Positions 1 to 64,000 of a DNA stretch of 64,000 nt are shown here, one piece after another (position 1 is the stretch's first letter; each line of letters begins with the position of its first letter). The position numbers and the translations under genes are program-made. The notes below the pieces were generated by a model. It saw nothing but the letters and a program-made list of their open reading frames with translations, was not told the origin of the DNA and searched no databases. Origin of the DNA: Robiginitomaculum sp. (GTDB lineage: Bacteria > Pseudomonadota > Alphaproteobacteria > Caulobacterales > Maricaulaceae); assembly GCA_016765135.1 (NCBI GenBank), contig JAESQN010000011.1:1-64000 (forward strand), read 5' to 3'.

Positions 1-1
1 C

Positions 2-142
2 TATACTGAACAAAGCGCGCTAGAAGTTGTGCAAGGCCTTGCCGTAAAGTTGATGAGCAATTATACAAATGCAATCGCACAAATACCTCTGGATGAGCCC
101 GCCCAGCCCAAAGCCTGGAAAAAACCTTCCCTGCGCGGCTAG
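2..142 (+). CDS. 3' end of an unidentified gene (partial)
   Basis: An open frame enters from the left edge and stops at TAG 140-142, giving the last 46 residues of a protein. The tail is an amphipathic helix-like segment (SALEVVQGLAVKLMSNY) followed by a proline- and lysine-rich end. The 5' part lies outside the window and I do not recognise the family. It converges on the AraC-type gene to its right, with about 136 bp between the two stops. Confidence 0.5.
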   Translation, partial: YTEQSALEVVQGLAVKLMSNYTNAIAQIPLDEPAQPKAWKKPSLRG

Positions 143-278
143 GCTCGCCGACCTATATTGCGGCGGCGTAAAGGGATGACTATTTGGTGGGAAAGAGTGT
201 TTTCCAGCGTTTTGTTATAACAATTACGCCGCCGCAAATATTTGAGCCAAATAGAGTGTTTTACCCATGAAGGAATGC

Positions 279-1235
279 CTATTGGTTTAAACCGACGGAT
301 TGTCGAAACATCCGAGGCGGCATTCCAAATTCCGACTTGAATGACCGGCTGAAATGCGCCGTATCGTTGAACGCCCAAGTGAAACATATCTGGCTAACCG
401 ATTTGTGCTGCATACGGGGATTAATGAGATCAAGCCTGGCTTTGTTCAGGCGTTGTTCCCAGATGTATTTTGCCGGTGACACACCTTCATCTTCAAACAA
501 TATTTGCAGATATCTCACTGTTATCGAGTGGGCCGTTGCAATCAATTTTGGGCTCAAGCTTGGATCTTTCAGGCGATTTGCGATGAAGTGCTTAATTCTG
601 ACCAATTGTGTTGCACGGTTCATCGGTTGACGTGGCTGCACACCAGCTGCATCACGAATAGAGGTTGCGAGCAATTCCAGAAATATTTGGGCGACTTGTT
701 TTTGGGCTCTGGTATCAAGAGCAGGCGATTGATTGAAGGCGGATTTTGCGAAATTCGTCATAATTTGCGCGATGCCGCTGCCGCCCTTCACCGTCAAAGC
801 GGCCAGAGATTCTGGCACACTGAAATGTTTCTTGAGCTGTTTGCGAGGGATTTGAATGACGATCTGTGACAGCCTGTTGGCAAAATGCAAATGGTAAGGC
901 ACGGCGCTATCGTAAATTGTGAAGTCGCCTGGGCCCAACACTGCTTCCCGACCAAGTTGCCGGGTGATGGACGAACCTTTTGTCTGAATACTAACTAAAA
1001 AATCATCCCTGGCAGAGTCTGCAATACGGGCTTGCGTTCTGAACACGTCATAAGCATCGGTCGTAATCAGGGTAAAGCCTAGATCGTCAACATTTCTGGC
1101 TCTTACTTCTCCAAAAAAATTCTTCCCGGACATGCCATTGCAATCAAGCTCAACGAAGGTCTCACTGATAAATGCCCGCCACATATCGGCGCGACTATCC
1201 TTCAATATTTCTTTCGTTGTGTAGTAATGTTCCAT
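279..1235 (-). CDS. AraC-family transcriptional regulator
   Basis: Predicted DNA-binding activator of 318 residues. The N-terminal two thirds resembles the AraC_binding_2 sensor domain (cupin-like, GDFTIYDSAVPYHLHF around residues 103-118). The last 100 residues carry the double HTH of AraC/XylS, including the second-helix signature FNDTAHFSRSFKSEFGMPP near residues 285-305. The frame extends upstream to a TTG at 1301, but that codon has no ribosome binding site. ATG 1235, with GGGG about 10 bases upstream, gives the usual family length. It is divergent from the amidohydrolase gene at 1605, so it may control the uptake and catabolic block to its right. The inducer is unknown. Confidence 0.85.
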   Translation of the reverse strand: MEHYYTTKEILKDSRADMWRAFISETFVELDCNGMSGKNFFGEVRARNVDDLGFTLITTDAYDVFRTQARIADSARDDFLVSIQTKGSSITRQLGREAVLGPGDFTIYDSAVPYHLHFANRLSQIVIQIPRKQLKKHFSVPESLAALTVKGGSGIAQIMTNFAKSAFNQSPALDTRAQKQVAQIFLELLATSIRDAAGVQPRQPMNRATQLVRIKHFIANRLKDPSLSPKLIATAHSITVRYLQILFEDEGVSPAKYIWEQRLNKARLDLINPRMQHKSVSQICFTWAFNDTAHFSRSFKSEFGMPPRMFRQSVGLNQ

Positions 1236-1604
1236 TGACGAAACCCCGATAGCGCAAGCAATCTCATTTTCCACACTGGGGGATATGGTGACGAAAGTCA
1301 AGGAGAATTTGGTCGGGTGACCAAGACGGTTGTTCTGTCCCGACAGTGAAACCTCGATGTGGTCGGTGCTATTTGTATAAATATGAGTTTCAATGGAAGG
1401 TCGAATTGGTTATAGTCTCCACATGCTGTATCAGTTAAAACTCCCTGATTAACAGGCATGTCAGCTTGGGGGCAACTTCGTTCTCAATCAGCTTTATGTT
1501 CCTCGAGAATCATTTGACTGGTTTGGTTATGCGTATACTCTGTGCATTAAGGAGCTGACTATAGCTCAGATGAAGCTCTCAAAGATAGGCTATCACGTAT
1601 AATT
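1236..1604. other. Divergent intergenic region, 369 bp
   Basis: The stretch separates the AraC-type gene from the lipoprotein amidohydrolase gene, so both promoters should lie here. I see no gene. There is a TTGACT (1514) and a TATACT (1533), but they are only about 13 bases apart, so I do not call a promoter. No clear inverted repeat stands out. Confidence 0.4.
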
Positions 1605-3335
1605 ATGATAAAAAAAACAACTTACCTGGCCTTGATTTTTCCATTCCTGATTGCTTGCAGCCCAGTTTCTCAAGAAACCCCGGAAGTTGAGGTAATGATT
1701 TCGGATATCGTGTTAACCAACGGGAAAATCTATACCATCAATCCGCGACAGCCTTGGGCTGAAACGGTTGCGATCACGGATGGGATATACAGTTATGTTG
1801 GTACGAGCGCTGGCGCCACGCCTTATATAGACGAAACTACCAAAGTTATTGATTTGCAAGGCAAGATGGCAATGCCGGGAATAAATGACGCCCATACCCA
1901 TAGCTGGCAAGGCGGCTTTAAGCTTCTATATGAATGCAATTTTCATTTCGCGTCTACACCGGATGAAATTGCAAAAACTGTCAAAGAATGTATTCAGGCA
2001 AATCCAGATGCGCAGTGGATTCGGGGCGGTCAGTGGACGAGCGATTTTTTTAAAAACTATAATATAGGGTCGCCAAAGAAATGGTTGGACAAGATATCCC
2101 AGGGCAAGGCCATCTATTTTCAGGATGATGCCACACATAATGCCTGGGTAAATAGTAAGGCGCTTGAACTCGCGGGAATAGATAAAGATGCACCCGATCC
2201 CGAAGGGGGCGCTTTTGTTCGCGACGAACATGGTGAACCGAATGGATTGGTGTTAGAGACTGCTAAAACATTGATTGAGCAATATCTGCCTGAGTGGACG
2301 CTTGAGCAAAATGTAGCGTCACTGGCTGCGGCTGTCAGGCATGCTAATTCATTTGGAATTACCGGCATTAATGAGGCGCGTACCCCGCCTGCAATATCTC
2401 TCGCATATCAAAAACTCGACAAGCAGGGTTTATTAACCGCCTATGCGATTACCTATCTACAAACACCACGCGGGCAGCGTGACAAGCCGTTCGATATTGG
2501 TCCAATGCAAGAGATCAGTGAACAATATAGCTCTGGGCGCGTCTACACAAAATTTGCAAAAATGTTTCTTGACGGCATACCAACTGCATCGCGCACTGCT
2601 GTTATGATGGAACCATACATGACCGATGAGGATTTTCCCGAAGAGACGACGGGAAACCTTCTGATTTCTCCGGAGGCGTTGTTCCGCGACCTGGTTAAGC
2701 TGGACCGCGCAGGGTTTACTGTAAAAATTCATACGGCGGGTGATGGGGCGGTGCGTATTGCTCTGGATGCCATCGAGAAAATGCGGGCAGTCAACGGCAA
2801 GAGCGGACTTCGCCATCAACTGGCGCATGTCGGTTTCATCCACCCCGGTGACTTACCGCGATTTGCACAATTGGATGTAACAGCAGATCTGTCGCCCTAT
2901 ATCTGGTTTCCGTCACCGATTATTGATTCCACGATAGGTGCCGTTGGCGAACGTGCATTACACTATTGGCCAATAAAAGACCTTCTGGCATCTGCAACCA
3001 ATGTGTCGATTGGTTCGGATTGGCCGTCTGCCGTTGACACCATGAACCCGTGGCCGGCCATTGAGGCCATGGTGACCCGTAGGAATCCGTTCACAAATGG
3101 AAAAGAAGCGCTTTGGTCGGAGCAGGCAATTACCTTGGAGCAGGCGCTCAAAATATTTACGCTTGATGGGGCGCGAGCCTATCGACTGGAAGACTTGACG
3201 GGCTCTGTTGAAGTTGGAAAATCGGCCGAGTTAATAATTTTAGAGCAAAACCCGTTTTCTCTTAAACCGGAAGATATTTCGGAAGTTTCGGTGGAGATGA
3301 CGCTTTTTGCTGGCAAAATAGTCTATGAAAGATAA
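1605..3335 (+). CDS. Exported lipoprotein amidohydrolase (YtcJ/Amidohydro_3 family)
   Basis: Metal-dependent hydrolase of 576 residues predicted to be a periplasmic or outer-membrane lipoprotein. The N-terminus is a short signal with a lipobox ending at Cys18 (FLIAC). The mature part shows the amidohydrolase order: an N-terminal beta-sandwich strand (IVLTNGKIYTI, from about residue 34), the metal motif HTH at 97-99 (NDAHTH), a later His in KIHTAGDG, another in RHQLAHVG, and the catalytic Asp in IGSDWPSAVDTMNPW. The family hydrolyses amide or cyclic-amide bonds, often with poorly known substrates. Being exported and next to a TonB receptor, it may process a substrate before uptake. That is inference. 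The TetR gene follows 47 bp downstream. Confidence 0.85.
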   Translation: MIKKTTYLALIFPFLIACSPVSQETPEVEVMISDIVLTNGKIYTINPRQPWAETVAITDGIYSYVGTSAGATPYIDETTKVIDLQGKMAMPGINDAHTHSWQGGFKLLYECNFHFASTPDEIAKTVKECIQANPDAQWIRGGQWTSDFFKNYNIGSPKKWLDKISQGKAIYFQDDATHNAWVNSKALELAGIDKDAPDPEGGAFVRDEHGEPNGLVLETAKTLIEQYLPEWTLEQNVASLAAAVRHANSFGITGINEARTPPAISLAYQKLDKQGLLTAYAITYLQTPRGQRDKPFDIGPMQEISEQYSSGRVYTKFAKMFLDGIPTASRTAVMMEPYMTDEDFPEETTGNLLISPEALFRDLVKLDRAGFTVKIHTAGDGAVRIALDAIEKMRAVNGKSGLRHQLAHVGFIHPGDLPRFAQLDVTADLSPYIWFPSPIIDSTIGAVGERALHYWPIKDLLASATNVSIGSDWPSAVDTMNPWPAIEAMVTRRNPFTNGKEALWSEQAITLEQALKIFTLDGARAYRLEDLTGSVEVGKSAELIILEQNPFSLKPEDISEVSVEMTLFAGKIVYER

Positions 3336-3382
3336 GATCAGCTATGGAAGAAAGACAACAATCATGGCAATAGTATAATCTT

Positions 3383-3967
3383 ATGAATGACAATTCGAAC
3401 AAAGTGTTGACGACCGCCATAGAGGTCTTGTCTTGCGATGGCTATGATCATTTTAGCATGCGCAATATCGCCAAGAAGGCGGGAGTTCATTTGGCAACGG
3501 TACAACATTATTTCCCAACGAAGAAAGTTTTGTTGCAAGAAACAATCCGCAAGGTCATAGATGAATTTGACTGTCAAATGGACAATGTTTTGGAAAAAAA
3601 GACAAAAAGCCCTGAAGAGAGATTTATTTTAGTTGCCAAGCTCCATTTTTCCACCTGTATTGATCCCTACACCGCAGGTTTTTTTATCGCCTTATGGGCA
3701 TTGAGTGTGCATGATCCTGACGCAAAATCCTTGCTTGATGAAACTTACCAACTTGCACACCAACGCTTTTGTCGAACAATCACCGAATTGCGAGGAGATT
3801 TGCCGAAAAAAATCGTGGCACAACGCGCATCGTTGATTTTGACTCTTTTTGAAGGTGCTAATATCACGATGCGGTCACCAAAAATACTGCGCGTATCAGA
3901 TCGCAGTTTGAAAAAAGCATTTGTATCTACTGCACTGGAAATCGCAAATGGTGAATTGAAGCAGTAA
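3383..3967 (+). CDS. TetR-family transcriptional regulator
   Basis: A 194-residue one-component repressor. Residues 5-55 form the TetR_N HTH, with the recognition helix region VHLATVQHYFPTKKVLL. The all-alpha C-terminal ligand domain resembles the BetI/TetR_C_39 type rather than a known drug sensor. The gene follows the amidohydrolase in the same direction and precedes the TonB receptor, and a 12-bp palindrome at 4108-4119 in between is a candidate operator. The ligand cannot be told from sequence. Confidence 0.88.
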   Translation: MNDNSNKVLTTAIEVLSCDGYDHFSMRNIAKKAGVHLATVQHYFPTKKVLLQETIRKVIDEFDCQMDNVLEKKTKSPEERFILVAKLHFSTCIDPYTAGFFIALWALSVHDPDAKSLLDETYQLAHQRFCRTITELRGDLPKKIVAQRASLILTLFEGANITMRSPKILRVSDRSLKKAFVSTALEIANGELKQ

Positions 3968-4273
3968 TTATAAAACGAAAATCCATAGAAACCCTCTACC
4001 TTCGAACCACATGAACATCGTAATAATCACCTTGCGCTAGGCCTCCTTACTTTAAGAGCACACGAACTGCTACCTGTTTGTTTTTCTATTTTGAGAAAAA
4101 TGATAAAATTATCGATAATAAAAATTCACTAATATATTGATATTGTTATGTTTTTTATACAGTTAAATACAAAGCTTTGGTCATGTGACCAAATATTACT
4201 TGACTTTTCTTCCTGCGTATTGCTCAATATAAAAATAAATTTAAGGAAAAATATAACGGGAGGCAAACAGGCC
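3968..4273. other. AT-rich intergenic region, 306 bp
   Basis: The stretch lies between the TetR gene and the chosen start of the TonB receptor. The receptor frame is open back to 4148, but residues 1-42 of that extension look like translated leader, not a signal peptide. It contains one perfect 12-bp palindrome and otherwise no gene. Confidence 0.5.
4108..4119. promoter_or_regulatory. 12-bp palindrome, candidate operator
   Basis: The sequence attatcgataat is a perfect palindrome in the AT-rich leader of the TonB receptor gene, about 150 bp before its start and about 140 bp after the TetR gene. TetR regulators bind short palindromes, so it is a plausible but unproven site. In such an AT-rich tract a 12-bp palindrome can occur by chance. 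Confidence 0.3.
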
Positions 4274-6583
4274 ATGGTTACCAGAGTTGAGAATTGTAGA
4301 AAAAAATGGGCGAAGCCACTTCTTGTGTCATCAATCTTCGCATTGGTTCATACGGGTTCGGCAAAGGCCCAATCAAATGATGAAGCCGCGTTGGACATAG
4401 TTGTGGTTACGGCGCAAAAACGCACTGAGAACCAACAAGATGTGCCAATCGCCATCACGTCACTTAATTCAAAAACAATTGAGCGGGCCAATCTCAGCAA
4501 TGCAACGCAGTTGACACAGCTTATACCCAGCTTGCAGGTCAACGGGGTTGTTGGTGAGGGAACACCTATTTATTCACTTCGCGGTGTTTCGATGTTCGAT
4601 TTTAGTTTTAACCAGTCAAGCCCGGTCGCGCTTTATAAAGATGAGGTTTATAAGGGGAATTTTGCGATCCAGGGTGTTGAATTGTTTGACCTTGAGCGGG
4701 TCGAGGTTCTGCGCGGCCCTCAAGGAACGCTATACGGAAAAAATACCACTGGCGGCGCGATTAATCTAATAACAAAAAAGCCCGACTATACATCATCCGG
4801 CTATCTGCGCGCCGGGTATGGAAATTTTGATCGCCGGAAAATAGAGGGTGCAATACAGCTTCCGGTCATAGGTGATGTGTTGGCGGTACGCGGGGCATTT
4901 ACCTATGCAAAAAGTGATGGTTGGCTTGAAAATGTTGCACCAGGAGCACCAGACCTTGCAGGCACTGACCAATGGGGTGCAAGAATAAGCGTGCTCTTTG
5001 AGCCAAGTGAGAGCTTAACATTCAACCTTATCGCTTCGAGAAGTCAACAAAACCCGATCAATTACGGCATTGTGGCCAGACCTGGCCCGCAAGGTATTGG
5101 AGCTGGCGTATTTGCCGAGTTTAATGCACTGGACCCTGTTGCCAATCCGCTAACCGATGATTTTCGCGTTGGCTTGGCAGATGATCAAGTTGATGATCCA
5201 AATCCGGGGCGTCGTGAGCAGAATACGACTGCTGTGTCATTGACGGTTAATTGGGACGCCTCACCATCATTTGGTATTACTTCTGTTACCTCTTATGATC
5301 AGGGTGACCTTTTTGTCCCGGAAAATACAGATGGCTCTGCGCTCCAGGTTATTGAGATCGATTATACCGGCGAGACAACTCAATTTACACAAGACCTTCG
5401 TCTTGCGACTAACTTTAGCGGTCCGCTCAACTTTATTGCTGGTGCATATTATCAATATGAGGATATATTCAACGCTACCGAACTTCAGTTTTTCAACGGG
5501 ATTGATGTGAATACGGACGGCGTAATCGATGCCAATGATTGCATAGACGGCGGGTTTTTTCTCGCATGCCGATATGGCAACCAATTCGACCAGACCAGAA
5601 ATAGCGGCGCTCTATACGGTGATGGAAGTTTCGAGATTAGCCCGCTTATCAAGCTTCGCGGCGGCATTCGTGTGACCCGGGAAGAGGCCGATCTTGACAA
5701 TTTTGTTGCCCAGGTGCGTTCTGTAACGGGAGTGCCTATTGCCAACACAATTCCGGGCGACGCAACCAATCTGGATGCGGCCTTTAATAATTCGGTAAAT
5801 GATACAGCTGTGACAGGCAAGATCGGTATCGATTTTACGCCGGCCGATGATATGCTTTTCTATGCCAGCTATAGTCAAGGGTTTCGGGCGAGCGCATTTA
5901 ATGCACAAGCATTTTTCTCAATCGATGAGGCGACGATTGTTGACCCAGAGACAATTGACGCATTTGAGGTTGGGTTTAAGACACAATTCTTCGGGCAACG
6001 ATTACAGTTAAATGGCGCTGCCTTCTCTTACAAATATCAAAATCAGCAAATTATAAATGTGAACCCGGCAAATTCCGCGCAGCAACTTATTAATGTTGAC
6101 GAGTCTACGATTAATGGTGCGGAGCTGGAGCTGACGGCGCGGCCCTTCAACACTTTGACGTTCACTTCGTCTTTATCATATCTGGATGCCGAATTTGATA
6201 CGGCCGTGATAAGCGGGACGGACGTCTCTGGAAACAGGCTGCCAAATGCCCCCGAGCTTTCTGGCAATCTGGCTGTCGATTGGCGATTTATCGACACTTC
6301 GTCTTTTGGAGCGGTCTTGCATCTTGAGGGAAGCTTTCAGTCAAGTCAGTTCTTCGAGCCGTTCAATATCGATCGTTTAGAGCAACCCGGATACGCAATT
6401 GTTAATGGCAATATGACGTTTGAAGTCATCCCGCAATCCTTAGAGGTTTCGATTTGGGCAAAGAACATTACCGACCAGTTTTATATTACCAGTGCGATTG
6501 ATGTTCTTGACGGGTTTGGGTTTGATTATATCCAGCGCGGAGCGCCGCGTAGCTACGGTGCCAATGTCACATATCGGTTTTAG
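4274..6583 (+). CDS. TonB-dependent outer-membrane receptor
   Basis: A 769-residue receptor of the IroN/CirA-like class common in sphingomonad-type bacteria. The start is ATG 4274, preceded by GGGAGG at 4258-4263. A signal peptide ends near SAKAQS. The plug domain follows (VVTAQKRTENQQDVPIAIT, then VEVLRGPQGTLYGKNTTGGAI), then a 22-strand-type barrel ending in an aromatic YRF typical of outer-membrane insertion. Such receptors import large or scarce substrates using the proton motive force. Its neighbours (exported amidohydrolase, aminotransferase, MFS carrier, aldehyde dehydrogenase) suggest an organic nutrient rather than a siderophore, but the substrate is unknown. Confidence 0.92.
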   Translation: MVTRVENCRKKWAKPLLVSSIFALVHTGSAKAQSNDEAALDIVVVTAQKRTENQQDVPIAITSLNSKTIERANLSNATQLTQLIPSLQVNGVVGEGTPIYSLRGVSMFDFSFNQSSPVALYKDEVYKGNFAIQGVELFDLERVEVLRGPQGTLYGKNTTGGAINLITKKPDYTSSGYLRAGYGNFDRRKIEGAIQLPVIGDVLAVRGAFTYAKSDGWLENVAPGAPDLAGTDQWGARISVLFEPSESLTFNLIASRSQQNPINYGIVARPGPQGIGAGVFAEFNALDPVANPLTDDFRVGLADDQVDDPNPGRREQNTTAVSLTVNWDASPSFGITSVTSYDQGDLFVPENTDGSALQVIEIDYTGETTQFTQDLRLATNFSGPLNFIAGAYYQYEDIFNATELQFFNGIDVNTDGVIDANDCIDGGFFLACRYGNQFDQTRNSGALYGDGSFEISPLIKLRGGIRVTREEADLDNFVAQVRSVTGVPIANTIPGDATNLDAAFNNSVNDTAVTGKIGIDFTPADDMLFYASYSQGFRASAFNAQAFFSIDEATIVDPETIDAFEVGFKTQFFGQRLQLNGAAFSYKYQNQQIINVNPANSAQQLINVDESTINGAELELTARPFNTLTFTSSLSYLDAEFDTAVISGTDVSGNRLPNAPELSGNLAVDWRFIDTSSFGAVLHLEGSFQSSQFFEPFNIDRLEQPGYAIVNGNMTFEVIPQSLEVSIWAKNITDQFYITSAIDVLDGFGFDYIQRGAPRSYGANVTYRF

Positions 6584-6586
6584 CCC

Positions 6587-6623
6587 CTGACATTGCATGG
6601 AGAAATTCTTCATGCAATGTCAG
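6587..6623. repeat. 13-bp perfect inverted repeat (hairpin)
   Basis: The arms ctgacattgcatg (6587-6599) and catgcaatgtcag (6611-6623) enclose an 11-base loop just after the stop codon of the TonB receptor. No T-run follows, so it is not a standard intrinsic terminator. It may stabilise the receptor mRNA 3' end or attenuate transcription into the aminotransferase gene. Confidence 0.6.
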
Positions 6624-6678
6624 CTTAAGTGGTTCTGTACCGAGTACAAATAATACGGTTAAACAAAGGTTTTAAAAT

Positions 6679-8052
6679 ATGAACGATTTGCCAGCTGCAA
6701 CGAATTGGCAGGATGTAGACGCCGCCCATTATTTGCACCCCTTTACGGATTATAAGGCGCTTCGGGAGGACAAATCTTTGCGGTTAATGGCAAAGGGTTC
6801 AGGATGTTATGTCTGGGATGATCAAGGGCGTCGCTATCTTGATGCTTTCGCCGGACTGGCCTGTGTGGCAATTGGTTATGGCCGGGAGGAACTTTCGCGC
6901 GCCGCCGCTGATCAGATGACGGAATTGTCCTATGCTTCGAGTTTTTTTAAAGGAACAAATATTCCGGCTATAAAGCTCGCGCAAAAACTTGTGGAAATAA
7001 CACCCGAGGGCCTCAGCCACGTTTTTTTTGCCACCTCGGGATCGGAGGCGAATGATACGGCGTTAAGGATCGCACGACGGTATTGGCAGTTGGAGGGGCG
7101 GCCAGACCGGCAGCATGTGATCTGTTGCGACAATGCCTATCATGGCAGCACTGTTGCCGCTGGCGCTCTGTCTGGCATACCTCAAATGCACGCGCAGGCA
7201 GCTTCCATACCCGGTATTTCCCATATTAAAACGCCTTATAAATTTGGCTATGGACGGGGCATGGAAGAAGAAGAGTTCGGCAGGCTTGCAGCAAGTTGGC
7301 TGGAAGACGAGATTTTGCGTCTGGGTGCTGATACTGTTGCTGCATTTTTCATTGAGCCAATCCAAGGCGCGGGCGGTGGAAAAATTCCGCCGATGAACTA
7401 TCTGAAAGAAGTGAGAAAAATATGTGATCGCTATGATGTACTTTTGGTCGCAGACGAAGTTATTACCGGATTTGGCCGCACCGGGCATTGGTTTGCAAGT
7501 GACACATTTGGCTCGGTGTCTCCAGATTTAATGTGCCTGGCAAAAGGAATTACTTCTGGTTACATGCCCCTCTCGGCCGTTATGGTTCATGAGAAGATTG
7601 CAAAATCGCTTGTCGATAAAGGCGGCGAGTTCCATCATGGCTTCACCTATTCGGGTCACCCTGTCGCTTGCGCTGTTGCTCTGGAAAATATCCGGATCCT
7701 TGGCAGTGGTGTAATTGACACTGTAAGAACGGAGCTAGCACCATATTTTTATCAAAAACTTCAGGCAATAAAAGAACATGACAGAGTTGGAGAAGTGCGC
7801 AGTTGCGGGCTTATAGGCGCCTTCGAGTTGGTAGAAAATCGACACGACCTCTCGCCCATAGAAAATGCAGATGAGGCATGTGAGCATTTTCGTACCTTGG
7901 GGTTCAAGCACGGCATTATTGTCAGGCCCATTGGCTCGACGGTGGTGATGGCACCTCCATTGGTTATTACTGTTGAACAAATCGATTTTCTTTTTGAACA
8001 GATCGAGACATGCCTTGATCAATTTTCAACCTATTTAAAGGCGATAACTTGA
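6679..8052 (+). CDS. Class III pyridoxal-phosphate aminotransferase
   Basis: A 457-residue omega-amine/amino acid:pyruvate-type aminotransferase. The PLP-binding residues are readable: SGSEANDTALR at 120-130 (phosphate contact), Asp259 in VADEVITGFGRTG (pyridine nitrogen), and Lys289 in CLAKGITSGYMPL (Schiff base). Length and layout match the family that converts a primary amine to the aldehyde or ketone. It is followed by an MFS carrier (3 bp to the end of the frame) and then an aldehyde dehydrogenase, so an amine to aldehyde to acid sequence is likely. The actual amine is not determinable. Confidence 0.88.
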   Translation: MNDLPAATNWQDVDAAHYLHPFTDYKALREDKSLRLMAKGSGCYVWDDQGRRYLDAFAGLACVAIGYGREELSRAAADQMTELSYASSFFKGTNIPAIKLAQKLVEITPEGLSHVFFATSGSEANDTALRIARRYWQLEGRPDRQHVICCDNAYHGSTVAAGALSGIPQMHAQAASIPGISHIKTPYKFGYGRGMEEEEFGRLAASWLEDEILRLGADTVAAFFIEPIQGAGGGKIPPMNYLKEVRKICDRYDVLLVADEVITGFGRTGHWFASDTFGSVSPDLMCLAKGITSGYMPLSAVMVHEKIAKSLVDKGGEFHHGFTYSGHPVACAVALENIRILGSGVIDTVRTELAPYFYQKLQAIKEHDRVGEVRSCGLIGAFELVENRHDLSPIENADEACEHFRTLGFKHGIIVRPIGSTVVMAPPLVITVEQIDFLFEQIETCLDQFSTYLKAIT

Positions 8053-8103
8053 ATATTGCAATCATCGCAAAAGGGAATTTTTGCTCAAACAGGCAAGTGG
8101 TTA

Positions 8104-9285
8104 ATGCTAATGAATAAGAAAAAAACATATAAAGAAACATTCGTTGGCCCCGCCATTTATTTAAGCGTTGTCGGCCCTGCCGTTTTCATTGTGCAGCCAG
8201 GCCTGGTTCAGGCCTTTGTCACACATTTAGGTTTTACCGAGCAACAAGCAGGCGTGGTTGCTGCTATTGAAATGTGGGGCATCGCGCTAGCATCGGTTTT
8301 CATGATCGCCCTGGCAGAGCGTGTCAACCATCATTTCATTTTGCGTGCAGCGATTTTGGTCATGATTGCGGGTAATCTGGTGTCCACTTTTTTCCAAGGT
8401 TTCGAAATATTTTCAGCAACCCGTCTGGTTGTCGGGCTAGGTTCGGGAGTGCTTATATCACTGGGCTTTATTATCATCGGAAAGTCATCCAACCCTGATA
8501 GAAATTTTGGACATCTTGTTATGTGGGTGTTGCTATTTGGGGCCATTACGCTTGGCGCTATGCCGACAATTCTAGGCGCTTTTGGCCTGGGCGGAATGCT
8601 GAGCGTGTTTACTATTATGTATTTAGTGGCGATTCTATTGATCGGACGCTTACCGCAATCCGTACCACATTCGGTTAAACCAGAGCCAATATCTGAAATT
8701 CGCGTCACTGCCCTGAGCCGGATATCGGCAATAACAGGTATCTTGATGTTCTTTACAGGCGTTGGGGTTATCTGGACATATTTAGCCTTGATGGGATCGC
8801 AAACGGGAGCATCAGAGCAAAATGTTGCCTTTGCCCTGACAGGCTCACAAGTTGCCGGTGCGGCAGGTGCTTTATTTGCGGCAATAATCGGGAGTTATTT
8901 TGGTCGCTTCAAGCCGACATTTATCGCCCTGGTCTTTTGTGTTTTTTCACTCATGGCACTGCTCGGGCACTCGACATTTATGTTATACATTGCCTCCCTA
9001 TGCTTGTTCAGTTTTTCATATAATTTCTTTCACCCCTTTTCTTACGCCTTACTCACGGTTTTTGATAGTTCGGCGCAAATCATCAAATTTGCAGTTGCCG
9101 CACAAATGTTGGGGCTGGCCATCGGCCCGTCAATTGCCGCCATGCTGGTTGGTAGCGCCCAATATGATAGTGCTCAATATGACAATGTAATTCTCGTCAG
9201 TGCCGCCTTGTTTGTCGTCACATTGTTAGCGTTCAGCTTACCGATCGCTCAACTGGCCACCAAAACCCGGTCATCAGAACAATAA
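8104..9285 (+). CDS. MFS transporter
   Basis: Integral membrane carrier of 393 residues with about 12 hydrophobic segments and a short cytoplasmic loop between halves (near residues 190-210, QSVPHSVKPEP). The frame extends to a TTG at 8056, but ATG 8104 puts the first membrane segment about 20 residues from the start and is preferred. ATG 8110 is also possible. It is embedded between aminotransferase and aldehyde dehydrogenase genes, so it probably moves the substrate or product of that pathway across the inner membrane. The subfamily is not recognisable. Confidence 0.8.
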   Translation: MLMNKKKTYKETFVGPAIYLSVVGPAVFIVQPGLVQAFVTHLGFTEQQAGVVAAIEMWGIALASVFMIALAERVNHHFILRAAILVMIAGNLVSTFFQGFEIFSATRLVVGLGSGVLISLGFIIIGKSSNPDRNFGHLVMWVLLFGAITLGAMPTILGAFGLGGMLSVFTIMYLVAILLIGRLPQSVPHSVKPEPISEIRVTALSRISAITGILMFFTGVGVIWTYLALMGSQTGASEQNVAFALTGSQVAGAAGALFAAIIGSYFGRFKPTFIALVFCVFSLMALLGHSTFMLYIASLCLFSFSYNFFHPFSYALLTVFDSSAQIIKFAVAAQMLGLAIGPSIAAMLVGSAQYDSAQYDNVILVSAALFVVTLLAFSLPIAQLATKTRSSEQ

Positions 9286-9308
9286 AATTAATCTGGAAGG
9301 AATTCGCC

Positions 9309-10706
9309 ATGAAATTTGAACGACTAAACCCCGTCACGGGAGAAATCGCGAGCCGCACCCCCGCCATGACAATTTCAGATGTTAGCGCCATTGCGGCCAA
9401 AGCTGCCGCCAACTTTCCACAATGGGCAATTACTGGCCCCAATGCGCGCCGTACAATTTTGCTAAAAGCATCGGCAGCACTGGAAGCCAGACAGGAGGCA
9501 TTTGTTAAAGCCATGGTTGATGAAATCGGCGCAACGCCTAGCTGGGCGATGTTCAATTTACAATTGGCTATCAGCATGGTGCGAGAAGCAGCGTCCCTGA
9601 CCACCCAAATCAAGGGCGATGTCATCCCCTCTGATAAACCTGGCTGCATTGCCATGACATTTCGGGAGCCTGTTGGCGTCATCCTGGCCATTGCGCCATG
9701 GAATGCCCCTATAATTTTAGGTGTTCGCTCCATTGCAACAGCTTTGGCTTGCGGCAACTCGGTTATCTTGAAAGCTTCCGAGATATGCCCGCGCACTCAT
9801 GAACTCATCGTTGAGGCGTTCCAAGACGCCGGTTTCCCGGACGGTGTTGTGAATATTGTAACAAATGCGCCTGAAGATGCGGCTGAAATCGTTGGTGCTT
9901 TGATAGATAACCCGGTGGTTAAGCGTATCAACTTCACTGGTTCGACACAAGTGGGGAAGATCATTGCCAAAAGAGCAGCAAACCACTTAAAGCCCTGTTT
10001 GTTGGAGCTGGGAGGAAAGGCACCGCTAATTGTGCTCGAAGACGCAAATATCGAAGAAGCGGTGAAAGCGGCGGCCTTTGGAGCTTTCATGAATTCCGGG
10101 CAAATTTGCATGTCTACCGAGCGAATTATTGTTATTGACACGATCGCCGATGAATTTACGGCTAAATTTACCAAAAAAATCAAAACCCTTATGGCTGGAG
10201 ACCCAAGCCGGGGCGAGGGTCAACTCGGTGCTGTTGTTAACAAAAAAACGGTTGCCCATGTAAATTTATTGATCGATGATGCTTTAGAAAAAGGCGGGAC
10301 TATTCTTGTCGGTGAACGCAGCAATAATGTGATTATGCCTGCTGTCGTTATCGACAATGTCACGAGCACCATGAAGCTCTATAGCGAAGAAAGTTTTGGC
10401 CCGGTTGTCGGAATTATCCGGGCAAAGGATGCGGCCGACGCAATAGGTCTTGCAAATGATACTGAATATGGTCTTTCGGCCTCGATTTTTACACGCGATG
10501 TCGCACATGGTTTAGTTTTGGCACGCCAGATAAAATCCGGGATGTGCCACATCAATGGTGCGACTGTCCACGACGAAGCCCAAATGCCATTTGGCGGTGT
10601 CGGCGCGTCAGGCTATGGTCGTTTTGGGGGCAAAGCCGGAATAGATAGTTTTACGGAACTCCGCTGGATAACGATTGAAACCCAGGACGGCCACTACCCG
10701 ATCTAG
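9309..10706 (+). CDS. NAD(P)-dependent aldehyde dehydrogenase (aromatic aldehyde type)
   Basis: A 465-residue ALDH with the catalytic set intact: Asn132 in APWNAPI, Lys155 in VILKAS, Glu233 in LELGGKAPL and nucleophile Cys267 in SGQICMSTER. The overall sequence resembles salicylaldehyde, vanillin and benzaldehyde dehydrogenases more than betaine or succinate-semialdehyde enzymes, so an aromatic aldehyde is the likely substrate (inference from similarity). A clear GGAAGGAA lies upstream of the ATG. It is the last gene of the rightward block and converges with ligC, 69 bp away. If it makes a 4-hydroxybenzoate- or protocatechuate-type acid, the adjacent pob/lig operon would consume it. Confidence 0.88.
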   Translation: MKFERLNPVTGEIASRTPAMTISDVSAIAAKAAANFPQWAITGPNARRTILLKASAALEARQEAFVKAMVDEIGATPSWAMFNLQLAISMVREAASLTTQIKGDVIPSDKPGCIAMTFREPVGVILAIAPWNAPIILGVRSIATALACGNSVILKASEICPRTHELIVEAFQDAGFPDGVVNIVTNAPEDAAEIVGALIDNPVVKRINFTGSTQVGKIIAKRAANHLKPCLLELGGKAPLIVLEDANIEEAVKAAAFGAFMNSGQICMSTERIIVIDTIADEFTAKFTKKIKTLMAGDPSRGEGQLGAVVNKKTVAHVNLLIDDALEKGGTILVGERSNNVIMPAVVIDNVTSTMKLYSEESFGPVVGIIRAKDAADAIGLANDTEYGLSASIFTRDVAHGLVLARQIKSGMCHINGATVHDEAQMPFGGVGASGYGRFGGKAGIDSFTELRWITIETQDGHYPI

Positions 10707-10775
10707 GCACAGTTCCTGGGTCGGATCTCCCCTAGTGTCAACAGCCTGATGACTTTACCTTTTGAGTATGGAGTA

Positions 10776-11723
10776 TCAATCAGTTGAGAGCTTTTGTTCC
10801 AACTCATGTAATACCCGATAACACGGCAGCACCTGTGCGACACTTGTCCTTGGTTCCCGCCTTTGCCTGATGGCCGAAAAGAACTCACGGTCTTGCAGCT
10901 CGATCCCGTTCATAGACACATCTACATTCGAAACATCGATAGGTTCGTCATGTCCCGTGAGCAAATCATCATAGCGCGCAATATAGGTGCCCTTATCACA
11001 GATATAACGAAAGAATGTCCCTAAAGGCCCATCATTGTTAAAGGATAGAGACAGGGTGAGAATTTTACCGCTTTGTGTTTTGAGCTGGATTGACATGTCC
11101 ATAGAAATCCCCAATTCAGGGTGTACCGGGCCTTGAATAATGTTTGCGGCAATTACATCCTCGCCCGTTTGATATTGAAAAAGATCGACAGTATGGGCGG
11201 CGTGGTGCCAAAGCAGATGATCTGTCCAGCTGCGTGCTTCTCCTTTGGCATTTATGTTTTGACGCCGAAAGAAATATGTCTGCACATCCATCTGCTGAAT
11301 TGAAAGCGCGCCGGCTCTGATTTGTTTTTGTATCCACTGGTGAGACGGATTAAACCGCCTTGTATGGCCAACCATACAAACAAGACCGGTCTCCTCTTGC
11401 AGGCGCGCAACCTCTTCAGCATCTGCCAAATTATCGGCAAGCGGAATTTCCACCTGAACATGCTTGCCTGCCTTTAAACACTCAATTGCCTGTGCAGCAT
11501 GCATTTGCGTGGGTGTACACAAAATTGCGGCCTCGACATCAGGCAAAGCCAACGCATCCTCCAATTTGGTGAAAGCATGGGGTATGCCATATTCATTAGC
11601 GATCTTTTGTGTCGGCGCATCTCTGCGTCCCACTAAAGCGACAACTTTGATGCCGTCTATCTTCGCAATACCATCTAAATGTTTAAGGCCAAAAGCACCA
11701 GTGCCGGCGAGAATGATGTTCAT
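10776..11723 (-). CDS. ligC: 4-carboxy-2-hydroxymuconate-6-semialdehyde dehydrogenase
   Basis: NADP-dependent oxidoreductase of the Gfo/Idh/MocA fold. It oxidises the ring-cleavage product of protocatechuate, in hemiacetal form, to 2-pyrone-4,6-dicarboxylate. Using ATG 11723, which has AGGAAG just upstream, the protein is 315 residues, the length of Sphingobium LigC. The Rossmann motif GTGAFG is at residues 7-12, and EIPLADN near 95 matches the family's conserved E(K/I)P region. The frame extends further 5', but only into ligB. The last gene of pobA-ligA-ligB-ligC; its start lies 16 bp past the end of ligB. Confidence 0.93.
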   Translation of the reverse strand: MNIILAGTGAFGLKHLDGIAKIDGIKVVALVGRRDAPTQKIANEYGIPHAFTKLEDALALPDVEAAILCTPTQMHAAQAIECLKAGKHVQVEIPLADNLADAEEVARLQEETGLVCMVGHTRRFNPSHQWIQKQIRAGALSIQQMDVQTYFFRRQNINAKGEARSWTDHLLWHHAAHTVDLFQYQTGEDVIAANIIQGPVHPELGISMDMSIQLKTQSGKILTLSLSFNNDGPLGTFFRYICDKGTYIARYDDLLTGHDEPIDVSNVDVSMNGIELQDREFFSAIRQRREPRTSVAQVLPCYRVLHELEQKLSTD

Positions 11724-11739
11724 AAAACTTCCTAATATA

Positions 11740-12968
<1,229 letters not shown>

Positions 12969-12995
12969 CTGTTTGTGCTTTCTGTAACTCTACGA

Positions 12996-14165
12996 TTAAA
13001 GAGGGAGACCAACATAGTTTTCGGCGAGCATTTTACGCCCCGTTTGTGAAGTTGATAAATAAGTCAGTTCAGCCTCTTTCATTCGTTGCTCGAAAGGGTC
13101 GCCGTCAAATCGGTGTGTTAAGTTGGTCATCCACCAGGCAAAGCGCTCACTTTTCCAAACACGCGCCAATGCAAGCCGTGAGTATTCGTCAAGTGCACTG
13201 TCATCGCCATCCTTGAAATAGGAAAGCATTGCATTGCTCAGATAATGGATGTCCGATGCGGCAAGGTTCAGGCCCTTCGCGCCGGTTGGCGGAACAATAT
13301 GCGCTGCATCACCGGCCAATAGTAACCGTCCAAACCGCAACGGCTCGGCGACGAAACTCCGTAAAGGGGCAATGCTTTTTTCAAGGCTTGGCCCTGTCTT
13401 AAGACTTTGCGCAAGATCTGCCGGTAACCGCCGCCTGAACTCGTCCCAAAATGCATCATCACTCCATCTCTCAACACGATCATTGAGAGCGCATTGGATG
13501 TAATAACGGCTGCGTGTCCTGGAGCGCATGGAGCAAAGCGCAAAACCACGTTCGTGATTTACGTAAACCACTTCATCACTAACAGGTGGCGTTTCAGAAA
13601 GCAGACCCAACCAGCCAAATGGATAGGCCTTTTCGTAGATCGAAATTGCTTCAGGCGGTATACTGGCACGTGAAACACCGTGATAACCATCGCAACCGAC
13701 AATCAGTTCACACTTCACCTTGTGGCCAACCCCGTTTTTTTTATATTCAAGATAAGGTTTTTCACTGTCAAAATTGTGGAGAGACACATCTTTCGCTTCA
13801 TAAATTGTCGTGCCGCCGTCTCGCTCTCTGACGTCACAAAGGTCTTGTGTAACTTCTGTTTGCCCATAAGCAATGACCGATTTTCCACCTGTTAATTCAG
13901 GCAGCTCAATACTGTGGCATTGATGGGAGTAAGCAAGGTTTACAGCATTGTGAACAATGCCCTGCTTGTCCAGGCGATGGGCCGCCTTGGCGCGCCGCAG
14001 CAAGTCGACTGTTGTTTGTTCGAGAATGCCTGCGCGAATTCTATTTAACACATAGGCTTTGGTTTGCCGCTCAAGAATAATATTATCTATACCGGCAATA
14101 TCCAGAAGCCTTCCCAGCATAAGACCAGCTGGGCCTGCGCCAATTATTGCTACCTGGGTCAACAC
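12996..14165 (-). CDS. pobA: 4-hydroxybenzoate 3-monooxygenase
   Basis: FAD- and NAD(P)H-dependent flavoprotein of 389 residues that hydroxylates 4-hydroxybenzoate to protocatechuate. Domains: an N-terminal dinucleotide fold with GAGPAGLMLGRLL at about 9-21, the PobA-typical RIRAGILEQTT near 42, the DG motif VGCDGYHGVSRAS, and the GDAAHIVPPTGAKGLN segment near residue 285 that binds the ribityl chain. I chose GTG 14165 because GGAG precedes it at proper spacing and the frame then begins directly at the FAD fold; the longer frame has no family support. It is the first gene of the leftward operon, so one transcript carries hydroxylation, ring cleavage and CHMS oxidation. Confidence 0.94.
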   Translation of the reverse strand: MLTQVAIIGAGPAGLMLGRLLDIAGIDNIILERQTKAYVLNRIRAGILEQTTVDLLRRAKAAHRLDKQGIVHNAVNLAYSHQCHSIELPELTGGKSVIAYGQTEVTQDLCDVRERDGGTTIYEAKDVSLHNFDSEKPYLEYKKNGVGHKVKCELIVGCDGYHGVSRASIPPEAISIYEKAYPFGWLGLLSETPPVSDEVVYVNHERGFALCSMRSRTRSRYYIQCALNDRVERWSDDAFWDEFRRRLPADLAQSLKTGPSLEKSIAPLRSFVAEPLRFGRLLLAGDAAHIVPPTGAKGLNLAASDIHYLSNAMLSYFKDGDDSALDEYSRLALARVWKSERFAWWMTNLTHRFDGDPFEQRMKEAELTYLSTSQTGRKMLAENYVGLPL

Positions 14166-14248
14166 TATAACAACTCCGTCTACCAATAAAATATCAAGGC
14201 ATCTTATAAAATTGTGGTAAATCTGCCATGGACGAAATGATCTAAAAC

Positions 14249-14277
14249 TTGCACTTATTGGACATAATGGGTATAAT
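14249..14277 (+). promoter_or_regulatory. Sigma-70-type promoter of the AraC/PobR-like gene
   Basis: TTGCAC (14249-14254) and TATAAT (14272-14277) are separated by exactly 17 bases. It faces right in the pobA/araC divergent region. Transcription would begin near 14284, leaving room only for the ATG at 14311 with its own ribosome site. Confidence 0.65.
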
Positions 14278-14310
14278 CTCTCCAGCAAGGATATGATTGG
14301 GAATAGAGAT

Positions 14311-15177
14311 ATGAACGTACCAAATTATTTTCTCCTGGGTGAAGAGCCGCGAGATATTGAAAAGAAATTTATCCATTTGGAACTGCTCTCTGATCGAAGT
14401 CAACCGAGTGATTGGCATATTCGTCCGCACGCCCATGATGCGCTTAACCATTTCTTTTTAATTCGTTCCGGGGCTGGAGAAATGCATGTAGATGGCCATA
14501 CTCACGCATTTGTTGGCCCTGCATTGCTACTTGTTCCCGCCCAATCTATTCACGCTTTTGATTTCGTCCCCGATAGTGATGGGATCGTTACCACCATCGG
14601 TGAGCCTTTCTTGCAAGAACTTCTGACACGCGTACCGGGCCTGGGCCGCCTGTTCGATAAGCCTGTTGCTTGTGCTATTGATGATGTTGATGGTATAAGT
14701 TCAGACTTAGACAAATTGAACGCCGAACTTAACTGGAATATGTCATTTGGAACGGCGGCTATTGAGGCACGCCTCACCGCGATTCTTATTTTCGCGGCCC
14801 GTATGAGCGCACTTGAAAGCAGCACCACTCTTTATGCAGATATTGCAAATGCGCAGCTCATTAACGAATTTCGGCATCTGCTGGAAAAACAGTATCGGGA
14901 GCATTGGACAGTTGAAACTTACGCTAAAAACCTGGGTGTCAGTGCAGTAAAATTACGGCGTGCGTGCCGCAAGATCACAAACCATCCACCTTACCATATA
15001 ATACAGGAACGATTGGTGCTCGAAGCGAAACGTTCGCTCTCTTACTCAAACAGAACCATTGCACAAATTGGCTTTTCTCTCGGATTTGACGACCCTGCTT
15101 ATTTCTCGCGTTTCATCGTCCAGCGTCTCGGCGAGACCCCGCGTCAATACCGGCAAGATAGACGCAAAATCACTTAA
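14311..15177 (+). CDS. AraC-family regulator, PobR-like
   Basis: A 288-residue regulator divergent from pobA, the usual arrangement for an activator of 4-hydroxybenzoate hydroxylase. The N-terminal cupin domain includes HDALNHFFLIRSGAGEMHVDG and LLLVPAQSIHAFDF. The C-terminal HTH pair ends in AQIGFSLGFDDPAYFSRF followed by GETPRQYRQ. An upstream ATG at 14293 is in frame, but its AAGG is too close and only a few bases past the predicted transcription start. ATG 14311 with GGGAATAGAGA is better. The assignment as pobA regulator is from position and fold, and the inducer (4-hydroxybenzoate) is inferred. The end overlaps the convergent LysR gene by 8 bp. Confidence 0.85.
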   Translation: MNVPNYFLLGEEPRDIEKKFIHLELLSDRSQPSDWHIRPHAHDALNHFFLIRSGAGEMHVDGHTHAFVGPALLLVPAQSIHAFDFVPDSDGIVTTIGEPFLQELLTRVPGLGRLFDKPVACAIDDVDGISSDLDKLNAELNWNMSFGTAAIEARLTAILIFAARMSALESSTTLYADIANAQLINEFRHLLEKQYREHWTVETYAKNLGVSAVKLRRACRKITNHPPYHIIQERLVLEAKRSLSYSNRTIAQIGFSLGFDDPAYFSRFIVQRLGETPRQYRQDRRKIT

Positions 15178-16417
15178 TCAGTACGCGTCCATATCCTTCA
15201 CTTGCAATTCGCCGTACGGTTTTAACAAGCTGCTTTTGTGCAGCGGTTGGTCGCCAGTTTTTTCGAAAGGTAAGCGAAATTGATCGGGAAATAGTGTGCC
15301 CAGGCGGTTTTCTGGACGTAATCAGGCCCTTATCAAGTTCCATATGTGCCTGAGCGTCAGAGAGTAACATCAATCGATCACTATTCATAAGCATAACCCG
15401 TGCCGCTGAAAGTGAATTACATTCGACAATATCCAACGGTGGTAAATTTTGCCCAAACAGGGCATCGAAATGCACCCGTAATGGCGATGATTGTCGAGGC
15501 GCCACCCAGGGAAAAACGGCAAGACGCTTTGATGTAAGGCGCGGTGCGCTGGCCAATGGGTGTTCGGGGCGCATCAAAACGGACAACACATCCTCAAACA
15601 CCAATTCCTCAACAACATCCATTTCGCAATTACCGCCTCGCGTGGCCCCGATCAGCATGTCAACGCGTCCGCGGGCCAGGTCAGTTATTAGTATTTCATA
15701 TGGTGCTTCAACAATTGAAATACGATGCCCCCTATGGCGCGCGCAAAATTCCATCACTGCCATTGGCGCAAGAAAAGCGCGAGCCAGGGGCATAGCGCCA
15801 ATTACGGTCTCACCTTTTTCCATGCCTTTAAGTACGGCAATTTCCGCGCGCGCTTGGCGAATTTCAGAAAATGCCCGCCCTCCTGCAGCGCCGAGCGTTA
15901 CCGCCGCCCGCGTGGGCTGAACACCAAAACTTGTCTTCTCGAAAAGGACAACACCAACAATTTTTTCCAATTCACGTGCGGCGCGGTGCACTGTCGGTAC
16001 CGCCAAATTCTCTGCGCGTGCAGCTTGCGCAAACCCGCCATGTTCGACCGTGGCAATAAGCGATTTCAAATGCACTGTTGAAATAGCATTTGCGATGCGC
16101 GAACATTCTTTCTTATCAAAATTCGATATTTCTTTGACAGCTTTAAATATTCCGCCAAGTGCGGTTTTTGCGCGGGCAGTCAATATCTGTCCAGCCTGTG
16201 TTAAAAACACACCGGATTTAGTCCGGGTGAACAGAATAACGGAAAAATCACGCTCTAAGCCTTGTATTGACTGACTAATAGCAGGTTGGGATCGACCGAG
16301 TATTACCGCTGCGGCAGAAATATTTTCAGCTTTAGCGACCGTCACGAGTGCGCGCAATTGTCGAATATTAGTGTTTGGCACAGAATGACTTTCATAGAAA
16401 AACATATCTATTAGCAT
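15170..16417 (-). CDS. LysR-family regulator with two N-terminal HTH domains
   Basis: A 415-residue protein, about 100 residues longer than ordinary LysR proteins. The extra length is a second LysR-type winged HTH: the first spans about 18-76 (ISAAAVILGRSQPAISQSI, RTKSGVFLTQAG), the second about 114-172 (GGFAQAARAENLAVPTVHRA, KTSFGVQPTRA). An effector-binding domain follows (about 205-400, with GAMPLARAFLAP, VDMLIGATRGG and ECNSLSAARVML). It is divergent from ligK with a 92-bp gap, so it probably controls the ligK-U-J-I operon as LigR/PmdR-type LysR proteins do for protocatechuate genes elsewhere. The start is uncertain: ATG 16417, ATG 16405 and GTG 16381 are all possible and none alters the domains. 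Confidence 0.85.
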   Translation of the reverse strand: MLIDMFFYESHSVPNTNIRQLRALVTVAKAENISAAAVILGRSQPAISQSIQGLERDFSVILFTRTKSGVFLTQAGQILTARAKTALGGIFKAVKEISNFDKKECSRIANAISTVHLKSLIATVEHGGFAQAARAENLAVPTVHRAARELEKIVGVVLFEKTSFGVQPTRAAVTLGAAGGRAFSEIRQARAEIAVLKGMEKGETVIGAMPLARAFLAPMAVMEFCARHRGHRISIVEAPYEILITDLARGRVDMLIGATRGGNCEMDVVEELVFEDVLSVLMRPEHPLASAPRLTSKRLAVFPWVAPRQSSPLRVHFDALFGQNLPPLDIVECNSLSAARVMLMNSDRLMLLSDAQAHMELDKGLITSRKPPGHTISRSISLTFRKNWRPTAAQKQLVKTVRRIASEGYGRVLIK

Positions 16418-16509
16418 TTTCTTATAGATAAAAGCAATTATTAATTAGTCTTTTAACTGTGAATGCAAGATAGTTTTGGCGAAGTTATTTTTAAAATTTG
16501 GAGTAAGGT

Positions 16510-17205
16510 ATGGGTGTTGTCGTTCAGAATATAAAACGCGTTGAGACATCCGTCATTGAGGCCTTTATCAAAGGCAAATATGGTGTCGCAACCGTCCATG
16601 AAGCGCAAGGCCGCAAAGGCCTCCTGGCGGCGGACATCAATCCGATTTACAAAGGCGCCCATATCGTCGGTAGTGCAGTCACCGTCTCGGCACCGCCTTG
16701 CGACAATTGGATGATCCATGTGGCGGTCGAACAATGCCAGCCAGGCGATGTGTTGGTGCTCGCTCCGACGTCCAATTCCGACGCAGGTTATTTTGGCGAT
16801 TTGCTCGCGACATCTTTGATGGCACGCGACGTTATGGGGCTTATCATCAATGCCGGTGTACGCGACATTAAAGACCTGACCGAGATGGGTTTCCCGGTTT
16901 GGTCAAAACATGTACATTCGCAAGGGACGGTTAAAGAAACCCTCGGCTGCGTGAATATACCTATCGTCTGCGCGGGCGTTTCTGTTAACCCTGGCGACCT
17001 TATCATCGCCGATGATGACGGCGTCGTGGTTGTTGCCTATAAGGACGCTGCGGATGTTTTAAAGAAATCACAAGAACGAGAACGCAATGAAGAGATAAAA
17101 CGCAAACGCCTTGCGGCAGGCGAGCTTGGCCTCGACATATATAATATGCGCCCAAGGCTAGAGCAAAAAGGCTTGAAATACATAGACCAGGCTGATTTGG
17201 ATTGA
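16510..17205 (+). CDS. ligK: 4-carboxy-4-hydroxy-2-oxoadipate aldolase
   Basis: Class II aldolase of the RraA-like fold, 231 residues. It splits 4-carboxy-4-hydroxy-2-oxoadipate into pyruvate and oxaloacetate, the last step of the 4,5-cleavage route. Recognisable features are [14 protein letters not shown] near the N-terminus, the phosphate/substrate loop [19 protein letters not shown], and [10 protein letters not shown] with the conserved Arg-Asp pair that contacts substrate and metal. GGAG and AAGG precede the ATG. It is the first gene of the rightward operon, facing the LysR gene. Confidence 0.94.
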
Positions 17206-17210
17206 GTTTT

Positions 17211-18305
17211 ATGCAAACCGCAATCCCCACAACCCTCATGCGCGGCGGCACCTCAAAGGGACTGTATTTCCACAAGAACGCCTTGCCCGCAGAGGCCGAA
17301 ATACGCAACCGTGTTTTGCTTCGTATTATGGGGTCGCCCGATATGCGCCAGATCGACGGAGTTGGCGGCGCGCACCCGCTGACCAGTAAGGTGGCGATTA
17401 TCTCACCAACAATGCGTGAGGGCGCAGATATTGACTATTTATTTTTGCAAGTCACCGTCGACAAAGCACAAGTTTCTGACAATCAAAACTGCGGCAATAT
17501 CTTGGCGGGTGTCGGGCCTTGGGCAATCGAAAATGGCCTGGTAGATGTTTCTGGCGCAACAACGCCTGTGCGCATTCATATGGTTAATACTGGCAGTATC
17601 GCAATGGCTCATATACCCACACCAAACGGGTTTGTTACCTATGAGGGCGATGCACGCATTGACGGTGTGCCGGGAACAGCGGCACCCATCTTGATTGATT
17701 TTCTGGATGTTGCCGGCGCGACTTGTGGCGCGCTTCTTCCGACCGGTAATGTCATCGATAAGATCAACGGTCTGGATGTTACATGTATTGATAATGGTAT
17801 GCCCGTCGTCGTGTTGCGCGCTTGCGATTTTGGTCTCAGCGGAAAAGAAACCGCTGAGGAGCTGGAAAATAATACAATGCTGAAACAACGTATCGAGAAA
17901 ATCCGTCTTGCCCTCGGACCCCGGATGAACCTTGGCGACGTCTCCCAAAAAACCGTGCCAAAAATGACATTGATCTCGCCGCCAACCAGAGGCGGTGTGA
18001 TCAACACCCGCAGCTTTATTCCTCACCGTGTCCATGAAGCGATCGGCGTATTGGGCGCTGTCAGCGTTGCGACGGCATGTGTTTTACCAGGTTCGGTTGC
18101 TGCGTCCGCGGCAAAAACCAAAAACACATCAAGTGGTGCCCACCGCCTCGATGTGGAGCACCCAACCGGCTTTTTCACTGTCAATATGGACATTGAACTT
18201 GGTAGCGGTGACATCAAGATTAAACACTCCGCTCTCTTGCGAACGGCACGAAAACTCATGGGTGGTGACGTATATATTCCGTCTCATATATGGAGCGGCA
18301 AATGA
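17211..18305 (+). CDS. ligU: 4-oxalomesaconate tautomerase
   Basis: PrpF-family isomerase of 364 residues that interconverts keto and enol forms of 4-oxalomesaconate before hydration. Characteristic segments are LMRGGTSKG at the N-terminus, QIDGVGGAHPLTSKVAI near residue 45, NCGNILAGVGPWAIENG near 95 and a duplicated second half. The length fits LigU/GalD (about 361). ATG 17211 is 5 bp after the ligK stop. Its end overlaps the next gene by ATGA. Confidence 0.92.
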   Translation: MQTAIPTTLMRGGTSKGLYFHKNALPAEAEIRNRVLLRIMGSPDMRQIDGVGGAHPLTSKVAIISPTMREGADIDYLFLQVTVDKAQVSDNQNCGNILAGVGPWAIENGLVDVSGATTPVRIHMVNTGSIAMAHIPTPNGFVTYEGDARIDGVPGTAAPILIDFLDVAGATCGALLPTGNVIDKINGLDVTCIDNGMPVVVLRACDFGLSGKETAEELENNTMLKQRIEKIRLALGPRMNLGDVSQKTVPKMTLISPPTRGGVINTRSFIPHRVHEAIGVLGAVSVATACVLPGSVAASAAKTKNTSSGAHRLDVEHPTGFFTVNMDIELGSGDIKIKHSALLRTARKLMGGDVYIPSHIWSGK

Positions 18306-19198
18306 CCCTGCTGCGCATTTGCCTTATCGGCTTTGGCGAAGTTGGCCAAACCTTGTGCGCTGATTTTATCGCCAAAGGCCAAAGCAGGCTTACGGTATGG
18401 GACGTATTATTTGGAGACAAACAAAGCGCCCCGTCACAAGGCCTCAAAAACGTCGATATTATTGCTGCCGTTTCCGCGAAAAGCGCTGTCGCAAAAGCCA
18501 GTATCATTATTTCTGCCGTAACAGCTGCAAAAACCATCAACGCCGCCACAGATGTAGCAAAGGGGATTAAAGACGGGGCATGGTTCCTCGACCTTAACTC
18601 TGCTTCCCCCCATACAAAACAAACGACCGCCCGCATCATAAATGAGGCGGGCGGCCGTTATGTGGAAGCTGCATTGATGGCGCCCATTGCACCAAAGCGT
18701 ATTGCCGCGCCTGTTTTACTGGGGGGGCCTTATGCAGCTGAATTCGAGCCGGTCGCATTGGCGCACGGATTATCAAATACCCGGTATTTTTCATCCGATT
18801 ATGGCAAGGCATCCGCGGCGAAGATGTGCCGCTCGGTGATGGTCAAAGGTATTGAGGCTTTGTTGATGGAATCTCTTCTCGCCGCACGTCATTACGGTGT
18901 TTTGGGCACGGTCACCAGTTCTTTAAGTGATCTTTTTCCTGGCTCTGAATGGTCGACCTTATCACATCAAATGATTTCCAGATCCCTCAAACATGGTTAC
19001 CGCCGAGCCGAAGAAATGCGCGAGGTTGCGCAAACAGTATTGGAAGCGGGAATTGAGCCGGATATGAGCCGTGCTTGCGCCAAATGCCAGGACTGGGCCG
19101 CAGCAAGAAAAGCCGTCACGACTGAAACCAGCTTAGAGCCAATGCTTGATGCGATCATGAAAACCATCGACCGAGAAAATGAGAACAGGAAATATTGA
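18302..19198 (+). CDS. NAD(P)-binding dehydrogenase with DUF1932 domain, in the lig operon
   Basis: A 298-residue protein. The N-terminal Rossmann fold begins ICLIGFGEVGQTL and resembles 3-hydroxyisobutyrate or 6-phosphogluconate dehydrogenases (NSASPHTKQT near residue 100). The C-terminal helical DUF1932 domain contains AAKMCRSVMVKGIEALL, with the Lys expected at the catalytic site of the superfamily. It begins inside the ligU stop codon (ATGA) and its end abuts ligJ, so it is made with the protocatechuate enzymes although the known route needs no further dehydrogenase. Its role is unknown; handling of a side product or of an alternative pathway intermediate is a guess. Confidence 0.82.
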   Translation: MTLLRICLIGFGEVGQTLCADFIAKGQSRLTVWDVLFGDKQSAPSQGLKNVDIIAAVSAKSAVAKASIIISAVTAAKTINAATDVAKGIKDGAWFLDLNSASPHTKQTTARIINEAGGRYVEAALMAPIAPKRIAAPVLLGGPYAAEFEPVALAHGLSNTRYFSSDYGKASAAKMCRSVMVKGIEALLMESLLAARHYGVLGTVTSSLSDLFPGSEWSTLSHQMISRSLKHGYRRAEEMREVAQTVLEAGIEPDMSRACAKCQDWAAARKAVTTETSLEPMLDAIMKTIDRENENRKY

Positions 19199-19199
19199 C

Positions 19200-20225
19200 A
19201 TGTTGATCATCGACTGCCATGGCCATCATACTGTAACGCCCCAGGCACACCTAGATTACCGCAAGGCTCAAAAGGCGGCCCTAACAGATGCTTGCCTTGC
19301 CCATCCTCAACGCCCTGACATCAGTGACGATGAAATTCGCGAGGGCATTGAGGCCAATCAACTCAAGCTTTTAAAGGAACGCGGCGCCGATCTAACAATA
19401 TTTTCTCCACGCGCCTCGCGGATGGAACCCCATATAGGAAGCGCCGACACCGCTCGCAACTGGTCAATGGCTTGCAATAATCTCATTCACCGTGTGACCA
19501 ATCTTTACCCTGATACATTTGTCGGTGTTTGCATGTTGCCACAAACACCAGGTGGAGATTTTAAGCACTGCATCGAAGAGCTTGAACGTTGCGTCAATGA
19601 ATTGGGTTTTATCGGGTGTAATCTGAACCCTGATCCTTCTGGCGGTTACTGGACGTCGCCACCACTGACCGACAAATACTGGTATCCATTATACGAAAAG
19701 ATGGTTGAACTTGACATACCGGCAATGGTGCATGTTTCTGGCTCGTGCAATCCGGCCTTCCATGCTACCGGATCATATTATATTGCGGCGGACACCAATG
19801 CCTTCATGCAATTTATTCAGGGCGACCTTTTCAAAGACTTCCCGGACTTACGCTTCATCATCCCTCACGGTGGAGGTGCTGTCCCCTATCATTGGGGGCG
19901 TTACCGGGGCCTTGCCGATATGTTAAAACAACCTTCGCTCGATACACATGTGATGAAGAATGTTTATTTCGATACCTGCGTTTATCACCAGCCTGGCATC
20001 GATCTCTTATTTGACGTTATCGACATTGACAACATCCTGTTCGGTTCAGAAATGGTTGGTGCCGTGCGCTGTATTGATCCCCAGACCGGACAATATTTTG
20101 ACGACACCAAGCGCTATGTCGATAAGCTTGGACTTTCCCGGGCTGATCTGAGAAAAGTATATGAGGGTAATGCCCGACGTGTTTATCCACGGCTTGACGC
20201 AATACTTAAACAACGGGGGTTTTAA
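19200..20225 (+). CDS. ligJ: 4-oxalomesaconate hydratase
   Basis: Amidohydrolase-superfamily lyase of exactly 341 residues from ATG 19200 (AGGAA upstream), the length of Sphingobium LigJ. It adds water to 4-oxalomesaconate to form 4-carboxy-4-hydroxy-2-oxoadipate. Metal and active-site elements: DCHGHHTV at 5-12, VHVSGSCNPAFHATGSYY near 180, PHGGGAVPYHWGRYRG near 222 and the late GSEMVGA. The stop is directly followed by the ligI ATG. Confidence 0.94.
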   Translation: MLIIDCHGHHTVTPQAHLDYRKAQKAALTDACLAHPQRPDISDDEIREGIEANQLKLLKERGADLTIFSPRASRMEPHIGSADTARNWSMACNNLIHRVTNLYPDTFVGVCMLPQTPGGDFKHCIEELERCVNELGFIGCNLNPDPSGGYWTSPPLTDKYWYPLYEKMVELDIPAMVHVSGSCNPAFHATGSYYIAADTNAFMQFIQGDLFKDFPDLRFIIPHGGGAVPYHWGRYRGLADMLKQPSLDTHVMKNVYFDTCVYHQPGIDLLFDVIDIDNILFGSEMVGAVRCIDPQTGQYFDDTKRYVDKLGLSRADLRKVYEGNARRVYPRLDAILKQRGF

Positions 20226-21119
20226 ATGGGGCATAAATTCCAAATGGATCCAAAAGGCTGGCGCGTTTGGCACCCATCGCCAACAAAGCCAATATTTACC
20301 CCACCTCCCGGAGCCGTTGACGCCCATTGTCACGTGTTCGGGCCTAGCGACATATTTCCATTTGCTCCCGAACGTAAGTACACGCCCTGCGATGCCTCAA
20401 AAGAACAGCTCTGGGCGCTACGCGATCATCTTGGGTTTTCACGAAATGTGATCGTGCAAGCCACTTGTCACGGCGCAGATAATCGTTCGCTTCTTGACGC
20501 ACTAAGATCGTCCGGAGGACTTGCCAAGGGCGTTGCAACTGTCCGGCGGGATATAACTGACCGTGAGTTGAGCGCGTTAAATGATGCGGGCGTAAGAGGT
20601 GTCCGATTTAACTTTGTTAAACGTCTTGTCGACGTCCTTCCTACCGACGATTTCATCGAAATTGCTCAACGCATTAAGCTGCTGAACTGGCATATCGTCA
20701 TCTATTTTGAAGCAGCCGATCTACCTGATCTCTACGATCTATTTGTTCAAGTGCCAACAACAATTATTATTGATCATATGGGCCGCCCGGATGTGACGAA
20801 ACCTGTCGACGGGCCAGAATTTGCCTTGTTTTTGAAACTGTTGCGCGAAAATGAAAACATCTGGACGAAGGTCACATGTCCGGAACGCTTATCGGCCGAA
20901 GGGCCCAATGAATACAATGACGTGGTTCCTTTCGCCCGCCATATTGTTGATGAATTCCCTGACCGTGTTCTTTGGGGTACGGATTGGCCACATCCGAACA
21001 TGAAGAGCCATACGCCGGATGATGGTGCGCTCGTTGATTTTATTCCCAAAATCGCACCAACCAAGGTTTTGCAACAAAAACTGCTGGTTGATAATCCTAT
21101 GCGTCTTTACTGGCCTTGA
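20226..21119 (+). CDS. ligI: 2-pyrone-4,6-dicarboxylate hydrolase
   Basis: A 297-residue amidohydrolase-family lactonase that opens 2-pyrone-4,6-dicarboxylate to 4-oxalomesaconate. The family signatures are VDAHCHVFGP near residue 31, VQATCHGADN near 78, IDHMGRPD near 180 and the catalytic Asp in WGTDWPHPN near 250. It starts immediately after the ligJ stop with no gap (TAAATG), suggesting coupled translation. It is the last gene of the operon; the exported amidase gene converges on it. Confidence 0.95.
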   Translation: MGHKFQMDPKGWRVWHPSPTKPIFTPPPGAVDAHCHVFGPSDIFPFAPERKYTPCDASKEQLWALRDHLGFSRNVIVQATCHGADNRSLLDALRSSGGLAKGVATVRRDITDRELSALNDAGVRGVRFNFVKRLVDVLPTDDFIEIAQRIKLLNWHIVIYFEAADLPDLYDLFVQVPTTIIIDHMGRPDVTKPVDGPEFALFLKLLRENENIWTKVTCPERLSAEGPNEYNDVVPFARHIVDEFPDRVLWGTDWPHPNMKSHTPDDGALVDFIPKIAPTKVLQQKLLVDNPMRLYWP

Positions 21120-21192
21120 AAACCGGCCCGCTCGGCCCAGGTTTGCGCCTGTAATACAGTCCCCTTTGAGGGCTTTGCACTTCTGGCGATGC

Positions 21193-22650
21193 TCACTGTA
21201 CCGAACCCGGTGCTGGAAGTGGGTCAAATATCAGCTCGATCGCAAGAGCAAGCGCCAATAATTCCTCATCAGATCCGGCGGGGCCGTCAAGCTCCATGCC
21301 AACAGGAAGGCCATCAACAGTCAGGCCAATGGGCAGGCTGATCCCCGGGATACCCACAACACTTCCAGGGCTGGTATTTTGGATGTAAGTTGGAAAAGTT
21401 GGCATCCGTTCACCGTTTAATTCTACCGTTTGCACAGAACCTTCAATCGGGCCAGCCGGTAATATGGTTGTCGGAAAAACGAGAGCATCGACATTCTGCG
21501 TTTTAAAATATTTTGCATAGAGCACCTGCATTGTTGCGCGGTGGCCCATGGCGACGTCATAAGCCTCTTTGGACGTAATACCGTCTGGCAGGCCGTCTCC
21601 GTCGGCGTCTTGCGCTAACCCGGCAAATAGCGGATTGACATCAGGGCTTTGCGTCCTGGCAGCAAGTTCGAAGAAATCGATGCCAGTATCATATGCCGCA
21701 AGATAGGCCTGGAGTCCCTCTACCGCCTCATAGGTTGCAATTGCTGCATCCGCTTTCGCATTCAGAGCGGAAATCTCCGGCATTTCAAATTCGACCAGGG
21801 TAACGCCGGCAGCCTCAAGGCGGGCTAATGCCTCATCCATTAGCCGGTCCGTTTCCGGATGCAGATTGCGATAAAATGTTTCGCGTACGACACCCAGGCG
21901 GGTTTGGGAAAGATCGGCGGGCCGGGTGATTTGTGGCTGTCCTGACATCACACTGTCGAGCAATGTAATATCGGACATGCTCAATGCCATCGGCCCAGCC
22001 GTGTCCCGGGTATGGGAAATCGGGGTCATTCCCTCGCCCGGATAACGGCCGACCGTTGGACGAAATCCGATGATACCACACAGGGCCGCGGGCAAGCGTA
22101 CCGAGCCGCCCGTATCTGCGCCAATTGCGGCGTGTACGATGCGTGCGCTTACTGCAGCTGCCGAACCGCCACTACTGCCACCAGCAAACCGGCCGGGATC
22201 ATAGGGATTACCAACAGCTCCGAACCTTGTATTGTAGCTGGTGATCCCAAATGCCAGCTCATGCATATTGGTTTTACCAAGGAATTGGGCTCCTTCAGCT
22301 CGCAGCCGTGCGATGACGGGAGCATCTTTTAACGGAACAAAATATTCGAGCGCTTGAGTACCGGCTGTATTTGGGAGGCCTGCAATATGGATATTGTCTT
22401 TTGCTGCGAGGATCATGCCCGACAGCCTGCCTTTTGGGGTGGCCGGGTCATAAGCCCCCAAACCTGTCATCGCATTCAGCCCAGAAAGCGCCTCGGCACG
22501 CTCGAGGGCGGCTTGAAACTCGGATAGCGCATCACTCACTTCCACTGGCTCTACTCCCGACGAATGATTGGTTGGTGCTGTTTTTCCACAACTGGACAAA
22601 AGCACTGAAGCCAACAAGGCCGTAATCGTATATCGCATTCTCATACTCAT
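21193..22650 (-). CDS. Exported lipoprotein amidase (amidase signature family)
   Basis: Ser-cisSer-Lys hydrolase of about 485 residues. The N-terminus is a lipoprotein signal ([12 protein letters not shown]). Catalytic elements: Lys in [12 protein letters not shown], then the glycine-serine signature [13 protein letters not shown] and the serine pair around [12 protein letters not shown]. Three in-frame ATGs lie at 22650, 22644 and 22638; the first has GGATGA at suitable distance. The family cleaves linear amides, including aryl amides, and here acts outside the inner membrane. Near the nitrilase and aldoxime dehydratase genes it may broaden the range of nitrogenous substrates, but no direct link is visible. 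Confidence 0.85.
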
Positions 22651-22737
22651 ATCAAATATCATCCAAATAGCTGGAGAAGCATTTTGTGCCACCCTCAAAT
22701 ATTATCCGCAATACGGCCCCGGGGTAACCTTTAGAGC

Positions 22738-23592
22738 TTAGTCAAGAAAGGCAGGTAAGGTCGGCAAGCGCTCTTGTTCCTCCACCGAGTGCTGTATGAT
22801 CACACGAGCATTCCGAGCTGTCACATTCGCCTCAAATAATTCGATAGAGGCCAGTGTCTGCGGCTTAGAGAAGTTGATTACGGGTACAATCTTCTCGGTG
22901 CGCGAGCGTTCCTGATGGAAGAGATCGCCAGTGAGGTAAACCGGGCCTTCGTTGGCGAGGTCTACAAAAAGCACACTATGCCCTGGTGTGTGACCAGGTG
23001 CAGATGTGATAACAACGCGACCATCGCCGAAGACATCATGGTCACCTGTAAATTTTACAGTCTTATTATTTTTCAACGGTGCAAGTAAGTCCCGGTTCAC
23101 GAAGACGGCCTCTCCTTCTGCAAACATATGATCGTATTCTGCTTCCTGCACCAGCAGGGTTGAATTGGTGAGCTTTCCAACATTTCCTACATGATCAAAA
23201 TGCGCATGTGAGACGGAGAAGTATTCGATATCTTCAAAGTTGAGACCGAGAGAGTTGATTTGGCTTTCCAATGTCACAGGGACAGTCAGCACGGCGCCAC
23301 CATCAATCACTTGTCCGTCCGGTAATGCGTTGAGCGCATCCGCCATGCCCGTGTCCCAAAGAAAATCTCCAGCCGGGTGCCGGATCAGGAAACACATCAC
23401 AGCCAGCTCTGCAGCTTTACCGTCATACTCCCCCTCGCTGCCGAAAATAGCAAAGTCCGGGCTGGAGATATGTCCACAATTCATGGCATAGAGCTGAATG
23501 TCAGCCTTACTCTCTTGCGTGTAATCACCTGACGAAGTTTCACAAGCCGTTACCAAGGCCAAAGCGGCAACGCTTAATATAATCTGTTTCAT
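22738..23592 (-). CDS. Exported lipoprotein metallo-beta-lactamase-fold hydrolase (lactonase-like)
   Basis: A 284-residue protein with a lipoprotein signal (LALVTAC) and the full zinc motif SHAHFDHVGN, a later TSAPGHTPGHS, and a final IIQHSVEE. The overall pattern resembles the N-acyl-homoserine lactonase (AttM/AiiA) branch, so a lactone or ester substrate is likely, though export as a lipoprotein is unusual for quorum-quenching enzymes. The start is ATG 23592 with GGAGAG upstream. It is on the same strand as the exported amidase, 88 bp upstream of it, and the two may be co-transcribed. Confidence 0.82.
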   Translation of the reverse strand: MKQIILSVAALALVTACETSSGDYTQESKADIQLYAMNCGHISSPDFAIFGSEGEYDGKAAELAVMCFLIRHPAGDFLWDTGMADALNALPDGQVIDGGAVLTVPVTLESQINSLGLNFEDIEYFSVSHAHFDHVGNVGKLTNSTLLVQEAEYDHMFAEGEAVFVNRDLLAPLKNNKTVKFTGDHDVFGDGRVVITSAPGHTPGHSVLFVDLANEGPVYLTGDLFHQERSRTEKIVPVINFSKPQTLASIELFEANVTARNARVIIQHSVEEQERLPTLPAFLD

Positions 23593-24081
23593 TCTCAATT
23601 CTCTCCGGTTACTGGATATATTCATATGACTTAAACGGGGCGGCTAAAAGGGATCTACGCCTTCAGCCGTCTCGTGCTCTTCGCGGATGGGAATGCTTTA
23701 CTCCTCAGAAGTTCGCGGCGCCCCTTGCAAGCTATAATCAGCTCCCAGTTTGCCCGCTTGTCTTGAGATTATTCCAACATATTACCCTCTGCCGACTTAC
23801 AGCTATCTTTATATACCTCCCTCCTTCCCGATCTTGTCTGAGACGGCACTAAAACTTGCCCAAAAGCGAAGACCGCTTGATTAATGCCGAAGTAAAAATA
23901 CTGAAATGAGAGATAAAATCGTTATAGATTCACAGCCAAAGCGCTTGTTTTCCCACCCTTGAGGCGCGCCCTGTCCTCAGGTTTGTCGCCAAGGAAACGT
24001 TACGGAACCGGGTTTGACACGCGCTAATGATCGGTGGTAGTGCGCGCCGCAACGCAAATCGTGCAAATCAGGAAATACTCC
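23593..24081. other. Intergenic region, 489 bp, no gene seen
   Basis: Divergent region between the exported lactonase-like gene and the aromatic acid transporter gene. All frames are closed by frequent stops and I recognise no gene remnant, RNA or terminator. Promoters for both flanking genes should be here. The unusual length leaves room for regulatory sites that I could not resolve by eye. Confidence 0.4.
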
Positions 24082-25395
24082 ATGTCAGAAAAAACTCAAA
24101 GCGCACCGACAGGTATTACATCCTATCAGGTATGGGCGCTTGTCGCCCTTACTTTTTTGAATATGCAGGACGGGTTTGACATATTGGCGATTTCCTATGC
24201 TGCCAACGCAATCGCGACAAATTGGGACATTAGTCGGGGCGCACTTGGCATCGTACTAAGCGCAAGTTTGTTTGGCATGATGATCGGGGCGATGACGCTT
24301 AGCCCGCTTGCAGACAAATTTGGACGACGCACAATCACCGTTGTCGGCTTGATATTATCTGGCATCGGCATGCTGATTGCGATGTCGGCCGGATCAATCG
24401 AACTTCTGATCGCCGGTCGCGTCATCACAGGGCTTGGCATTGGTGGTATTCTGGCAAGCGTGAATACGCTGGTCGCCGAGTTTGCAGGTGAGAAATACCG
24501 ATCCACAGCAATCGCCATTTTCCAACTCGGCTTTCCAATGGGAGCGTTTCTGTCGGGGTTTCTTGTTGCCTGGTTACTTGATATCGGAACATGGCGTCAT
24601 GTATTTGCCTTCGGCGCGCTCTCATCTTTCATTTTTATACCAATTGTGCTGCTTTTACCGGAATCAATGGAATATCTGGCCAAAAGCGGCAAGCCGGATG
24701 CATTACGGCGCATCAACAATATTCGGGCGAAACTGCGCCAACCTGCACTCCATGCCCTGCCGGTTGCCATTGACCAGCCTCGCTCGTCCATGCTTGCCAA
24801 TATCCTGACCTTGTTCAACCGGGAATATGCACTGCGCACCGCTCTTATTTGGGCTTCTTTCTTTCTACTTTTAACCACACTCTATTTCATGTTGAGCTGG
24901 ATTCCGAAAATCCTGGTCGATACCGGTTTCACTGAAGCGCAGGGAAATCAGGGGGGAAGGCTTATCAATTTGGTAGGAATGTTGGGCATAGTCGTGATGG
25001 GAGTACTAAGTCTGCGTGTGCAATCACCTTTGGTAACGAGTGTGTATCTCGTAATGCTTGCTGGTATGATGTTCCTCCTAAGTATCACGCCGCTTGAGAT
25101 ATCTTCCGTCTTGATCGTGATCGGCTTGATTGGGTTCTTTCTGCATGGGTCTATGATCGGGCTCTATGCCACTGTGCCGACGCTCTATCCCGCCAGCATC
25201 CGGGCAACAGGTACCGGATGGGCCATCGGGCTCAGCCGGTTTGGAGCTGTGCTCGGGCCGGCAATGGCAGGGTATTTGCTTGAGGCAGGTTGGGCGCCGC
25301 GCAATTTACTTCAAGTGTTTGCAATTCCTGCTGGCCTTGCTGCGGTCACTGTCTTCTTGCTTTGGCAGGCACAGCGTCGCGTGAACCCCTCTTAG
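24082..25395 (+). CDS. MFS transporter of the aromatic acid:H+ symporter type (PcaK-like)
   Basis: A 437-residue inner-membrane carrier with 12 predicted segments. The first helix carries the acidic DGFDI motif typical of the AAHS family, loop 2-3 is LADKFGRRT, and TM4-5 includes GRVITGLGIGG. These are the marks of 4-hydroxybenzoate, protocatechuate and related carriers. ATG 24082 with AGGAA upstream is preferred to the longer frame. Its position near pobA and lig genes supports aromatic acid uptake; the exact substrate is inferred. Confidence 0.87.
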   Translation: MSEKTQSAPTGITSYQVWALVALTFLNMQDGFDILAISYAANAIATNWDISRGALGIVLSASLFGMMIGAMTLSPLADKFGRRTITVVGLILSGIGMLIAMSAGSIELLIAGRVITGLGIGGILASVNTLVAEFAGEKYRSTAIAIFQLGFPMGAFLSGFLVAWLLDIGTWRHVFAFGALSSFIFIPIVLLLPESMEYLAKSGKPDALRRINNIRAKLRQPALHALPVAIDQPRSSMLANILTLFNREYALRTALIWASFFLLLTTLYFMLSWIPKILVDTGFTEAQGNQGGRLINLVGMLGIVVMGVLSLRVQSPLVTSVYLVMLAGMMFLLSITPLEISSVLIVIGLIGFFLHGSMIGLYATVPTLYPASIRATGTGWAIGLSRFGAVLGPAMAGYLLEAGWAPRNLLQVFAIPAGLAAVTVFLLWQAQRRVNPS

Positions 25396-25578
25396 GGGCC
25401 ACCCTGTCCTGGAACACCTATAGATCCTGCGCCTAATCTCACTCAATAACAATTTCGGCCTGGCCCTTAAGATATACCGCCGCAGTCCAACTTCGCTTCC
25501 AGTCAAGTTTATGTTCGACCACAATCATGTGGGCAACATTGCCTTATGCTTACTTTACATAAAAGTAGGAGGGTCTCG

Positions 25579-26655
25579 ATGGCTAATCACAAACCTATCA
25601 TTTCTCTAAAGCGCTGCCCGCATCATATGCCGAGCGGCTGGAACCCGCCTGTACCGGCTTATTCAGCCGATCTTCATGCTGACACTCAAATTACAGTTCT
25701 TTATTTAGGCGTTCAAAGACCTACCGACGCGGCCTTGCGGGCCGTGAATGCCATGTTTGCGAAAACGGACACCGTGTCACTGGAATTTGCAGAATTTACA
25801 GATCGTGCCGGTGACGTTAATCGCGCCTATATTGCCTATTTTCAGGGTGCTGATGCTTTTTCCGATTGGTGTGGAGCCAGTAATTTTGATGCATTTTTGA
25901 GTGACGATAAACATCTCAATGCATCTTATGGTCTCTGGACTGAAATTTACGCATTTCAACGTGGTCAATTTGAGACGCTGTTCTCGACGCCAGACAGTCT
26001 GGAAGGTGTGGGGCAGCTTGCCTCCAAGACCGTCGGGCCGATCAGGGAGCATTCCTATTGGGGTGGTACCGAAGACCGCATCCCGAATTTCAAACCGGGC
26101 AATTTTGACGCGAGACTTGCCAAAATGCCTGCTCCAAAAGTTGCGAAAACCCGTGGCAGGCGCATTAAAGTCCAGGCGCCGGATAATTTTTGCCTGATCA
26201 GATCAGGGCAAGATTTACGCGCTATGAAAGCGCTCGAGCGCGATGAGTATGACGCCGAAATTGAACCGGCCTTGCGCGAAGGTCTTGCCTATTTGGCGGA
26301 CAATGCGGCTAGCGGTTGCTTTGAAAGTCGCTACATGCAGCATTGCTCACAAAATGGCGTATTGATTGAGAAAACATTCGGCATGCAGCTTTTCTTGTCG
26401 ATTAAACATCTGCTCGATTGGGCAAAGTCGCACCCGACCCACTTGAAGATATTCAAAAACTTCCAAACGATGGCTCTGGGGATGCAAGGTCAGATAGATT
26501 TGCGGTTGTGGCACGAGATCGCTGTAATCGCAGGTAAAGATATTCGCGCTGAATATATCAATTGCAACGCAATGACAGGCTTGCTGCCCTTCACTCATGT
26601 GCTCTCTCACCACCAAAGTACTGACAATTCTCTACAGGCTCAGGAGACAAGGTGA
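25579..26655 (+). CDS. Aldoxime dehydratase (heme-containing, phenylacetaldoxime dehydratase family)
   Basis: A 358-residue member of the Oxd family, which uses ferrous heme to dehydrate aldoximes to nitriles. The start is ATG 25579 with a strong AGGAGGG 6 bases upstream. Recognisable family segments are the N-terminal RCPHHMPSGWNPPVPAY, the central HSYWGGTEDRIPNF near 158-171, and the late SHPTHLKIF and LRLWHEIAV, whose histidines (His288 and His312) are candidates for the proximal heme ligand and the distal catalytic His. The nitrilase gene starts 43 bp downstream, the classical aldoxime-nitrile pathway order. The substrate (alkyl or aryl aldoxime) is not readable from sequence. Confidence 0.92.
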   Translation: MANHKPIISLKRCPHHMPSGWNPPVPAYSADLHADTQITVLYLGVQRPTDAALRAVNAMFAKTDTVSLEFAEFTDRAGDVNRAYIAYFQGADAFSDWCGASNFDAFLSDDKHLNASYGLWTEIYAFQRGQFETLFSTPDSLEGVGQLASKTVGPIREHSYWGGTEDRIPNFKPGNFDARLAKMPAPKVAKTRGRRIKVQAPDNFCLIRSGQDLRAMKALERDEYDAEIEPALREGLAYLADNAASGCFESRYMQHCSQNGVLIEKTFGMQLFLSIKHLLDWAKSHPTHLKIFKNFQTMALGMQGQIDLRLWHEIAVIAGKDIRAEYINCNAMTGLLPFTHVLSHHQSTDNSLQAQETR

Positions 26656-26698
26656 TGAATTTTTCTCGGTGTATGCGCCATAAATTAAGGATCAAAAA

Positions 26699-27709
26699 AT
26701 GATGAACAACTCTTTCAAAGCGGCGGCTGTTCAAGCAGCGCCTGAATTTATGGACCGCGCAGGGACTGTAAAGAAAACAATTGCGCTGATAGAATCCGCG
26801 GCTTCAAATGACGCATCACTGATCGTCTTTCCTGAAACATGGATTCCCGGATATCCATTCTGGGCATGGCTTGGATCACCTGCATGGGGCATGCAATTTG
26901 TGCAAGCTTATTCGCAAAACTCACTTGAGATCGCTTCTGAAGATTTTAGGGCAATCTGTAACGCTGCCGCCAAAGGCAATATCTATGTGATGCTTGGTTT
27001 TTCCGAGCACTACAATAATACGCTTTATATCGCACAAGCTCTCATCGGCCCTGATGGCGAAGTCGTTTTTACACGCCGAAAACTGAAACCGACCCACGTA
27101 GAACGGGCAATATATGGTAGCGGTGACGGTAGCGATTTTAAAGTTGCTGACACAAAAATTGGCCGGGTTGGTGGCTTATGTTGTTGGGAGCATCTGCAAC
27201 CACTTTCAAAATACGTCATGTTCAATGATAATGAGCAAGTGCACTGCGCCGCCTGGCCAGCCTTTAGTCTCTATGAGGGCATCGCCTATTCCCTCGGGCA
27301 CGAGATCAATATGAGGGCGAGCCAGATATACGCTCTCGAAGGACAGTGTTTTGTCATCGCGTCCTGCGCACTCGTTACCCAAGAAATGGTCGATAAGCTT
27401 TGTGAGACCGACGAGCAGCGAGCGCTTTTAGGTACTGGCGGCGGTTATTCGAAAATTTTCGGGCCGGATGGATCGCAAATTTCGCAAGATATGCCCCCCG
27501 ACCAGGAAGGTCTTGTCTACGCAGATATTGATCTCTCAATGATCCCGCTTGCAAAAGCGGCCGCAGATCCAGCCGGCCACTACTCTCGTCCCGACGTCAT
27601 GCAATTGCTGCTGGATCGCACCAAACGGACACCCGTCGTTGAAAAACAGTTGTCTGAAGGGGAATTTCTGGAGAGTGGCGGGGACCGGGCAACAATGAAC
27701 GCTGAATAA
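26699..27709 (+). CDS. Nitrilase
   Basis: A 336-residue C-N hydrolase that converts a nitrile directly to the carboxylic acid and ammonia. The triad is visible: Glu46 in FPETWIPGYPFW, Lys in RRKLKPTHVER near 128-130, and Cys162 in GGLCCWEHLQPL. The FPETWIPGYP/CWEH pattern is that of true nitrilases rather than amidases or carbamoylases. AAGGAT precedes the tandem ATG ATG. It is coupled with the aldoxime dehydratase upstream and followed 30 bp later by a TonB receptor, forming an uptake-plus-catabolism unit. Confidence 0.93.
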   Translation: MMNNSFKAAAVQAAPEFMDRAGTVKKTIALIESAASNDASLIVFPETWIPGYPFWAWLGSPAWGMQFVQAYSQNSLEIASEDFRAICNAAAKGNIYVMLGFSEHYNNTLYIAQALIGPDGEVVFTRRKLKPTHVERAIYGSGDGSDFKVADTKIGRVGGLCCWEHLQPLSKYVMFNDNEQVHCAAWPAFSLYEGIAYSLGHEINMRASQIYALEGQCFVIASCALVTQEMVDKLCETDEQRALLGTGGGYSKIFGPDGSQISQDMPPDQEGLVYADIDLSMIPLAKAAADPAGHYSRPDVMQLLLDRTKRTPVVEKQLSEGEFLESGGDRATMNAE

Positions 27710-27739
27710 TTCAGCAAAAAAACACAGATAGAGGTTATC

Positions 27740-30193
27740 ATGTTCATACAAAAAATAATTCTGGGGACTTCAACGCTGGCACTATCCGCAGCGCTCTCAA
27801 CTGCTGCTTACGCGCAGTCAGAAACGGATGAAAACAGCGTGCGCCAACTCGACACGATCATCGTAACGGCACAGAAACGCCAAGAGAATCTTCAAGATGT
27901 GCCGATCGCTATTTCAGCGCTTGACAGTCAGGGACTTGAGCGCCGCGGGATCACAAGAGTTGATCAAATTTCCGGATTTATACCCAATATCGACATCAAG
28001 AATACGGTGTCATTCGCAGGGTCGTCACAAATCCTGGTGGCCTCAATCCGAGGTATTGGTCAGAACGACTTCGCATTTAATCTGGAGCCTGGCGTCGGTG
28101 TTTATATCGATGGCGTTTACTTTGCACGGTCTCTCGGGGCGGTCGTTGATTTGCTCGATCTGGAGCGAATTGAGGTTCTTAAAGGGCCGCAGGGTACGCT
28201 TTTTGGACGCAATACGATCGGCGGCGCCTTGAATGTCATTACCCGGCGACCAAAGGGCGAATACGGTTATCAACTTGAACTGTCGACCGGAAGTTTCTCG
28301 CGTACAGACGTTCGTGGCTCCGTCGACATACCGCTTATTGAAGATCAATTGCTGTCGCAGTTCTCATTTTCTGTCAAGCGTCGCGATGGTTATCAGAGGC
28401 GCATCCCTTTTCCGGGTGCAGCAGGTACGGTGACAGATCTTGGCAATTTTCTGACGGCAGGCCCGGCAGGCGGATCGGACACCCAGGGCGGCGAGAATGT
28501 CTTCAACGGGAGGGCGAAAATCCTTTGGGAGCCGCGCGATGATTTTAGCCTCCTGTTATCAGCAGATTACACAAATGCCAATCAAGAGGCGCGTTCGACG
28601 ACATTGCTTGCGACATTCGCCGGCCCGACCGACGGTACAGCATTGTCAGCTTTTAATGGGTGCCTCTTTGGAGCCGCCCCAGCATTTATCTGTAGTGAGC
28701 GCGGCGTCGTGGGCACCAGCTTTTTTGGCGTTAATGTCGATGCTGACCCGAATAATGATCGTATTCCCTTTACGGATGCGCTTATCACTGGCGATATTGA
28801 CACGAATTTCTCCCGGGGCAGCAATTTCGATGATTTGGTGGCTTGGGGTGTTCACGCGACAGCGGACTATGATTTCTCGCCCAATGTTAGCCTCAAATCC
28901 ATTACGGCGTATCGTTCTCTGGATTCTCAATTTGGCGCTGAAATTGCGGGCGCTCCATTTGTTGGCAATGACGCCTCATTTGACATGAACCAAACCCAGT
29001 TTTCTCAAGAATTACAATTGAACATCAATCTTCTCGATGGCCGCTTCAAAAGTATACTTGGCGCTTATTACTTCACCGAACAGGGCGGACTAACCGATAC
29101 ACCGATCTTCGGTGAAGGGATTATCCAGATATTCGGGCAAAACGATTTTAACAATCGCGCCTTTGCGTTTTTCGCTCATGAAACATTCGACATCACGGAG
29201 CGTTGGGGCGTAACATTTGGGGCTCGCTACACCAATGAGCGCAAAGATTTTGAAGGCTTTCAACAGGATTTGAACTCATTCTTTCTCCGGGTGCGCGGCG
29301 CCGATCCAAATTTGCCGCTCCCCCCAGAAATCACGGCGATATTACCGGACCCAAATGACCCGACCCGTATTTTCCCGCTCGGGCCAAACCGATTGAATTT
29401 TGATGATGTCTCGTTCAAAGCGGGAACGGAGTATAGGGTCACAGACGATACGCTGGCCTATTATTCCTTTTCGCAAGGCTTCAAATCTGGCGGTTTCTCC
29501 ACGCGTCTGCTTGATGTGGTTCCTGGCAACAGCATTGACAGTCTGATTTTCGACCCCGAAACTGCGAATACACATGAAGTCGGTGTGAAGTCCGAGCTTT
29601 TCAATAATCGTGTTCGTTTGAATGCGGCGGTATTCACCACCGATTTCAACGATATCCAGGTCACCGTCTTTAACGGTATTTCGCCCGTATTCTCTAATGC
29701 GGGCCAAGCCAGGATCAGAGGGTTTGAGCTGGAAGGTGAAGCACGATTTGGCAATCTTTCGCTGAATGCAGGCCTCGGTCATTTAGATGCGGAGTATACA
29801 GAGCTTGGTGAAAATGTAACTTTCTCGATCACCAATGATTTGGTAAATACGCCGACCTGGTCTGCAACTATTGGCGGCAGTTATGATATTGATCTAGCCA
29901 ATAACAGCGGCCGAATTTCAATCCTTGGCGACTTTAATATCAAAAGCAGTACATCTCCTGATGCGGAAAATTCGCCGTTCTTGCGCAGCGGGAGAACTGA
30001 TATCTTAAATACTGCAATCGCCTACCATGATCCCAATGATCGCTGGAGCCTCACCGCCGGTGTCAACAATCTTACCGATGAACGGTTTATTGTTGGTGGT
30101 TTCGATCAAAGCGGCCCGGGCCAGGTTGGATTTGTTGGCGCGTCCTTTTCTCCGCCGCGTCAATGGTTTTTGACCTTGCGTGTAAAGGGGTAA
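27740..30193 (+). CDS. TonB-dependent outer-membrane receptor
   Basis: An 817-residue receptor with a signal peptide ending at AYAQ, a plug (TIIVTAQKRQENLQDVPIAIS, then IEVLKGPQGTLFGRNTIGGAL) and a long barrel ending in PPRQWFLTLRVKG. It belongs to the same broad class as the receptor at 4274 but is clearly a separate paralogue. Its position directly after the aldoxime dehydratase and nitrilase genes suggests it imports the aldoxime, nitrile or a conjugate (inference). A strong terminator closes the unit. Confidence 0.92.
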   Translation: MFIQKIILGTSTLALSAALSTAAYAQSETDENSVRQLDTIIVTAQKRQENLQDVPIAISALDSQGLERRGITRVDQISGFIPNIDIKNTVSFAGSSQILVASIRGIGQNDFAFNLEPGVGVYIDGVYFARSLGAVVDLLDLERIEVLKGPQGTLFGRNTIGGALNVITRRPKGEYGYQLELSTGSFSRTDVRGSVDIPLIEDQLLSQFSFSVKRRDGYQRRIPFPGAAGTVTDLGNFLTAGPAGGSDTQGGENVFNGRAKILWEPRDDFSLLLSADYTNANQEARSTTLLATFAGPTDGTALSAFNGCLFGAAPAFICSERGVVGTSFFGVNVDADPNNDRIPFTDALITGDIDTNFSRGSNFDDLVAWGVHATADYDFSPNVSLKSITAYRSLDSQFGAEIAGAPFVGNDASFDMNQTQFSQELQLNINLLDGRFKSILGAYYFTEQGGLTDTPIFGEGIIQIFGQNDFNNRAFAFFAHETFDITERWGVTFGARYTNERKDFEGFQQDLNSFFLRVRGADPNLPLPPEITAILPDPNDPTRIFPLGPNRLNFDDVSFKAGTEYRVTDDTLAYYSFSQGFKSGGFSTRLLDVVPGNSIDSLIFDPETANTHEVGVKSELFNNRVRLNAAVFTTDFNDIQVTVFNGISPVFSNAGQARIRGFELEGEARFGNLSLNAGLGHLDAEYTELGENVTFSITNDLVNTPTWSATIGGSYDIDLANNSGRISILGDFNIKSSTSPDAENSPFLRSGRTDILNTAIAYHDPNDRWSLTAGVNNLTDERFIVGGFDQSGPGQVGFVGASFSPPRQWFLTLRVKG

Positions 30194-30246
30194 CCGTGGG
30201 AGGCAGTCGATAATTGTTAAAAAATCGAGTACCGCCTTTCTAACTT

Positions 30247-30276
30247 AACCAGCAGGGGACGCCTGCTGGTTTTTTT
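30247..30276 (+). terminator. Rho-independent terminator
   Basis: A perfect 10-bp stem (aaccagcagg with cctgctggtt) and 5-base loop ggacg are followed by a run of T residues to 30276. It lies 54 bp after the TonB receptor stop and ends the aldoxime/nitrile unit. Confidence 0.9.
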
Positions 30277-30338
30277 ATCGTTTCACCACTTACGAATTTT
30301 TTGCCTTTCAACAGGCTCATTTACAGAGAGAAAAGACC

Positions 30339-31298
30339 ATGAGTAAACCCTTCGCATCCGCCAATGATTTATCTGAAAAAACTGAAACCCTGGAAATTCT
30401 CGCTGATGGTGTTTACGCCCTCACCGCGGAAGGTGATCCAAATATTGGCGCGATTGAAGGCGAAGACTTTATTGTCGCAATTGAGGCCCGGGCCACGCCG
30501 CTGGCGGCCAGGGGTTGGCTTAAAAAGCTACGTGAACACACGGACAAGCCTGTTCGTTACCTTATTCTTACCCATTATCACGCTGTACGCGTGCTAGGCG
30601 CGTCTGCCTTTGACGCTCAGGAAATCATAACATCGGCGGCGACACATAAACTGATGGAAGAACGCGGCAAAGAAGATTGGGATAGCGAGTTTGGCCGTAT
30701 GCCCCGCCTGTTTAAAAACCCGGATGAAATTCCTGGTCTGACCGCACCTACACTCACATTTGAAAAAGAAATGCGGATTGAACTTGGCGGCGACCGCGGC
30801 CATCTTGAGTTAAAGTTTTGCGGCAGGGGTCATACTGCAGGTGATATCGTTGTTTGGTATCCGAAAACCAAGGTTTTGTTTGCGGGTGATCTCGTGGAAG
30901 CCGAAGCTGCTCTTTATACTGGCGACGCTTTTCATATGGATTGGGCGTCCGATACACTGGATACTATCAAAGCGTTTCAAGCTGAAGCACTGATCGGTGG
31001 GCGCGGCGCGGTCGTTAAGGGGCGCGCTGCGGTCGATGCTGCGGTCGAGCAAACCCGTGAATTTCTTATCGGTATGCAGAACAATGTAAAAGCCGTTCAT
31101 GCGCGTGGTGGCACTCTGAAAGAGGCGTTCGAAGCAACTCATGAGGCCCTCGCACCGAAGTTCGGTCAGTGGCCAATCTTCGAGCACTGCCTTCCATTCA
31201 ATGTTCAGCGTCTCTGGGATGAATATGACGAGATTGACTGGCCGCGCATCTGGACCATGGAACGTGACCGCGAAGTCTGGGCCGAGCTACAGGGGTAA
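30339..31298 (+). CDS. Metallo-beta-lactamase-fold protein with a variant metal motif
   Basis: A 319-residue protein of the MBL superfamily. The usual HxHxDH is replaced by THYHAVRVLG (residues about 77-86), so the first two His remain but the Asp-His pair is absent. Later metal elements are present: CGRGHTAGDIVVWYP and LFAGDLVEAE. It probably binds one metal or has altered chemistry; catalytic activity is uncertain. It heads an operon with an AhpD-like protein (3 bp later), an FAD hydroxylase and a DUF2783 protein, so it may act on a ring-cleavage or hydroxylation product. Confidence 0.82.
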   Translation: MSKPFASANDLSEKTETLEILADGVYALTAEGDPNIGAIEGEDFIVAIEARATPLAARGWLKKLREHTDKPVRYLILTHYHAVRVLGASAFDAQEIITSAATHKLMEERGKEDWDSEFGRMPRLFKNPDEIPGLTAPTLTFEKEMRIELGGDRGHLELKFCGRGHTAGDIVVWYPKTKVLFAGDLVEAEAALYTGDAFHMDWASDTLDTIKAFQAEALIGGRGAVVKGRAAVDAAVEQTREFLIGMQNNVKAVHARGGTLKEAFEATHEALAPKFGQWPIFEHCLPFNVQRLWDEYDEIDWPRIWTMERDREVWAELQG

Positions 31299-31301
31299 GA
31301 A

Positions 31302-31904
31302 ATGGCACATTTACGGCCGCTAAAAAATGATGAGATTAAGGACGACTTCATCCTAGAGCGTTTTGAGCATTATCAAGCCACACGCGGGTTCACGCCAAAT
31401 TCAATTCGCACTATGGCGCACCGCCCCAATGTGGCCAAAGCATTCATGGCGCTCAATCAGGCGGTTCTTTATGAAGGCGATGTTTCAGAAGAGTTGAAAA
31501 TGCTCATCAGCTTAGCCTGCTCCTACGCAGCGGGCTGTCTATATTGCCAATCCCATATGGCAAATTTGTCTCATCTTCATAATGCGTCTGACAAAAAAAT
31601 TACTGCAATTTTAGACTATGAAACATCTGATCAGTTCACGAACGCTGAACGTGCAGCCCTAGACCTTACCTTTAAAGCGGCGCAAATGCCAAATGCCGTA
31701 ACACAAGCAGAATTTGACGCTCTTAGCGAATATTTCAACGATAAACAAATTGTTGAAATTGTTTCCTCTATCGCTTTGTTCGGCTATCTCAATCGATGGA
31801 ATGATACAATGGCGACAGCTTTAGAGCCCCTGCCCAATCAGCGCGCGGAGAGGCTTTTGGGGTCACAAGGGTGGAGTCCTGGAAAGCACGGCGATAACAT
31901 ATGA
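31302..31904 (+). CDS. Carboxymuconolactone decarboxylase/AhpD-like protein
   Basis: A 200-residue all-helical protein of the CMD superfamily. The AhpD-type redox motif is visible as CLYCQSH around residue 80, followed by SHLHN. This suggests a thiol-disulfide or peroxidase-related activity rather than lactone decarboxylation, which lacks the CxxC. It overlaps the FAD monooxygenase start by ATGA and may protect against peroxide from uncoupled hydroxylation (inference). Confidence 0.82.
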   Translation: MAHLRPLKNDEIKDDFILERFEHYQATRGFTPNSIRTMAHRPNVAKAFMALNQAVLYEGDVSEELKMLISLACSYAAGCLYCQSHMANLSHLHNASDKKITAILDYETSDQFTNAERAALDLTFKAAQMPNAVTQAEFDALSEYFNDKQIVEIVSSIALFGYLNRWNDTMATALEPLPNQRAERLLGSQGWSPGKHGDNI

Positions 31905-33502
31905 GTTTTGATGCTATTCCAAAGTTCAAAGAAAAGGCTTACCAGATAGCTCCTGAATTACTTGGCGCCGGAAAGACAAAACACCCCTTCGTCATTGTTG
32001 GTTCTGGTCCGGTAGGTCTCACCTGCGCTTTGGAACTCGGCTTAAAAGGTCATGATGTTACCATCGTCACAGCGTTCGATTTTATCCCCCACGGCTCGAA
32101 GGCTATCTGTTTTTCAAAACAAACGCTCGATATTTTTGATCGACTGGGCGTTGGTCAAAGAATGGTCGACAAAGGCGTCACCTGGAATGTCGGCAAGCTG
32201 TTTTGGCGCGACCATGAAGACCCTGTCTTTCAGTTCGACATGTTACCTATCAAGGAGCAGAAAAACCCTGGTTTCATCAACCTCCAACAATACTATGTCG
32301 AAGACTTCCTCATCGACGCCCTGGAGCAGATGGACAATGTTGATATTCGATGGGGGCATGCCGTCAAAGAAATTCATATAAGAGGCGAAGAAACGACTTT
32401 AACAATAGAAACACGCGACGGCGATTATCCTATGGCGACAAGATATGTGCTTGCTTGCGATGGTCACCGGTCAACCATCCGACAGGCAATGCGTCTCGAT
32501 TTCGAGGGACGAATTTTTGAGGATAATTTTCTTATCGCGGACATAAAATTCACCGGGGAGGACGCATTACGGAGACCGTCAGAGCGCTGGTTCTGGTTTG
32601 ATCCACCCTTCTGTCCGGGCGGCACGGCGCTTTTGCACAAACAGCCTGATAATGTGTGGCGGCTCGATTTCCAGCTTGGATGGAATATTGATCGGGATGC
32701 GGCAATCAGACCCGAGAAAGTCGAACCTTATATCAAAGGCATGCTGGGTGAAGACGTGGTGTTCGAGAAGGAATGGTACTCGGTTTATACATTCCAATGT
32801 CGCCGTATGGAGCGGTTCGTCCACGGGCCTGTTATCTTTGCTGGCGATAGTGCGCATCTCGTCTCTCCATTTGGTGCACGGGGTGCCAATGGTGGTTTGT
32901 CGGATGCAGAAAACATTGCTTGGAAACTTGACCTTGTCCTTAAAGGGCAAGCTGACGCCAGCCTCATTGAAAGCTACAATTATGAGCGGGTGATGGGTGC
33001 AGATGAAAATATCCTGAACTCATCACGGGCAACAGATTTCATGACGCCAAAAAACAAAGCTTCTCTGGCATTCAGGGACGGCGTACTTGAGCTGGCCAGT
33101 GAATATGAATTTGCACGTCCACTGATTAATTCTGGGCGATTGTCCAAGCCGACACCCTATTATGATAGTCCATTATCAACGCCTGATCGGGATGAGTGGA
33201 TCAATGGACCTGCACCAGGCCATCCTTGCGTCGATGCATTGGTCATGGATAACACGTGCTGTACATGGGTGTTGGGTGCGCTCGGAAATTCATTCAAACT
33301 CCTTCATTTTGGCAATAATCCGCCGAACACCAGCATGGAAATTATCAGTGTGCCCACAACAGGTTTGGCTGCCGAACGATATGACGCGGTAGATGGCGGT
33401 ACATATCTTATTCGCCCAGATCAGGTTGTCGCGGCCAGATGGAAGAATGCCTCAAAGAGCGATGTGACTGCGGCCCACAAGAAAGCGCTGGGGTTTTCAT
33501 GA
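31901..33502 (+). CDS. FAD-dependent aromatic hydroxylase (MhpA/PheA-like)
   Basis: A 533-residue class A flavoprotein monooxygenase. The FAD fold starts with VIVGSGPVGLTCALEL near residue 30, the DG motif is LACDGHRSTIRQAM, and the ribityl motif is FAGDSAHLVSPFGARGANGG. A C-terminal thioredoxin-like extension is present, as in phenol and 3-(3-hydroxyphenyl)propionate hydroxylases. It likely hydroxylates a phenolic ring using NAD(P)H and O2; the substrate is not clear. Start and end both overlap neighbours by ATGA, indicating tight translational coupling. Confidence 0.88.
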   Translation: MSFDAIPKFKEKAYQIAPELLGAGKTKHPFVIVGSGPVGLTCALELGLKGHDVTIVTAFDFIPHGSKAICFSKQTLDIFDRLGVGQRMVDKGVTWNVGKLFWRDHEDPVFQFDMLPIKEQKNPGFINLQQYYVEDFLIDALEQMDNVDIRWGHAVKEIHIRGEETTLTIETRDGDYPMATRYVLACDGHRSTIRQAMRLDFEGRIFEDNFLIADIKFTGEDALRRPSERWFWFDPPFCPGGTALLHKQPDNVWRLDFQLGWNIDRDAAIRPEKVEPYIKGMLGEDVVFEKEWYSVYTFQCRRMERFVHGPVIFAGDSAHLVSPFGARGANGGLSDAENIAWKLDLVLKGQADASLIESYNYERVMGADENILNSSRATDFMTPKNKASLAFRDGVLELASEYEFARPLINSGRLSKPTPYYDSPLSTPDRDEWINGPAPGHPCVDALVMDNTCCTWVLGALGNSFKLLHFGNNPPNTSMEIISVPTTGLAAERYDAVDGGTYLIRPDQVVAARWKNASKSDVTAAHKKALGFS

Positions 33503-33693
33503 AATTGAACACGAAACCGAACATTCGAGATCATGATAATATCTATGATATGATCACTGATCTTCATCACAACATGACGGATGATGAAAGCATGAAGGCA
33601 AATGCAAAACTTGTTCTGCTTTTAGCCAATCACATTGGTGATAGCGCCATCATTAAAGAAGCTATCGACATAGCAAGCCAATTTGGCAAATAA
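33499..33693 (+). CDS. DUF2783 small protein
   Basis: A 64-residue protein whose ATG overlaps the hydroxylase stop (ATGA). The pattern NIYDMITDLHHNMTDDES followed by LVLLLANHIGD is that of DUF2783, a family regularly encoded just after FAD aromatic hydroxylases. The function is unknown; a small partner or chaperone of the hydroxylase is a reasonable guess. A longer in-frame start exists upstream but lies inside the hydroxylase gene. Confidence 0.85.
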   Translation: MKLNTKPNIRDHDNIYDMITDLHHNMTDDESMKANAKLVLLLANHIGDSAIIKEAIDIASQFGK

Positions 33694-33701
33694 AATTTGC
33701 C

Positions 33702-33723
33702 TGATGCCACGGGGCGTCATTTT
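33702..33723. terminator. Weak hairpin terminator candidate
   Basis: The arms tgatgcc and ggcgtca (one wobble pair) around acgg are followed by tttt, 9 bp after the DUF2783 stop. It is plausible as the end of the 30.3-33.7 kb operon. Confidence 0.5.
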
Positions 33724-33827
33724 GATCTGAAATGTGTATAAAGCCGTTATGAGTAGGAGGTTTTCAGTTCCCCCGGGGCCGAATTACTTGGTGGAAATCC
33801 ATGAGTTTTTAGTCTCTATATGCATGA

Positions 33828-34856
33828 CTATGCTCCCTCCTTAAAGGCATCTGAATAAACAAATAGCCGCGGAAGTCCGCCTGTGTGGACAAATACGACG
33901 ATTTGTTCCGGGTCGATCAGCTTATTGTCGACCTGGGAAATAAGGCCAGCCATAGCCTTGCCTGTGTAAACCGGATCGAGGAAAATGCCCTCCAGCCGGG
34001 CTGTCAACCGGATGGCGTCAAGACACTCAGGTGTGATGGGCCCATAACCGTCGTCTCGGGCGCAATCATCGATAAAAACATCAAAATCAGCACTTTCACT
34101 GCCAAGCTCTTGAAGTGTCTGTTTCGTCAACGCCTCGACGCCGTGAACGGCGTCCTGTTTTTCCTTCAATATGGTAAAACCAACTGTTTTCGTAGCAACA
34201 CCTTGCCGGGCAAAGCCAGCAACCAGACCAGCCTGTGTCCCGCAGCTGCCAGTCGGGACGGTAACAATATCCGGGTCCCGCCCTTTCATGGCTTTGATTT
34301 GTTTGAGTATTTCGTTTGCACAATCCACATACCCCATGCAACCCAGTGCATCGGAAGCACCAAATGGTAACACGTAGGGGCTGGCTCCTTCTGCTCTAAG
34401 CTTCGCAGCCAAATCCGAAATGAAATCCATAAAATCGACATTTTGCGGAACTTCAATCAACTCCGCACCAAGAAGATTGAGTAACAACCGGTTTCCGTTG
34501 CTGGAAAAAGATTCTGTTTTTCGTCCGATCAGATCTTTAACAACGATGACCGACTTCAATCCCATCATGGCAGCGGTGCTTACCAATTCTCGTGCCGCAT
34601 TCGATTGGTGGTGGGCCGCAATAATCACCGTATCGTAGCCCTCTAAAATCATTTTCGCGAGCTGACGCTCGAATTTCCTGATCTTGTTCCCGCCTCCCCC
34701 GCGACCCCCTTCATCGTCTCGCTTGATGAAAAGGTTTTTCAAGCCAATGTGTTTGCCAAGCCTGGGCAATGGCTCAAGCGGCGTAGCTGTATGTAATAAA
34801 TCAAACTTCTGAATATTGTTTTCATCCGGGTGCATTTGATCAATAATTTTGGTCAT
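33828..34856 (-). CDS. D-cysteine desulfhydrase / ACC deaminase-like PLP enzyme
   Basis: A 342-residue fold-type II pyridoxal-phosphate enzyme. The Schiff-base Lys is Lys58 in GGGGNKIRKFE. Asn-Ala in HHQSNAARE and GSCGTQAGLVAGF bind the cofactor phosphate, and EGIFLDPVYTGKAMAGL near the C-terminus is typical of D-cysteine desulfhydrases (DcyD). It releases pyruvate, ammonia and sulfide from D-cysteine, or pyruvate-like products from related amino acids. It is monocistronic and convergent with the hydroxylase operon. Which D-amino acid it prefers cannot be said. Confidence 0.85.
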   Translation of the reverse strand: MTKIIDQMHPDENNIQKFDLLHTATPLEPLPRLGKHIGLKNLFIKRDDEGGRGGGGNKIRKFERQLAKMILEGYDTVIIAAHHQSNAARELVSTAAMMGLKSVIVVKDLIGRKTESFSSNGNRLLLNLLGAELIEVPQNVDFMDFISDLAAKLRAEGASPYVLPFGASDALGCMGYVDCANEILKQIKAMKGRDPDIVTVPTGSCGTQAGLVAGFARQGVATKTVGFTILKEKQDAVHGVEALTKQTLQELGSESADFDVFIDDCARDDGYGPITPECLDAIRLTARLEGIFLDPVYTGKAMAGLISQVDNKLIDPEQIVVFVHTGGLPRLFVYSDAFKEGA

Positions 34857-35144
34857 GAAATTTTCCCTTCATATGTATAGTTCAATATATGTATTGTCCT
34901 ATGTCAATTATAAATAGAGAGATTGTTATGAAATGGAGCAGATTTCATAACAATTGATCACTATATTGGACCAACTTCGAAATTCCTTTTGCTGGGACAT
35001 CCCCCAATTGTTTTGCTGGTTATTTTTGTACCGGATTTGGTGTTGTTTTTGCCAAGATTATCGCTGAGTATTTTGTAGTGATTGCATACCTGTACGCTGA
35101 CTTGGGCTAATGGGGGGAAGGCTAACCACGATATCAAATCCATA

Positions 35145-35482
35145 CTAATTTTTGTAAAGCTCGACCAGAGCATCGTGTTCTTCAATACATTCAGCCAGCG
35201 CAACAATGGTTTCAAAGCTGGTATATTCTTCAATTGGCGCACCCTCGAAACCCTCATAATCATGAATTGCGTGTTCCTCTACATCCTCAATTGGTGACGC
35301 CGTGAGCATGGCTTTTGTCTCGTCCCAAATATGGTCTACGCCTTGGGTCGCATCTATCCAGGCCCATGCAGATGCCCCGAATTATAGGCGGCAAGACAGG
35401 CAACATAAATTTTGATGTCGTCTTTTAATCGGGGTGCGGAAGTTGTTCCAAGGAGTGCTTGGCTTGCGGTCTGGGTGCTCAT
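35145..35482 (-). pseudogene. ardA: ardA antirestriction protein remnant (frameshifted, truncated)
   Basis: ArdA is a DNA-mimic inhibitor of type I restriction enzymes carried by conjugative elements. The N-terminus from ATG 35482 (GAGGAG upstream) includes the hallmark IYVACLAAYNSGHLHG. One base is missing near 35360-35366, so the frame ends at a TAG just after it. In the next frame the protein continues WIDATQGVDHIWDETKAML and then an acidic stretch (EDVEEHAIHDYEGFEG, EEYTSFETIVALAECIEEHD) to TAG 35145. A typical ArdA has about 165 residues and this one loses its C-terminal third as well. It is almost certainly inactive. Confidence 0.85.
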
Positions 35483-35760
35483 GTCTGGTCTCCTCGCCCC
35501 TTTCCCATGTTTCCCCCACGCCCGGCCCGAGGAGGAAACTCCAATGATGCCACCGCGAAGCGGTGCCCTTATGAGCGCAGCAGCGCTGCGCAAGCGTCGG
35601 CGATCAAAGCCCGCCAATTTAATTGGAATATGGTGTGGAGACGCATTTTATAAATTCTCTTCTGGCTCGAACTGCAATTAACATGGCCTAGATTGTCTCG
35701 CATACGTATAAGACGGTTCGGCTCGACAATATGAAAATATTTTCTGATGCTTACCTTGAT
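35483..35760. other. GC-rich leader of the ardA remnant
   Basis: No gene is seen. The patch 35495-35605 is clearly richer in GC than its surroundings and resembles the leader of plasmid/ICE antirestriction genes in alphaproteobacteria, which fits an imported origin. Confidence 0.35.
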
Positions 35761-36168
35761 CTACCAAACGCCGGTCGCCGCAAGCATAGGCCATTCATCG
35801 ATAAATGTGCCTTTAAGCGGAATAATACCTGGTGCGAAAACGATCTCTTCCGGCACAATATCGATCAAACGTTCCGCCCCTGTAAAGCCGTGAATGCGCG
35901 TGTCGTCCCAAATGATTTCAGCTCGTCCGGTAAGGAACACCACATTGCCGGTTTCGAAATCCGGGAAGAACAGGCCAATTCTGGGGTCTTGGACGATATT
36001 ACCGAGCGTATTGAAAAATCGATTGCCCTTGAAATCCGGGAATGTCAGCATGCCATTCTCATGCACTTTGACAAAGCCGGGCCGACCACCACGGTGAGAG
36101 ACATCAATACCGCTGCGCGGATCATCACTTATCACTGCAGTGCGCGACGCAATGAAAAACGTGTCGGC
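35761..36168 (-). pseudogene. FMN-binding (PNPOx-like) oxidase fragment, 5'-truncated
   Basis: The readable protein begins ADTFFIASRTA (just after an in-frame stop at 36169-36171) and continues VSHRGGRPGFVKV, LTFPDFKGNRFFNTLGNI and DPRIGLFFPDFE. This is the flavin-binding core of pyridoxamine-5'-phosphate-oxidase-like proteins. About 30-50 N-terminal residues expected in the family are missing. The first usable start would be GTG 36135. The break coincides with the 5' break of the SDR gene on the opposite strand. Confidence 0.75.
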
Positions 36169-36868
36169 TTATGGAGCAACAGTTGTCCTGGCGGGGCGCA
36201 ATCTCGAAACAGTTAAAGCTGCGGCTGATACAACCACCGCAGAAAGTCGAAGAGCTTATGCAGTCAGGTGTGACGTAAGCAATTATGCTTCCGTAGAAAG
36301 TGCTGTAGCTACGGCAATTGATAGAGCCGGACAGATTGACATTTTGGTCAATAATGCAGGCGTCATTGAGCCTCTCGCAATGCTCGTCGACAGTGACCCT
36401 ACATTATGGGGATTCGCAGCTGACGTAAATTACAAGGGCGTCTATCATGGTATGCGCGCTGTCATTCCTGGCATGCTGCAGAACGGTGGCGGTGTGGTTG
36501 TGAATATGAGTTCGGGCGCGGCTAATAGCGCTCTGCCGGGATGGAGTCATTATTGCTCGAATAAGGCGGCCGCAAAGAAACTTACTGAAGTTGCGCACAA
36601 AGAATTGGCTGACAAAGGCATTCGTGTCGTTGGGCTTTCGCCAGGCACTGTTGCGACTGAGTTCATGAAAAAAATCAAAGACTCCCAGATCAACGTCGTC
36701 AGCAATTTGAGTTGGGACAGCCACATACCGCCTGAATGGGCCGCCGAGGGGGTCGCTTTCCTCTGCGGATCCGAGGGCGCCGAATTCGCGGGCACTGACT
36801 TTTCTATCAAAACACCAGAGGGACGAGCACGCGTCGGCCTTCCCCTTGCTAACACACCGGACGCTTAG
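36140..36868 (+). pseudogene. Short-chain dehydrogenase, 5'-truncated
   Basis: The frame starts at a GTG but homology begins only at YGATVVLAGRNLE, so the first beta strand and the glycine-rich TGxxxGxG NAD(P) loop are gone. The rest is a good SDR: NNAGVIEPLA, the catalytic Ser in MSSGAANS, HYCSNKAAAKK with the YxxxK pair, and SPGTVATEF. Without the cofactor loop it is unlikely to work, though translation from GTG 36140 or ATG 36152 is possible. It ends 9 bp before the HbpS-like gene. Confidence 0.75.
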
Positions 36869-36877
36869 GAGCACATC

Positions 36878-37366
36878 ATGAAAACCACATTTACCCTTTC
36901 AACTATTTTAGGCCTTAGCCTCTTAACTCCATATGCCTCTGCGCAGGAAAGCCGACCCTATCTGACACTTGATGCTGCCAAAACCGGAGCTGCGGCTTGT
37001 GAGGCATATGCATCTGAAAATAGTCTCCGTGTGGCGATATCAATCAAGGATCGTGGTGGTCGCCTTATTCATTTTATGCGCATGGACGACGTCTATCAAA
37101 AGCAAGTCGAATTTGCGGGCATCAAAGCCGAGACGGCCGCAACCACCCCGCTTTCCACAAAGCGGTTAGGGGAAGTTGCGCAACCGGGCAGCGCTCTTGC
37201 GGGCCTGGTTTATGTTCCAGGTTTAAACGGGATTGAAGGCGGCGAACCAATAACACTGAAAACGGGCTATAATATTGGCGGTGTTGGTGTGTCAGGCGCA
37301 AGTCCTGCCCAAGACGGAGAATGCGCAAGAGCCGCAGTTGCCGCAATCAATAAGTCTTACGAATAG
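36878..37366 (+). CDS. Exported GlcG/HbpS-like heme-binding family protein
   Basis: A 162-residue protein with a clear signal peptide (cleavage after ASAQ). The mature part is the GlcG/HbpS (DUF336) fold: AAACEAYASENSLRVAISI, DRGGRLIHFMRMDD, GIKAETAATTPLSTKR and the glycine-rich GYNIGGVGVSGASPAQD. Members bind heme or cobalamin-like ligands or are of unknown role in catabolic loci. The ribosome site AGGAG is present. It looks intact and is followed by a broken paralogue. Confidence 0.82.
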   Translation: MKTTFTLSTILGLSLLTPYASAQESRPYLTLDAAKTGAAACEAYASENSLRVAISIKDRGGRLIHFMRMDDVYQKQVEFAGIKAETAATTPLSTKRLGEVAQPGSALAGLVYVPGLNGIEGGEPITLKTGYNIGGVGVSGASPAQDGECARAAVAAINKSYE

Positions 37367-37477
37367 AAATGAGTTGATGAGGGAGCAAGCTTTCACGAGG
37401 TGAGGACGAATGCGGGCGACCTATTTTGGGCGCTTGAAGCTGCTAAGTTAAGCTATGGTCCGGTTTGGAAGATTTAA

Positions 37478-37759
37478 GAGGCGACACAGATTGCTATGTT
37501 AAAAGCAGAGACAGCATCCACGACACCAAGATCGACCCAGGAACTTAGAGAAATCGCACTCATTAAAAATGATCCGCCCCACGGAATTGAACGGATTCCA
37601 AGCATTGTCGTGTTTGATGGTGGTGTCCCTATCAAAACATCTGATGGCTACCATCTGGGAGGCATCGGTGTATCTGGCGCGACAGCTACTGACGACGGCA
37701 AATGCGCCCGTGCCGGAGTGCGCGCAATTAAGGAAGACCTCAAAAATTCCACCAAATGA
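37478..37759 (+). pseudogene. Second GlcG/HbpS-like gene, 5' part lost
   Basis: The C-terminal two thirds of a paralogue of the preceding gene: EATQIAMLKAETASTTP, GIERIPSIVVFDGGVPI, GYHLGGIGVSGATATDDGKC. An in-frame TAA sits just upstream of 37478 and no signal peptide or N-terminal domain is found, so the copy is broken. ATG 37496 could start a short product. Confidence 0.65.
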
Positions 37760-37933
37760 TGGTTTGCGCTTTTGTAATGATCTATTTTCAATTTTAAAAT
37801 CTATGACCGCCGCAAAACCAAATTTCAAAGGGAAGTCATAAAAGCATTTTCACACTCCAAGCCCCGCACCTGCCTATAATTATTACTCTCTTTTCTGTCT
37901 GACATACCAATGCTCTTATCCTAAACTTGCAGC

Positions 37934-38218
37934 ATGAAGAATGATGGGAAGACATCGAAAATAACCGAGGCCCGTCTTAGCCGTGCGATGCGGACGGTGG
38001 CGACGATTATTGATCATTACGGTGATGCTTATTGGCCTATCTTCGAAGCGTTGGAGACCCAATTAGAAGCGCGGATTACAAACTCGGCGCGGCTCGCTCA
38101 GTTCTCCAGGCGCAGGCGTCTACAGCGGGCCACTAAACCCGGCTCAACACCTGCCATTGGTCAACATGGTATGTCGTCGGCGCCAAAGGACAGGCTCATG
38201 TCGCGGGAAACGCAATAG
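37934..38218 (+). CDS. Small hypothetical protein of island type
   Basis: A 94-residue basic protein. The segment RLSRAMRTVATIIDHYGDAYWPIFEALETQLEA (read in parts, about residues 15-47) resembles short proteins of unknown function that often lie beside integrases in alphaproteobacterial islands. The arginine-rich middle (SRRRRLQRA) may bind nucleic acid. It converges on and overlaps the 3' end of the integrase remnant by 23 bp. Confidence 0.5.
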   Translation: MKNDGKTSKITEARLSRAMRTVATIIDHYGDAYWPIFEALETQLEARITNSARLAQFSRRRRLQRATKPGSTPAIGQHGMSSAPKDRLMSRETQ

Positions 38219-39618
38219 AGGCCGATTTTATAAGATCATCCTGATAAGGGTGCACAATCTTTAGTAACTGTTCGCGCCGGTAGGCAAGCGATCCATTTTT
38301 ACCATAGTCAGGCCGCGTGTTCTTATGACCCATAAGATAGCACCGCATGCCATAGTCGATATTTGCCTAAAGCATCCGGTCTTCAAAGGCGTGGCGGAAC
38401 GAATAGATGATATGTTCAGATGTCGGAAAAAGCTTACGGAGACGAAATGCCTTCATCAAATTGGCGGAAACCAATTCGCCTTTGTCACGGTAATGAGGAA
38501 AGCCGTTAGGCGCTTGTTTCATCGCATCCAACGCTACCCCAACTAAGGGGATTTCACGTTTCGAGGTCCAGGTTTTAAGCTCTCTGCCCTTGGGTTGGAT
38601 CGCGATATGCGGCACTTCATGATCAAGCCGGATGTTCTCAGATTGCAAGTTACAGATTTCGCTCGTGCGTGCGCCTGTTTCGATCAACACATAGATCATC
38701 AAGCGTAACTCATCGTTCAACTCATCAAACAGACTTGGCGCCAGAATACGATCCCGCACCCAATCATTCTCAAAGGATGGTATTTTGGTGTCCTGATTAT
38801 CTTTGAAAAACATTTTGCGGAACGGGTTTAAACGCTCCTCTTCGCCTATATGCGTAAAGTAACCCTCATAAAGCCGGCGCATATTGCCTATGTGCCGATT
38901 GGCTGTATTGGGTTTTGCAGGTCTCAATTGCTCGTCGCCGGGCACCATGCGTTCAATCCACCAGCTACGGTAGGAGGTCGCCATTTCGCGGGTGATCTCT
39001 TCCATGTCGATATCGCCAACCACATCAATAAAATAGTTGATCGAGGTACGCTTGGTCTTCTCCCAGCTATATTGTTGTTTAGGAGATTTCTTGGCCTGCT
39101 CATCATAGGCAATCTCGCTCAAATAGAGAGCGAATGCACCGGAGACTTTCACGGAAGGTTTTACGGGGGCAGGAACCCCGCCCAATATTGCTTCGGTTTC
39201 AGCTTTCGGCGGAATGCCGGACTTTCCCGTGTTTTCGTCAATGAGTTCGATCCGCTCAAGTAATTGTTCTACGTGGTTACCGACCGCCGCGTCCTGTGAA
39301 AGAATTTCGGCGGTCTTGTACTCAAGACCAAAGCGCGTGCTTGAGCGGCTTTATAACGCTGCTCCGCTGCCTTGAAAGTGACCATCGTTACAGCAAGGTT
39401 TTCCGCTGCATCTGTCGCCAGAGCATTCCAATATTCTAGGTCAGCATTGGCCAATTGATCTCTGCGAACACGGGCGGTTTCGAGCGAGGTGGTATGCAGA
39501 GAATAACGAATACGATTGCGACTATCGATATGGGCAAATCGAGCAGGCACCATTCTTTGATAATACCAATAGCCTCGGTATTGAGTGAGGTATCGATTGA
39601 GCTTTGATAGGTAGTCAT
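38196..39618 (-). pseudogene. Tyrosine recombinase (phage/ICE integrase), multiply disrupted
   Basis: The pieces in order are an N-terminal segment (YLTQYRGYWYYQRMVPARF, frame shifted relative to ATG 39618), a core-binding helix region (AEQRYKAAQARAL), a frameshift near 39330, then LEYKTAEILSQDAAV on through SWEKTKRTSINYF to the catalytic domain. Catalytic Arg is in ETGARTSEICNL and the His-x-x-Arg region is YSFRHAFEDRML. An in-frame TAG at about 38367-38369 follows, after which the frame continues to the HxxH/W-like GHKNTRPDYG with the nucleophile Tyr. It is inactive as it stands. It lies 104 bp from the 3' end of tRNA-Asp, its probable former target. Confidence 0.85.
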
Positions 39619-39721
39619 GATTATTTCTATCCTAAAACTTAGGAAAAACAAAAATATCATCAGTTACTGAATTAAATATTCAATATTTTCAACAATTTAT
39701 GCGGCATATTTGGAAAAATAA

Positions 39722-39798
39722 TGGCGCGAGTGACGGGACTCGAACCCGCGGCCTCTGGCGTGACAGGCCAGCGCTCTAACCAACTGAGCTACACCCGC
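39722..39798 (-). tRNA. tRNA-Asp (GTC)
   Basis: Reading the minus strand, the 77-nt cloverleaf is complete. The acceptor GCGGGTG pairs with CACTCGC (one G-U). A D-arm with GGTTAG, an anticodon stem CTGGC/GCCAG with loop CTGTCAC (anticodon GTC), a T-arm with GGTTCGAGTCC, discriminator G and an encoded CCA follow. The 3' end faces the integrase remnant. Confidence 0.96.
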
Positions 39799-39876
39799 TT
39801 GTGTTTAAACAAGGCGCGTTTACTAGCCCGCCGTCTTGCTAGCGTCAACGGCTTTTACACTAAAAAATGCGTTTTT

Positions 39877-40764
39877 TTATGCTTGGTATTCTGGCAACAA
39901 ACATAGTTTCTTGATTAACGCCTTGGCGTCTTCGCCGATCTCCTCATGGTCAACGGCATAGGCGCAAACCGCCTTGAAATACCCAAGCTTTGAGCCGCAA
40001 TCATGGGCGTCACCCTTAAACTCTACAGCATGAAAAGTTGAGACGTCCATCAGCTTTGCCATTGCGTCGGTAAGCTGGATTTCATTACCAGCGCCGGGCT
40101 TTTGGTCTTCGAGGAATTTGAAAATTTCCGGCTGCAAGATATAGCGCCCGGTAATGGAGAGATTTGACGGCGCGTCCTTAGGCGCAGGTTTTTCAACCAT
40201 GCCTGACATTTTATAGATATTCCCGTCTTGGGATACGGGCGCAATGACACCGTATTTATCGGTTTGGTCTCTGGGTACCGGGTTTACGGCAATGATATTG
40301 CCGCCTTTTTTATGATAAGCAGCGATCATTTGTTTCAAACAGCCAGGTTCGGATTTGACCAATACGTCTGGCAAAAGCACTGCAAACGGTTCATCACCAA
40401 TAACATCTCGCGCACACCAAACGGCGTGGCCGAGGCCCTGGGGGGATTGCTGGCGTACGAAACTGGTGGTGCCGGGGCCGGGCAGGCCTTTTTGCAATTG
40501 CTCTAATATACCGCGTTTGTTTTTCTGGTGCAGTGTGGCTTCCAACTCATAGGCTCGGTCAAAATAATCCTCAATAGCCCCCTTATTACGACCAGTGACA
40601 AAGACGATATGTTCGATACCGGCCTCAAATGCTTCGTCGACGACATATTGCAGGGCCGGGCGATCAACCACGGGCAACATTTCCTTAGGGATGGATTTGG
40701 TGGCGGGTAGAACCCGTGTTCCAAAGCCTGCAACGGGCAGGACGGCTTTACGTATTTTTTTCAT
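39877..40764 (-). CDS. galU: UTP-glucose-1-phosphate uridylyltransferase
   Basis: A 295-residue nucleotidyltransferase making UDP-glucose from UTP and glucose 1-phosphate. The nucleotide-binding signature GFGTRVLPATKSIPKEML lies at 13-30, followed by VVDRPALQYVVDEA, LLPDVLV and VEKPAP. It supplies the substrate for Ugd encoded nearby on the same strand. Confidence 0.95.
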   Translation of the reverse strand: MKKIRKAVLPVAGFGTRVLPATKSIPKEMLPVVDRPALQYVVDEAFEAGIEHIVFVTGRNKGAIEDYFDRAYELEATLHQKNKRGILEQLQKGLPGPGTTSFVRQQSPQGLGHAVWCARDVIGDEPFAVLLPDVLVKSEPGCLKQMIAAYHKKGGNIIAVNPVPRDQTDKYGVIAPVSQDGNIYKMSGMVEKPAPKDAPSNLSITGRYILQPEIFKFLEDQKPGAGNEIQLTDAMAKLMDVSTFHAVEFKGDAHDCGSKLGYFKAVCAYAVDHEEIGEDAKALIKKLCLLPEYQA

Positions 40765-40884
40765 GGCTATGCCTTAACAGTAAACCTTTACCCAAGCGTT
40801 ACGGATTTGACCAAATTTTGTGGTTGGCCCGCACCTGCATCCACATCATCTCCGCGTAATAGGCCGCCAACATGAGAGCAAATG

Positions 40885-41220
40885 TTAAAATTGCTGCACT
40901 GCCTGGTATATTTGCGCGGAGATGGTTTCGCCGTTTTCCAATATGGCCTGAATAGGAACACGCTTATAGTTTTTGCCTTCGAATTTATCCAGTCTGGGCC
41001 AGTGTGCGGGCAGGTCGTCTGAAATGAAAACCAGGCCGTTTATAATTTCGCCATTTGCGTCAGGAATAAAGCCTGGATGTTTTTTGTGCGTACCCCAACC
41101 CGTATCGTAGCGTGTACCGCGTACCGAAGCTTCGCACCATTTCCCGTCCATGCCGTCCATGATATGGGCGTTTTCCGCACCCGGTACCAGAGTGCCGTAG
41201 ACAAATAAAACCCTATTCAT
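40885..41220 (-). CDS. Gamma-glutamylcyclotransferase-like (AIG2 family) protein
   Basis: A 111-residue protein with the family's YGTLVPG near residue 9 and the acidic residue in LDKFEGKNYKRV that acts as general base in true cyclotransferases. It releases 5-oxoproline from gamma-glutamyl compounds in characterised members; here the substrate is unknown. The ATG overlaps the ugd stop (ATGA), so it is co-translated with ugd. Confidence 0.82.
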   Translation of the reverse strand: MNRVLFVYGTLVPGAENAHIMDGMDGKWCEASVRGTRYDTGWGTHKKHPGFIPDANGEIINGLVFISDDLPAHWPRLDKFEGKNYKRVPIQAILENGETISAQIYQAVQQF

Positions 41221-42536
41221 TGTGGTCGCCCGACACTGATATATTTAAAGCCCTGTCGGGCCATGCTGACGGGGTTATAGATATTCCGCAGATCAATCAA
41301 AACGGGGGTGTTGAGCAAGGCTTTGACCCGTGTAAAATCCAAAGCCCTGAACTGATCCCACTCGGTGATAATGACCATAGCATCTGCGCCGTCGATACAG
41401 TTATAAGCGTTTTCGCAATAGGTGATTTCGGGCAATATCTGTTTGGCCTCGTCCATGGCTTCGGGATCATAGGCGCGAATATTGGCCCCGCCTGCCGTCA
41501 GCTTGTTGATAATGGCAATGGCCGGGCTTTCGCGCATATCGTCGGTATTGGGTTTGAACGCCAAGCCTAACACGGCGATAGTTTTGCCTGAAACATCTCC
41601 GCCGACACCCTCGACGACTTTATCAGCCATTTTTTCCTTGCGCGCCTCATTAACCGCGACGACGGCTTCGATGATTTTCAAAGGTGCGCCTGCTTCCTGA
41701 GCGGTGCGGACAACTGCCAAAGTGTCTTTGGGGAAGCACGATCCGCCATAGCCCGGCCCGGCGTGCAGAAATTTTTTGCCGATACGCCCGTCCAGCCCGA
41801 TTCCGCGTGAAACTTCTTGAACATTAGCCCCGACTTTTTCGCACAAATCCGCCATTTCATTGATGAAGGTGATTTTGGTGGCCAGAAAAGCATTGCCTGC
41901 ATATTTGATCAATTCGGACGTGCGGCGGTCGGTAAATACAATAGGGGTTTCGTTGATGAACAAGGGGCGGTACAGGCTGCGCATCACGGCGCGGGCTTTT
42001 TCGCTGTCGGTGCCAACCACCACCCTGTCCGGGCGTTTAAAATCCTCGATGGCCGCGCCTTCGCGCAGGAACTCCGGGTTAGAGACTACATCAAAATCCT
42101 CGCCAGGTTTCAAATCGGGGCGGGCCTTGCAAATTATGGCCTCGACGGCGTCACCTGTACCAACGGGGACAGTAGATTTTGTCACAACCACCGTATAGCC
42201 GTCCATGAACCCTGCTATTTCTTCGGCAGCCGCATAGACATAAGAAAGATCGGCATGACCATCACCGCGCCTCGACGGTGTACCCACGGCTATAAATACG
42301 GCATCAGCATTTTTAACCGCGTCCCGGGTCTCTGTTGTGAATGTAAGATGCCTGGCGCGGACGTTTTTTGCGACCAGATCAGCTAACCCAGGCTCGAAGA
42401 TCGGTACACCGCCATTGTTAAGTACAGCGATTTTATCCGGGTCTTTATCGACGCAGACAACATCATGGCCGAAGTCGGCAAAACAGACCCCTGAGACCAG
42501 ACCGACATAACCGGTTCCTATCATGGCAACGCGCAT
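41217..42536 (-). CDS. ugd: UDP-glucose 6-dehydrogenase
   Basis: A 439-residue NAD-dependent enzyme oxidising UDP-glucose to UDP-glucuronate. GTGYVGLVSG at 7-16 binds NAD, the catalytic Lys region is STVPVGT with NPEFLREG, and the nucleophile is Cys267 in GYGGSCFPKDT. The C-terminal UDP-binding domain is complete. It is placed between galU and the divergent UDP-glucuronate decarboxylase, the next step. Confidence 0.95.
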   Translation of the reverse strand: MRVAMIGTGYVGLVSGVCFADFGHDVVCVDKDPDKIAVLNNGGVPIFEPGLADLVAKNVRARHLTFTTETRDAVKNADAVFIAVGTPSRRGDGHADLSYVYAAAEEIAGFMDGYTVVVTKSTVPVGTGDAVEAIICKARPDLKPGEDFDVVSNPEFLREGAAIEDFKRPDRVVVGTDSEKARAVMRSLYRPLFINETPIVFTDRRTSELIKYAGNAFLATKITFINEMADLCEKVGANVQEVSRGIGLDGRIGKKFLHAGPGYGGSCFPKDTLAVVRTAQEAGAPLKIIEAVVAVNEARKEKMADKVVEGVGGDVSGKTIAVLGLAFKPNTDDMRESPAIAIINKLTAGGANIRAYDPEAMDEAKQILPEITYCENAYNCIDGADAMVIITEWDQFRALDFTRVKALLNTPVLIDLRNIYNPVSMARQGFKYISVGRPQ

Positions 42537-42642
42537 TCAAATTCCTTGTTTTTTCTTTCCAGTACAGAGTAACACCGACAAGCGTTAGTTAAAAGATAGA
42601 AAATCACATGACGCGTGGATAAATTGTCGCTATGAAGCGCAC

Positions 42643-43620
42643 ATGCAACATTTAAGAAAACGAATATTGGTAACAGGCGGGGCCGGATTTCTCGGCTCGC
42701 ATTTGTGCGCGGCTCTGTTGAAAACGGGTGCGGATGTTATCTGTCTTGATAATCTGTTTTGCGGCCAAAAAGACAATATTGTGCCGTTAATGGCCAATCC
42801 GCATTTCGAATTTATCCGCCATGATGTTACCTTTCCGGTCTTTCTTGAGGTAGACGAGATTTACAATCTCGCGTGTCCAGCCAGCCCGTTTCATTACCAG
42901 CACGACCCGGTGCAGACTTTGAAAACCAGTGTTCACGGGGCCATCAATATGCTGGGTTTGGCAAAACGTTTGGGGGTGAAAATTCTGCAAACCTCGACCA
43001 GTGAAGTCTACGGCGACCCATCCGTACATCCCCAGCCCGAAAGCTATCACGGCAATGTCAATCCTATCGGCCCACGGGCCTGCTACGACGAGGGCAAGCG
43101 GGCGGCCGAGACATTGTTTTTTGATTATCACCGCCAACACGGGCTAGATATTCGCGTGGCGCGTTTGTTCAATACTTACGGCCCCAATATGCATCCCAAT
43201 GACGGGCGGGCGGTTTCCAATTTTATTGTCCAGGCCTTGAGGGGTGAAGACATCACCATATTTGGCGATGGCAGCCAGACCAGATCATTTTGCTATGTGG
43301 ACGATTTGATCGTCGCTTTGCTGGCATTTATGGCGCAGGACAAAATAATTGGCCCCGTAAATATGGGCAACCCGGGCGAATTTACCATTAAACAACTGGC
43401 CGAAACGGTGATTGACCTGACGGGCACAAAATCAAAACTGATCTTCAAAGACCTGCCCGCCGACGACCCAAAACAACGTCAGCCGGATATCAGTCTGGCG
43501 AAAAAGCACCTTGGCTGGGAACCAACAACGGATTTACGCACCGGCCTGAAGCAAACAATTGCCTATTTCGATGATTTGTTGAAGCGTACAGATGCGAGCA
43601 GGATAGAAACGCCGGGGTAA
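42643..43620 (+). CDS. UDP-glucuronate decarboxylase (UDP-xylose synthase)
   Basis: A 325-residue extended [13 protein letters not shown] at 11-20 binds NAD; the catalytic YDEGKRAAE supplies Tyr148 and Lys152; STSEVYGDP provides the Ser/Glu. The [17 protein letters not shown] stretch is characteristic of UXS. It converts UDP-glucuronate to UDP-xylose, so with galU and ugd the locus makes a xylose donor for surface polysaccharide. Confidence 0.93.
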
Positions 43621-43629
43621 CCGACAATA

Positions 43630-43658
43630 TTGACAGCAATGACAGCAATGCCTATATA
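43630..43658 (+). promoter_or_regulatory. Sigma-70 promoter of fitAB
   Basis: TTGACA (43630-43635) and TATATA (43653-43658) are exactly 17 bases apart and lie 30 bp before the antitoxin ATG. A 9-bp direct repeat tgacagcaa (43631 and 43640) overlaps the -35 region. Confidence 0.7.
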
Positions 43659-43675
43659 GTTGAATATAATTCAAC
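43659..43675. promoter_or_regulatory. Palindromic operator for the FitA antitoxin
   Basis: gttgaat-ata-attcaac is a perfect 7+7 inverted repeat directly downstream of the promoter. FitA/VapB ribbon-helix-helix antitoxins repress their own operon by binding such repeats, so autoregulation is likely. Confidence 0.65.
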
Positions 43676-43687
43676 TGTGAGGATAAA

Positions 43688-43939
43688 ATGGCCACGCTGA
43701 CAATTCGTAACCTTGATGACAATATCCGAGACTTTTTGCGCCAACAAGCGGCAAGGCATGGCCGTTCTATGGAGGCTGAAGTGCGCTCCATATTGGAAAC
43801 AACTGTAGCACAGCAGCAAATGCGGCCTGGTCACATTGCCCGTAAAATCCACAAAAAATTTGCAGATATTGGCGGCGTGGATGAATTGCCGCACCCCAAA
43901 CCAGAGCCACTGCCTGACCCTGTACAGTTCGCGGAATGA
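43688..43939 (+). CDS. fitA: FitA-type ribbon-helix-helix antitoxin
   Basis: An 83-residue protein. The N-terminal RHH domain ATLTIRNLDDNIRDFLRQQA, with HGRSMEAEVRSIL, binds DNA. The C-terminal tail (PHPKPEPLPDPVQF) should wrap the toxin active site. The stop overlaps the toxin ATG (ATGA). Confidence 0.92.
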   Translation: MATLTIRNLDDNIRDFLRQQAARHGRSMEAEVRSILETTVAQQQMRPGHIARKIHKKFADIGGVDELPHPKPEPLPDPVQFAE

Positions 43940-44355
43940 TTATTCTTGATACCAATATATTTTCCGAGCTTATGAAAACTACGCCGGACGAGACTGTGCT
44001 TAAATGGTTTGACCGCTTGCCGCCACAACCCGTGGCGACCACGGCCATTACAGTGGCCGAATTATATTATGGTTTGGCCAGCCTGCCAAAAGGCAAGCGC
44101 AGGGACGGTCTGAAAAAAGCATTGCAGATGACACTAACGGATGACCTTGGCGGGCTTGTTCTGCCTTTCGGTGAAGCGGCCGCCGAGATTTATGGGTATT
44201 TGGCGGCTCGGTTACAAAAAACCGGAACTCCAATTGGCCAAAGTGATACTATGATTGCGGCCATTATCCTACAGCACGGCGGCCTTTTGGTGACACGCAA
44301 TATCAAGCATTTCAAACACTGCAAAATAGACGTGGTAAATCCCTTTGAGAGTTAA
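43936..44355 (+). CDS. fitB: FitB/VapC PIN-domain toxin ribonuclease
   Basis: A 139-residue PIN nuclease. Acidic residues Asp5 (LDTNIFSELM), Glu42 (VAELYYGLA) and Asp104 (GQSDTMIAA) form the Mg-binding site. VTRNIKHFKH near the end carries the C-terminal family motif. VapC-type toxins cleave tRNA or rRNA; the target here is unknown. The end overlaps the convergent phosphohexomutase gene by 4 bp. Confidence 0.92.
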   Translation: MIILDTNIFSELMKTTPDETVLKWFDRLPPQPVATTAITVAELYYGLASLPKGKRRDGLKKALQMTLTDDLGGLVLPFGEAAAEIYGYLAARLQKTGTPIGQSDTMIAAIILQHGGLLVTRNIKHFKHCKIDVVNPFES

Positions 44356-45872
44356 ATCTTCTGGTCATACTCCCCAATGTCTTCGTATTTCGCGAGCCTT
44401 GCCTCAATTTCCCTAAACATATTGTTTTTGTTGTCTTCAGACGTGGGGCTTTCGACTACGACGACCAGGTTTGGCGTGTTGGAGCTTGCGCGGACGAGGC
44501 CCCAGGTGCCGTCTTCCAGAGTGACGCGCACGCCGTTTACGGTGTTGATGTCGCGGATATTTTGGTCGAGCAGTTTATCGCCGTTTTTAAAAGCCAACTG
44601 GTATTCGGCAATGATCTTATCGACCACACCGTATTTTTTCTCGTCGTCGCAATAGGGGGACATGGTTGGGCTGCCCCAGGTTTTGGGGAGGGCACGGCGT
44701 AGATCAGCCATGCTTTTGTCCGGGTTATTGTCGAGCATTTGCAAAATTGCGATGGCCGAGAGGATACCGTCGTCATAGCCGCGCCCGATGGGTGCATTGA
44801 AGAAATAATGCCCGGATTTTTCAAACCCGACCAAGGCGCCAATTTCCTTGCTCCGGCGTTTAATGTAGCTATGCCCAGTTTTCCAGTAATCGGTCTTGGC
44901 CCCGTTAGCGATCAACACCGGGTCGGTCGCATAAAGTCCTGTGGATTTTACATCCGCCACGAATTGTGCATTCGGGAACTTGGCCGAGAGATCTCGCGCC
45001 AACATAACGCCGACTTTATCCGCAAAAATCTCCTCGCCTTCATTATCAACAATACCGCACCGGTCGCCGTCACCATCAAATCCAACGGCTAAATCAGCAC
45101 CGTGTTCTTTAACCGCATCTTTCATAGCGTTGAGCATTTTCATGTCTTCGGGGTTGGGATTGTAGGTTGGAAAATTGTGATCGAGACTACACTGTACCGG
45201 GATAACCTCGACCCCGATTTTATCCAAAACATGGGGGGCGAATGCGCCCGCCGTGCCGTTGCCACAAGCGGCGACCACGCGCAATTTGCGCTTGATTTTG
45301 ATGCCTTTGGCCAGGTCGCGCATATAAAGCCCGGCCACATCATCTATAAATTCATACCCGCCGCCGCTTCGGTTGACGGCTTCTCCGGACAGGGCGATGT
45401 CCTTGAGACGGCTCATTTCGTCAGGCCCAAAGGTCAGAGGCCGCTCAACCCCCATTTTAACCCCGGTCCAACCATTGGTGTTATGGCTAGCCGTGACCAT
45501 AGCTACGCACGGAACGTCCAGGGCAAATTGCGCGAAATAAGCGGTGGGTGACAGGGCCAAACCTATGTCTTTCACCTCAACCCCGGCACTCATCAAACCA
45601 ACGATTAAAGCCTGTTTGATCGACAGGGAGTAGGAGCGGTAATCATGCCCAACCACGATTTGCGGGCGCACTCCCAATTCGTGGATCAGCGTACCCAGAG
45701 ATGCGCCAAGCATCTGGATGCCGCAAAGATTGATCTCGGGCGGTTTGTCACTGCCGTGATGCCCAAACCACCAGCGCGCATCATATTCACGAAACCCGGT
45801 CGGTTTGATCAAGGCGCGTGTCTCAAATAATGCGGAGTTAGGTTTAATAACGTCAAGTGGTTTTTTCATCAT
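44352..45872 (-). CDS. Phosphomannomutase/phosphoglucomutase
   Basis: A 506-residue alpha-D-phosphohexomutase. The phosphoserine is Ser129 in VTASHNTNGWTG, the Mg loop is GFDGDGDRCG, the sugar loop is FEKSGHYFF and the phosphate loop SSNTPN is at the C-terminus. It interconverts glucose- and mannose-1/6-phosphates and so feeds GalU. ATG 45872 with AAGGAC upstream is preferred over the longer frame. Confidence 0.92.
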   Translation of the reverse strand: MMKKPLDVIKPNSALFETRALIKPTGFREYDARWWFGHHGSDKPPEINLCGIQMLGASLGTLIHELGVRPQIVVGHDYRSYSLSIKQALIVGLMSAGVEVKDIGLALSPTAYFAQFALDVPCVAMVTASHNTNGWTGVKMGVERPLTFGPDEMSRLKDIALSGEAVNRSGGGYEFIDDVAGLYMRDLAKGIKIKRKLRVVAACGNGTAGAFAPHVLDKIGVEVIPVQCSLDHNFPTYNPNPEDMKMLNAMKDAVKEHGADLAVGFDGDGDRCGIVDNEGEEIFADKVGVMLARDLSAKFPNAQFVADVKSTGLYATDPVLIANGAKTDYWKTGHSYIKRRSKEIGALVGFEKSGHYFFNAPIGRGYDDGILSAIAILQMLDNNPDKSMADLRRALPKTWGSPTMSPYCDDEKKYGVVDKIIAEYQLAFKNGDKLLDQNIRDINTVNGVRVTLEDGTWGLVRASSNTPNLVVVVESPTSEDNKNNMFREIEARLAKYEDIGEYDQKI

Positions 45873-45959
45873 GCTGTCCTTAATTTTAGCCCGTTCTACG
45901 GGGTTAATATTAACCAAGAGTAACCCTATGATAAAGGAGAGGTTTTACGGCTCTGCCCC

Positions 45960-46817
45960 CTAAACTTCCAACTCCCCTTCAAATTCCAACTCCACCGGCC
46001 CGGTCATTATGACGTGGTTGTCGCTCTCGCGCCATTCTATATGTAAATCGCCGCCGTCCATTATAATCCGCGCTTTGCGGTCTGTGCGGTTTTGACGGTT
46101 TGCGGCTACGAGGGCGGCGCAGGCTCCTGTGCCGCAGGCTTTGGTCAGGCCAGCGCCGCGCTCCCAGACCCGCAGGCGGATTTCGCTGCGGCTTCTTATC
46201 TCGGCAAAACCGACATTGCACTGCTGCGGGAACAAGGGGTGATATTCGATCATGGGGCCGATTTTATCGGCGGCTACTGCCTCGGCATCGTCCACGAAAA
46301 ACACGCAGTGGGGGTTGCCCATATTCACCGCGCCAGGGCGGGCCAGAATTGGCGCATCAATTGGCCCGACTTTTACGTCTATGACTCGCGTGTCCATATA
46401 TTCCTTGAGAGGGATTTCGTCCCATTCCAGGCGCGGCTCCCCCATGTCTACGGCAACAGAAAACTCGTTTGTTCGCCTGGCTTGTAACAGCCCGGCATTG
46501 GTCTCTAACATAACTTTGTCGCGCCCGGTCTCGTTCATGACCAGCCAGGGAATACATCTAGACGCATTACCGCACGCATCAACTTCGGCCCCGTCTGCGT
46601 TCCAGATTTCCATAAACACATCCGCATTTTCGGTTTTGGCGATTTCTGTTTTTGGGGGTCGCATAATAATAATCTGGTCTGCGCCCAGCTTGCCCATAGG
46701 GCCATTTGGAGCCGCTGTGGCTTTAGCCAGGTCAGCGGTCATGACAAACCCTGCGTGTTCGCGGGCATCAAATACCCCGAATCTATTGCCGGCACCGTTC
46801 ATAATATAAAATTTCAT
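45960..46817 (-). CDS. dapF: Diaminopimelate epimerase
   Basis: A 285-residue PLP-independent epimerase converting L,L- to meso-diaminopimelate for lysine and peptidoglycan. The two catalytic cysteines are present, Cys82 in DACGNASRC and Cys228 in KACGTGACAA. The family normally has GNGxRC at the first site; here GNASRC is a mild variant. ATG 46817 matches the family N-terminus MKFYIMNGAGN, and the longer frame upstream is not coding. Confidence 0.92.
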   Translation of the reverse strand: MKFYIMNGAGNRFGVFDAREHAGFVMTADLAKATAAPNGPMGKLGADQIIIMRPPKTEIAKTENADVFMEIWNADGAEVDACGNASRCIPWLVMNETGRDKVMLETNAGLLQARRTNEFSVAVDMGEPRLEWDEIPLKEYMDTRVIDVKVGPIDAPILARPGAVNMGNPHCVFFVDDAEAVAADKIGPMIEYHPLFPQQCNVGFAEIRSRSEIRLRVWERGAGLTKACGTGACAALVAANRQNRTDRKARIIMDGGDLHIEWRESDNHVIMTGPVELEFEGELEV

Positions 46818-46999
46818 GAACGCCTTATAGGCAGCAAGGCCATGCAGGGCAAGATGGGGTATGAGTTGTTTGTTTCTACACATTGTATGGCAAAAGCCTG
46901 CTTGACGGGGCTGGCTGGGTGGTTTATGTCCCACCAACTTGAAACATAGCCTGATTTAGGCTACATATATACTTATTTGAATACTTGAAGGATACTGGC

Positions 47000-47326
47000 A
47001 TGGCACGTCGTTGTGATTTAATGGGCACAGGCCCAATGAGCGGAAATAATGTTTCTCACTCCAAGGTGAAAACAAGACGCCGGTTTGAACCCAATCTGTG
47101 TAATGTGACACTGACCTCGGATACACTTGGCCAAAAATTCAAGCTGCGTGTTACGGCGGCGTCTTTACGTACTGTCGATTTTAAAGGCGGTCTTGACGGC
47201 TTTTTGCTCGGCACTAAAAACGCTAAACTAACCGATAAATCGCGTAAAATTAAACGCGCCCTGGTTAAAAAAGTCGCCGAATCCGAAACTGAAGCTGCCT
47301 CTGAAACTGCTCCAGAAGCTGCTTAA
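47000..47326 (+). CDS. rpmB: 50S ribosomal protein L28
   Basis: A 108-residue ribosomal protein. The N-terminus MARRCDLMGTGPMSGNNVSH and the internal TRRRFEPNLCNVTL are diagnostic. The C-terminus has an alanine/glutamate-rich tail (about ten residues) not needed by the core fold. The start is ATG 47000 with GAAGGA upstream. Confidence 0.95.
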   Translation: MARRCDLMGTGPMSGNNVSHSKVKTRRRFEPNLCNVTLTSDTLGQKFKLRVTAASLRTVDFKGGLDGFLLGTKNAKLTDKSRKIKRALVKKVAESETEAASETAPEAA

Positions 47327-47372
47327 AGCTATTTTTCGCAAACGCTACAGGATTACACTTCGCCGTAAGGCG

Positions 47373-48065
47373 TTGATAGCCCTTGTTGTATTATTAGTAT
47401 TGGGTTTCTTGGCTGATTTCTTGGTACCGCACCGTCATTTACCGTGGCGCGGTCTGGATGTGGAAGCCCCTGTTGGTTTGGCTACTGGCACAAAAATTTC
47501 TCTCATTGCGCTCGCCCCAAGCCGCGTGTGCCTGAACAAATTGGATCAGGCTAGAAGGTTAGACTATGCCCAAGCCGCACCCAAAAAAGGCGCTCAAGCC
47601 TGTGGTTGGAATATTGCCGCCAACATGACCGGGGCGTCCGGATCAAAGTTTCGGCCACACACTGTCACAGCCCAATGCTCAATTGTACTAGCCTCTTATA
47701 TCTGGCTGCGCGAAGTAGACAGGCACGCCCAAACATATCTGGGCAGCGGCCTCAAGAAAACCCACCATGCAGGCACCTATTCTTGCCGTCGCCAGCGCGG
47801 TAACGGCTCCGGTGCCTGGTCTGAACATGCCTTTGCCAATGCCTGGGATGTAACCGGGTTTGAACTTGCAGACGGGCGGGTGATCTCTATTTTCAAGCAC
47901 TGGCGCAGTGACGGTAGTAAAACCGGAAAGGCGCGGAGAAAGTTTCTCAGAAAAACCCGCGCCTCCGCCTGCCAGTTGTTTAATGTGGTACTTACGCCAG
48001 ACTATAACACGGCCCACAAAGACCACTTCCACCTCGACCAAGGCCCCAGCTCATCCTGTCATTAA
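47373..48065 (+). CDS. Extensin-like C-terminal domain protein
   Basis: A 230-residue exported protein. An N-terminal membrane/signal segment (LIALVVLLVLGFLADF) precedes an extensin-like domain with CLNKLDQARRL, TAQCSIVLASYIWL, EHAFANAWDVTGF and a final HKDHFHLDQGP. The conserved His and Asp resemble a Zn peptidase (M15-like) site, so a role in peptidoglycan is possible. The start is uncertain: TTG 47373 is the first canonical codon, but the frame continues upstream with basic residues (RKRYRITLRRK) toward rpmB. Confidence 0.75.
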   Translation: MIALVVLLVLGFLADFLVPHRHLPWRGLDVEAPVGLATGTKISLIALAPSRVCLNKLDQARRLDYAQAAPKKGAQACGWNIAANMTGASGSKFRPHTVTAQCSIVLASYIWLREVDRHAQTYLGSGLKKTHHAGTYSCRRQRGNGSGAWSEHAFANAWDVTGFELADGRVISIFKHWRSDGSKTGKARRKFLRKTRASACQLFNVVLTPDYNTAHKDHFHLDQGPSSSCH

Positions 48066-48241
48066 AGTTCGCTGTCCTGAATACCCACAAGTCCTAAATA
48101 TTTATCGTTTAGCATAATGACTAAACTAATTTAGTTATTATATTAAACATCCATGATGTGCTTCTTGCTCTACTATGCGGAGGCTTAAACAGCCGTACTT
48201 GTTCTGGTCTGGAAAACAGCCTATAGTGACGACCAAAGGAT

Positions 48242-48787
48242 ATGAATATGCACATATTGGGAATTATTATCGCGGTTGCTACGGCTATATTTTGGGTGAG
48301 CCGGGCGGCGCGGGGTGCCAAGGATGTGATGGATGTCGCCAACACTTTACGCAATATGCCGCGCCGGATGCGCTTCAAAAACAAGGCGGGCAAGCGTGGG
48401 CTGGATTTAATCGATAACCCTATGGAGGCGGCAACTATACTGATGGTGAGCGTTGCTAAATTATCGGATTATGCCGCTACCCATGACGGGCTGATTAGCG
48501 GGGCATCCACCGGACGGATCATCGATATTTTAAAGACTTATATGAAGATATCGGCGGTGGAGGCAGACGAATTGCTGACCCAAATGCGCTGGACGGTCAA
48601 AGGTTTGGCGCAACCAGACACGGCTTTAGCGTCCATGACCACTGTATTGTCAGCCAAAATTCGCCGCGCCGAGGCGGACGATCTTTCCGACATGCTCAGC
48701 AAAATCTCCCAAGCGGACGGCAAACCAAACCCCGAGCAGCAAGCCTTTATAAATAGAGTGCGTGAACGGCTCGGGCTAGAGGCATAA
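48242..48787 (+). CDS. Small membrane-anchored protein with a TerB-like domain
   Basis: A 181-residue protein: an N-terminal transmembrane segment (IIIAVATAIFWVSRAARG), a basic linker, then a helical domain of about 110 residues. EAATILMVSVAKLSDYA and EQQAFINRVRERLGLE recall the TerB/DjlA acidic helical fold. The family match is tentative and no function is known. A bidirectional terminator separates it from pnp. Confidence 0.65.
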   Translation: MNMHILGIIIAVATAIFWVSRAARGAKDVMDVANTLRNMPRRMRFKNKAGKRGLDLIDNPMEAATILMVSVAKLSDYAATHDGLISGASTGRIIDILKTYMKISAVEADELLTQMRWTVKGLAQPDTALASMTTVLSAKIRRAEADDLSDMLSKISQADGKPNPEQQAFINRVRERLGLEA

Positions 48788-48808
48788 ATCACCATAATAG
48801 CAATAAAA

Positions 48809-48837
48809 AACGGCCCGCCAATTGGCGAGCCGTTTTT
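48809..48837. terminator. Bidirectional rho-independent terminator
   Basis: The arms aacggc-c-cgcc and ggcg-a-gccgtt (one mismatch) with loop aatt are flanked by A-run and T-run. It serves both the rightward small membrane protein gene and the leftward pnp gene. Confidence 0.85.
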
Positions 48838-48862
48838 CGTTTTCAAAGATTAAAAGCGAAAC

Positions 48863-50982
48863 CTAGTCGTCGTCGCCTTCAATTTCCTCGCCGCTTTTCT
48901 GGTCAACGACTTTCATGGAAAGCCGGACTTTGCCGCGTTTGTCAAAACCCATAAGCTTGACATAAACTTCGTCGCCTTCGGACAAATGGTCTTTCGGATG
49001 CTCGACCCGCTCAGACACAATCTGGCTCACATGAACAAGACCGTCGCGTTTGCCAAAGAAGTTCACGAATGCACCGAAGTCCATAACTTTGACCACTTTA
49101 CCTTTATAGATCACGCCTTCTTCCGGCTCTGCGGTCAGACCTTCAATCCAGTCTTTGGCCGCTTCGATAGAAGCCGCATCACTGGACGCCAGTTTGATCG
49201 TGCCGTCGTCCTCAACGCTAACACGCGCTCCCGTAACTTCAACGATTTCGCGGATAACCTTGCCGCCCGTACCGATAACGTCGCGGATTTTATCAACCGG
49301 GATTTTGATGGTGACAATGCGCGGGGCAAATTCACCAACGTCTTCACGGCTTTCGTCTATGGCTTTGTTCATTTCGTCCAAAATATGTAGACGACCGCCA
49401 TGAGCTTGCGTCAATGCATCAGACATAATGTCCATTGTGATACCGGCAATTTTGATATCCATCTGTAAGGATGTGATACCGTCTTTGGTACCGGCGACCT
49501 TAAAGTCCATATCACCAAGATGATCTTCATCACCCAGGATATCTGACAAAATAGCTACTTTGTCGCCCTCTTTGATCAGGCCCATGGCAATACCGGAAAC
49601 CGGTTTGGAGATCGGAACACCCGCGTCCATCATAGCCAATGAACAGCCACAAACCGTGGCCATTGAAGATGAACCATTTGATTCCATAATCTCGGCAACC
49701 AGGCGGATCGTATAAGGAAATTCCTCGTCGCTCGGCAAAACCGCAGCCAAAGCCCGCTGGGCCAATTTACCGTGACCGTATTCCCGGCGCGATGTACCGC
49801 GTAGGAAGCGTGCTTCACCAACCGAAAACGGAGGGAAGTTATAATGGAGCATAAACTTGTTTTTAATCGTGCCCGTAAGCTGATCAACGAATTGTTCGTC
49901 CTCGGAAGTGCCCAAAGTCGCCACACAAAGTGCTTGTGTTTCGCCGCGTGTGAACAGGGCGGAACCGTGGGTACGTGGCAAGATGCCGGTTTCGGAAACA
50001 TAGCGCGAACCTGGTCAAGCTTGCGACCATCAATGCGTTTTTTGGTTTTGATAACGCTGGAACGTACAACATTAGATTCGACGGATTTGAAAGCGTCTGA
50101 AAACGTGCCGCCGTCCATGCCGTCCGGATTGTCGTCGGAGGCAATCAGTTTGGCACCTTTATCACGGGCCTCACCAAGCGCAGCCTGGCGTTCCATTTTA
50201 TCGGTTTTCTTATAAGCTTTGGCAATGTCTTTTTCGAGTAATTTAGCCACAGACTTTTTCTCAGAAGACAAATCAGGAGTTACAAAGTCCCAAGGCTCTT
50301 TCGCCGCTTTTTCTGCCAAATCAATGATGGCATCAATAACGGGCTGGAAGCCCTCGTGAGCGAATTCAAGAGCGCCGAGCATGACCTCTTCGGTCAATTC
50401 CTTGGCTTCGCTTTCCACCATCATCACGGCACCAGACGTACCTGCAACGATCAGATCAAGCGAGCTGTCCTCCATTTCTTGCAAGGTCGGCTGCAAGACA
50501 TATTCGCCGTCAATATAGCCGACACGAGCCGCAGCAATGGGACCCATGAACGGAATACCGGACAGTGTGATGGCCGCAGACGCAGCAATCATACCAATAA
50601 CATCAGGCTCGTTTTCAAGGTCGTGCTGGAGCACATTGATAATGATTTGGGTTTCGCTCATAAAGCCTTTGACAAACAAAGGCCGAAATGGGCGGTCAAT
50701 TAGGCGGGAAATAAGGGTTTCGCGTTCGGTCGGACGACCTTCGCGTTTGAAATATCCACCCGGAATTTTGCCGGTGGCATAGAATTTTTCCTGGTAGTTA
50801 ACCGTCAGCGGGAAGAAGCTCTGTCCCGGCTTGGCGGATCTGGCCGCGCAAATCGTCGCGAGCAATACGGTTTCGCCGTAGGTCGCAAGCACTGCGCCGT
50901 CAGCTTGGCGGGCCATGCCGCCGGTTTCAAGGGTCAGGGTCTTTCCGGCCCATTCCAGTTCTACTTTTTGTTTATTAAACAT
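48863..50982 (-). CDS. pnp: Polynucleotide phosphorylase, frameshifted in this sequence
   Basis: 3'-5' phosphorolytic exoribonuclease and degradosome partner. The N-terminal RNase PH domain starts [16 protein letters not shown] (ATG 50982; an alternative ATG lies at 50991). The middle helical and second RNase PH domains, KH domain ([17 protein letters not shown]) and S1 domain ([20 protein letters not shown]) are all readable. Around 50005-50012 one base is missing: the first frame reads [14 protein letters not shown], whereas the expected [16 protein letters not shown] continues in the other frame. The product as written would stop at 49630, without the second PH, KH and S1 domains. The rest is undamaged, so a sequencing or assembly error is as likely as a true mutation. 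Confidence 0.9.
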
Positions 50983-51071
50983 GTTTTTCATCTTTCACAT
51001 ACATCAGGGCGTAATTTTCTATTTTAATACGCACCAAAATTAGGGCAATTTATTATGCCCTTTACATAGTT

Positions 51072-51094
51072 AAGGCCGCCCTCATGGCGGCCTT
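51072..51094 (-). terminator. Hairpin between rpsO and pnp
   Basis: A perfect 9-bp stem (aaggccgcc with ggcggcctt) and a 5-base loop 15 bp downstream of the rpsO stop. The T-run on the minus strand is short, so partial read-through into pnp, or RNase III processing as known at rpsO-pnp in other bacteria, is likely. Confidence 0.65.
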
Positions 51095-51108
51095 TCGTGT
51101 CGGGAGGC

Positions 51109-51378
51109 CTATCGGCGCAGCCCTAAGCTTTTGATCAGGTCTTGATAACGACCTGCATCTTTTTTCTTGAGGTAATCCAACTGTGTGCGTCGCAAACTCA
51201 CCATGGCCAACAGGCCTCGGCGGGAGTGGTTATCTTTTTTGTTGGTTTTAAAGTGTTCGGTTAGATTGACAATACGCTCTGTTAAAATCGCGACTTGTAC
51301 TTCTGGTGAACCTGTATCGCCCTCTGAACGGGCATATTTTTTTATGAGCGCAGCTTTGCGCTTTGGTGTAATCGACAT
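51109..51378 (-). CDS. rpsO: 30S ribosomal protein S15
   Basis: An 89-residue primary 16S rRNA-binding protein. The motif [17 protein letters not shown], followed by [20 protein letters not shown], is diagnostic. It lies between truB and pnp in the standard order, 20 bp after truB. Confidence 0.97.
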
Positions 51379-51398
51379 CGTTTTCTCCTATTATACGA

Positions 51399-52361
51399 CT
51401 ACAAATTAAATACGCGTTTCGGACTTAACCGTCCGGCCCGCGCCTCACACAGGGCAATTTCTGCATCTTCAAATGTCGCCAAAACCATCCGGCTGGCGTC
51501 CTGTCCTCCGATAATTCGGGGCCCCTTAATTTGGGAATGGAACACCGCCTTCAAACTGGCAAATGCTGAAGGGTGCAGGACGATTGCCCGTCCTTGCTTC
51601 AGGTCGAACCGCTCATTTTCGTTAACGGCCAGCACCGGGATGTCGTCCAGTGCGGTCGAAAGCGGGAGCAGGGCTTCCATTGCGCGGGCCTTATGGCGCA
51701 AATCTTCCAGCGCGTCCAGTGAAAAAGATGCATCTTCTGCGAACGGCCCAACCCGTGTACGGCGCAGGGTTTTGACGCTACCCTCCGTCCCCAGCGCAAA
51801 GGCCATATCGCGGGCCAAGGAGCGTATATATGTCCCCTTACCGCAATCTACGCGGAGTATGGCCGTATCGTTATGTACGTCCAATACTTCCAACCCGTCA
51901 ATTTGCACCAGACGCGGCTTCATTTCAGGCTCCTCCCCGGCCCGCGCCAGATCATAGGCCCGCTTGCCGTCTATTTTGATGGCGGAAAATTTTGGCGGTA
52001 TCTGGCTGATCTCGCCCATAAAGCTCGGCAATATATCCGCGATCTGTTGTCCGGTAGGGCGCACATCCGAAACGGCTACCACCGCACCCTCCGCGTCCAG
52101 CGTATCGGTGCGCTCACCCCATTTGATCTCGACCTCATAGGTTTTCCTGGCCTCAACCAGATAAGGCATGGTTTTGGTAGCCTCGCCCAGGGCAATGGGC
52201 AATATACCCGTAGCCAACGGATCCAACGTACCGCCGTGACCAGCCTTCTGTGCCTGATACAACCAACGCACCTTGCCCACCGCCTGGGTCGAGGTCATGC
52301 CGAGCGGTTTGTCAAAATTCACCCAACCGTGCACCGGGTTGCCTTTTTTTCGTCGTGCCAT
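51399..52361 (-). CDS. truB: tRNA pseudouridine(55) synthase
   Basis: A 320-residue enzyme forming pseudouridine 55 in the T-loop of tRNAs. Catalytic Asp47 is in [19 protein letters not shown] is replaced here by [17 protein letters not shown], a normal variation, and the thumb and PUA-like end are present. It is the first gene of truB-rpsO-pnp in this window. Confidence 0.95.
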
Positions 52362-52544
52362 ATGCGTTCCTATATTTGTAGCGCGTCCATTAGCGTAAAA
52401 TTAAAGGTTTGCTAACCTCTATTTTCAACTCATTAACAACCGCGTTTTTTCACGAGATTTTTAGCTCAGTGTGTTTCTATGTCTCAAATCATTGAGACCA
52501 TATTGTGCCCATGTCGGGAATGGTCGAAAATTACGGGGATGCTT

Positions 52545-53507
52545 GTGAGACGGAGTACTATAATAACGCTGGGCGCGTCTGCCGCCTTTGGTGTTTTAGC
52601 CATTATTATGGCACGCGGCTTCATTGATGGCGCGGTCAACACACAAAATGCACAATTACGCGCAAACATGACCGTGGCGCCTATTCCAAAGCCGAAAGTC
52701 AGGACGGTTCCGGTGATCGTGGCTGATATGCAATTGATGCCAGGAGAACCTGTGACCACGCAAAGCGTCACTCTTGTCCAATTTCCTATATCGTCTGTGC
52801 CCGAAGGTAGTTTTGGCGCATATGAGGAATTGTTTACAGAACCTGAAAACCCTGCGGTGGCCTTGACGCAAATCGTACGCGGCGAGCCTATATTAGCCTT
52901 CAAAATAAGTGAACCTGGCGGGCGTGCTTCGCTCTCGGCTGCTTTGGCAGATAATATGCGGGCGGTGTCTATCCGCGTCGATGATGTTAGCGGTGTAGCC
53001 GGGTTTGTCAGGCCCGAAGATCGGGTGGACGTGGTTTTGACCCGCGAAATTGAGCCAAAAACTATCTCGCGCTATGGGAAAAGCACGGGCAACGAGCCAG
53101 TGTTTGTGGCAGAATTATTGTTGCAAGACGTAAAGGTTCTGGCTGCAGACCAGACATCTCATACTGGCAGTATTACAAACCCCAACAGTGATGGGCCGAA
53201 ATTGGCTAAAACCATCACCTTGGAAGTCAGCCCAGTGCAGGCACAAAAATTGGCTTTGGCCAAATTTGTCGGCACTATGTCTCTGGCGCTTCGCGCTCCC
53301 CGCTCCACCGAGCGGATCAATGCGAAAGCGCTCAGAACCGCTGATCTGACCGGAAGCCAGCCTGCGCCGCGCCAGACTATACGTAGAAAAGCACCTGTCA
53401 GCCAAACCGCTAAGGTCGTTGTTGTACGCGACGACGGACAACCTCGTCTGGTCAATGTTTACCGGGATAGGCCCAAACAACAGAATCTTGCCGGGGGGGC
53501 ACCATAA
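52545..53507 (+). CDS. cpaB: Flp pilus assembly protein CpaB (RcpC)
   Basis: A 320-residue inner-membrane-anchored periplasmic protein. One TM segment (STIITLGASAAFGVLAIIMA) precedes the SAF domain (VPVIVADMQLMPGEPV, SIRVDDVSGVAGFVRPEDRVDVVLT). GTG 52545 has GGGGA at ideal spacing and yields the common MRRS start; ATG 52539 and ATG 52479 are alternatives. Its end overlaps the secretin gene by one base (TAATG). Confidence 0.9.
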   Translation: MRRSTIITLGASAAFGVLAIIMARGFIDGAVNTQNAQLRANMTVAPIPKPKVRTVPVIVADMQLMPGEPVTTQSVTLVQFPISSVPEGSFGAYEELFTEPENPAVALTQIVRGEPILAFKISEPGGRASLSAALADNMRAVSIRVDDVSGVAGFVRPEDRVDVVLTREIEPKTISRYGKSTGNEPVFVAELLLQDVKVLAADQTSHTGSITNPNSDGPKLAKTITLEVSPVQAQKLALAKFVGTMSLALRAPRSTERINAKALRTADLTGSQPAPRQTIRRKAPVSQTAKVVVVRDDGQPRLVNVYRDRPKQQNLAGGAP

Positions 53508-54910
53508 TGAAATATTTACATCAACATTTAACCGGCATGACCAAGTTTGTTTTGCCGATTGTCATCCTGTCTATATTTATGTCCGTTAATTTCACCGCCA
53601 ACGCCAAGTCCTGGGTTGAAGTAAGTGCGGACACGAAATCCGTCAGCGCCCAGGTGCTAAAAGACGGCAATATAACTTTGAGGTCTGACGAGGCGTTTTC
53701 AGAAGTTCGCGTAGCCAACACCAAAATCGCAGATGTGGTTGTTCTGACTAACCGGGCGTTTCATATCAACGGCAAAGCTCGGGGTAAAACCAGCGTCATG
53801 ATTTATGACAGCAAGAAACGTTTGATGGATGTTATAAATGTCGAAGTTAATTTGGACATACAGGGTTTGAAAAAGAGCCTGTTTGAGGCCTTTCCCAAAG
53901 AGCGGATCGAAGTACGTCGCCTGGCGGGTAAAATCTATCTGTCCGGCGATGTCTCCACATCAAGGATCGCGGAACAAGCCAGTAAAATCGCAGGTGCCTA
54001 TGCAGGCACCGAAGACGATGTCACCAGTGGTTTAGTTGTGCGCGACTCCCATCAGGTTATGTTGGAAGTCAGGTTTGTAGAAGCGACCAGATCAGCCATT
54101 AAAGAACTGGGCGTTGGTTTGTTGATACAACAAGCGGGGCAGTTTTCTGTCGCCAGCGGTGTTGGCGCACTTGGTAGTTCATCCGCCCTGTCAGCTATAT
54201 TGCAAGACAGCTTTGGCCCGACAAATGTTGATGTCCGTATAGACGCATTGGAAGAAAAAGGCGTGATCCGTACCCTGGCAGAACCCAATCTTGTCTCCAT
54301 GTCCGGTGAAACTGCAAGCTTTTTAGCGGGCGGAGAGTTTCCCATACCTGTGTCTGGACAAAATGGGCAAATCAGCATCACTTACAGGCAGTTTGGCGTT
54401 GGTCTCTCCTTCACGCCAACGGTGCTTGACGACGGGATTATCAATCTAAAAGTCAGCCCTGAAGTTAGCCAGCTTGATCCAACCAATTCGGTGCGTGTGG
54501 CCGGTGTTGAAGTGCCGGGACTTAGCATTCGCCGGGCTAGTACCACGGTAGAGCTACGTAATTCGCAAAGCTTTGCCATTGCTGGTTTGTTGCAAAACAC
54601 TTCAACAAACCGCGCCTCGCAAGTGCCGTGGCTCGGGGATGTACCCATACTCGGCGCATTATTTCGCTCGACGCGCTATCAAAACAACGAGACCGAGCTG
54701 GTGATCATTGTGACCCCGCGCCTGGTTCAACCTGTGTCTGATATAAACCAATTGGCCACACCACTAGACGGAAGTACTGGCCCTAGTGAAATCGACTTCT
54801 TTTTGGGCGGGCGGATTGACGGGCCGAAAGCCAAAAATGCGAAGCCAACTTCTCCCAAGACAAAAGCCTCAGCCAGCTTATCAGCCCGCTACGGCCATGT
54901 ATTAAATTAG
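53507..54910 (+). CDS. cpaC: Flp pilus secretin CpaC (RcpA)
   Basis: A 467-residue outer-membrane secretin. After the signal peptide comes a BON/T2SS-T3SS N-domain (ITLRSDEAFSEVRVANTKIADVV), then the secretin core with FLAGGEFPIPV, GVGLSFTPTVLDDG and the signature VPWLGDVPILGALFRST. The barrel end LVIIVTPRLVQPV is typical. It forms the channel for a Tad/Flp pilus. Confidence 0.93.
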   Translation: MKYLHQHLTGMTKFVLPIVILSIFMSVNFTANAKSWVEVSADTKSVSAQVLKDGNITLRSDEAFSEVRVANTKIADVVVLTNRAFHINGKARGKTSVMIYDSKKRLMDVINVEVNLDIQGLKKSLFEAFPKERIEVRRLAGKIYLSGDVSTSRIAEQASKIAGAYAGTEDDVTSGLVVRDSHQVMLEVRFVEATRSAIKELGVGLLIQQAGQFSVASGVGALGSSSALSAILQDSFGPTNVDVRIDALEEKGVIRTLAEPNLVSMSGETASFLAGGEFPIPVSGQNGQISITYRQFGVGLSFTPTVLDDGIINLKVSPEVSQLDPTNSVRVAGVEVPGLSIRRASTTVELRNSQSFAIAGLLQNTSTNRASQVPWLGDVPILGALFRSTRYQNNETELVIIVTPRLVQPVSDINQLATPLDGSTGPSEIDFFLGGRIDGPKAKNAKPTSPKTKASASLSARYGHVLN

Positions 54911-54919
54911 GAAAACACT

Positions 54920-55195
54920 ATGAAACAACAAACCATTTCTTTGTTCTGTGGCGGGGCCATTCTCGTAATCTTAGGTGGTTGCACCACTGTCCAGCCTGCT
55001 CTTGAGGGCCGTTTGGATCCAAATCTTGGAGCTGCAATACGTACCAATATACAGACCCAGGCCGTGGCACCTACAGCCAAGCAAAAAGCCAACACCTATA
55101 TTCCTGCCGATCCAAGCCGAGCGGCACTGGCTCTTAAAAATTACCGGGACGGCAATGTGGAAGCGCCCGTGCCTGTCAATTCGAGCGGAAATTAA
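54920..55195 (+). CDS. Small lipoprotein of the pilus operon (CpaD position)
   Basis: A 91-residue lipoprotein (lipobox VILGGCTT). It occupies the place of cpaD but is less than half the usual CpaD length and shows only a short conserved-looking segment, RAALALKNYRDGNV. It could be a reduced CpaD or an unrelated pilotin. It lies 9 bp after the secretin gene and 3 bp before the ATPase gene. Confidence 0.7.
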   Translation: MKQQTISLFCGGAILVILGGCTTVQPALEGRLDPNLGAAIRTNIQTQAVAPTAKQKANTYIPADPSRAALALKNYRDGNVEAPVPVNSSGN

Positions 55196-55198
55196 GCC

Positions 55199-56176
55199 GT
55201 GTCGGACAAGCCTACAGACGACAACATCCTCGATCTCGTGCATTTAGCGGACGATGAACTGGTCATTCCTGAGCCAGTTGTAGAACCAGCCAGTGCTGAA
55301 ATCACCCCGCCCCAAGAAGCGCAGATTTGGGCCTATCTTGGTGTGGTTGGCGGGGTTGGTGTGACCAGTCTTGCCGTACAAACCGCATGGGAGCTTTCCA
55401 AACGTAAGGCGAAAGTTTTGCTGATAGATCTTAATTTCGAACGCGGCGACTGCGCTGCTTATCTCGATATGCCGCCAAGTCTGAAAATAGCTGAACTTAA
55501 CAAAGCTGAAGGCCGGATGGACGAAGAGCTGGCCGCAACATTTATCAATCCATATACCAAGCCTGATAATAACCTTGTGCAACACGCCAAGTGTGCGCAA
55601 ACAACATTGTCTGTTTTTAGTGCTGAAGGTGAACTTGGCGGTAATGATCAGATATCGCCTATTGCTTTATTGTCTTTTCTGGATTGTGTCAGCGACGGTT
55701 TTGATTTTATCATTCTCGACATACCGCCCATGTGGCGGTCATGGACACAAGCCGCCATAGGTGCTGCCGATAAATTCGCTCTTGTCACCGAAGCCCGTGT
55801 CCCGGCTTTGCACCAAGCTCGGAAGCTCGCCAACGACATCACTGCTTTGTTGAAATTAAACCAAACACCCGAAATCATACTAAACAAATACGAACGGCGG
55901 GCTTTACGGGGCGGGTTAAGCCTTATTGATACCCATAAAGTTTTAACGGTCAAGACGAGCGCCCAGATATGTGTGGACGATGAAACCCTCCGCGCCGCTA
56001 TCAATACGGGTACGCCACCCGGTACACTAAAACCAAACAGCCGTTACACAAAATCCGTTCACCAACATGTACAAAACTGGCTGGGGCTTTCCAGGGCCGT
56101 CAAGCAAAAAGCTAAATATATCAGGCAAAAAGTCAAACCTATCAGGCAAACAGAAAGACGGGCTGCAAGACAATAA
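55199..56176 (+). CDS. cpaE: CpaE-like MinD/ParA-family pilus protein with altered P-loop
   Basis: A 325-residue protein with an acidic N-terminal extension (about 40 residues) and a ParA/MinD-like domain. The P-loop region reads GVVGGVGVTSLAVQTA: neither the deviant-Walker Lys nor the second Lys of KGGVGKTT is present. The Walker B equivalents VLLIDLNFERGD and FIILDIPP are kept. The C-terminus is very basic (KQKAKYIRQKVKPIRQ). CpaE localises pili; lack of the Lys residues suggests it binds no nucleotide or binds weakly. The start is GTG 55199 after GCGGAA. Confidence 0.82.
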   Translation: MSDKPTDDNILDLVHLADDELVIPEPVVEPASAEITPPQEAQIWAYLGVVGGVGVTSLAVQTAWELSKRKAKVLLIDLNFERGDCAAYLDMPPSLKIAELNKAEGRMDEELAATFINPYTKPDNNLVQHAKCAQTTLSVFSAEGELGGNDQISPIALLSFLDCVSDGFDFIILDIPPMWRSWTQAAIGAADKFALVTEARVPALHQARKLANDITALLKLNQTPEIILNKYERRALRGGLSLIDTHKVLTVKTSAQICVDDETLRAAINTGTPPGTLKPNSRYTKSVHQHVQNWLGLSRAVKQKAKYIRQKVKPIRQTERRAARQ

Positions 56177-56253
56177 GAGTGCTTTTAAGTATTCTATTTT
56201 TGCATTTCCCAACTTGATCAAAATAGCCTATCCCTAAATAAAAAGGGGTAAAC

Positions 56254-57186
56254 ATGGACGTTGAAGCGCTTAACCAGATAAATATAGACCAGATAAATAT
56301 AGAAATGGGTGGATCGTGGGAATTTGTGCTGGCGGCCATGTTGGCTGTGATGATGTTTGCCGTAGCACTTGGTTTGCGGCCCGCACAATTTACGTTTTTT
56401 AAAGCCGACCCCAAGCATTATATTGCAGGCGTTGCGGCGCAAATACTTGGCTTGCCGCTCTTGACCCTTGGTCTGGTGTATCTGCTTGACCCTCTGCCGA
56501 GCCTGGCCCTTGGTATGATCTTGGTGGCGGCATGTCCGGGCGGTAATATCTCTAATATTTTGACATTATTTGCACGCGGCAATACGGCTTTATCCGTATC
56601 CTTAACCGCGACCTCCAGCCTTGCAGCGGCCTTTATTACGCCCATATCCATCTTGTTCTGGCTGTCCCTTTATCCCCCGACCCGGTCTTTACTGACATCC
56701 ATCAATTTTGATGTGTGGGCTTTTTTGATGCAAACATTGCTGATTTTAGCATTGCCCATATTATTGGGCATGTTAGTAGCGTGGAAAGCTGCGAAACTGG
56801 CGGCGCGCATACAAAAGCCTTTGGCGCTCATAAGCGCCAGCCTGTTGATACTGCTCATCCTGTTCGGGTTTTTTAAATACCGGGATATAATTCCGCAAAT
56901 ATTCTTGTTGGTTTTACCTTTAGTGATTATTCACAATGCCTTTGCCTTGGTACTGGGTTATTTTAGTGGTTTAATTACCAAGGCAGACATTCCGACCAGG
57001 CGGGCTTTGACATTTGAAGTGGGTATCCAAAATTCCGGGCTGGCCTTTGTCATATTGGTAACACAGCTTTCCGGCCTGGGCGGAGCGGCGGTACTTGTTG
57101 CCACATGGGGATTATGGCATATAATCGCAGGCGGCGTAATTATCGGGTTTTTCAAATTTTCAGACAGGAGATTAGGGCATGTATGA
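56254..57186 (+). CDS. Bile acid:sodium symporter (BASS) family transporter
   Basis: A 310-residue membrane protein with nine or ten TM segments. The family marks are AACPGGNISNILTLFARGN (sodium site) and the later FEVGIQNSGLAFVI. BASS members carry organic anions such as pantothenate, pyruvate or sterol acids. It overlaps the following deacylase-like gene by 8 bp, so it may import that enzyme's substrate. Confidence 0.88.
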   Translation: MDVEALNQINIDQINIEMGGSWEFVLAAMLAVMMFAVALGLRPAQFTFFKADPKHYIAGVAAQILGLPLLTLGLVYLLDPLPSLALGMILVAACPGGNISNILTLFARGNTALSVSLTATSSLAAAFITPISILFWLSLYPPTRSLLTSINFDVWAFLMQTLLILALPILLGMLVAWKAAKLAARIQKPLALISASLLILLILFGFFKYRDIIPQIFLLVLPLVIIHNAFALVLGYFSGLITKADIPTRRALTFEVGIQNSGLAFVILVTQLSGLGGAAVLVATWGLWHIIAGGVIIGFFKFSDRRLGHV

Positions 57187-58945
57187 TGTGAAAATAACGG
57201 GCGGGCTTATTTATGACGGTAATGGTGGTGAGGCTTATGCGGCTGATATAGGCATTATTGGCGGTAAAATATCCGAAATAGGCACGTGCTCCGGAGACGC
57301 CAAAGAAACCATAGATGCGCACGGGGCTATTGTCACGCCGGGCTATATTGATCTGCATACCCATTATGACGGCCAAATTTCCTGGGACGAAGAATTAAAA
57401 CCCTCGGTTAATCACGGGGTCACCACCATTGTCATGGGCAATTGCGGGGTCGGGTTTGCACCTTGTAGAGAGGCCGACCACGAAAAATTGATCCGCCTTA
57501 TGGAGGGTGTTGAAGACATTCCCGGTACGGCATTGGCTGAGGGTCTGACATGGGACTGGGAAAGCTTTCCCGAATATATGGACGCTCTGGACGCCCGCCC
57601 GCACACAGTGGACTTCCTGGCTATGGTGCCCCATGATCCGCTACGGGTTTATGTGATGGGTGATCGGGCCGTTTATAATGAACGGGCCACTGACGATGAT
57701 ATTGCACAAATGCGGGCCTTAACCCACGAAGCTTTAGCGGCCGGTGCGGTAGGTTTTTCAACCGGACGCTCCGATGCCCACCGTAGCGCTGACGGTGAAT
57801 GGACGCCTACCAGCGAAGCCCACCCGTCAGAGTTGGCGGGTATTGCCAATGCCTTTACGGATTTCGATTATGGCGTCCTACACGCGGTCAATGATTTTGA
57901 CCAAGAGCGTCCTGGCGACCAATTTGACAAAGAGTTTGACATTCTGGAAACCTTTTTCCGCGCCGCCCCTGGTCACAAGGCTTCCATGACATTGATGCAG
58001 CGCGATCTGGTTCCGGATCATTGGCGCAAGATCATTAAACGCGCCGAGGATTTGCAAAAAGACGGGGTTGATTTACGCTTGCAAGCTGCACCGCGCGGTA
58101 TCGGTCTGTTCCTTGGCTTGCAATCCACTTTCCATCCCCTGATGGCTTTCCCCAGCTATATTGAAATTGCGGATTTATCTTTTGAAGACCGAGTTAAGCA
58201 TTTACGGGATCCGGCTCTGAAAGCTAAAATGCTGGCGGAAAGACCCGTGAAACTGGCGGGGAGCGGTACATCCGTCCCGCCCATGACCGACACCATGATC
58301 GCCATGACCGAACAGATTGCTGGCAAAATGTTCAAACTGTCCCCGGATGGTTCTGGAAAAGCCAATTACGAACAAGGCTATGCAAGCTCCGCCGCCGCAG
58401 AAGCGGCCAACAAAGGCGAAACCGTCTGGTCTGTGCTGTATGACTGGATGCTGGAAGACGGTGGCAAGGCCCTAATCTATTTCCCGATTTATAATTACAC
58501 CGACATGAATTACGATGCAGTACACACGATGATGACCCACCCGCTCGCATTGCCCGGCCTTACGGACGGCGGTGCCCATGTTGGCTATATTTGTGATGCC
58601 AGCTTCCCGACATATTTGTTGTCCTATTGGACACGCGATAGAGACAGCAAGAAAATATCCGTGGCCCGCGCCGTGCAAATGCTCAGCGCAGACGGTGCGG
58701 ACTATCTCGGCCTGTCAGATCGGGGTCGGATTAAAGTCGGTTTGAAAGCCGATATCAATATTATTGACTATGAAGGACTTTCGCTCGGCGTGCCCGAGAT
58801 GGTCAAAGACCTGCCCGCTGGCGGTCAGCGCCTCCTGCAACCCGTTAGCGGTTATAAAGCCACATTGGTCAACGGTCAGCAGGTCGTCATAGACAACCAG
58901 GTCACCAAAGCCCGCCCTGGTCGCCTGGTTAGAATGGGCCGGTAA
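57179..58945 (+). CDS. N-acyl-D-amino-acid deacylase-like amidohydrolase
   Basis: A 588-residue amidohydrolase-superfamily enzyme. An N-terminal beta domain (VKITGGLIYDGNGGEAYAADIGI) is followed by DLHTHYDGQ (first His pair), the Cys ligand in VMGNCGVGFAP as in D-aminoacylases, GFSTGRSD and the late Asp in GLTDGGAHVGYICD. Members hydrolyse N-acyl-D-amino acids or related amides. It is cytoplasmic, with no signal. It pairs with the BASS carrier upstream. Confidence 0.85.
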   Translation: MYDVKITGGLIYDGNGGEAYAADIGIIGGKISEIGTCSGDAKETIDAHGAIVTPGYIDLHTHYDGQISWDEELKPSVNHGVTTIVMGNCGVGFAPCREADHEKLIRLMEGVEDIPGTALAEGLTWDWESFPEYMDALDARPHTVDFLAMVPHDPLRVYVMGDRAVYNERATDDDIAQMRALTHEALAAGAVGFSTGRSDAHRSADGEWTPTSEAHPSELAGIANAFTDFDYGVLHAVNDFDQERPGDQFDKEFDILETFFRAAPGHKASMTLMQRDLVPDHWRKIIKRAEDLQKDGVDLRLQAAPRGIGLFLGLQSTFHPLMAFPSYIEIADLSFEDRVKHLRDPALKAKMLAERPVKLAGSGTSVPPMTDTMIAMTEQIAGKMFKLSPDGSGKANYEQGYASSAAAEAANKGETVWSVLYDWMLEDGGKALIYFPIYNYTDMNYDAVHTMMTHPLALPGLTDGGAHVGYICDASFPTYLLSYWTRDRDSKKISVARAVQMLSADGADYLGLSDRGRIKVGLKADINIIDYEGLSLGVPEMVKDLPAGGQRLLQPVSGYKATLVNGQQVVIDNQVTKARPGRLVRMGR

Positions 58946-58957
58946 AACCCCAAAAAT

Positions 58958-58995
58958 ATTCCCCGGCTATTCCCCGGCTATTCCCTGGCTATTCT
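58958..58995. repeat. 11-bp tandem repeat, 3.4 copies
   Basis: attccccggct occurs twice, then attccctggct and a partial attct. The last copy covers the stop codon of the leftward 1100-residue gene. No terminator hairpin is seen, though the repeat occupies the convergent junction. Confidence 0.7.
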
Positions 58996-61900
58996 ATGTT
59001 AAAGGTGAATTTGGTTTCGAGATTCTGGCTGGATACCGCTTCACCATTGACCGTTTTTGGTGCAAATTTGACTTTCTGGGCCGCTTTGATAGCGGATTTT
59101 TCGAAAACCCTTTTAAAGCGCCCGGCCCCAATAACATCTTTAGTCGTGACGTTTGTCACCGTGCCATTGGCGTCCACATCATAAACAACTACCACTGTCG
59201 TATTTTTATCATGCCCGCGCCGGATGGCAATGTTGGGATATGTGGCGGCTGCAGAAGATGTTTTCTTGGCTTCAACAATTAAATCGGGTTTGGGTTCCGG
59301 TTCTATCGGTGCCTCGATTTTAAGGGGTGCAGGTGTCAAACTGGCTTCCAGTACAGCTTCTGGCTCGGCTGCTGGTCTTTCCGCTACGGGTGTTTGCGTA
59401 ACCCTTGCATTGTCTAACTCGCTTAACAGTGCCCCGGTGATTTTTCCAGATACTTCCAAGCCAAAAACCTCCTCAAAACTATTGATGGCACTTGCAGTAT
59501 TGGTATCCAAGAGACCATTGGGTTCGCCTTGGTAAAACCCAAGTGTTTGTAATTTACTTTGTACATCCTTAGTCAATTCAGAGAATTGGGGAGGGGTGGG
59601 TTCAGGTAGGCTCTGTTTTTCAGATACAAGCGGGGTTTCCAATGAAACTTCCGGCTCTGGTTTTTTTATCTCTGTAGCTTTTGGCTTGGCTGGTAGAGAC
59701 ACACTTTTTTCTGCAGGAAGTTTCTTCTCAGAAGGCTGTTTTTCCGGCCGCTTTTTCGCGGAAGGTTTCGTTGCAGGGACAGCTATCTCCACCGGCTTTT
59801 CTTCGGTGTGTATTTTCGGTACTTCTTGTGACGGAATACTTAATGAAGCCTCTTCTACAGGCGCAGGCTCTTGTACTGGTTCAGTTAGGGGGGCTTCCAT
59901 GTCGAATAGCCCGCCTAGCTTTGGTGTAAAAAAAACACCTTCCACTTCATACACATTTACACCGAGTACCGGAACGGTTCTTGTCGTACTGCGTGGCAAA
60001 ACGGGGCGTTTTACCGCGTTCTCCGCTAATTGCAGGATAGGTTTTTCATCCACCAGATATTCCGGTGTAGGCACTAATGTTACGGCGAGCTGCGTATCAA
60101 TTGTCTTTTTTTTTAAGACATTATCACCTTGTTGTGCAGTGGTGATGGCGGCTGGCAAAACGGCTTGGGTCTCAATACGCGTTTTTTCCACACTCGCTAC
60201 CTGTTGCGCGGCTGGCTTGGATGACAAGATGTTGACCAAACCTATACCAGCCACAGAGGCAAGCAAGACTGCAGACAGGCCAACAACCATTTTACGGGAC
60301 TTACCGTCTTCATCTTCTTCATGACCGCCGTCTAAATCATCTTCATCTAAATCAGATGTAAGCAAATCTTTCTCGTCTGTTTTACTGACCAGTTTTACAC
60401 TTGTCGCCTCGGTCTGGGATTGCTCCGGCTTTGCATCTTTATCTAGATCTATTTCAACGCCGGCAGAACTTTCCACGACTTGTGCCTCAACCTGTGTTTC
60501 AGGTTGTGGTTCCTTTTCGCCTATTTCAGCTACGGCATTATCATCCGTGGAGGCGGTAGCCGCCTCTGTAGACATCTCTGCGGATATCTCTGGGGATATC
60601 TCTGGGGATATCTCTGGGGATATCTCTGGGGATATCTCTGGGGATATATTGTCATCATGATCCCGGCGAAACAAATTTTTAAATTTGGACATCAAGCCGT
60701 CTTCTGTATCGGCATCCATAATCAAAGCCGTACCACTTACACCACTAGCCAGAGCTGCGGATTTTACAACACTACCGCTCTTCAATTCCGGCTCAGCCGT
60801 CAGGATATCAACCATGCTCTCAACATTATCCGGTGTAATTTTTTGTGCTTTCAGGTGCTTGACCCGCGCCCGCAATTTTTTTGCTAAAGCACGAGATTCT
60901 TGAAGAAGCGTATGGTTGTCAGCAATCAAGCCGTCCGTTTGGCGTAGGGTATTACCTGCCTCGGCACGCACGGCACTGGCGTCTTTCAAGTTCACGCTGG
61001 CCGCACCTAATGTGTTTTTAACTTGCTCTAAAGCCGAGCGGGCAGACATTTGCGCCGCCTCGGCCCGGTCTTTTTGTGTCGTCAGTTCTTGGGACTGTTG
61101 CTGGGTAGCGCTTAATTGCCGCTGCAAGGACTGTACACCATCCTCAGCCTCTTGCGCCGCAATCCGCAGTTCATTGGCTTTGGCAATTGCGGCTTTTGCA
61201 GTTGCTTCCGCATCACTAAGGGCGGCACTGGCCTTTTGCGCTTGATTGGCGGCCTTGACGGTTTGCTTTTGTTGTTCTGATAAGTCTTTTTCCAATTGTT
61301 TATAGTGGTCCTTGGCGACCTGCTCCGCTTGTTGTCGCTTTAGGCTTTCCGTCTGGCTTTCCAAAACCTTGCGCTCAGCTAAAGTAAATGTCCGCTTGGC
61401 ATGTGTCTCGATTTCATTTTGGGATTTTACAAAATCTTCAGCTTTTTTAGACCGTTGGATCAGATCATCAGCCCTGTTTTCAAAGGTGCGAATAGCGTCT
61501 TTGGTGCCAGCCAACTCCGTATCCATACGTTCAATATCGGCGCGGCACTGTGCTTCCAGTTGGCGGGCCTGTTCTTCGCGCTGCGCCAACTCTGCCAATC
61601 GCGCCTGCTCTAGCAGGCGGGCTTCTTCCGCTTTGCGTTCGGCTTCTTTGCGTTTTTCTTCCGCACGCCTGGCAGCCTCGGCCTTGACCAAAGCCTCTTC
61701 GGTACGCTTGGCTTTGGCAATGACGTCTTGTTCCATTTTATGGGCGGCTTCAGCTAATCTGGCGGCTTCCAAAGCCCGTTGCTCGGCAGCCTGTTTTGCC
61801 TCATGTGCCCGGCGCATGTCCGCAGATGACGCTTCGGCAGCCAAGCGGGCTTGCGCGGCTAGGCGCTCAACTTCGCTTTGTTGCGCTTCTGGGGGTGTGT

Positions 61901-62291
61901 CAGAGCCACCAAACCGCCCAAACAATCCACGCTTGGACTGTTTGCCGGTTTTAGCGATCGCCGCAGCCAGCATTGATGATGTTGTGGTGTTTTCTTCCTT
62001 GGCCCAGACTATAGAGCCTTCAAAATCGATACTGGTAACGCTTAATGTCACGGTATCACCGTCTTTGATCGATGCGGCAAAATCATCGGGAATAACAAAT
62101 TCAGTCGTACTACCTGTACGTTCACTATCCAGCAACGTGCTTTTTTTCGTTGCGCTCCATCCGGTAGGCGACAACCATTCTTTGCCGTTCTTGCACACTT
62201 TAACCATGGTTTGGGAACTGTCTGTGCGCGCCTCAATACTAATCACGGATTTTTGTGCAACTTGCTTGATTTTGATGTTAGATTTTTTCAT
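58989..62291 (-). CDS. 1100-residue coiled-coil, transmembrane, peptidoglycan-binding and TonB-C protein
   Basis: A multi-domain envelope protein. Residues 1-105 form a small beta-rich domain without signal peptide. Residues about 135-510 are Ala/Glu/Lys/Arg/Gln-rich coiled coil. Residues about 545-575 are a proline-spaced ISPE repeat, and an acidic linker follows. A single TM segment (MVVGLSAVLLASVAGIGLVNIL) lies near 666-688, so the N-terminal two thirds is cytoplasmic. The periplasmic part is Pro/Glu/Lys-rich, with a PG_binding_1-like unit (VQSKLQTLGFYQGEPNGLLD, near 905-925) and a TonB C-terminal domain (IRRGHDKNTTVVVVYDVD to FTFNIE, 1010-1100). It would link the cytoplasm to peptidoglycan and possibly to a TonB-box partner in the outer membrane. 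The function is unknown. Confidence 0.85.
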   Translation of the reverse strand: MKKSNIKIKQVAQKSVISIEARTDSSQTMVKVCKNGKEWLSPTGWSATKKSTLLDSERTGSTTEFVIPDDFAASIKDGDTVTLSVTSIDFEGSIVWAKEENTTTSSMLAAAIAKTGKQSKRGLFGRFGGSDTPPEAQQSEVERLAAQARLAAEASSADMRRAHEAKQAAEQRALEAARLAEAAHKMEQDVIAKAKRTEEALVKAEAARRAEEKRKEAERKAEEARLLEQARLAELAQREEQARQLEAQCRADIERMDTELAGTKDAIRTFENRADDLIQRSKKAEDFVKSQNEIETHAKRTFTLAERKVLESQTESLKRQQAEQVAKDHYKQLEKDLSEQQKQTVKAANQAQKASAALSDAEATAKAAIAKANELRIAAQEAEDGVQSLQRQLSATQQQSQELTTQKDRAEAAQMSARSALEQVKNTLGAASVNLKDASAVRAEAGNTLRQTDGLIADNHTLLQESRALAKKLRARVKHLKAQKITPDNVESMVDILTAEPELKSGSVVKSAALASGVSGTALIMDADTEDGLMSKFKNLFRRDHDDNISPEISPEISPEISPEISPEISAEMSTEAATASTDDNAVAEIGEKEPQPETQVEAQVVESSAGVEIDLDKDAKPEQSQTEATSVKLVSKTDEKDLLTSDLDEDDLDGGHEEDEDGKSRKMVVGLSAVLLASVAGIGLVNILSSKPAAQQVASVEKTRIETQAVLPAAITTAQQGDNVLKKKTIDTQLAVTLVPTPEYLVDEKPILQLAENAVKRPVLPRSTTRTVPVLGVNVYEVEGVFFTPKLGGLFDMEAPLTEPVQEPAPVEEASLSIPSQEVPKIHTEEKPVEIAVPATKPSAKKRPEKQPSEKKLPAEKSVSLPAKPKATEIKKPEPEVSLETPLVSEKQSLPEPTPPQFSELTKDVQSKLQTLGFYQGEPNGLLDTNTASAINSFEEVFGLEVSGKITGALLSELDNARVTQTPVAERPAAEPEAVLEASLTPAPLKIEAPIEPEPKPDLIVEAKKTSSAAATYPNIAIRRGHDKNTTVVVVYDVDANGTVTNVTTKDVIGAGRFKRVFEKSAIKAAQKVKFAPKTVNGEAVSSQNLETKFTFNIE
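60583..60660. repeat. 12-bp tandem repeat encoding ISPE units
   Basis: gatatctctggg occurs six times in register from 60583, then partially to 60660. On the minus strand it encodes consecutive Ile-Ser-Pro-Glu units plus ISAE and MSTE variants. The near-identity of the DNA copies indicates recent expansion and probable length variation. Confidence 0.9.
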
Positions 62292-62565
62292 TTTTTTCCC
62301 CTGTTCAACCCAGTTTAGGCATTCGCCGATACGAATGAGTTTGTTCTGTCACATCCCTGTGAACAAACGAATCATCCCGAATCGTTTTACACCTTAGAAT
62401 TAACTTTTTATTAACCTTATTGCCAGTGCCTTTTTTGGAAGTTTTCCGGATCAAAATTCCGCACATGGCATCGTCAAGCTTACCAAGAATTCATGCAGTT
62501 TTCTGAAATATTCAGGTTTCACTCACAAAGAAATCTCTATAACTTAGGACAGATGGAGAATAAGT

Positions 62566-63405
62566 ATGAGTAATTTTGTTAAAGCGACCCTGTTGGCTAC
62601 AGTCCTCAGCGCTGGAATGCTAACCTCAGCTAATGCGGCCGCCGCCAGCCCTGAAAATGAACCAAAGGCTACACAAAACACACTTGGGTCAACCACTGTA
62701 GTAAAGGTCAATCTCAGGGGATATGTTTTCGGCTTCAGGGTGATGAAAGCCAATGTTGTTGGCGGGCTAACCGAAAACTCATATTCCATGCGGGCAGACT
62801 TGTTCACGTCTGGCCTTGGCGCGCTGCTCAAGAAGTTTCAAATCTGGGCAACGACCACCGGGACGATTGACGAGAATGGTTTGAACCCGATCCAGCATAT
62901 TCAGCAAAATCTTGATAAGAAAAACAGACGTGTGGAAATGAATTACAGATCGGGCACTGTCGATATTTCGATCGTGCCCAGGCTTGGCTCCCAAGGGAAA
63001 CCGCCTGCGACCAAAGCCCAGCGTTTTGAAAGTGATGATGCTTTGTCGGCTTTGCTGAATATGATGATGCGCGGGTTTCGTTTCACGGACGAGCCGTGCG
63101 TAGGCACGATACCAGTATTTGATTCCAAACAACATTACTTACTGCGCATGGAACGTATCGGTAATAGATACATAAAACAAAAAGGCTTTAAGGGCGACAC
63201 TATCGGTTGCAGTGTTTATTATGTTCCTGTGTCCGGGTTTGATCCAGAAGACCTCCCAAGCGAGGAGGAAGCTTCAACACCGGTCAAGATTTATTTAGCA
63301 AAATTTGATGAAGCTGGCCTCTATATTCCCGTGCGCATGAGTTACAGGATCAGCATTTTTAAAGCCGTGATTAAAACCCGTAATATAGAGATTACAAAAC
63401 AATAA
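62566..63405 (+). CDS. DUF3108-like exported protein
   Basis: A 279-residue protein with a signal peptide (cleavage near SANAAA). The mature part resembles DUF3108: VNLRGYVFGFRVMKANVVG at the start of the first repeat, then YSMRADLFTSGLGALLKKF, and a late VKIYLAKFDEAGLYIPVRM. This family is a periplasmic beta protein of unknown role. GGAG precedes the ATG. It is divergent from the 1100-residue gene with a 274-bp gap. Confidence 0.8.
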   Translation: MSNFVKATLLATVLSAGMLTSANAAAASPENEPKATQNTLGSTTVVKVNLRGYVFGFRVMKANVVGGLTENSYSMRADLFTSGLGALLKKFQIWATTTGTIDENGLNPIQHIQQNLDKKNRRVEMNYRSGTVDISIVPRLGSQGKPPATKAQRFESDDALSALLNMMMRGFRFTDEPCVGTIPVFDSKQHYLLRMERIGNRYIKQKGFKGDTIGCSVYYVPVSGFDPEDLPSEEEASTPVKIYLAKFDEAGLYIPVRMSYRISIFKAVIKTRNIEITKQ

Positions 63406-63424
63406 TCGGGGGGAGGCTTTAGGC

Positions 63425-64000
63425 TCAGAATCTCTCCAGCAATCGTTCCAGATAATCCCGCTCTATTTTCTCGCGTTCTTGTTCGCCGGAACGTCTGCGG
63501 AGTTCTTCCAAAAGCTCTCGCGCCCGTTGTTGGTCGGATTTTTCAGGCACATCTATATCGGACTCGCCGATACCGTCCCCGCCATCACCCCGGCCAAATG
63601 GATCACCATTGCCGCCGGCTTCTCTGTTGCCGCCTGTTTCATCGGCGTCCAGCAGCCGCTGGGCTTCTTGAGCCAGCAAGCCTTCTCCGGCTTGGCGCAA
63701 CGCATCAATAGCGTCTGATTGCGCCCGGCCCGCGCCGTAATACTCGCCGTCTTCCAAGGCTCTCTGAGAGCGGCCCATAGCGTCTCTTGCGTCATTAAGT
63801 GCGTCTTTTATATCGCCGTCAGACCCAGCTCCGTTTTTATCACCTTCTTTGCCGCCGCCAGGTTGTTCCGTCCCATCTTCCAGCGAGCGCAATAATTCAC
63901 CGATTTCGCCTTGCTGTTCGGCCAAGTCGCGGCCCGACGGCCCATCTTGGCTTTGCTCACCTCCACTTTGCCCATTAGATGCTTCGTCCTGCCCGCTCCC
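63425..64000 (-). CDS. C-terminal part of a DUF4175/TIGR02302-like protein (partial)
   Basis: The frame is open from the stop at 63425 to the window edge, giving 191 residues of a longer protein. The composition (Gly/Glu/Asp/Gln-rich) and segments such as DLAEQQGEIGELLRSLE, RALEDGEYYGAGRAQSDAI, the QEAQRLLD region and the final EQEREKIERDYLERLLERF match the C-terminal end of the large alphaproteobacterial TIGR02302 membrane proteins. The 5' part lies outside the window. The function is unknown. Confidence 0.75.
   Translation of the reverse strand, partial: GSGQDEASNGQSGGEQSQDGPSGRDLAEQQGEIGELLRSLEDGTEQPGGGKEGDKNGAGSDGDIKDALNDARDAMGRSQRALEDGEYYGAGRAQSDAIDALRQAGEGLLAQEAQRLLDADETGGNREAGGNGDPFGRGDGGDGIGESDIDVPEKSDQQRARELLEELRRRSGEQEREKIERDYLERLLERF

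Follow-up and report, generated by a model that had tools for sequence, protein, structure and literature searches.

A recurrent aldoxime dehydratase-nitrilase module with an adjoining TonB-dependent receptor in Alphaproteobacteria, probably for the catabolism of aromatic aldoximes

Introduction

Aldoxime dehydratases (Oxds) have drawn attention mainly as biocatalysts and in bacteria associated with plants. The aldoxime-nitrile gene clusters of Bacillus sp. OxB-1 and Bradyrhizobium bring together the AraC regulator NitR, a nitrilase and an Oxd (PMC8955678). Among TonB-dependent receptors (TBDRs), DdvT of Sphingobium sp. SYK-6 has been proven to import an aromatic compound, a lignin biphenyl (PMC6874591). 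Our survey of the open-access literature, with subscription papers outside its scope, found Oxd-nitrilase-NitR clusters but none with a TonB receptor. An earlier sequence-only reading of the DNA studied here had held that such a system is not usually described with one. Cellular uptake of aldoximes was likewise not described in the open-access papers found. Here we analyse a 64-kb stretch of DNA (the window) in which genes for an Oxd, a nitrilase and a TonB receptor lie side by side, and compare this locus with its relatives.

Results

The three genes, oxd, nit and TBDR, share one orientation (Table 1), with gaps of 43 bp between oxd and nit and 30 bp between nit and TBDR, and are followed by one strong terminator. 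Given these short gaps and the single terminator, they likely form one transcription unit. The sequence-only reading had described just such a unit, and each of its elements was borne out: the Oxd-type heme aldoxime dehydratase, the true nitrilase with its triad, the receptor in the same unit and the terminator that closes it. The oxd frame is open from 25546, and the ATG with AGGAGG just before it is the likely start, as had been proposed. When the window Oxd was aligned with the OxdRE structure (3a15), the positions corresponding to R178, S219, H299 and H320, the catalytic and heme-binding residues of OxdRE, were all found to be identical. In addition to its Plug and barrel domains, the receptor carries a signal peptide ending AYA/QS and a TonB box, DTIIVTAQKR.

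Table 1. Features of the window discussed in the text, in order of position.
Feature	Position	Strand	Evidence and remarks
AraC/FeaR-like regulator	279..1301	-	54-57% to oxd-adjacent regulators
Second operator-like site, between regulator and 1605 operon	1472..1513	+	identity to the oxd promoter at 26 of 36 bases, equalled in 0 of 300 shuffles
pobA/lig protocatechuate 4,5-cleavage cluster	10776..21119	.	predicted independent neighbour, outside the module
AAHS-type MFS carrier, probable inner-membrane partner	24034..25395	+	TIGR00895, 306 bits
Conserved operator-like site upstream of oxd	25501..25528	+	AGTCAAGTTTATGTTCGACCACAATCAT; common to the L006 and L011 araC-oxd intergenic regions
oxd, heme aldoxime dehydratase	25579..26655	+	PF13816, 237 bits; PDB 3w08, 1.2e-48; RBS AGGAGG
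nit, arylacetonitrilase-like nitrilase	26699..27709	+	PF00795, 177 bits; triad E46-K128-C162
TonB-dependent receptor (TBDR)	27740..30193	+	PF00593 barrel, PF07715 Plug
Intrinsic terminator closing oxd-nit-TBDR	30247..30271	+	10-pair stem, then T run; strong
MBL-fold hydrolase, first gene of downstream operon	30339..31298	+	PF00753; 73-80% to L077, L078 and L080 genes beside oxd modules
AhpD/CMD-like protein with CxxC	31302..31904	+	PF02627; 62-63% to L077, L080
Class A FAD monooxygenase, PRK08132 type	31901..33502	+	NF006002, 697 bits; 55-60% to L077, L078, L080

The nitrilase is most similar, among solved structures, to NitA (PDB 6zby; 57% identity over 310 residues), which we take to be the Pseudomonas fluorescens EBC191 arylacetonitrilase; second among them comes 22sf, at 49% identity. 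By this closest structure the window enzyme appears arylacetonitrilase-like, favouring arylacetonitriles as its predicted substrates and a conversion of arylacetaldoxime to arylacetate, not to benzoate.

We searched 137 genomes of the family for Oxd and found it in five, including the window genome. In all five, oxd, nitrilase and receptor genes lie side by side. Two of these genomes (G018 and G103) have an araC gene divergent from oxd-nit-TBDR, with 53% (Oxd), 67% (nitrilase) and 37-38% (receptor) identity to the window proteins, and two others (G007 and G002) have araC divergent from TBDR-nit-oxd and an Oxd that is distant from that of the window (30%). A wider census, in which GTDB genomes were scanned with an Oxd alignment and the best 80 of 402 matched loci were taken, supplemented by tblastn, added an alphaproteobacterial MAG, two Erythrobacter, Novosphingobium jiangmenense, an Emcibacter MAG and a Novosphingobium MAG. 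Two extra genes separate nit from oxd in the Emcibacter MAG, and the nitrilase of the Novosphingobium MAG cannot be judged because its contig starts inside oxd. The search for conserved Oxd-nitrilase-TonB synteny thus recovered at least ten other alphaproteobacterial loci (from Caulobacterales, Erythrobacter, Novosphingobium and Emcibacter) in which an Oxd gene, nearly always with a nitrilase gene, adjoins a receptor gene. Together with the window these make at least 11 loci in at least four gene orders, with receptors of one broad clade. With 20 receptor genes in the 2.87 Mb of the window genome, chance alone would put only about 0.07 receptors within 5 kb of any one gene, and the association of Oxd with a receptor is more than chance. 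The proposal of an aldoxime-nitrile unit with its own dedicated outer-membrane receptor is therefore supported by conserved synteny. Several of the related Oxd loci come from apparently marine MAGs.

In a first tree, ten oxd-linked receptors formed one clade (88/87). Once near relatives from genomes without oxd were added, at least two and probably four changes were needed for the oxd-linked receptors, which were now interleaved with receptors beside aldehyde dehydrogenase, esterase-like or amidase genes. We dropped the idea of a one-to-one specificity between receptor and aldoxime when these additions broke the clade. Given such interleaving, it is likelier that the ligand shared by these receptors is an aromatic scaffold than that it is the oxime group.

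Outer-membrane genes also accompany oxd elsewhere. For example, the Oxd operons of Pantoea, Erwinia, Pseudomonas, Acinetobacter, Agrobacterium, Rhizobium and Burkholderia include a gene annotated only as 'transporter', and all four of those tested encode a Phenol_MetA_deg (PF13557) outer-membrane barrel. A quick Oxd tree placed receptor-linked and barrel-linked Oxds on opposite sides (SH-aLRT 95). We infer that the TonB receptor and the barrel may stand in for each other as the outer-membrane entry protein of one pathway. Neither was found near the Variovorax oxd clusters, where weak receptor matches (64-73 bits, about 5 kb off) were left out of the count; an outer-membrane gene in Oxd operons is frequent, not universal.

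Beyond the terminator lies an operon for an MBL-fold hydrolase, an AhpD-like protein and a class A FAD monooxygenase. We had considered it unrelated to the module, as it occurs without oxd; conserved adjacency in Erythrobacter and Novosphingobium overturned this view. Indeed, in Erythrobacter (L077 and L080) and N. jiangmenense (L078) the order is araC-TBDR-MBL-(AhpD)-FAD monooxygenase, with nit-oxd divergent, although the AhpD gene was not found in L078. The Erythrobacter operon runs on into genes for a glyoxalase-fold protein, which also comes next in L078, and an FAA (FAH) hydrolase. The window order TBDR-MBL-AhpD-monooxygenase matches that of Erythrobacter, with the terminator intervening in the window. 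By these comparisons the operon is a conserved partner of the module, one overlooked by the sequence-only reading. The oxd genes of L006, L011 and L007 have no MBL-monooxygenase pair nearby, and the pair also occurs without oxd. The window genome includes a second copy, and one example of an oxd-less pair, on contig 49 of G000, has as neighbours an esterase-like gene and a receptor of sister type. Because of such occurrences it looks like a general degradation core with swappable front ends for aldoximes, ester-like compounds and amides. The nearest solved structure to the AhpD-like protein is that of the debrominase Bmp8.

Within the 64-kb window there are no ring-cleavage genes for the route that we propose. 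Homogentisate-type degradation of arylacetates was rejected, as homogentisate 1,2-dioxygenase (hmgA) is absent from all ten oxd-carrying genomes searched, while the control set was matched in Caulobacter; another obvious fate of arylacetates is thereby removed.

A FeaR-like AraC protein is encoded divergently from oxd in two related loci (L006 and L011). Its single orthologue in the window genome is the product of the regulator gene in Table 1 (reciprocal best match, 404 bits against 25 for the next), which sits 24 kb from oxd; in relatives the gene and the module are divergently oriented. Position 25501 carries the promoter site AGTCAAGTTTATGTTCGACC, which L006 and L011 also have, and a pattern drawn from those two loci alone has one site in the 64-kb window, at 25501, where 0.02 are expected. 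Similar TCAASTTTT sites occur in L007 and L008, in tandem and 22 bp apart. Exact TCARNTTTWTGTKC sites are found in the genome only at 25503 and 1488, the pattern being partly post hoc, as it was drawn after both were known. The simplest reading would be that regulator and oxd module belong to one regulon split by rearrangement. Orthology and shared motif thus mark the regulator, despite the 24 kb, as a probable conserved partner of the module, which had likewise been overlooked.

The sequence-only reading had also pointed to nearby pobA, ligABC and ligKUJI genes and a PcaK-like carrier. The cluster is present 4.5 kb upstream of the module: curated cut-offs are exceeded for pobA, ligB, ligK and ligU, membership of Amidohydro_2 is consistent with ligJ and ligI, and ligA and ligC are supported by conserved cluster synteny. 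Across the family, ligB (61-74% identity) was found in 10 of 58 other genomes, none of which has oxd. Conversely, a true ligB is absent from the oxd carriers G002 and G018 (G007 and G103 were outside this sample). None of the four such pob/lig clusters inspected has oxd, and the surroundings of the other oxd loci examined contain neither lig nor pob genes. In all relatives examined the cluster thus appears to be a unit independent of oxd. As for the carrier, an AAHS-type MFS protein is indeed encoded, but its 306 bits fall below the curated cut-off (418 bits). It is 58-65% identical to carriers beside receptors of the same type (L170 and L171, in G101 and G107) and about 40% identical to the lig-cluster carrier, so that it more likely serves the TonB receptor.

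Discussion

We propose, with a probability of roughly 0.6, that the module serves the catabolism of aryl aldoximes, most likely derived from arylacetaldehydes, and that it passes the resulting acid to the downstream operon. The gene set probably imports aromatic aldoximes through its dedicated receptor and makes nitriles and then acids from them. The AraC/FeaR-type activator would act at the operator before oxd. The TonB receptor would bring the aromatic substrate through the outer membrane and the neighbouring MFS carrier, probably, through the inner one. Oxd would then dehydrate the aldoxime to the nitrile, the nitrilase would release the acid and ammonia, and the enzymes of the neighbouring MBL-AhpD-FAD monooxygenase operon would hydroxylate the ring of the acid and degrade it further, probably in that order.

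A different fate for the acid had been suggested, namely a continuous route in which an imported 4-hydroxylated aryl aldoxime is converted to 4-hydroxybenzonitrile and 4-hydroxybenzoate and then degraded by the pobA/lig enzymes encoded 4-15 kb upstream. The physical closeness of an apparently complete pob/lig cluster speaks for it, as does the AAHS-type carrier between that cluster and oxd. The route was nevertheless not upheld and we consider it unlikely: co-occurrence and conserved linkage of oxd with pob/lig are absent among the relatives examined, the nitrilase is nearest an arylacetonitrilase, different conserved degradation genes adjoin the module, and the carrier resembles the receptor-linked carriers more than the lig-cluster one. 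The link of oxd to the 4-hydroxybenzoate genes is most likely a coincidence of neighbourhood. Alternatively, the acid might be degraded no further, with Oxd and nitrilase neutralising aldoximes and nitriles or making indole-3-acetate. Indole-3-acetaldoxime and phenylacetaldoxime are both substrates of characterised Oxds, and a part in interactions with plants has been proposed (PMC8955678); an amidase resembling indoleacetamide hydrolase is encoded at 21193-22698. We regard detoxification or auxin synthesis as rather unlikely, since the presence of a dedicated active importer, together with the conservation of a ring-degradation operon, suits use as food better.

The receptor itself could import iron or heme for Oxd, which needs heme, instead of an organic substrate, and among protein families the receptor scores best against models of siderophore receptors (TIGR01783, 147 bits). 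That score is under the curated cut-off, however, relatives of the receptor stand beside esterase-like, amidase and aldehyde dehydrogenase genes whose products have no need of heme, and elsewhere the outer-membrane gene of the Oxd operon encodes the Phenol_MetA_deg barrel, all of which makes iron or heme import very unlikely. There is, finally, a slim chance that the module is a marine system for tyrosine-derived and possibly brominated aryl aldoximes or nitriles, as from sponges, whose bromotyrosine oximes and nitriles have been described in the literature. The receptor would then take up a bulky phenolic, Oxd and nitrilase would remove the nitrogen, and the Bmp8-like AhpD protein and the class A flavin monooxygenase would act on the (halo)phenolic acid; the Bmp8 relationship and the apparently marine MAGs are hints of this kind.

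Aldoxime catabolism from arylacetaldehyde-derived substrates thus remains our preferred reading, and we regard the locus as a real, recurrent and probably regulated catabolic module in which the Oxd-nitrilase pathway itself is known and the receptor-linked arrangement appears to be new. From these data, Oxd operons seem often to include, as a third member, a protein for entry through the outer membrane. This protein would be of two unrelated kinds, a TonB receptor in Alphaproteobacteria and a Phenol_MetA_deg barrel in other groups. Together, the ring-degradation operon and the operator make aldoxime catabolism directly testable in the cultured N. jiangmenense.

Compared with known systems, the PcaK/pobA/lig 4,5-cleavage clusters have a representative 4.5 kb upstream, predicted to be independent of the module. 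By description, the window receptor is like DdvT in its predicted dedication to an aromatic catabolic substrate and in belonging to an alphaproteobacterium rich in TonB receptors; the cargo of DdvT is a lignin biphenyl, whereas that of the window receptor is a prediction. Similarly, the Oxd-nitrilase and Oxd-nitrile hydratase operons of Pseudomonas, Erwinia, Pantoea, Agrobacterium and Burkholderia share with the window an outer-membrane protein gene and an AraC regulator, but theirs is the unrelated, passive-type PF13557 barrel and their Oxds lie elsewhere on the tree. The clusters of Bacillus sp. OxB-1 and Bradyrhizobium resemble the window in having Oxd beside nitrilase, AraC-family regulation (here predicted) and nitrilases of arylacetonitrilase type. 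Unlike them, the window has a TonB receptor, its regulator is 24 kb off, an MFS carrier precedes the module and a conserved operon for ring degradation follows it.

A possible wider reach of the aldoxime regulator

The AraC regulator displaced from oxd adjoins an operon-like gene set that encodes a lipoprotein amidohydrolase, a TetR protein, a second TonB receptor, a class III aminotransferase, an MFS protein and an aldehyde dehydrogenase. Because the second operator-like site (at 1488) lies within the promoter region of this set, the set is possibly under the control of the aldoxime regulator, which may therefore be common to these genes and the aldoxime module.

Two predicted lipoproteins are encoded between this set and oxd. 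One, an indoleacetamide-hydrolase-like amidase, has a homologue at 61% in an MBL-monooxygenase-TonB receptor cluster (L050); its substrates may therefore be amides, either released by the nitrilase or imported. The other is an AHL-lactonase-like MBL protein. Elsewhere in the same genome (contig 49), a second MBL-FAD monooxygenase cluster includes a TonB receptor of a sister type together with genes for an SDR, a glyoxalase-fold protein and an esterase-like hydrolase. It is predicted to form a degradation route parallel to the first, with a different front end.

Directly downstream of the monooxygenase operon is a PLP enzyme gene for which no connection to the aldoxime module was found. Further on, a recombinase-like gene separates the catabolic region from genes for polysaccharide precursors, namely galU and those for UDP-glucose dehydrogenase and an epimerase.

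Features of the window and of compared loci (L) and genomes (G)
Locus	Position	Strand	Feature
Window	1605-10706	+	Operon-like gene set
Window	21193-22698	-	Lipoprotein amidase
Window	22738-23625	-	Lipoprotein MBL protein
Window	33828-34856	-	D-cysteate sulfo-lyase/D-cysteine desulfhydrase-type PLP enzyme
Window	38367-39185	-	Distant tyrosine-recombinase-like protein
L052 (G000)	2332-10353		Second MBL-FAD monooxygenase cluster
L007	9641-10690		Divergent Oxd
L008 (G002)	5864-6898		Divergent Oxd
L008 (G002)	2512-4821		TonB receptor with stop codon
L017 (G470)	8584-9594		Oxd-family protein
L154	7068-7943		PF13557 protein
L155	7116-7937		PF13557 protein
L156	9289-10191		PF13557 protein
L157	7058-7924		PF13557 protein

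Oxd variants and Oxd operons in other genomes

A divergent Oxd lineage (L007 and L008) carries Lys-Thr-Thr for Arg-Ser-Gly around the catalytic serine, yet its genes are still found in linkage with those for a nitrilase, a TonB receptor and an AraC protein. At L008 the oxd-linked receptor gene contains a stop codon, so that either the receptor is broken or the sequence is in error, while the nitrilase and oxd frames are open. In the Oxd-family protein of G470, WVEV replaces WHEV, so that the catalytic histidine is missing, as is the serine of the LIRSGQ motif; no nitrilase was found next to its gene, and the protein perhaps has a different activity within the family.

In Pantoea, Acinetobacter and Agrobacterium, the Oxd operons include genes whose sole annotation is 'transporter' but which encode PF13557 (Phenol_MetA_deg) proteins. 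The Phenol_MetA_deg protein is a recurrent component of Oxd clusters, and apparently one that has so far gone unremarked.
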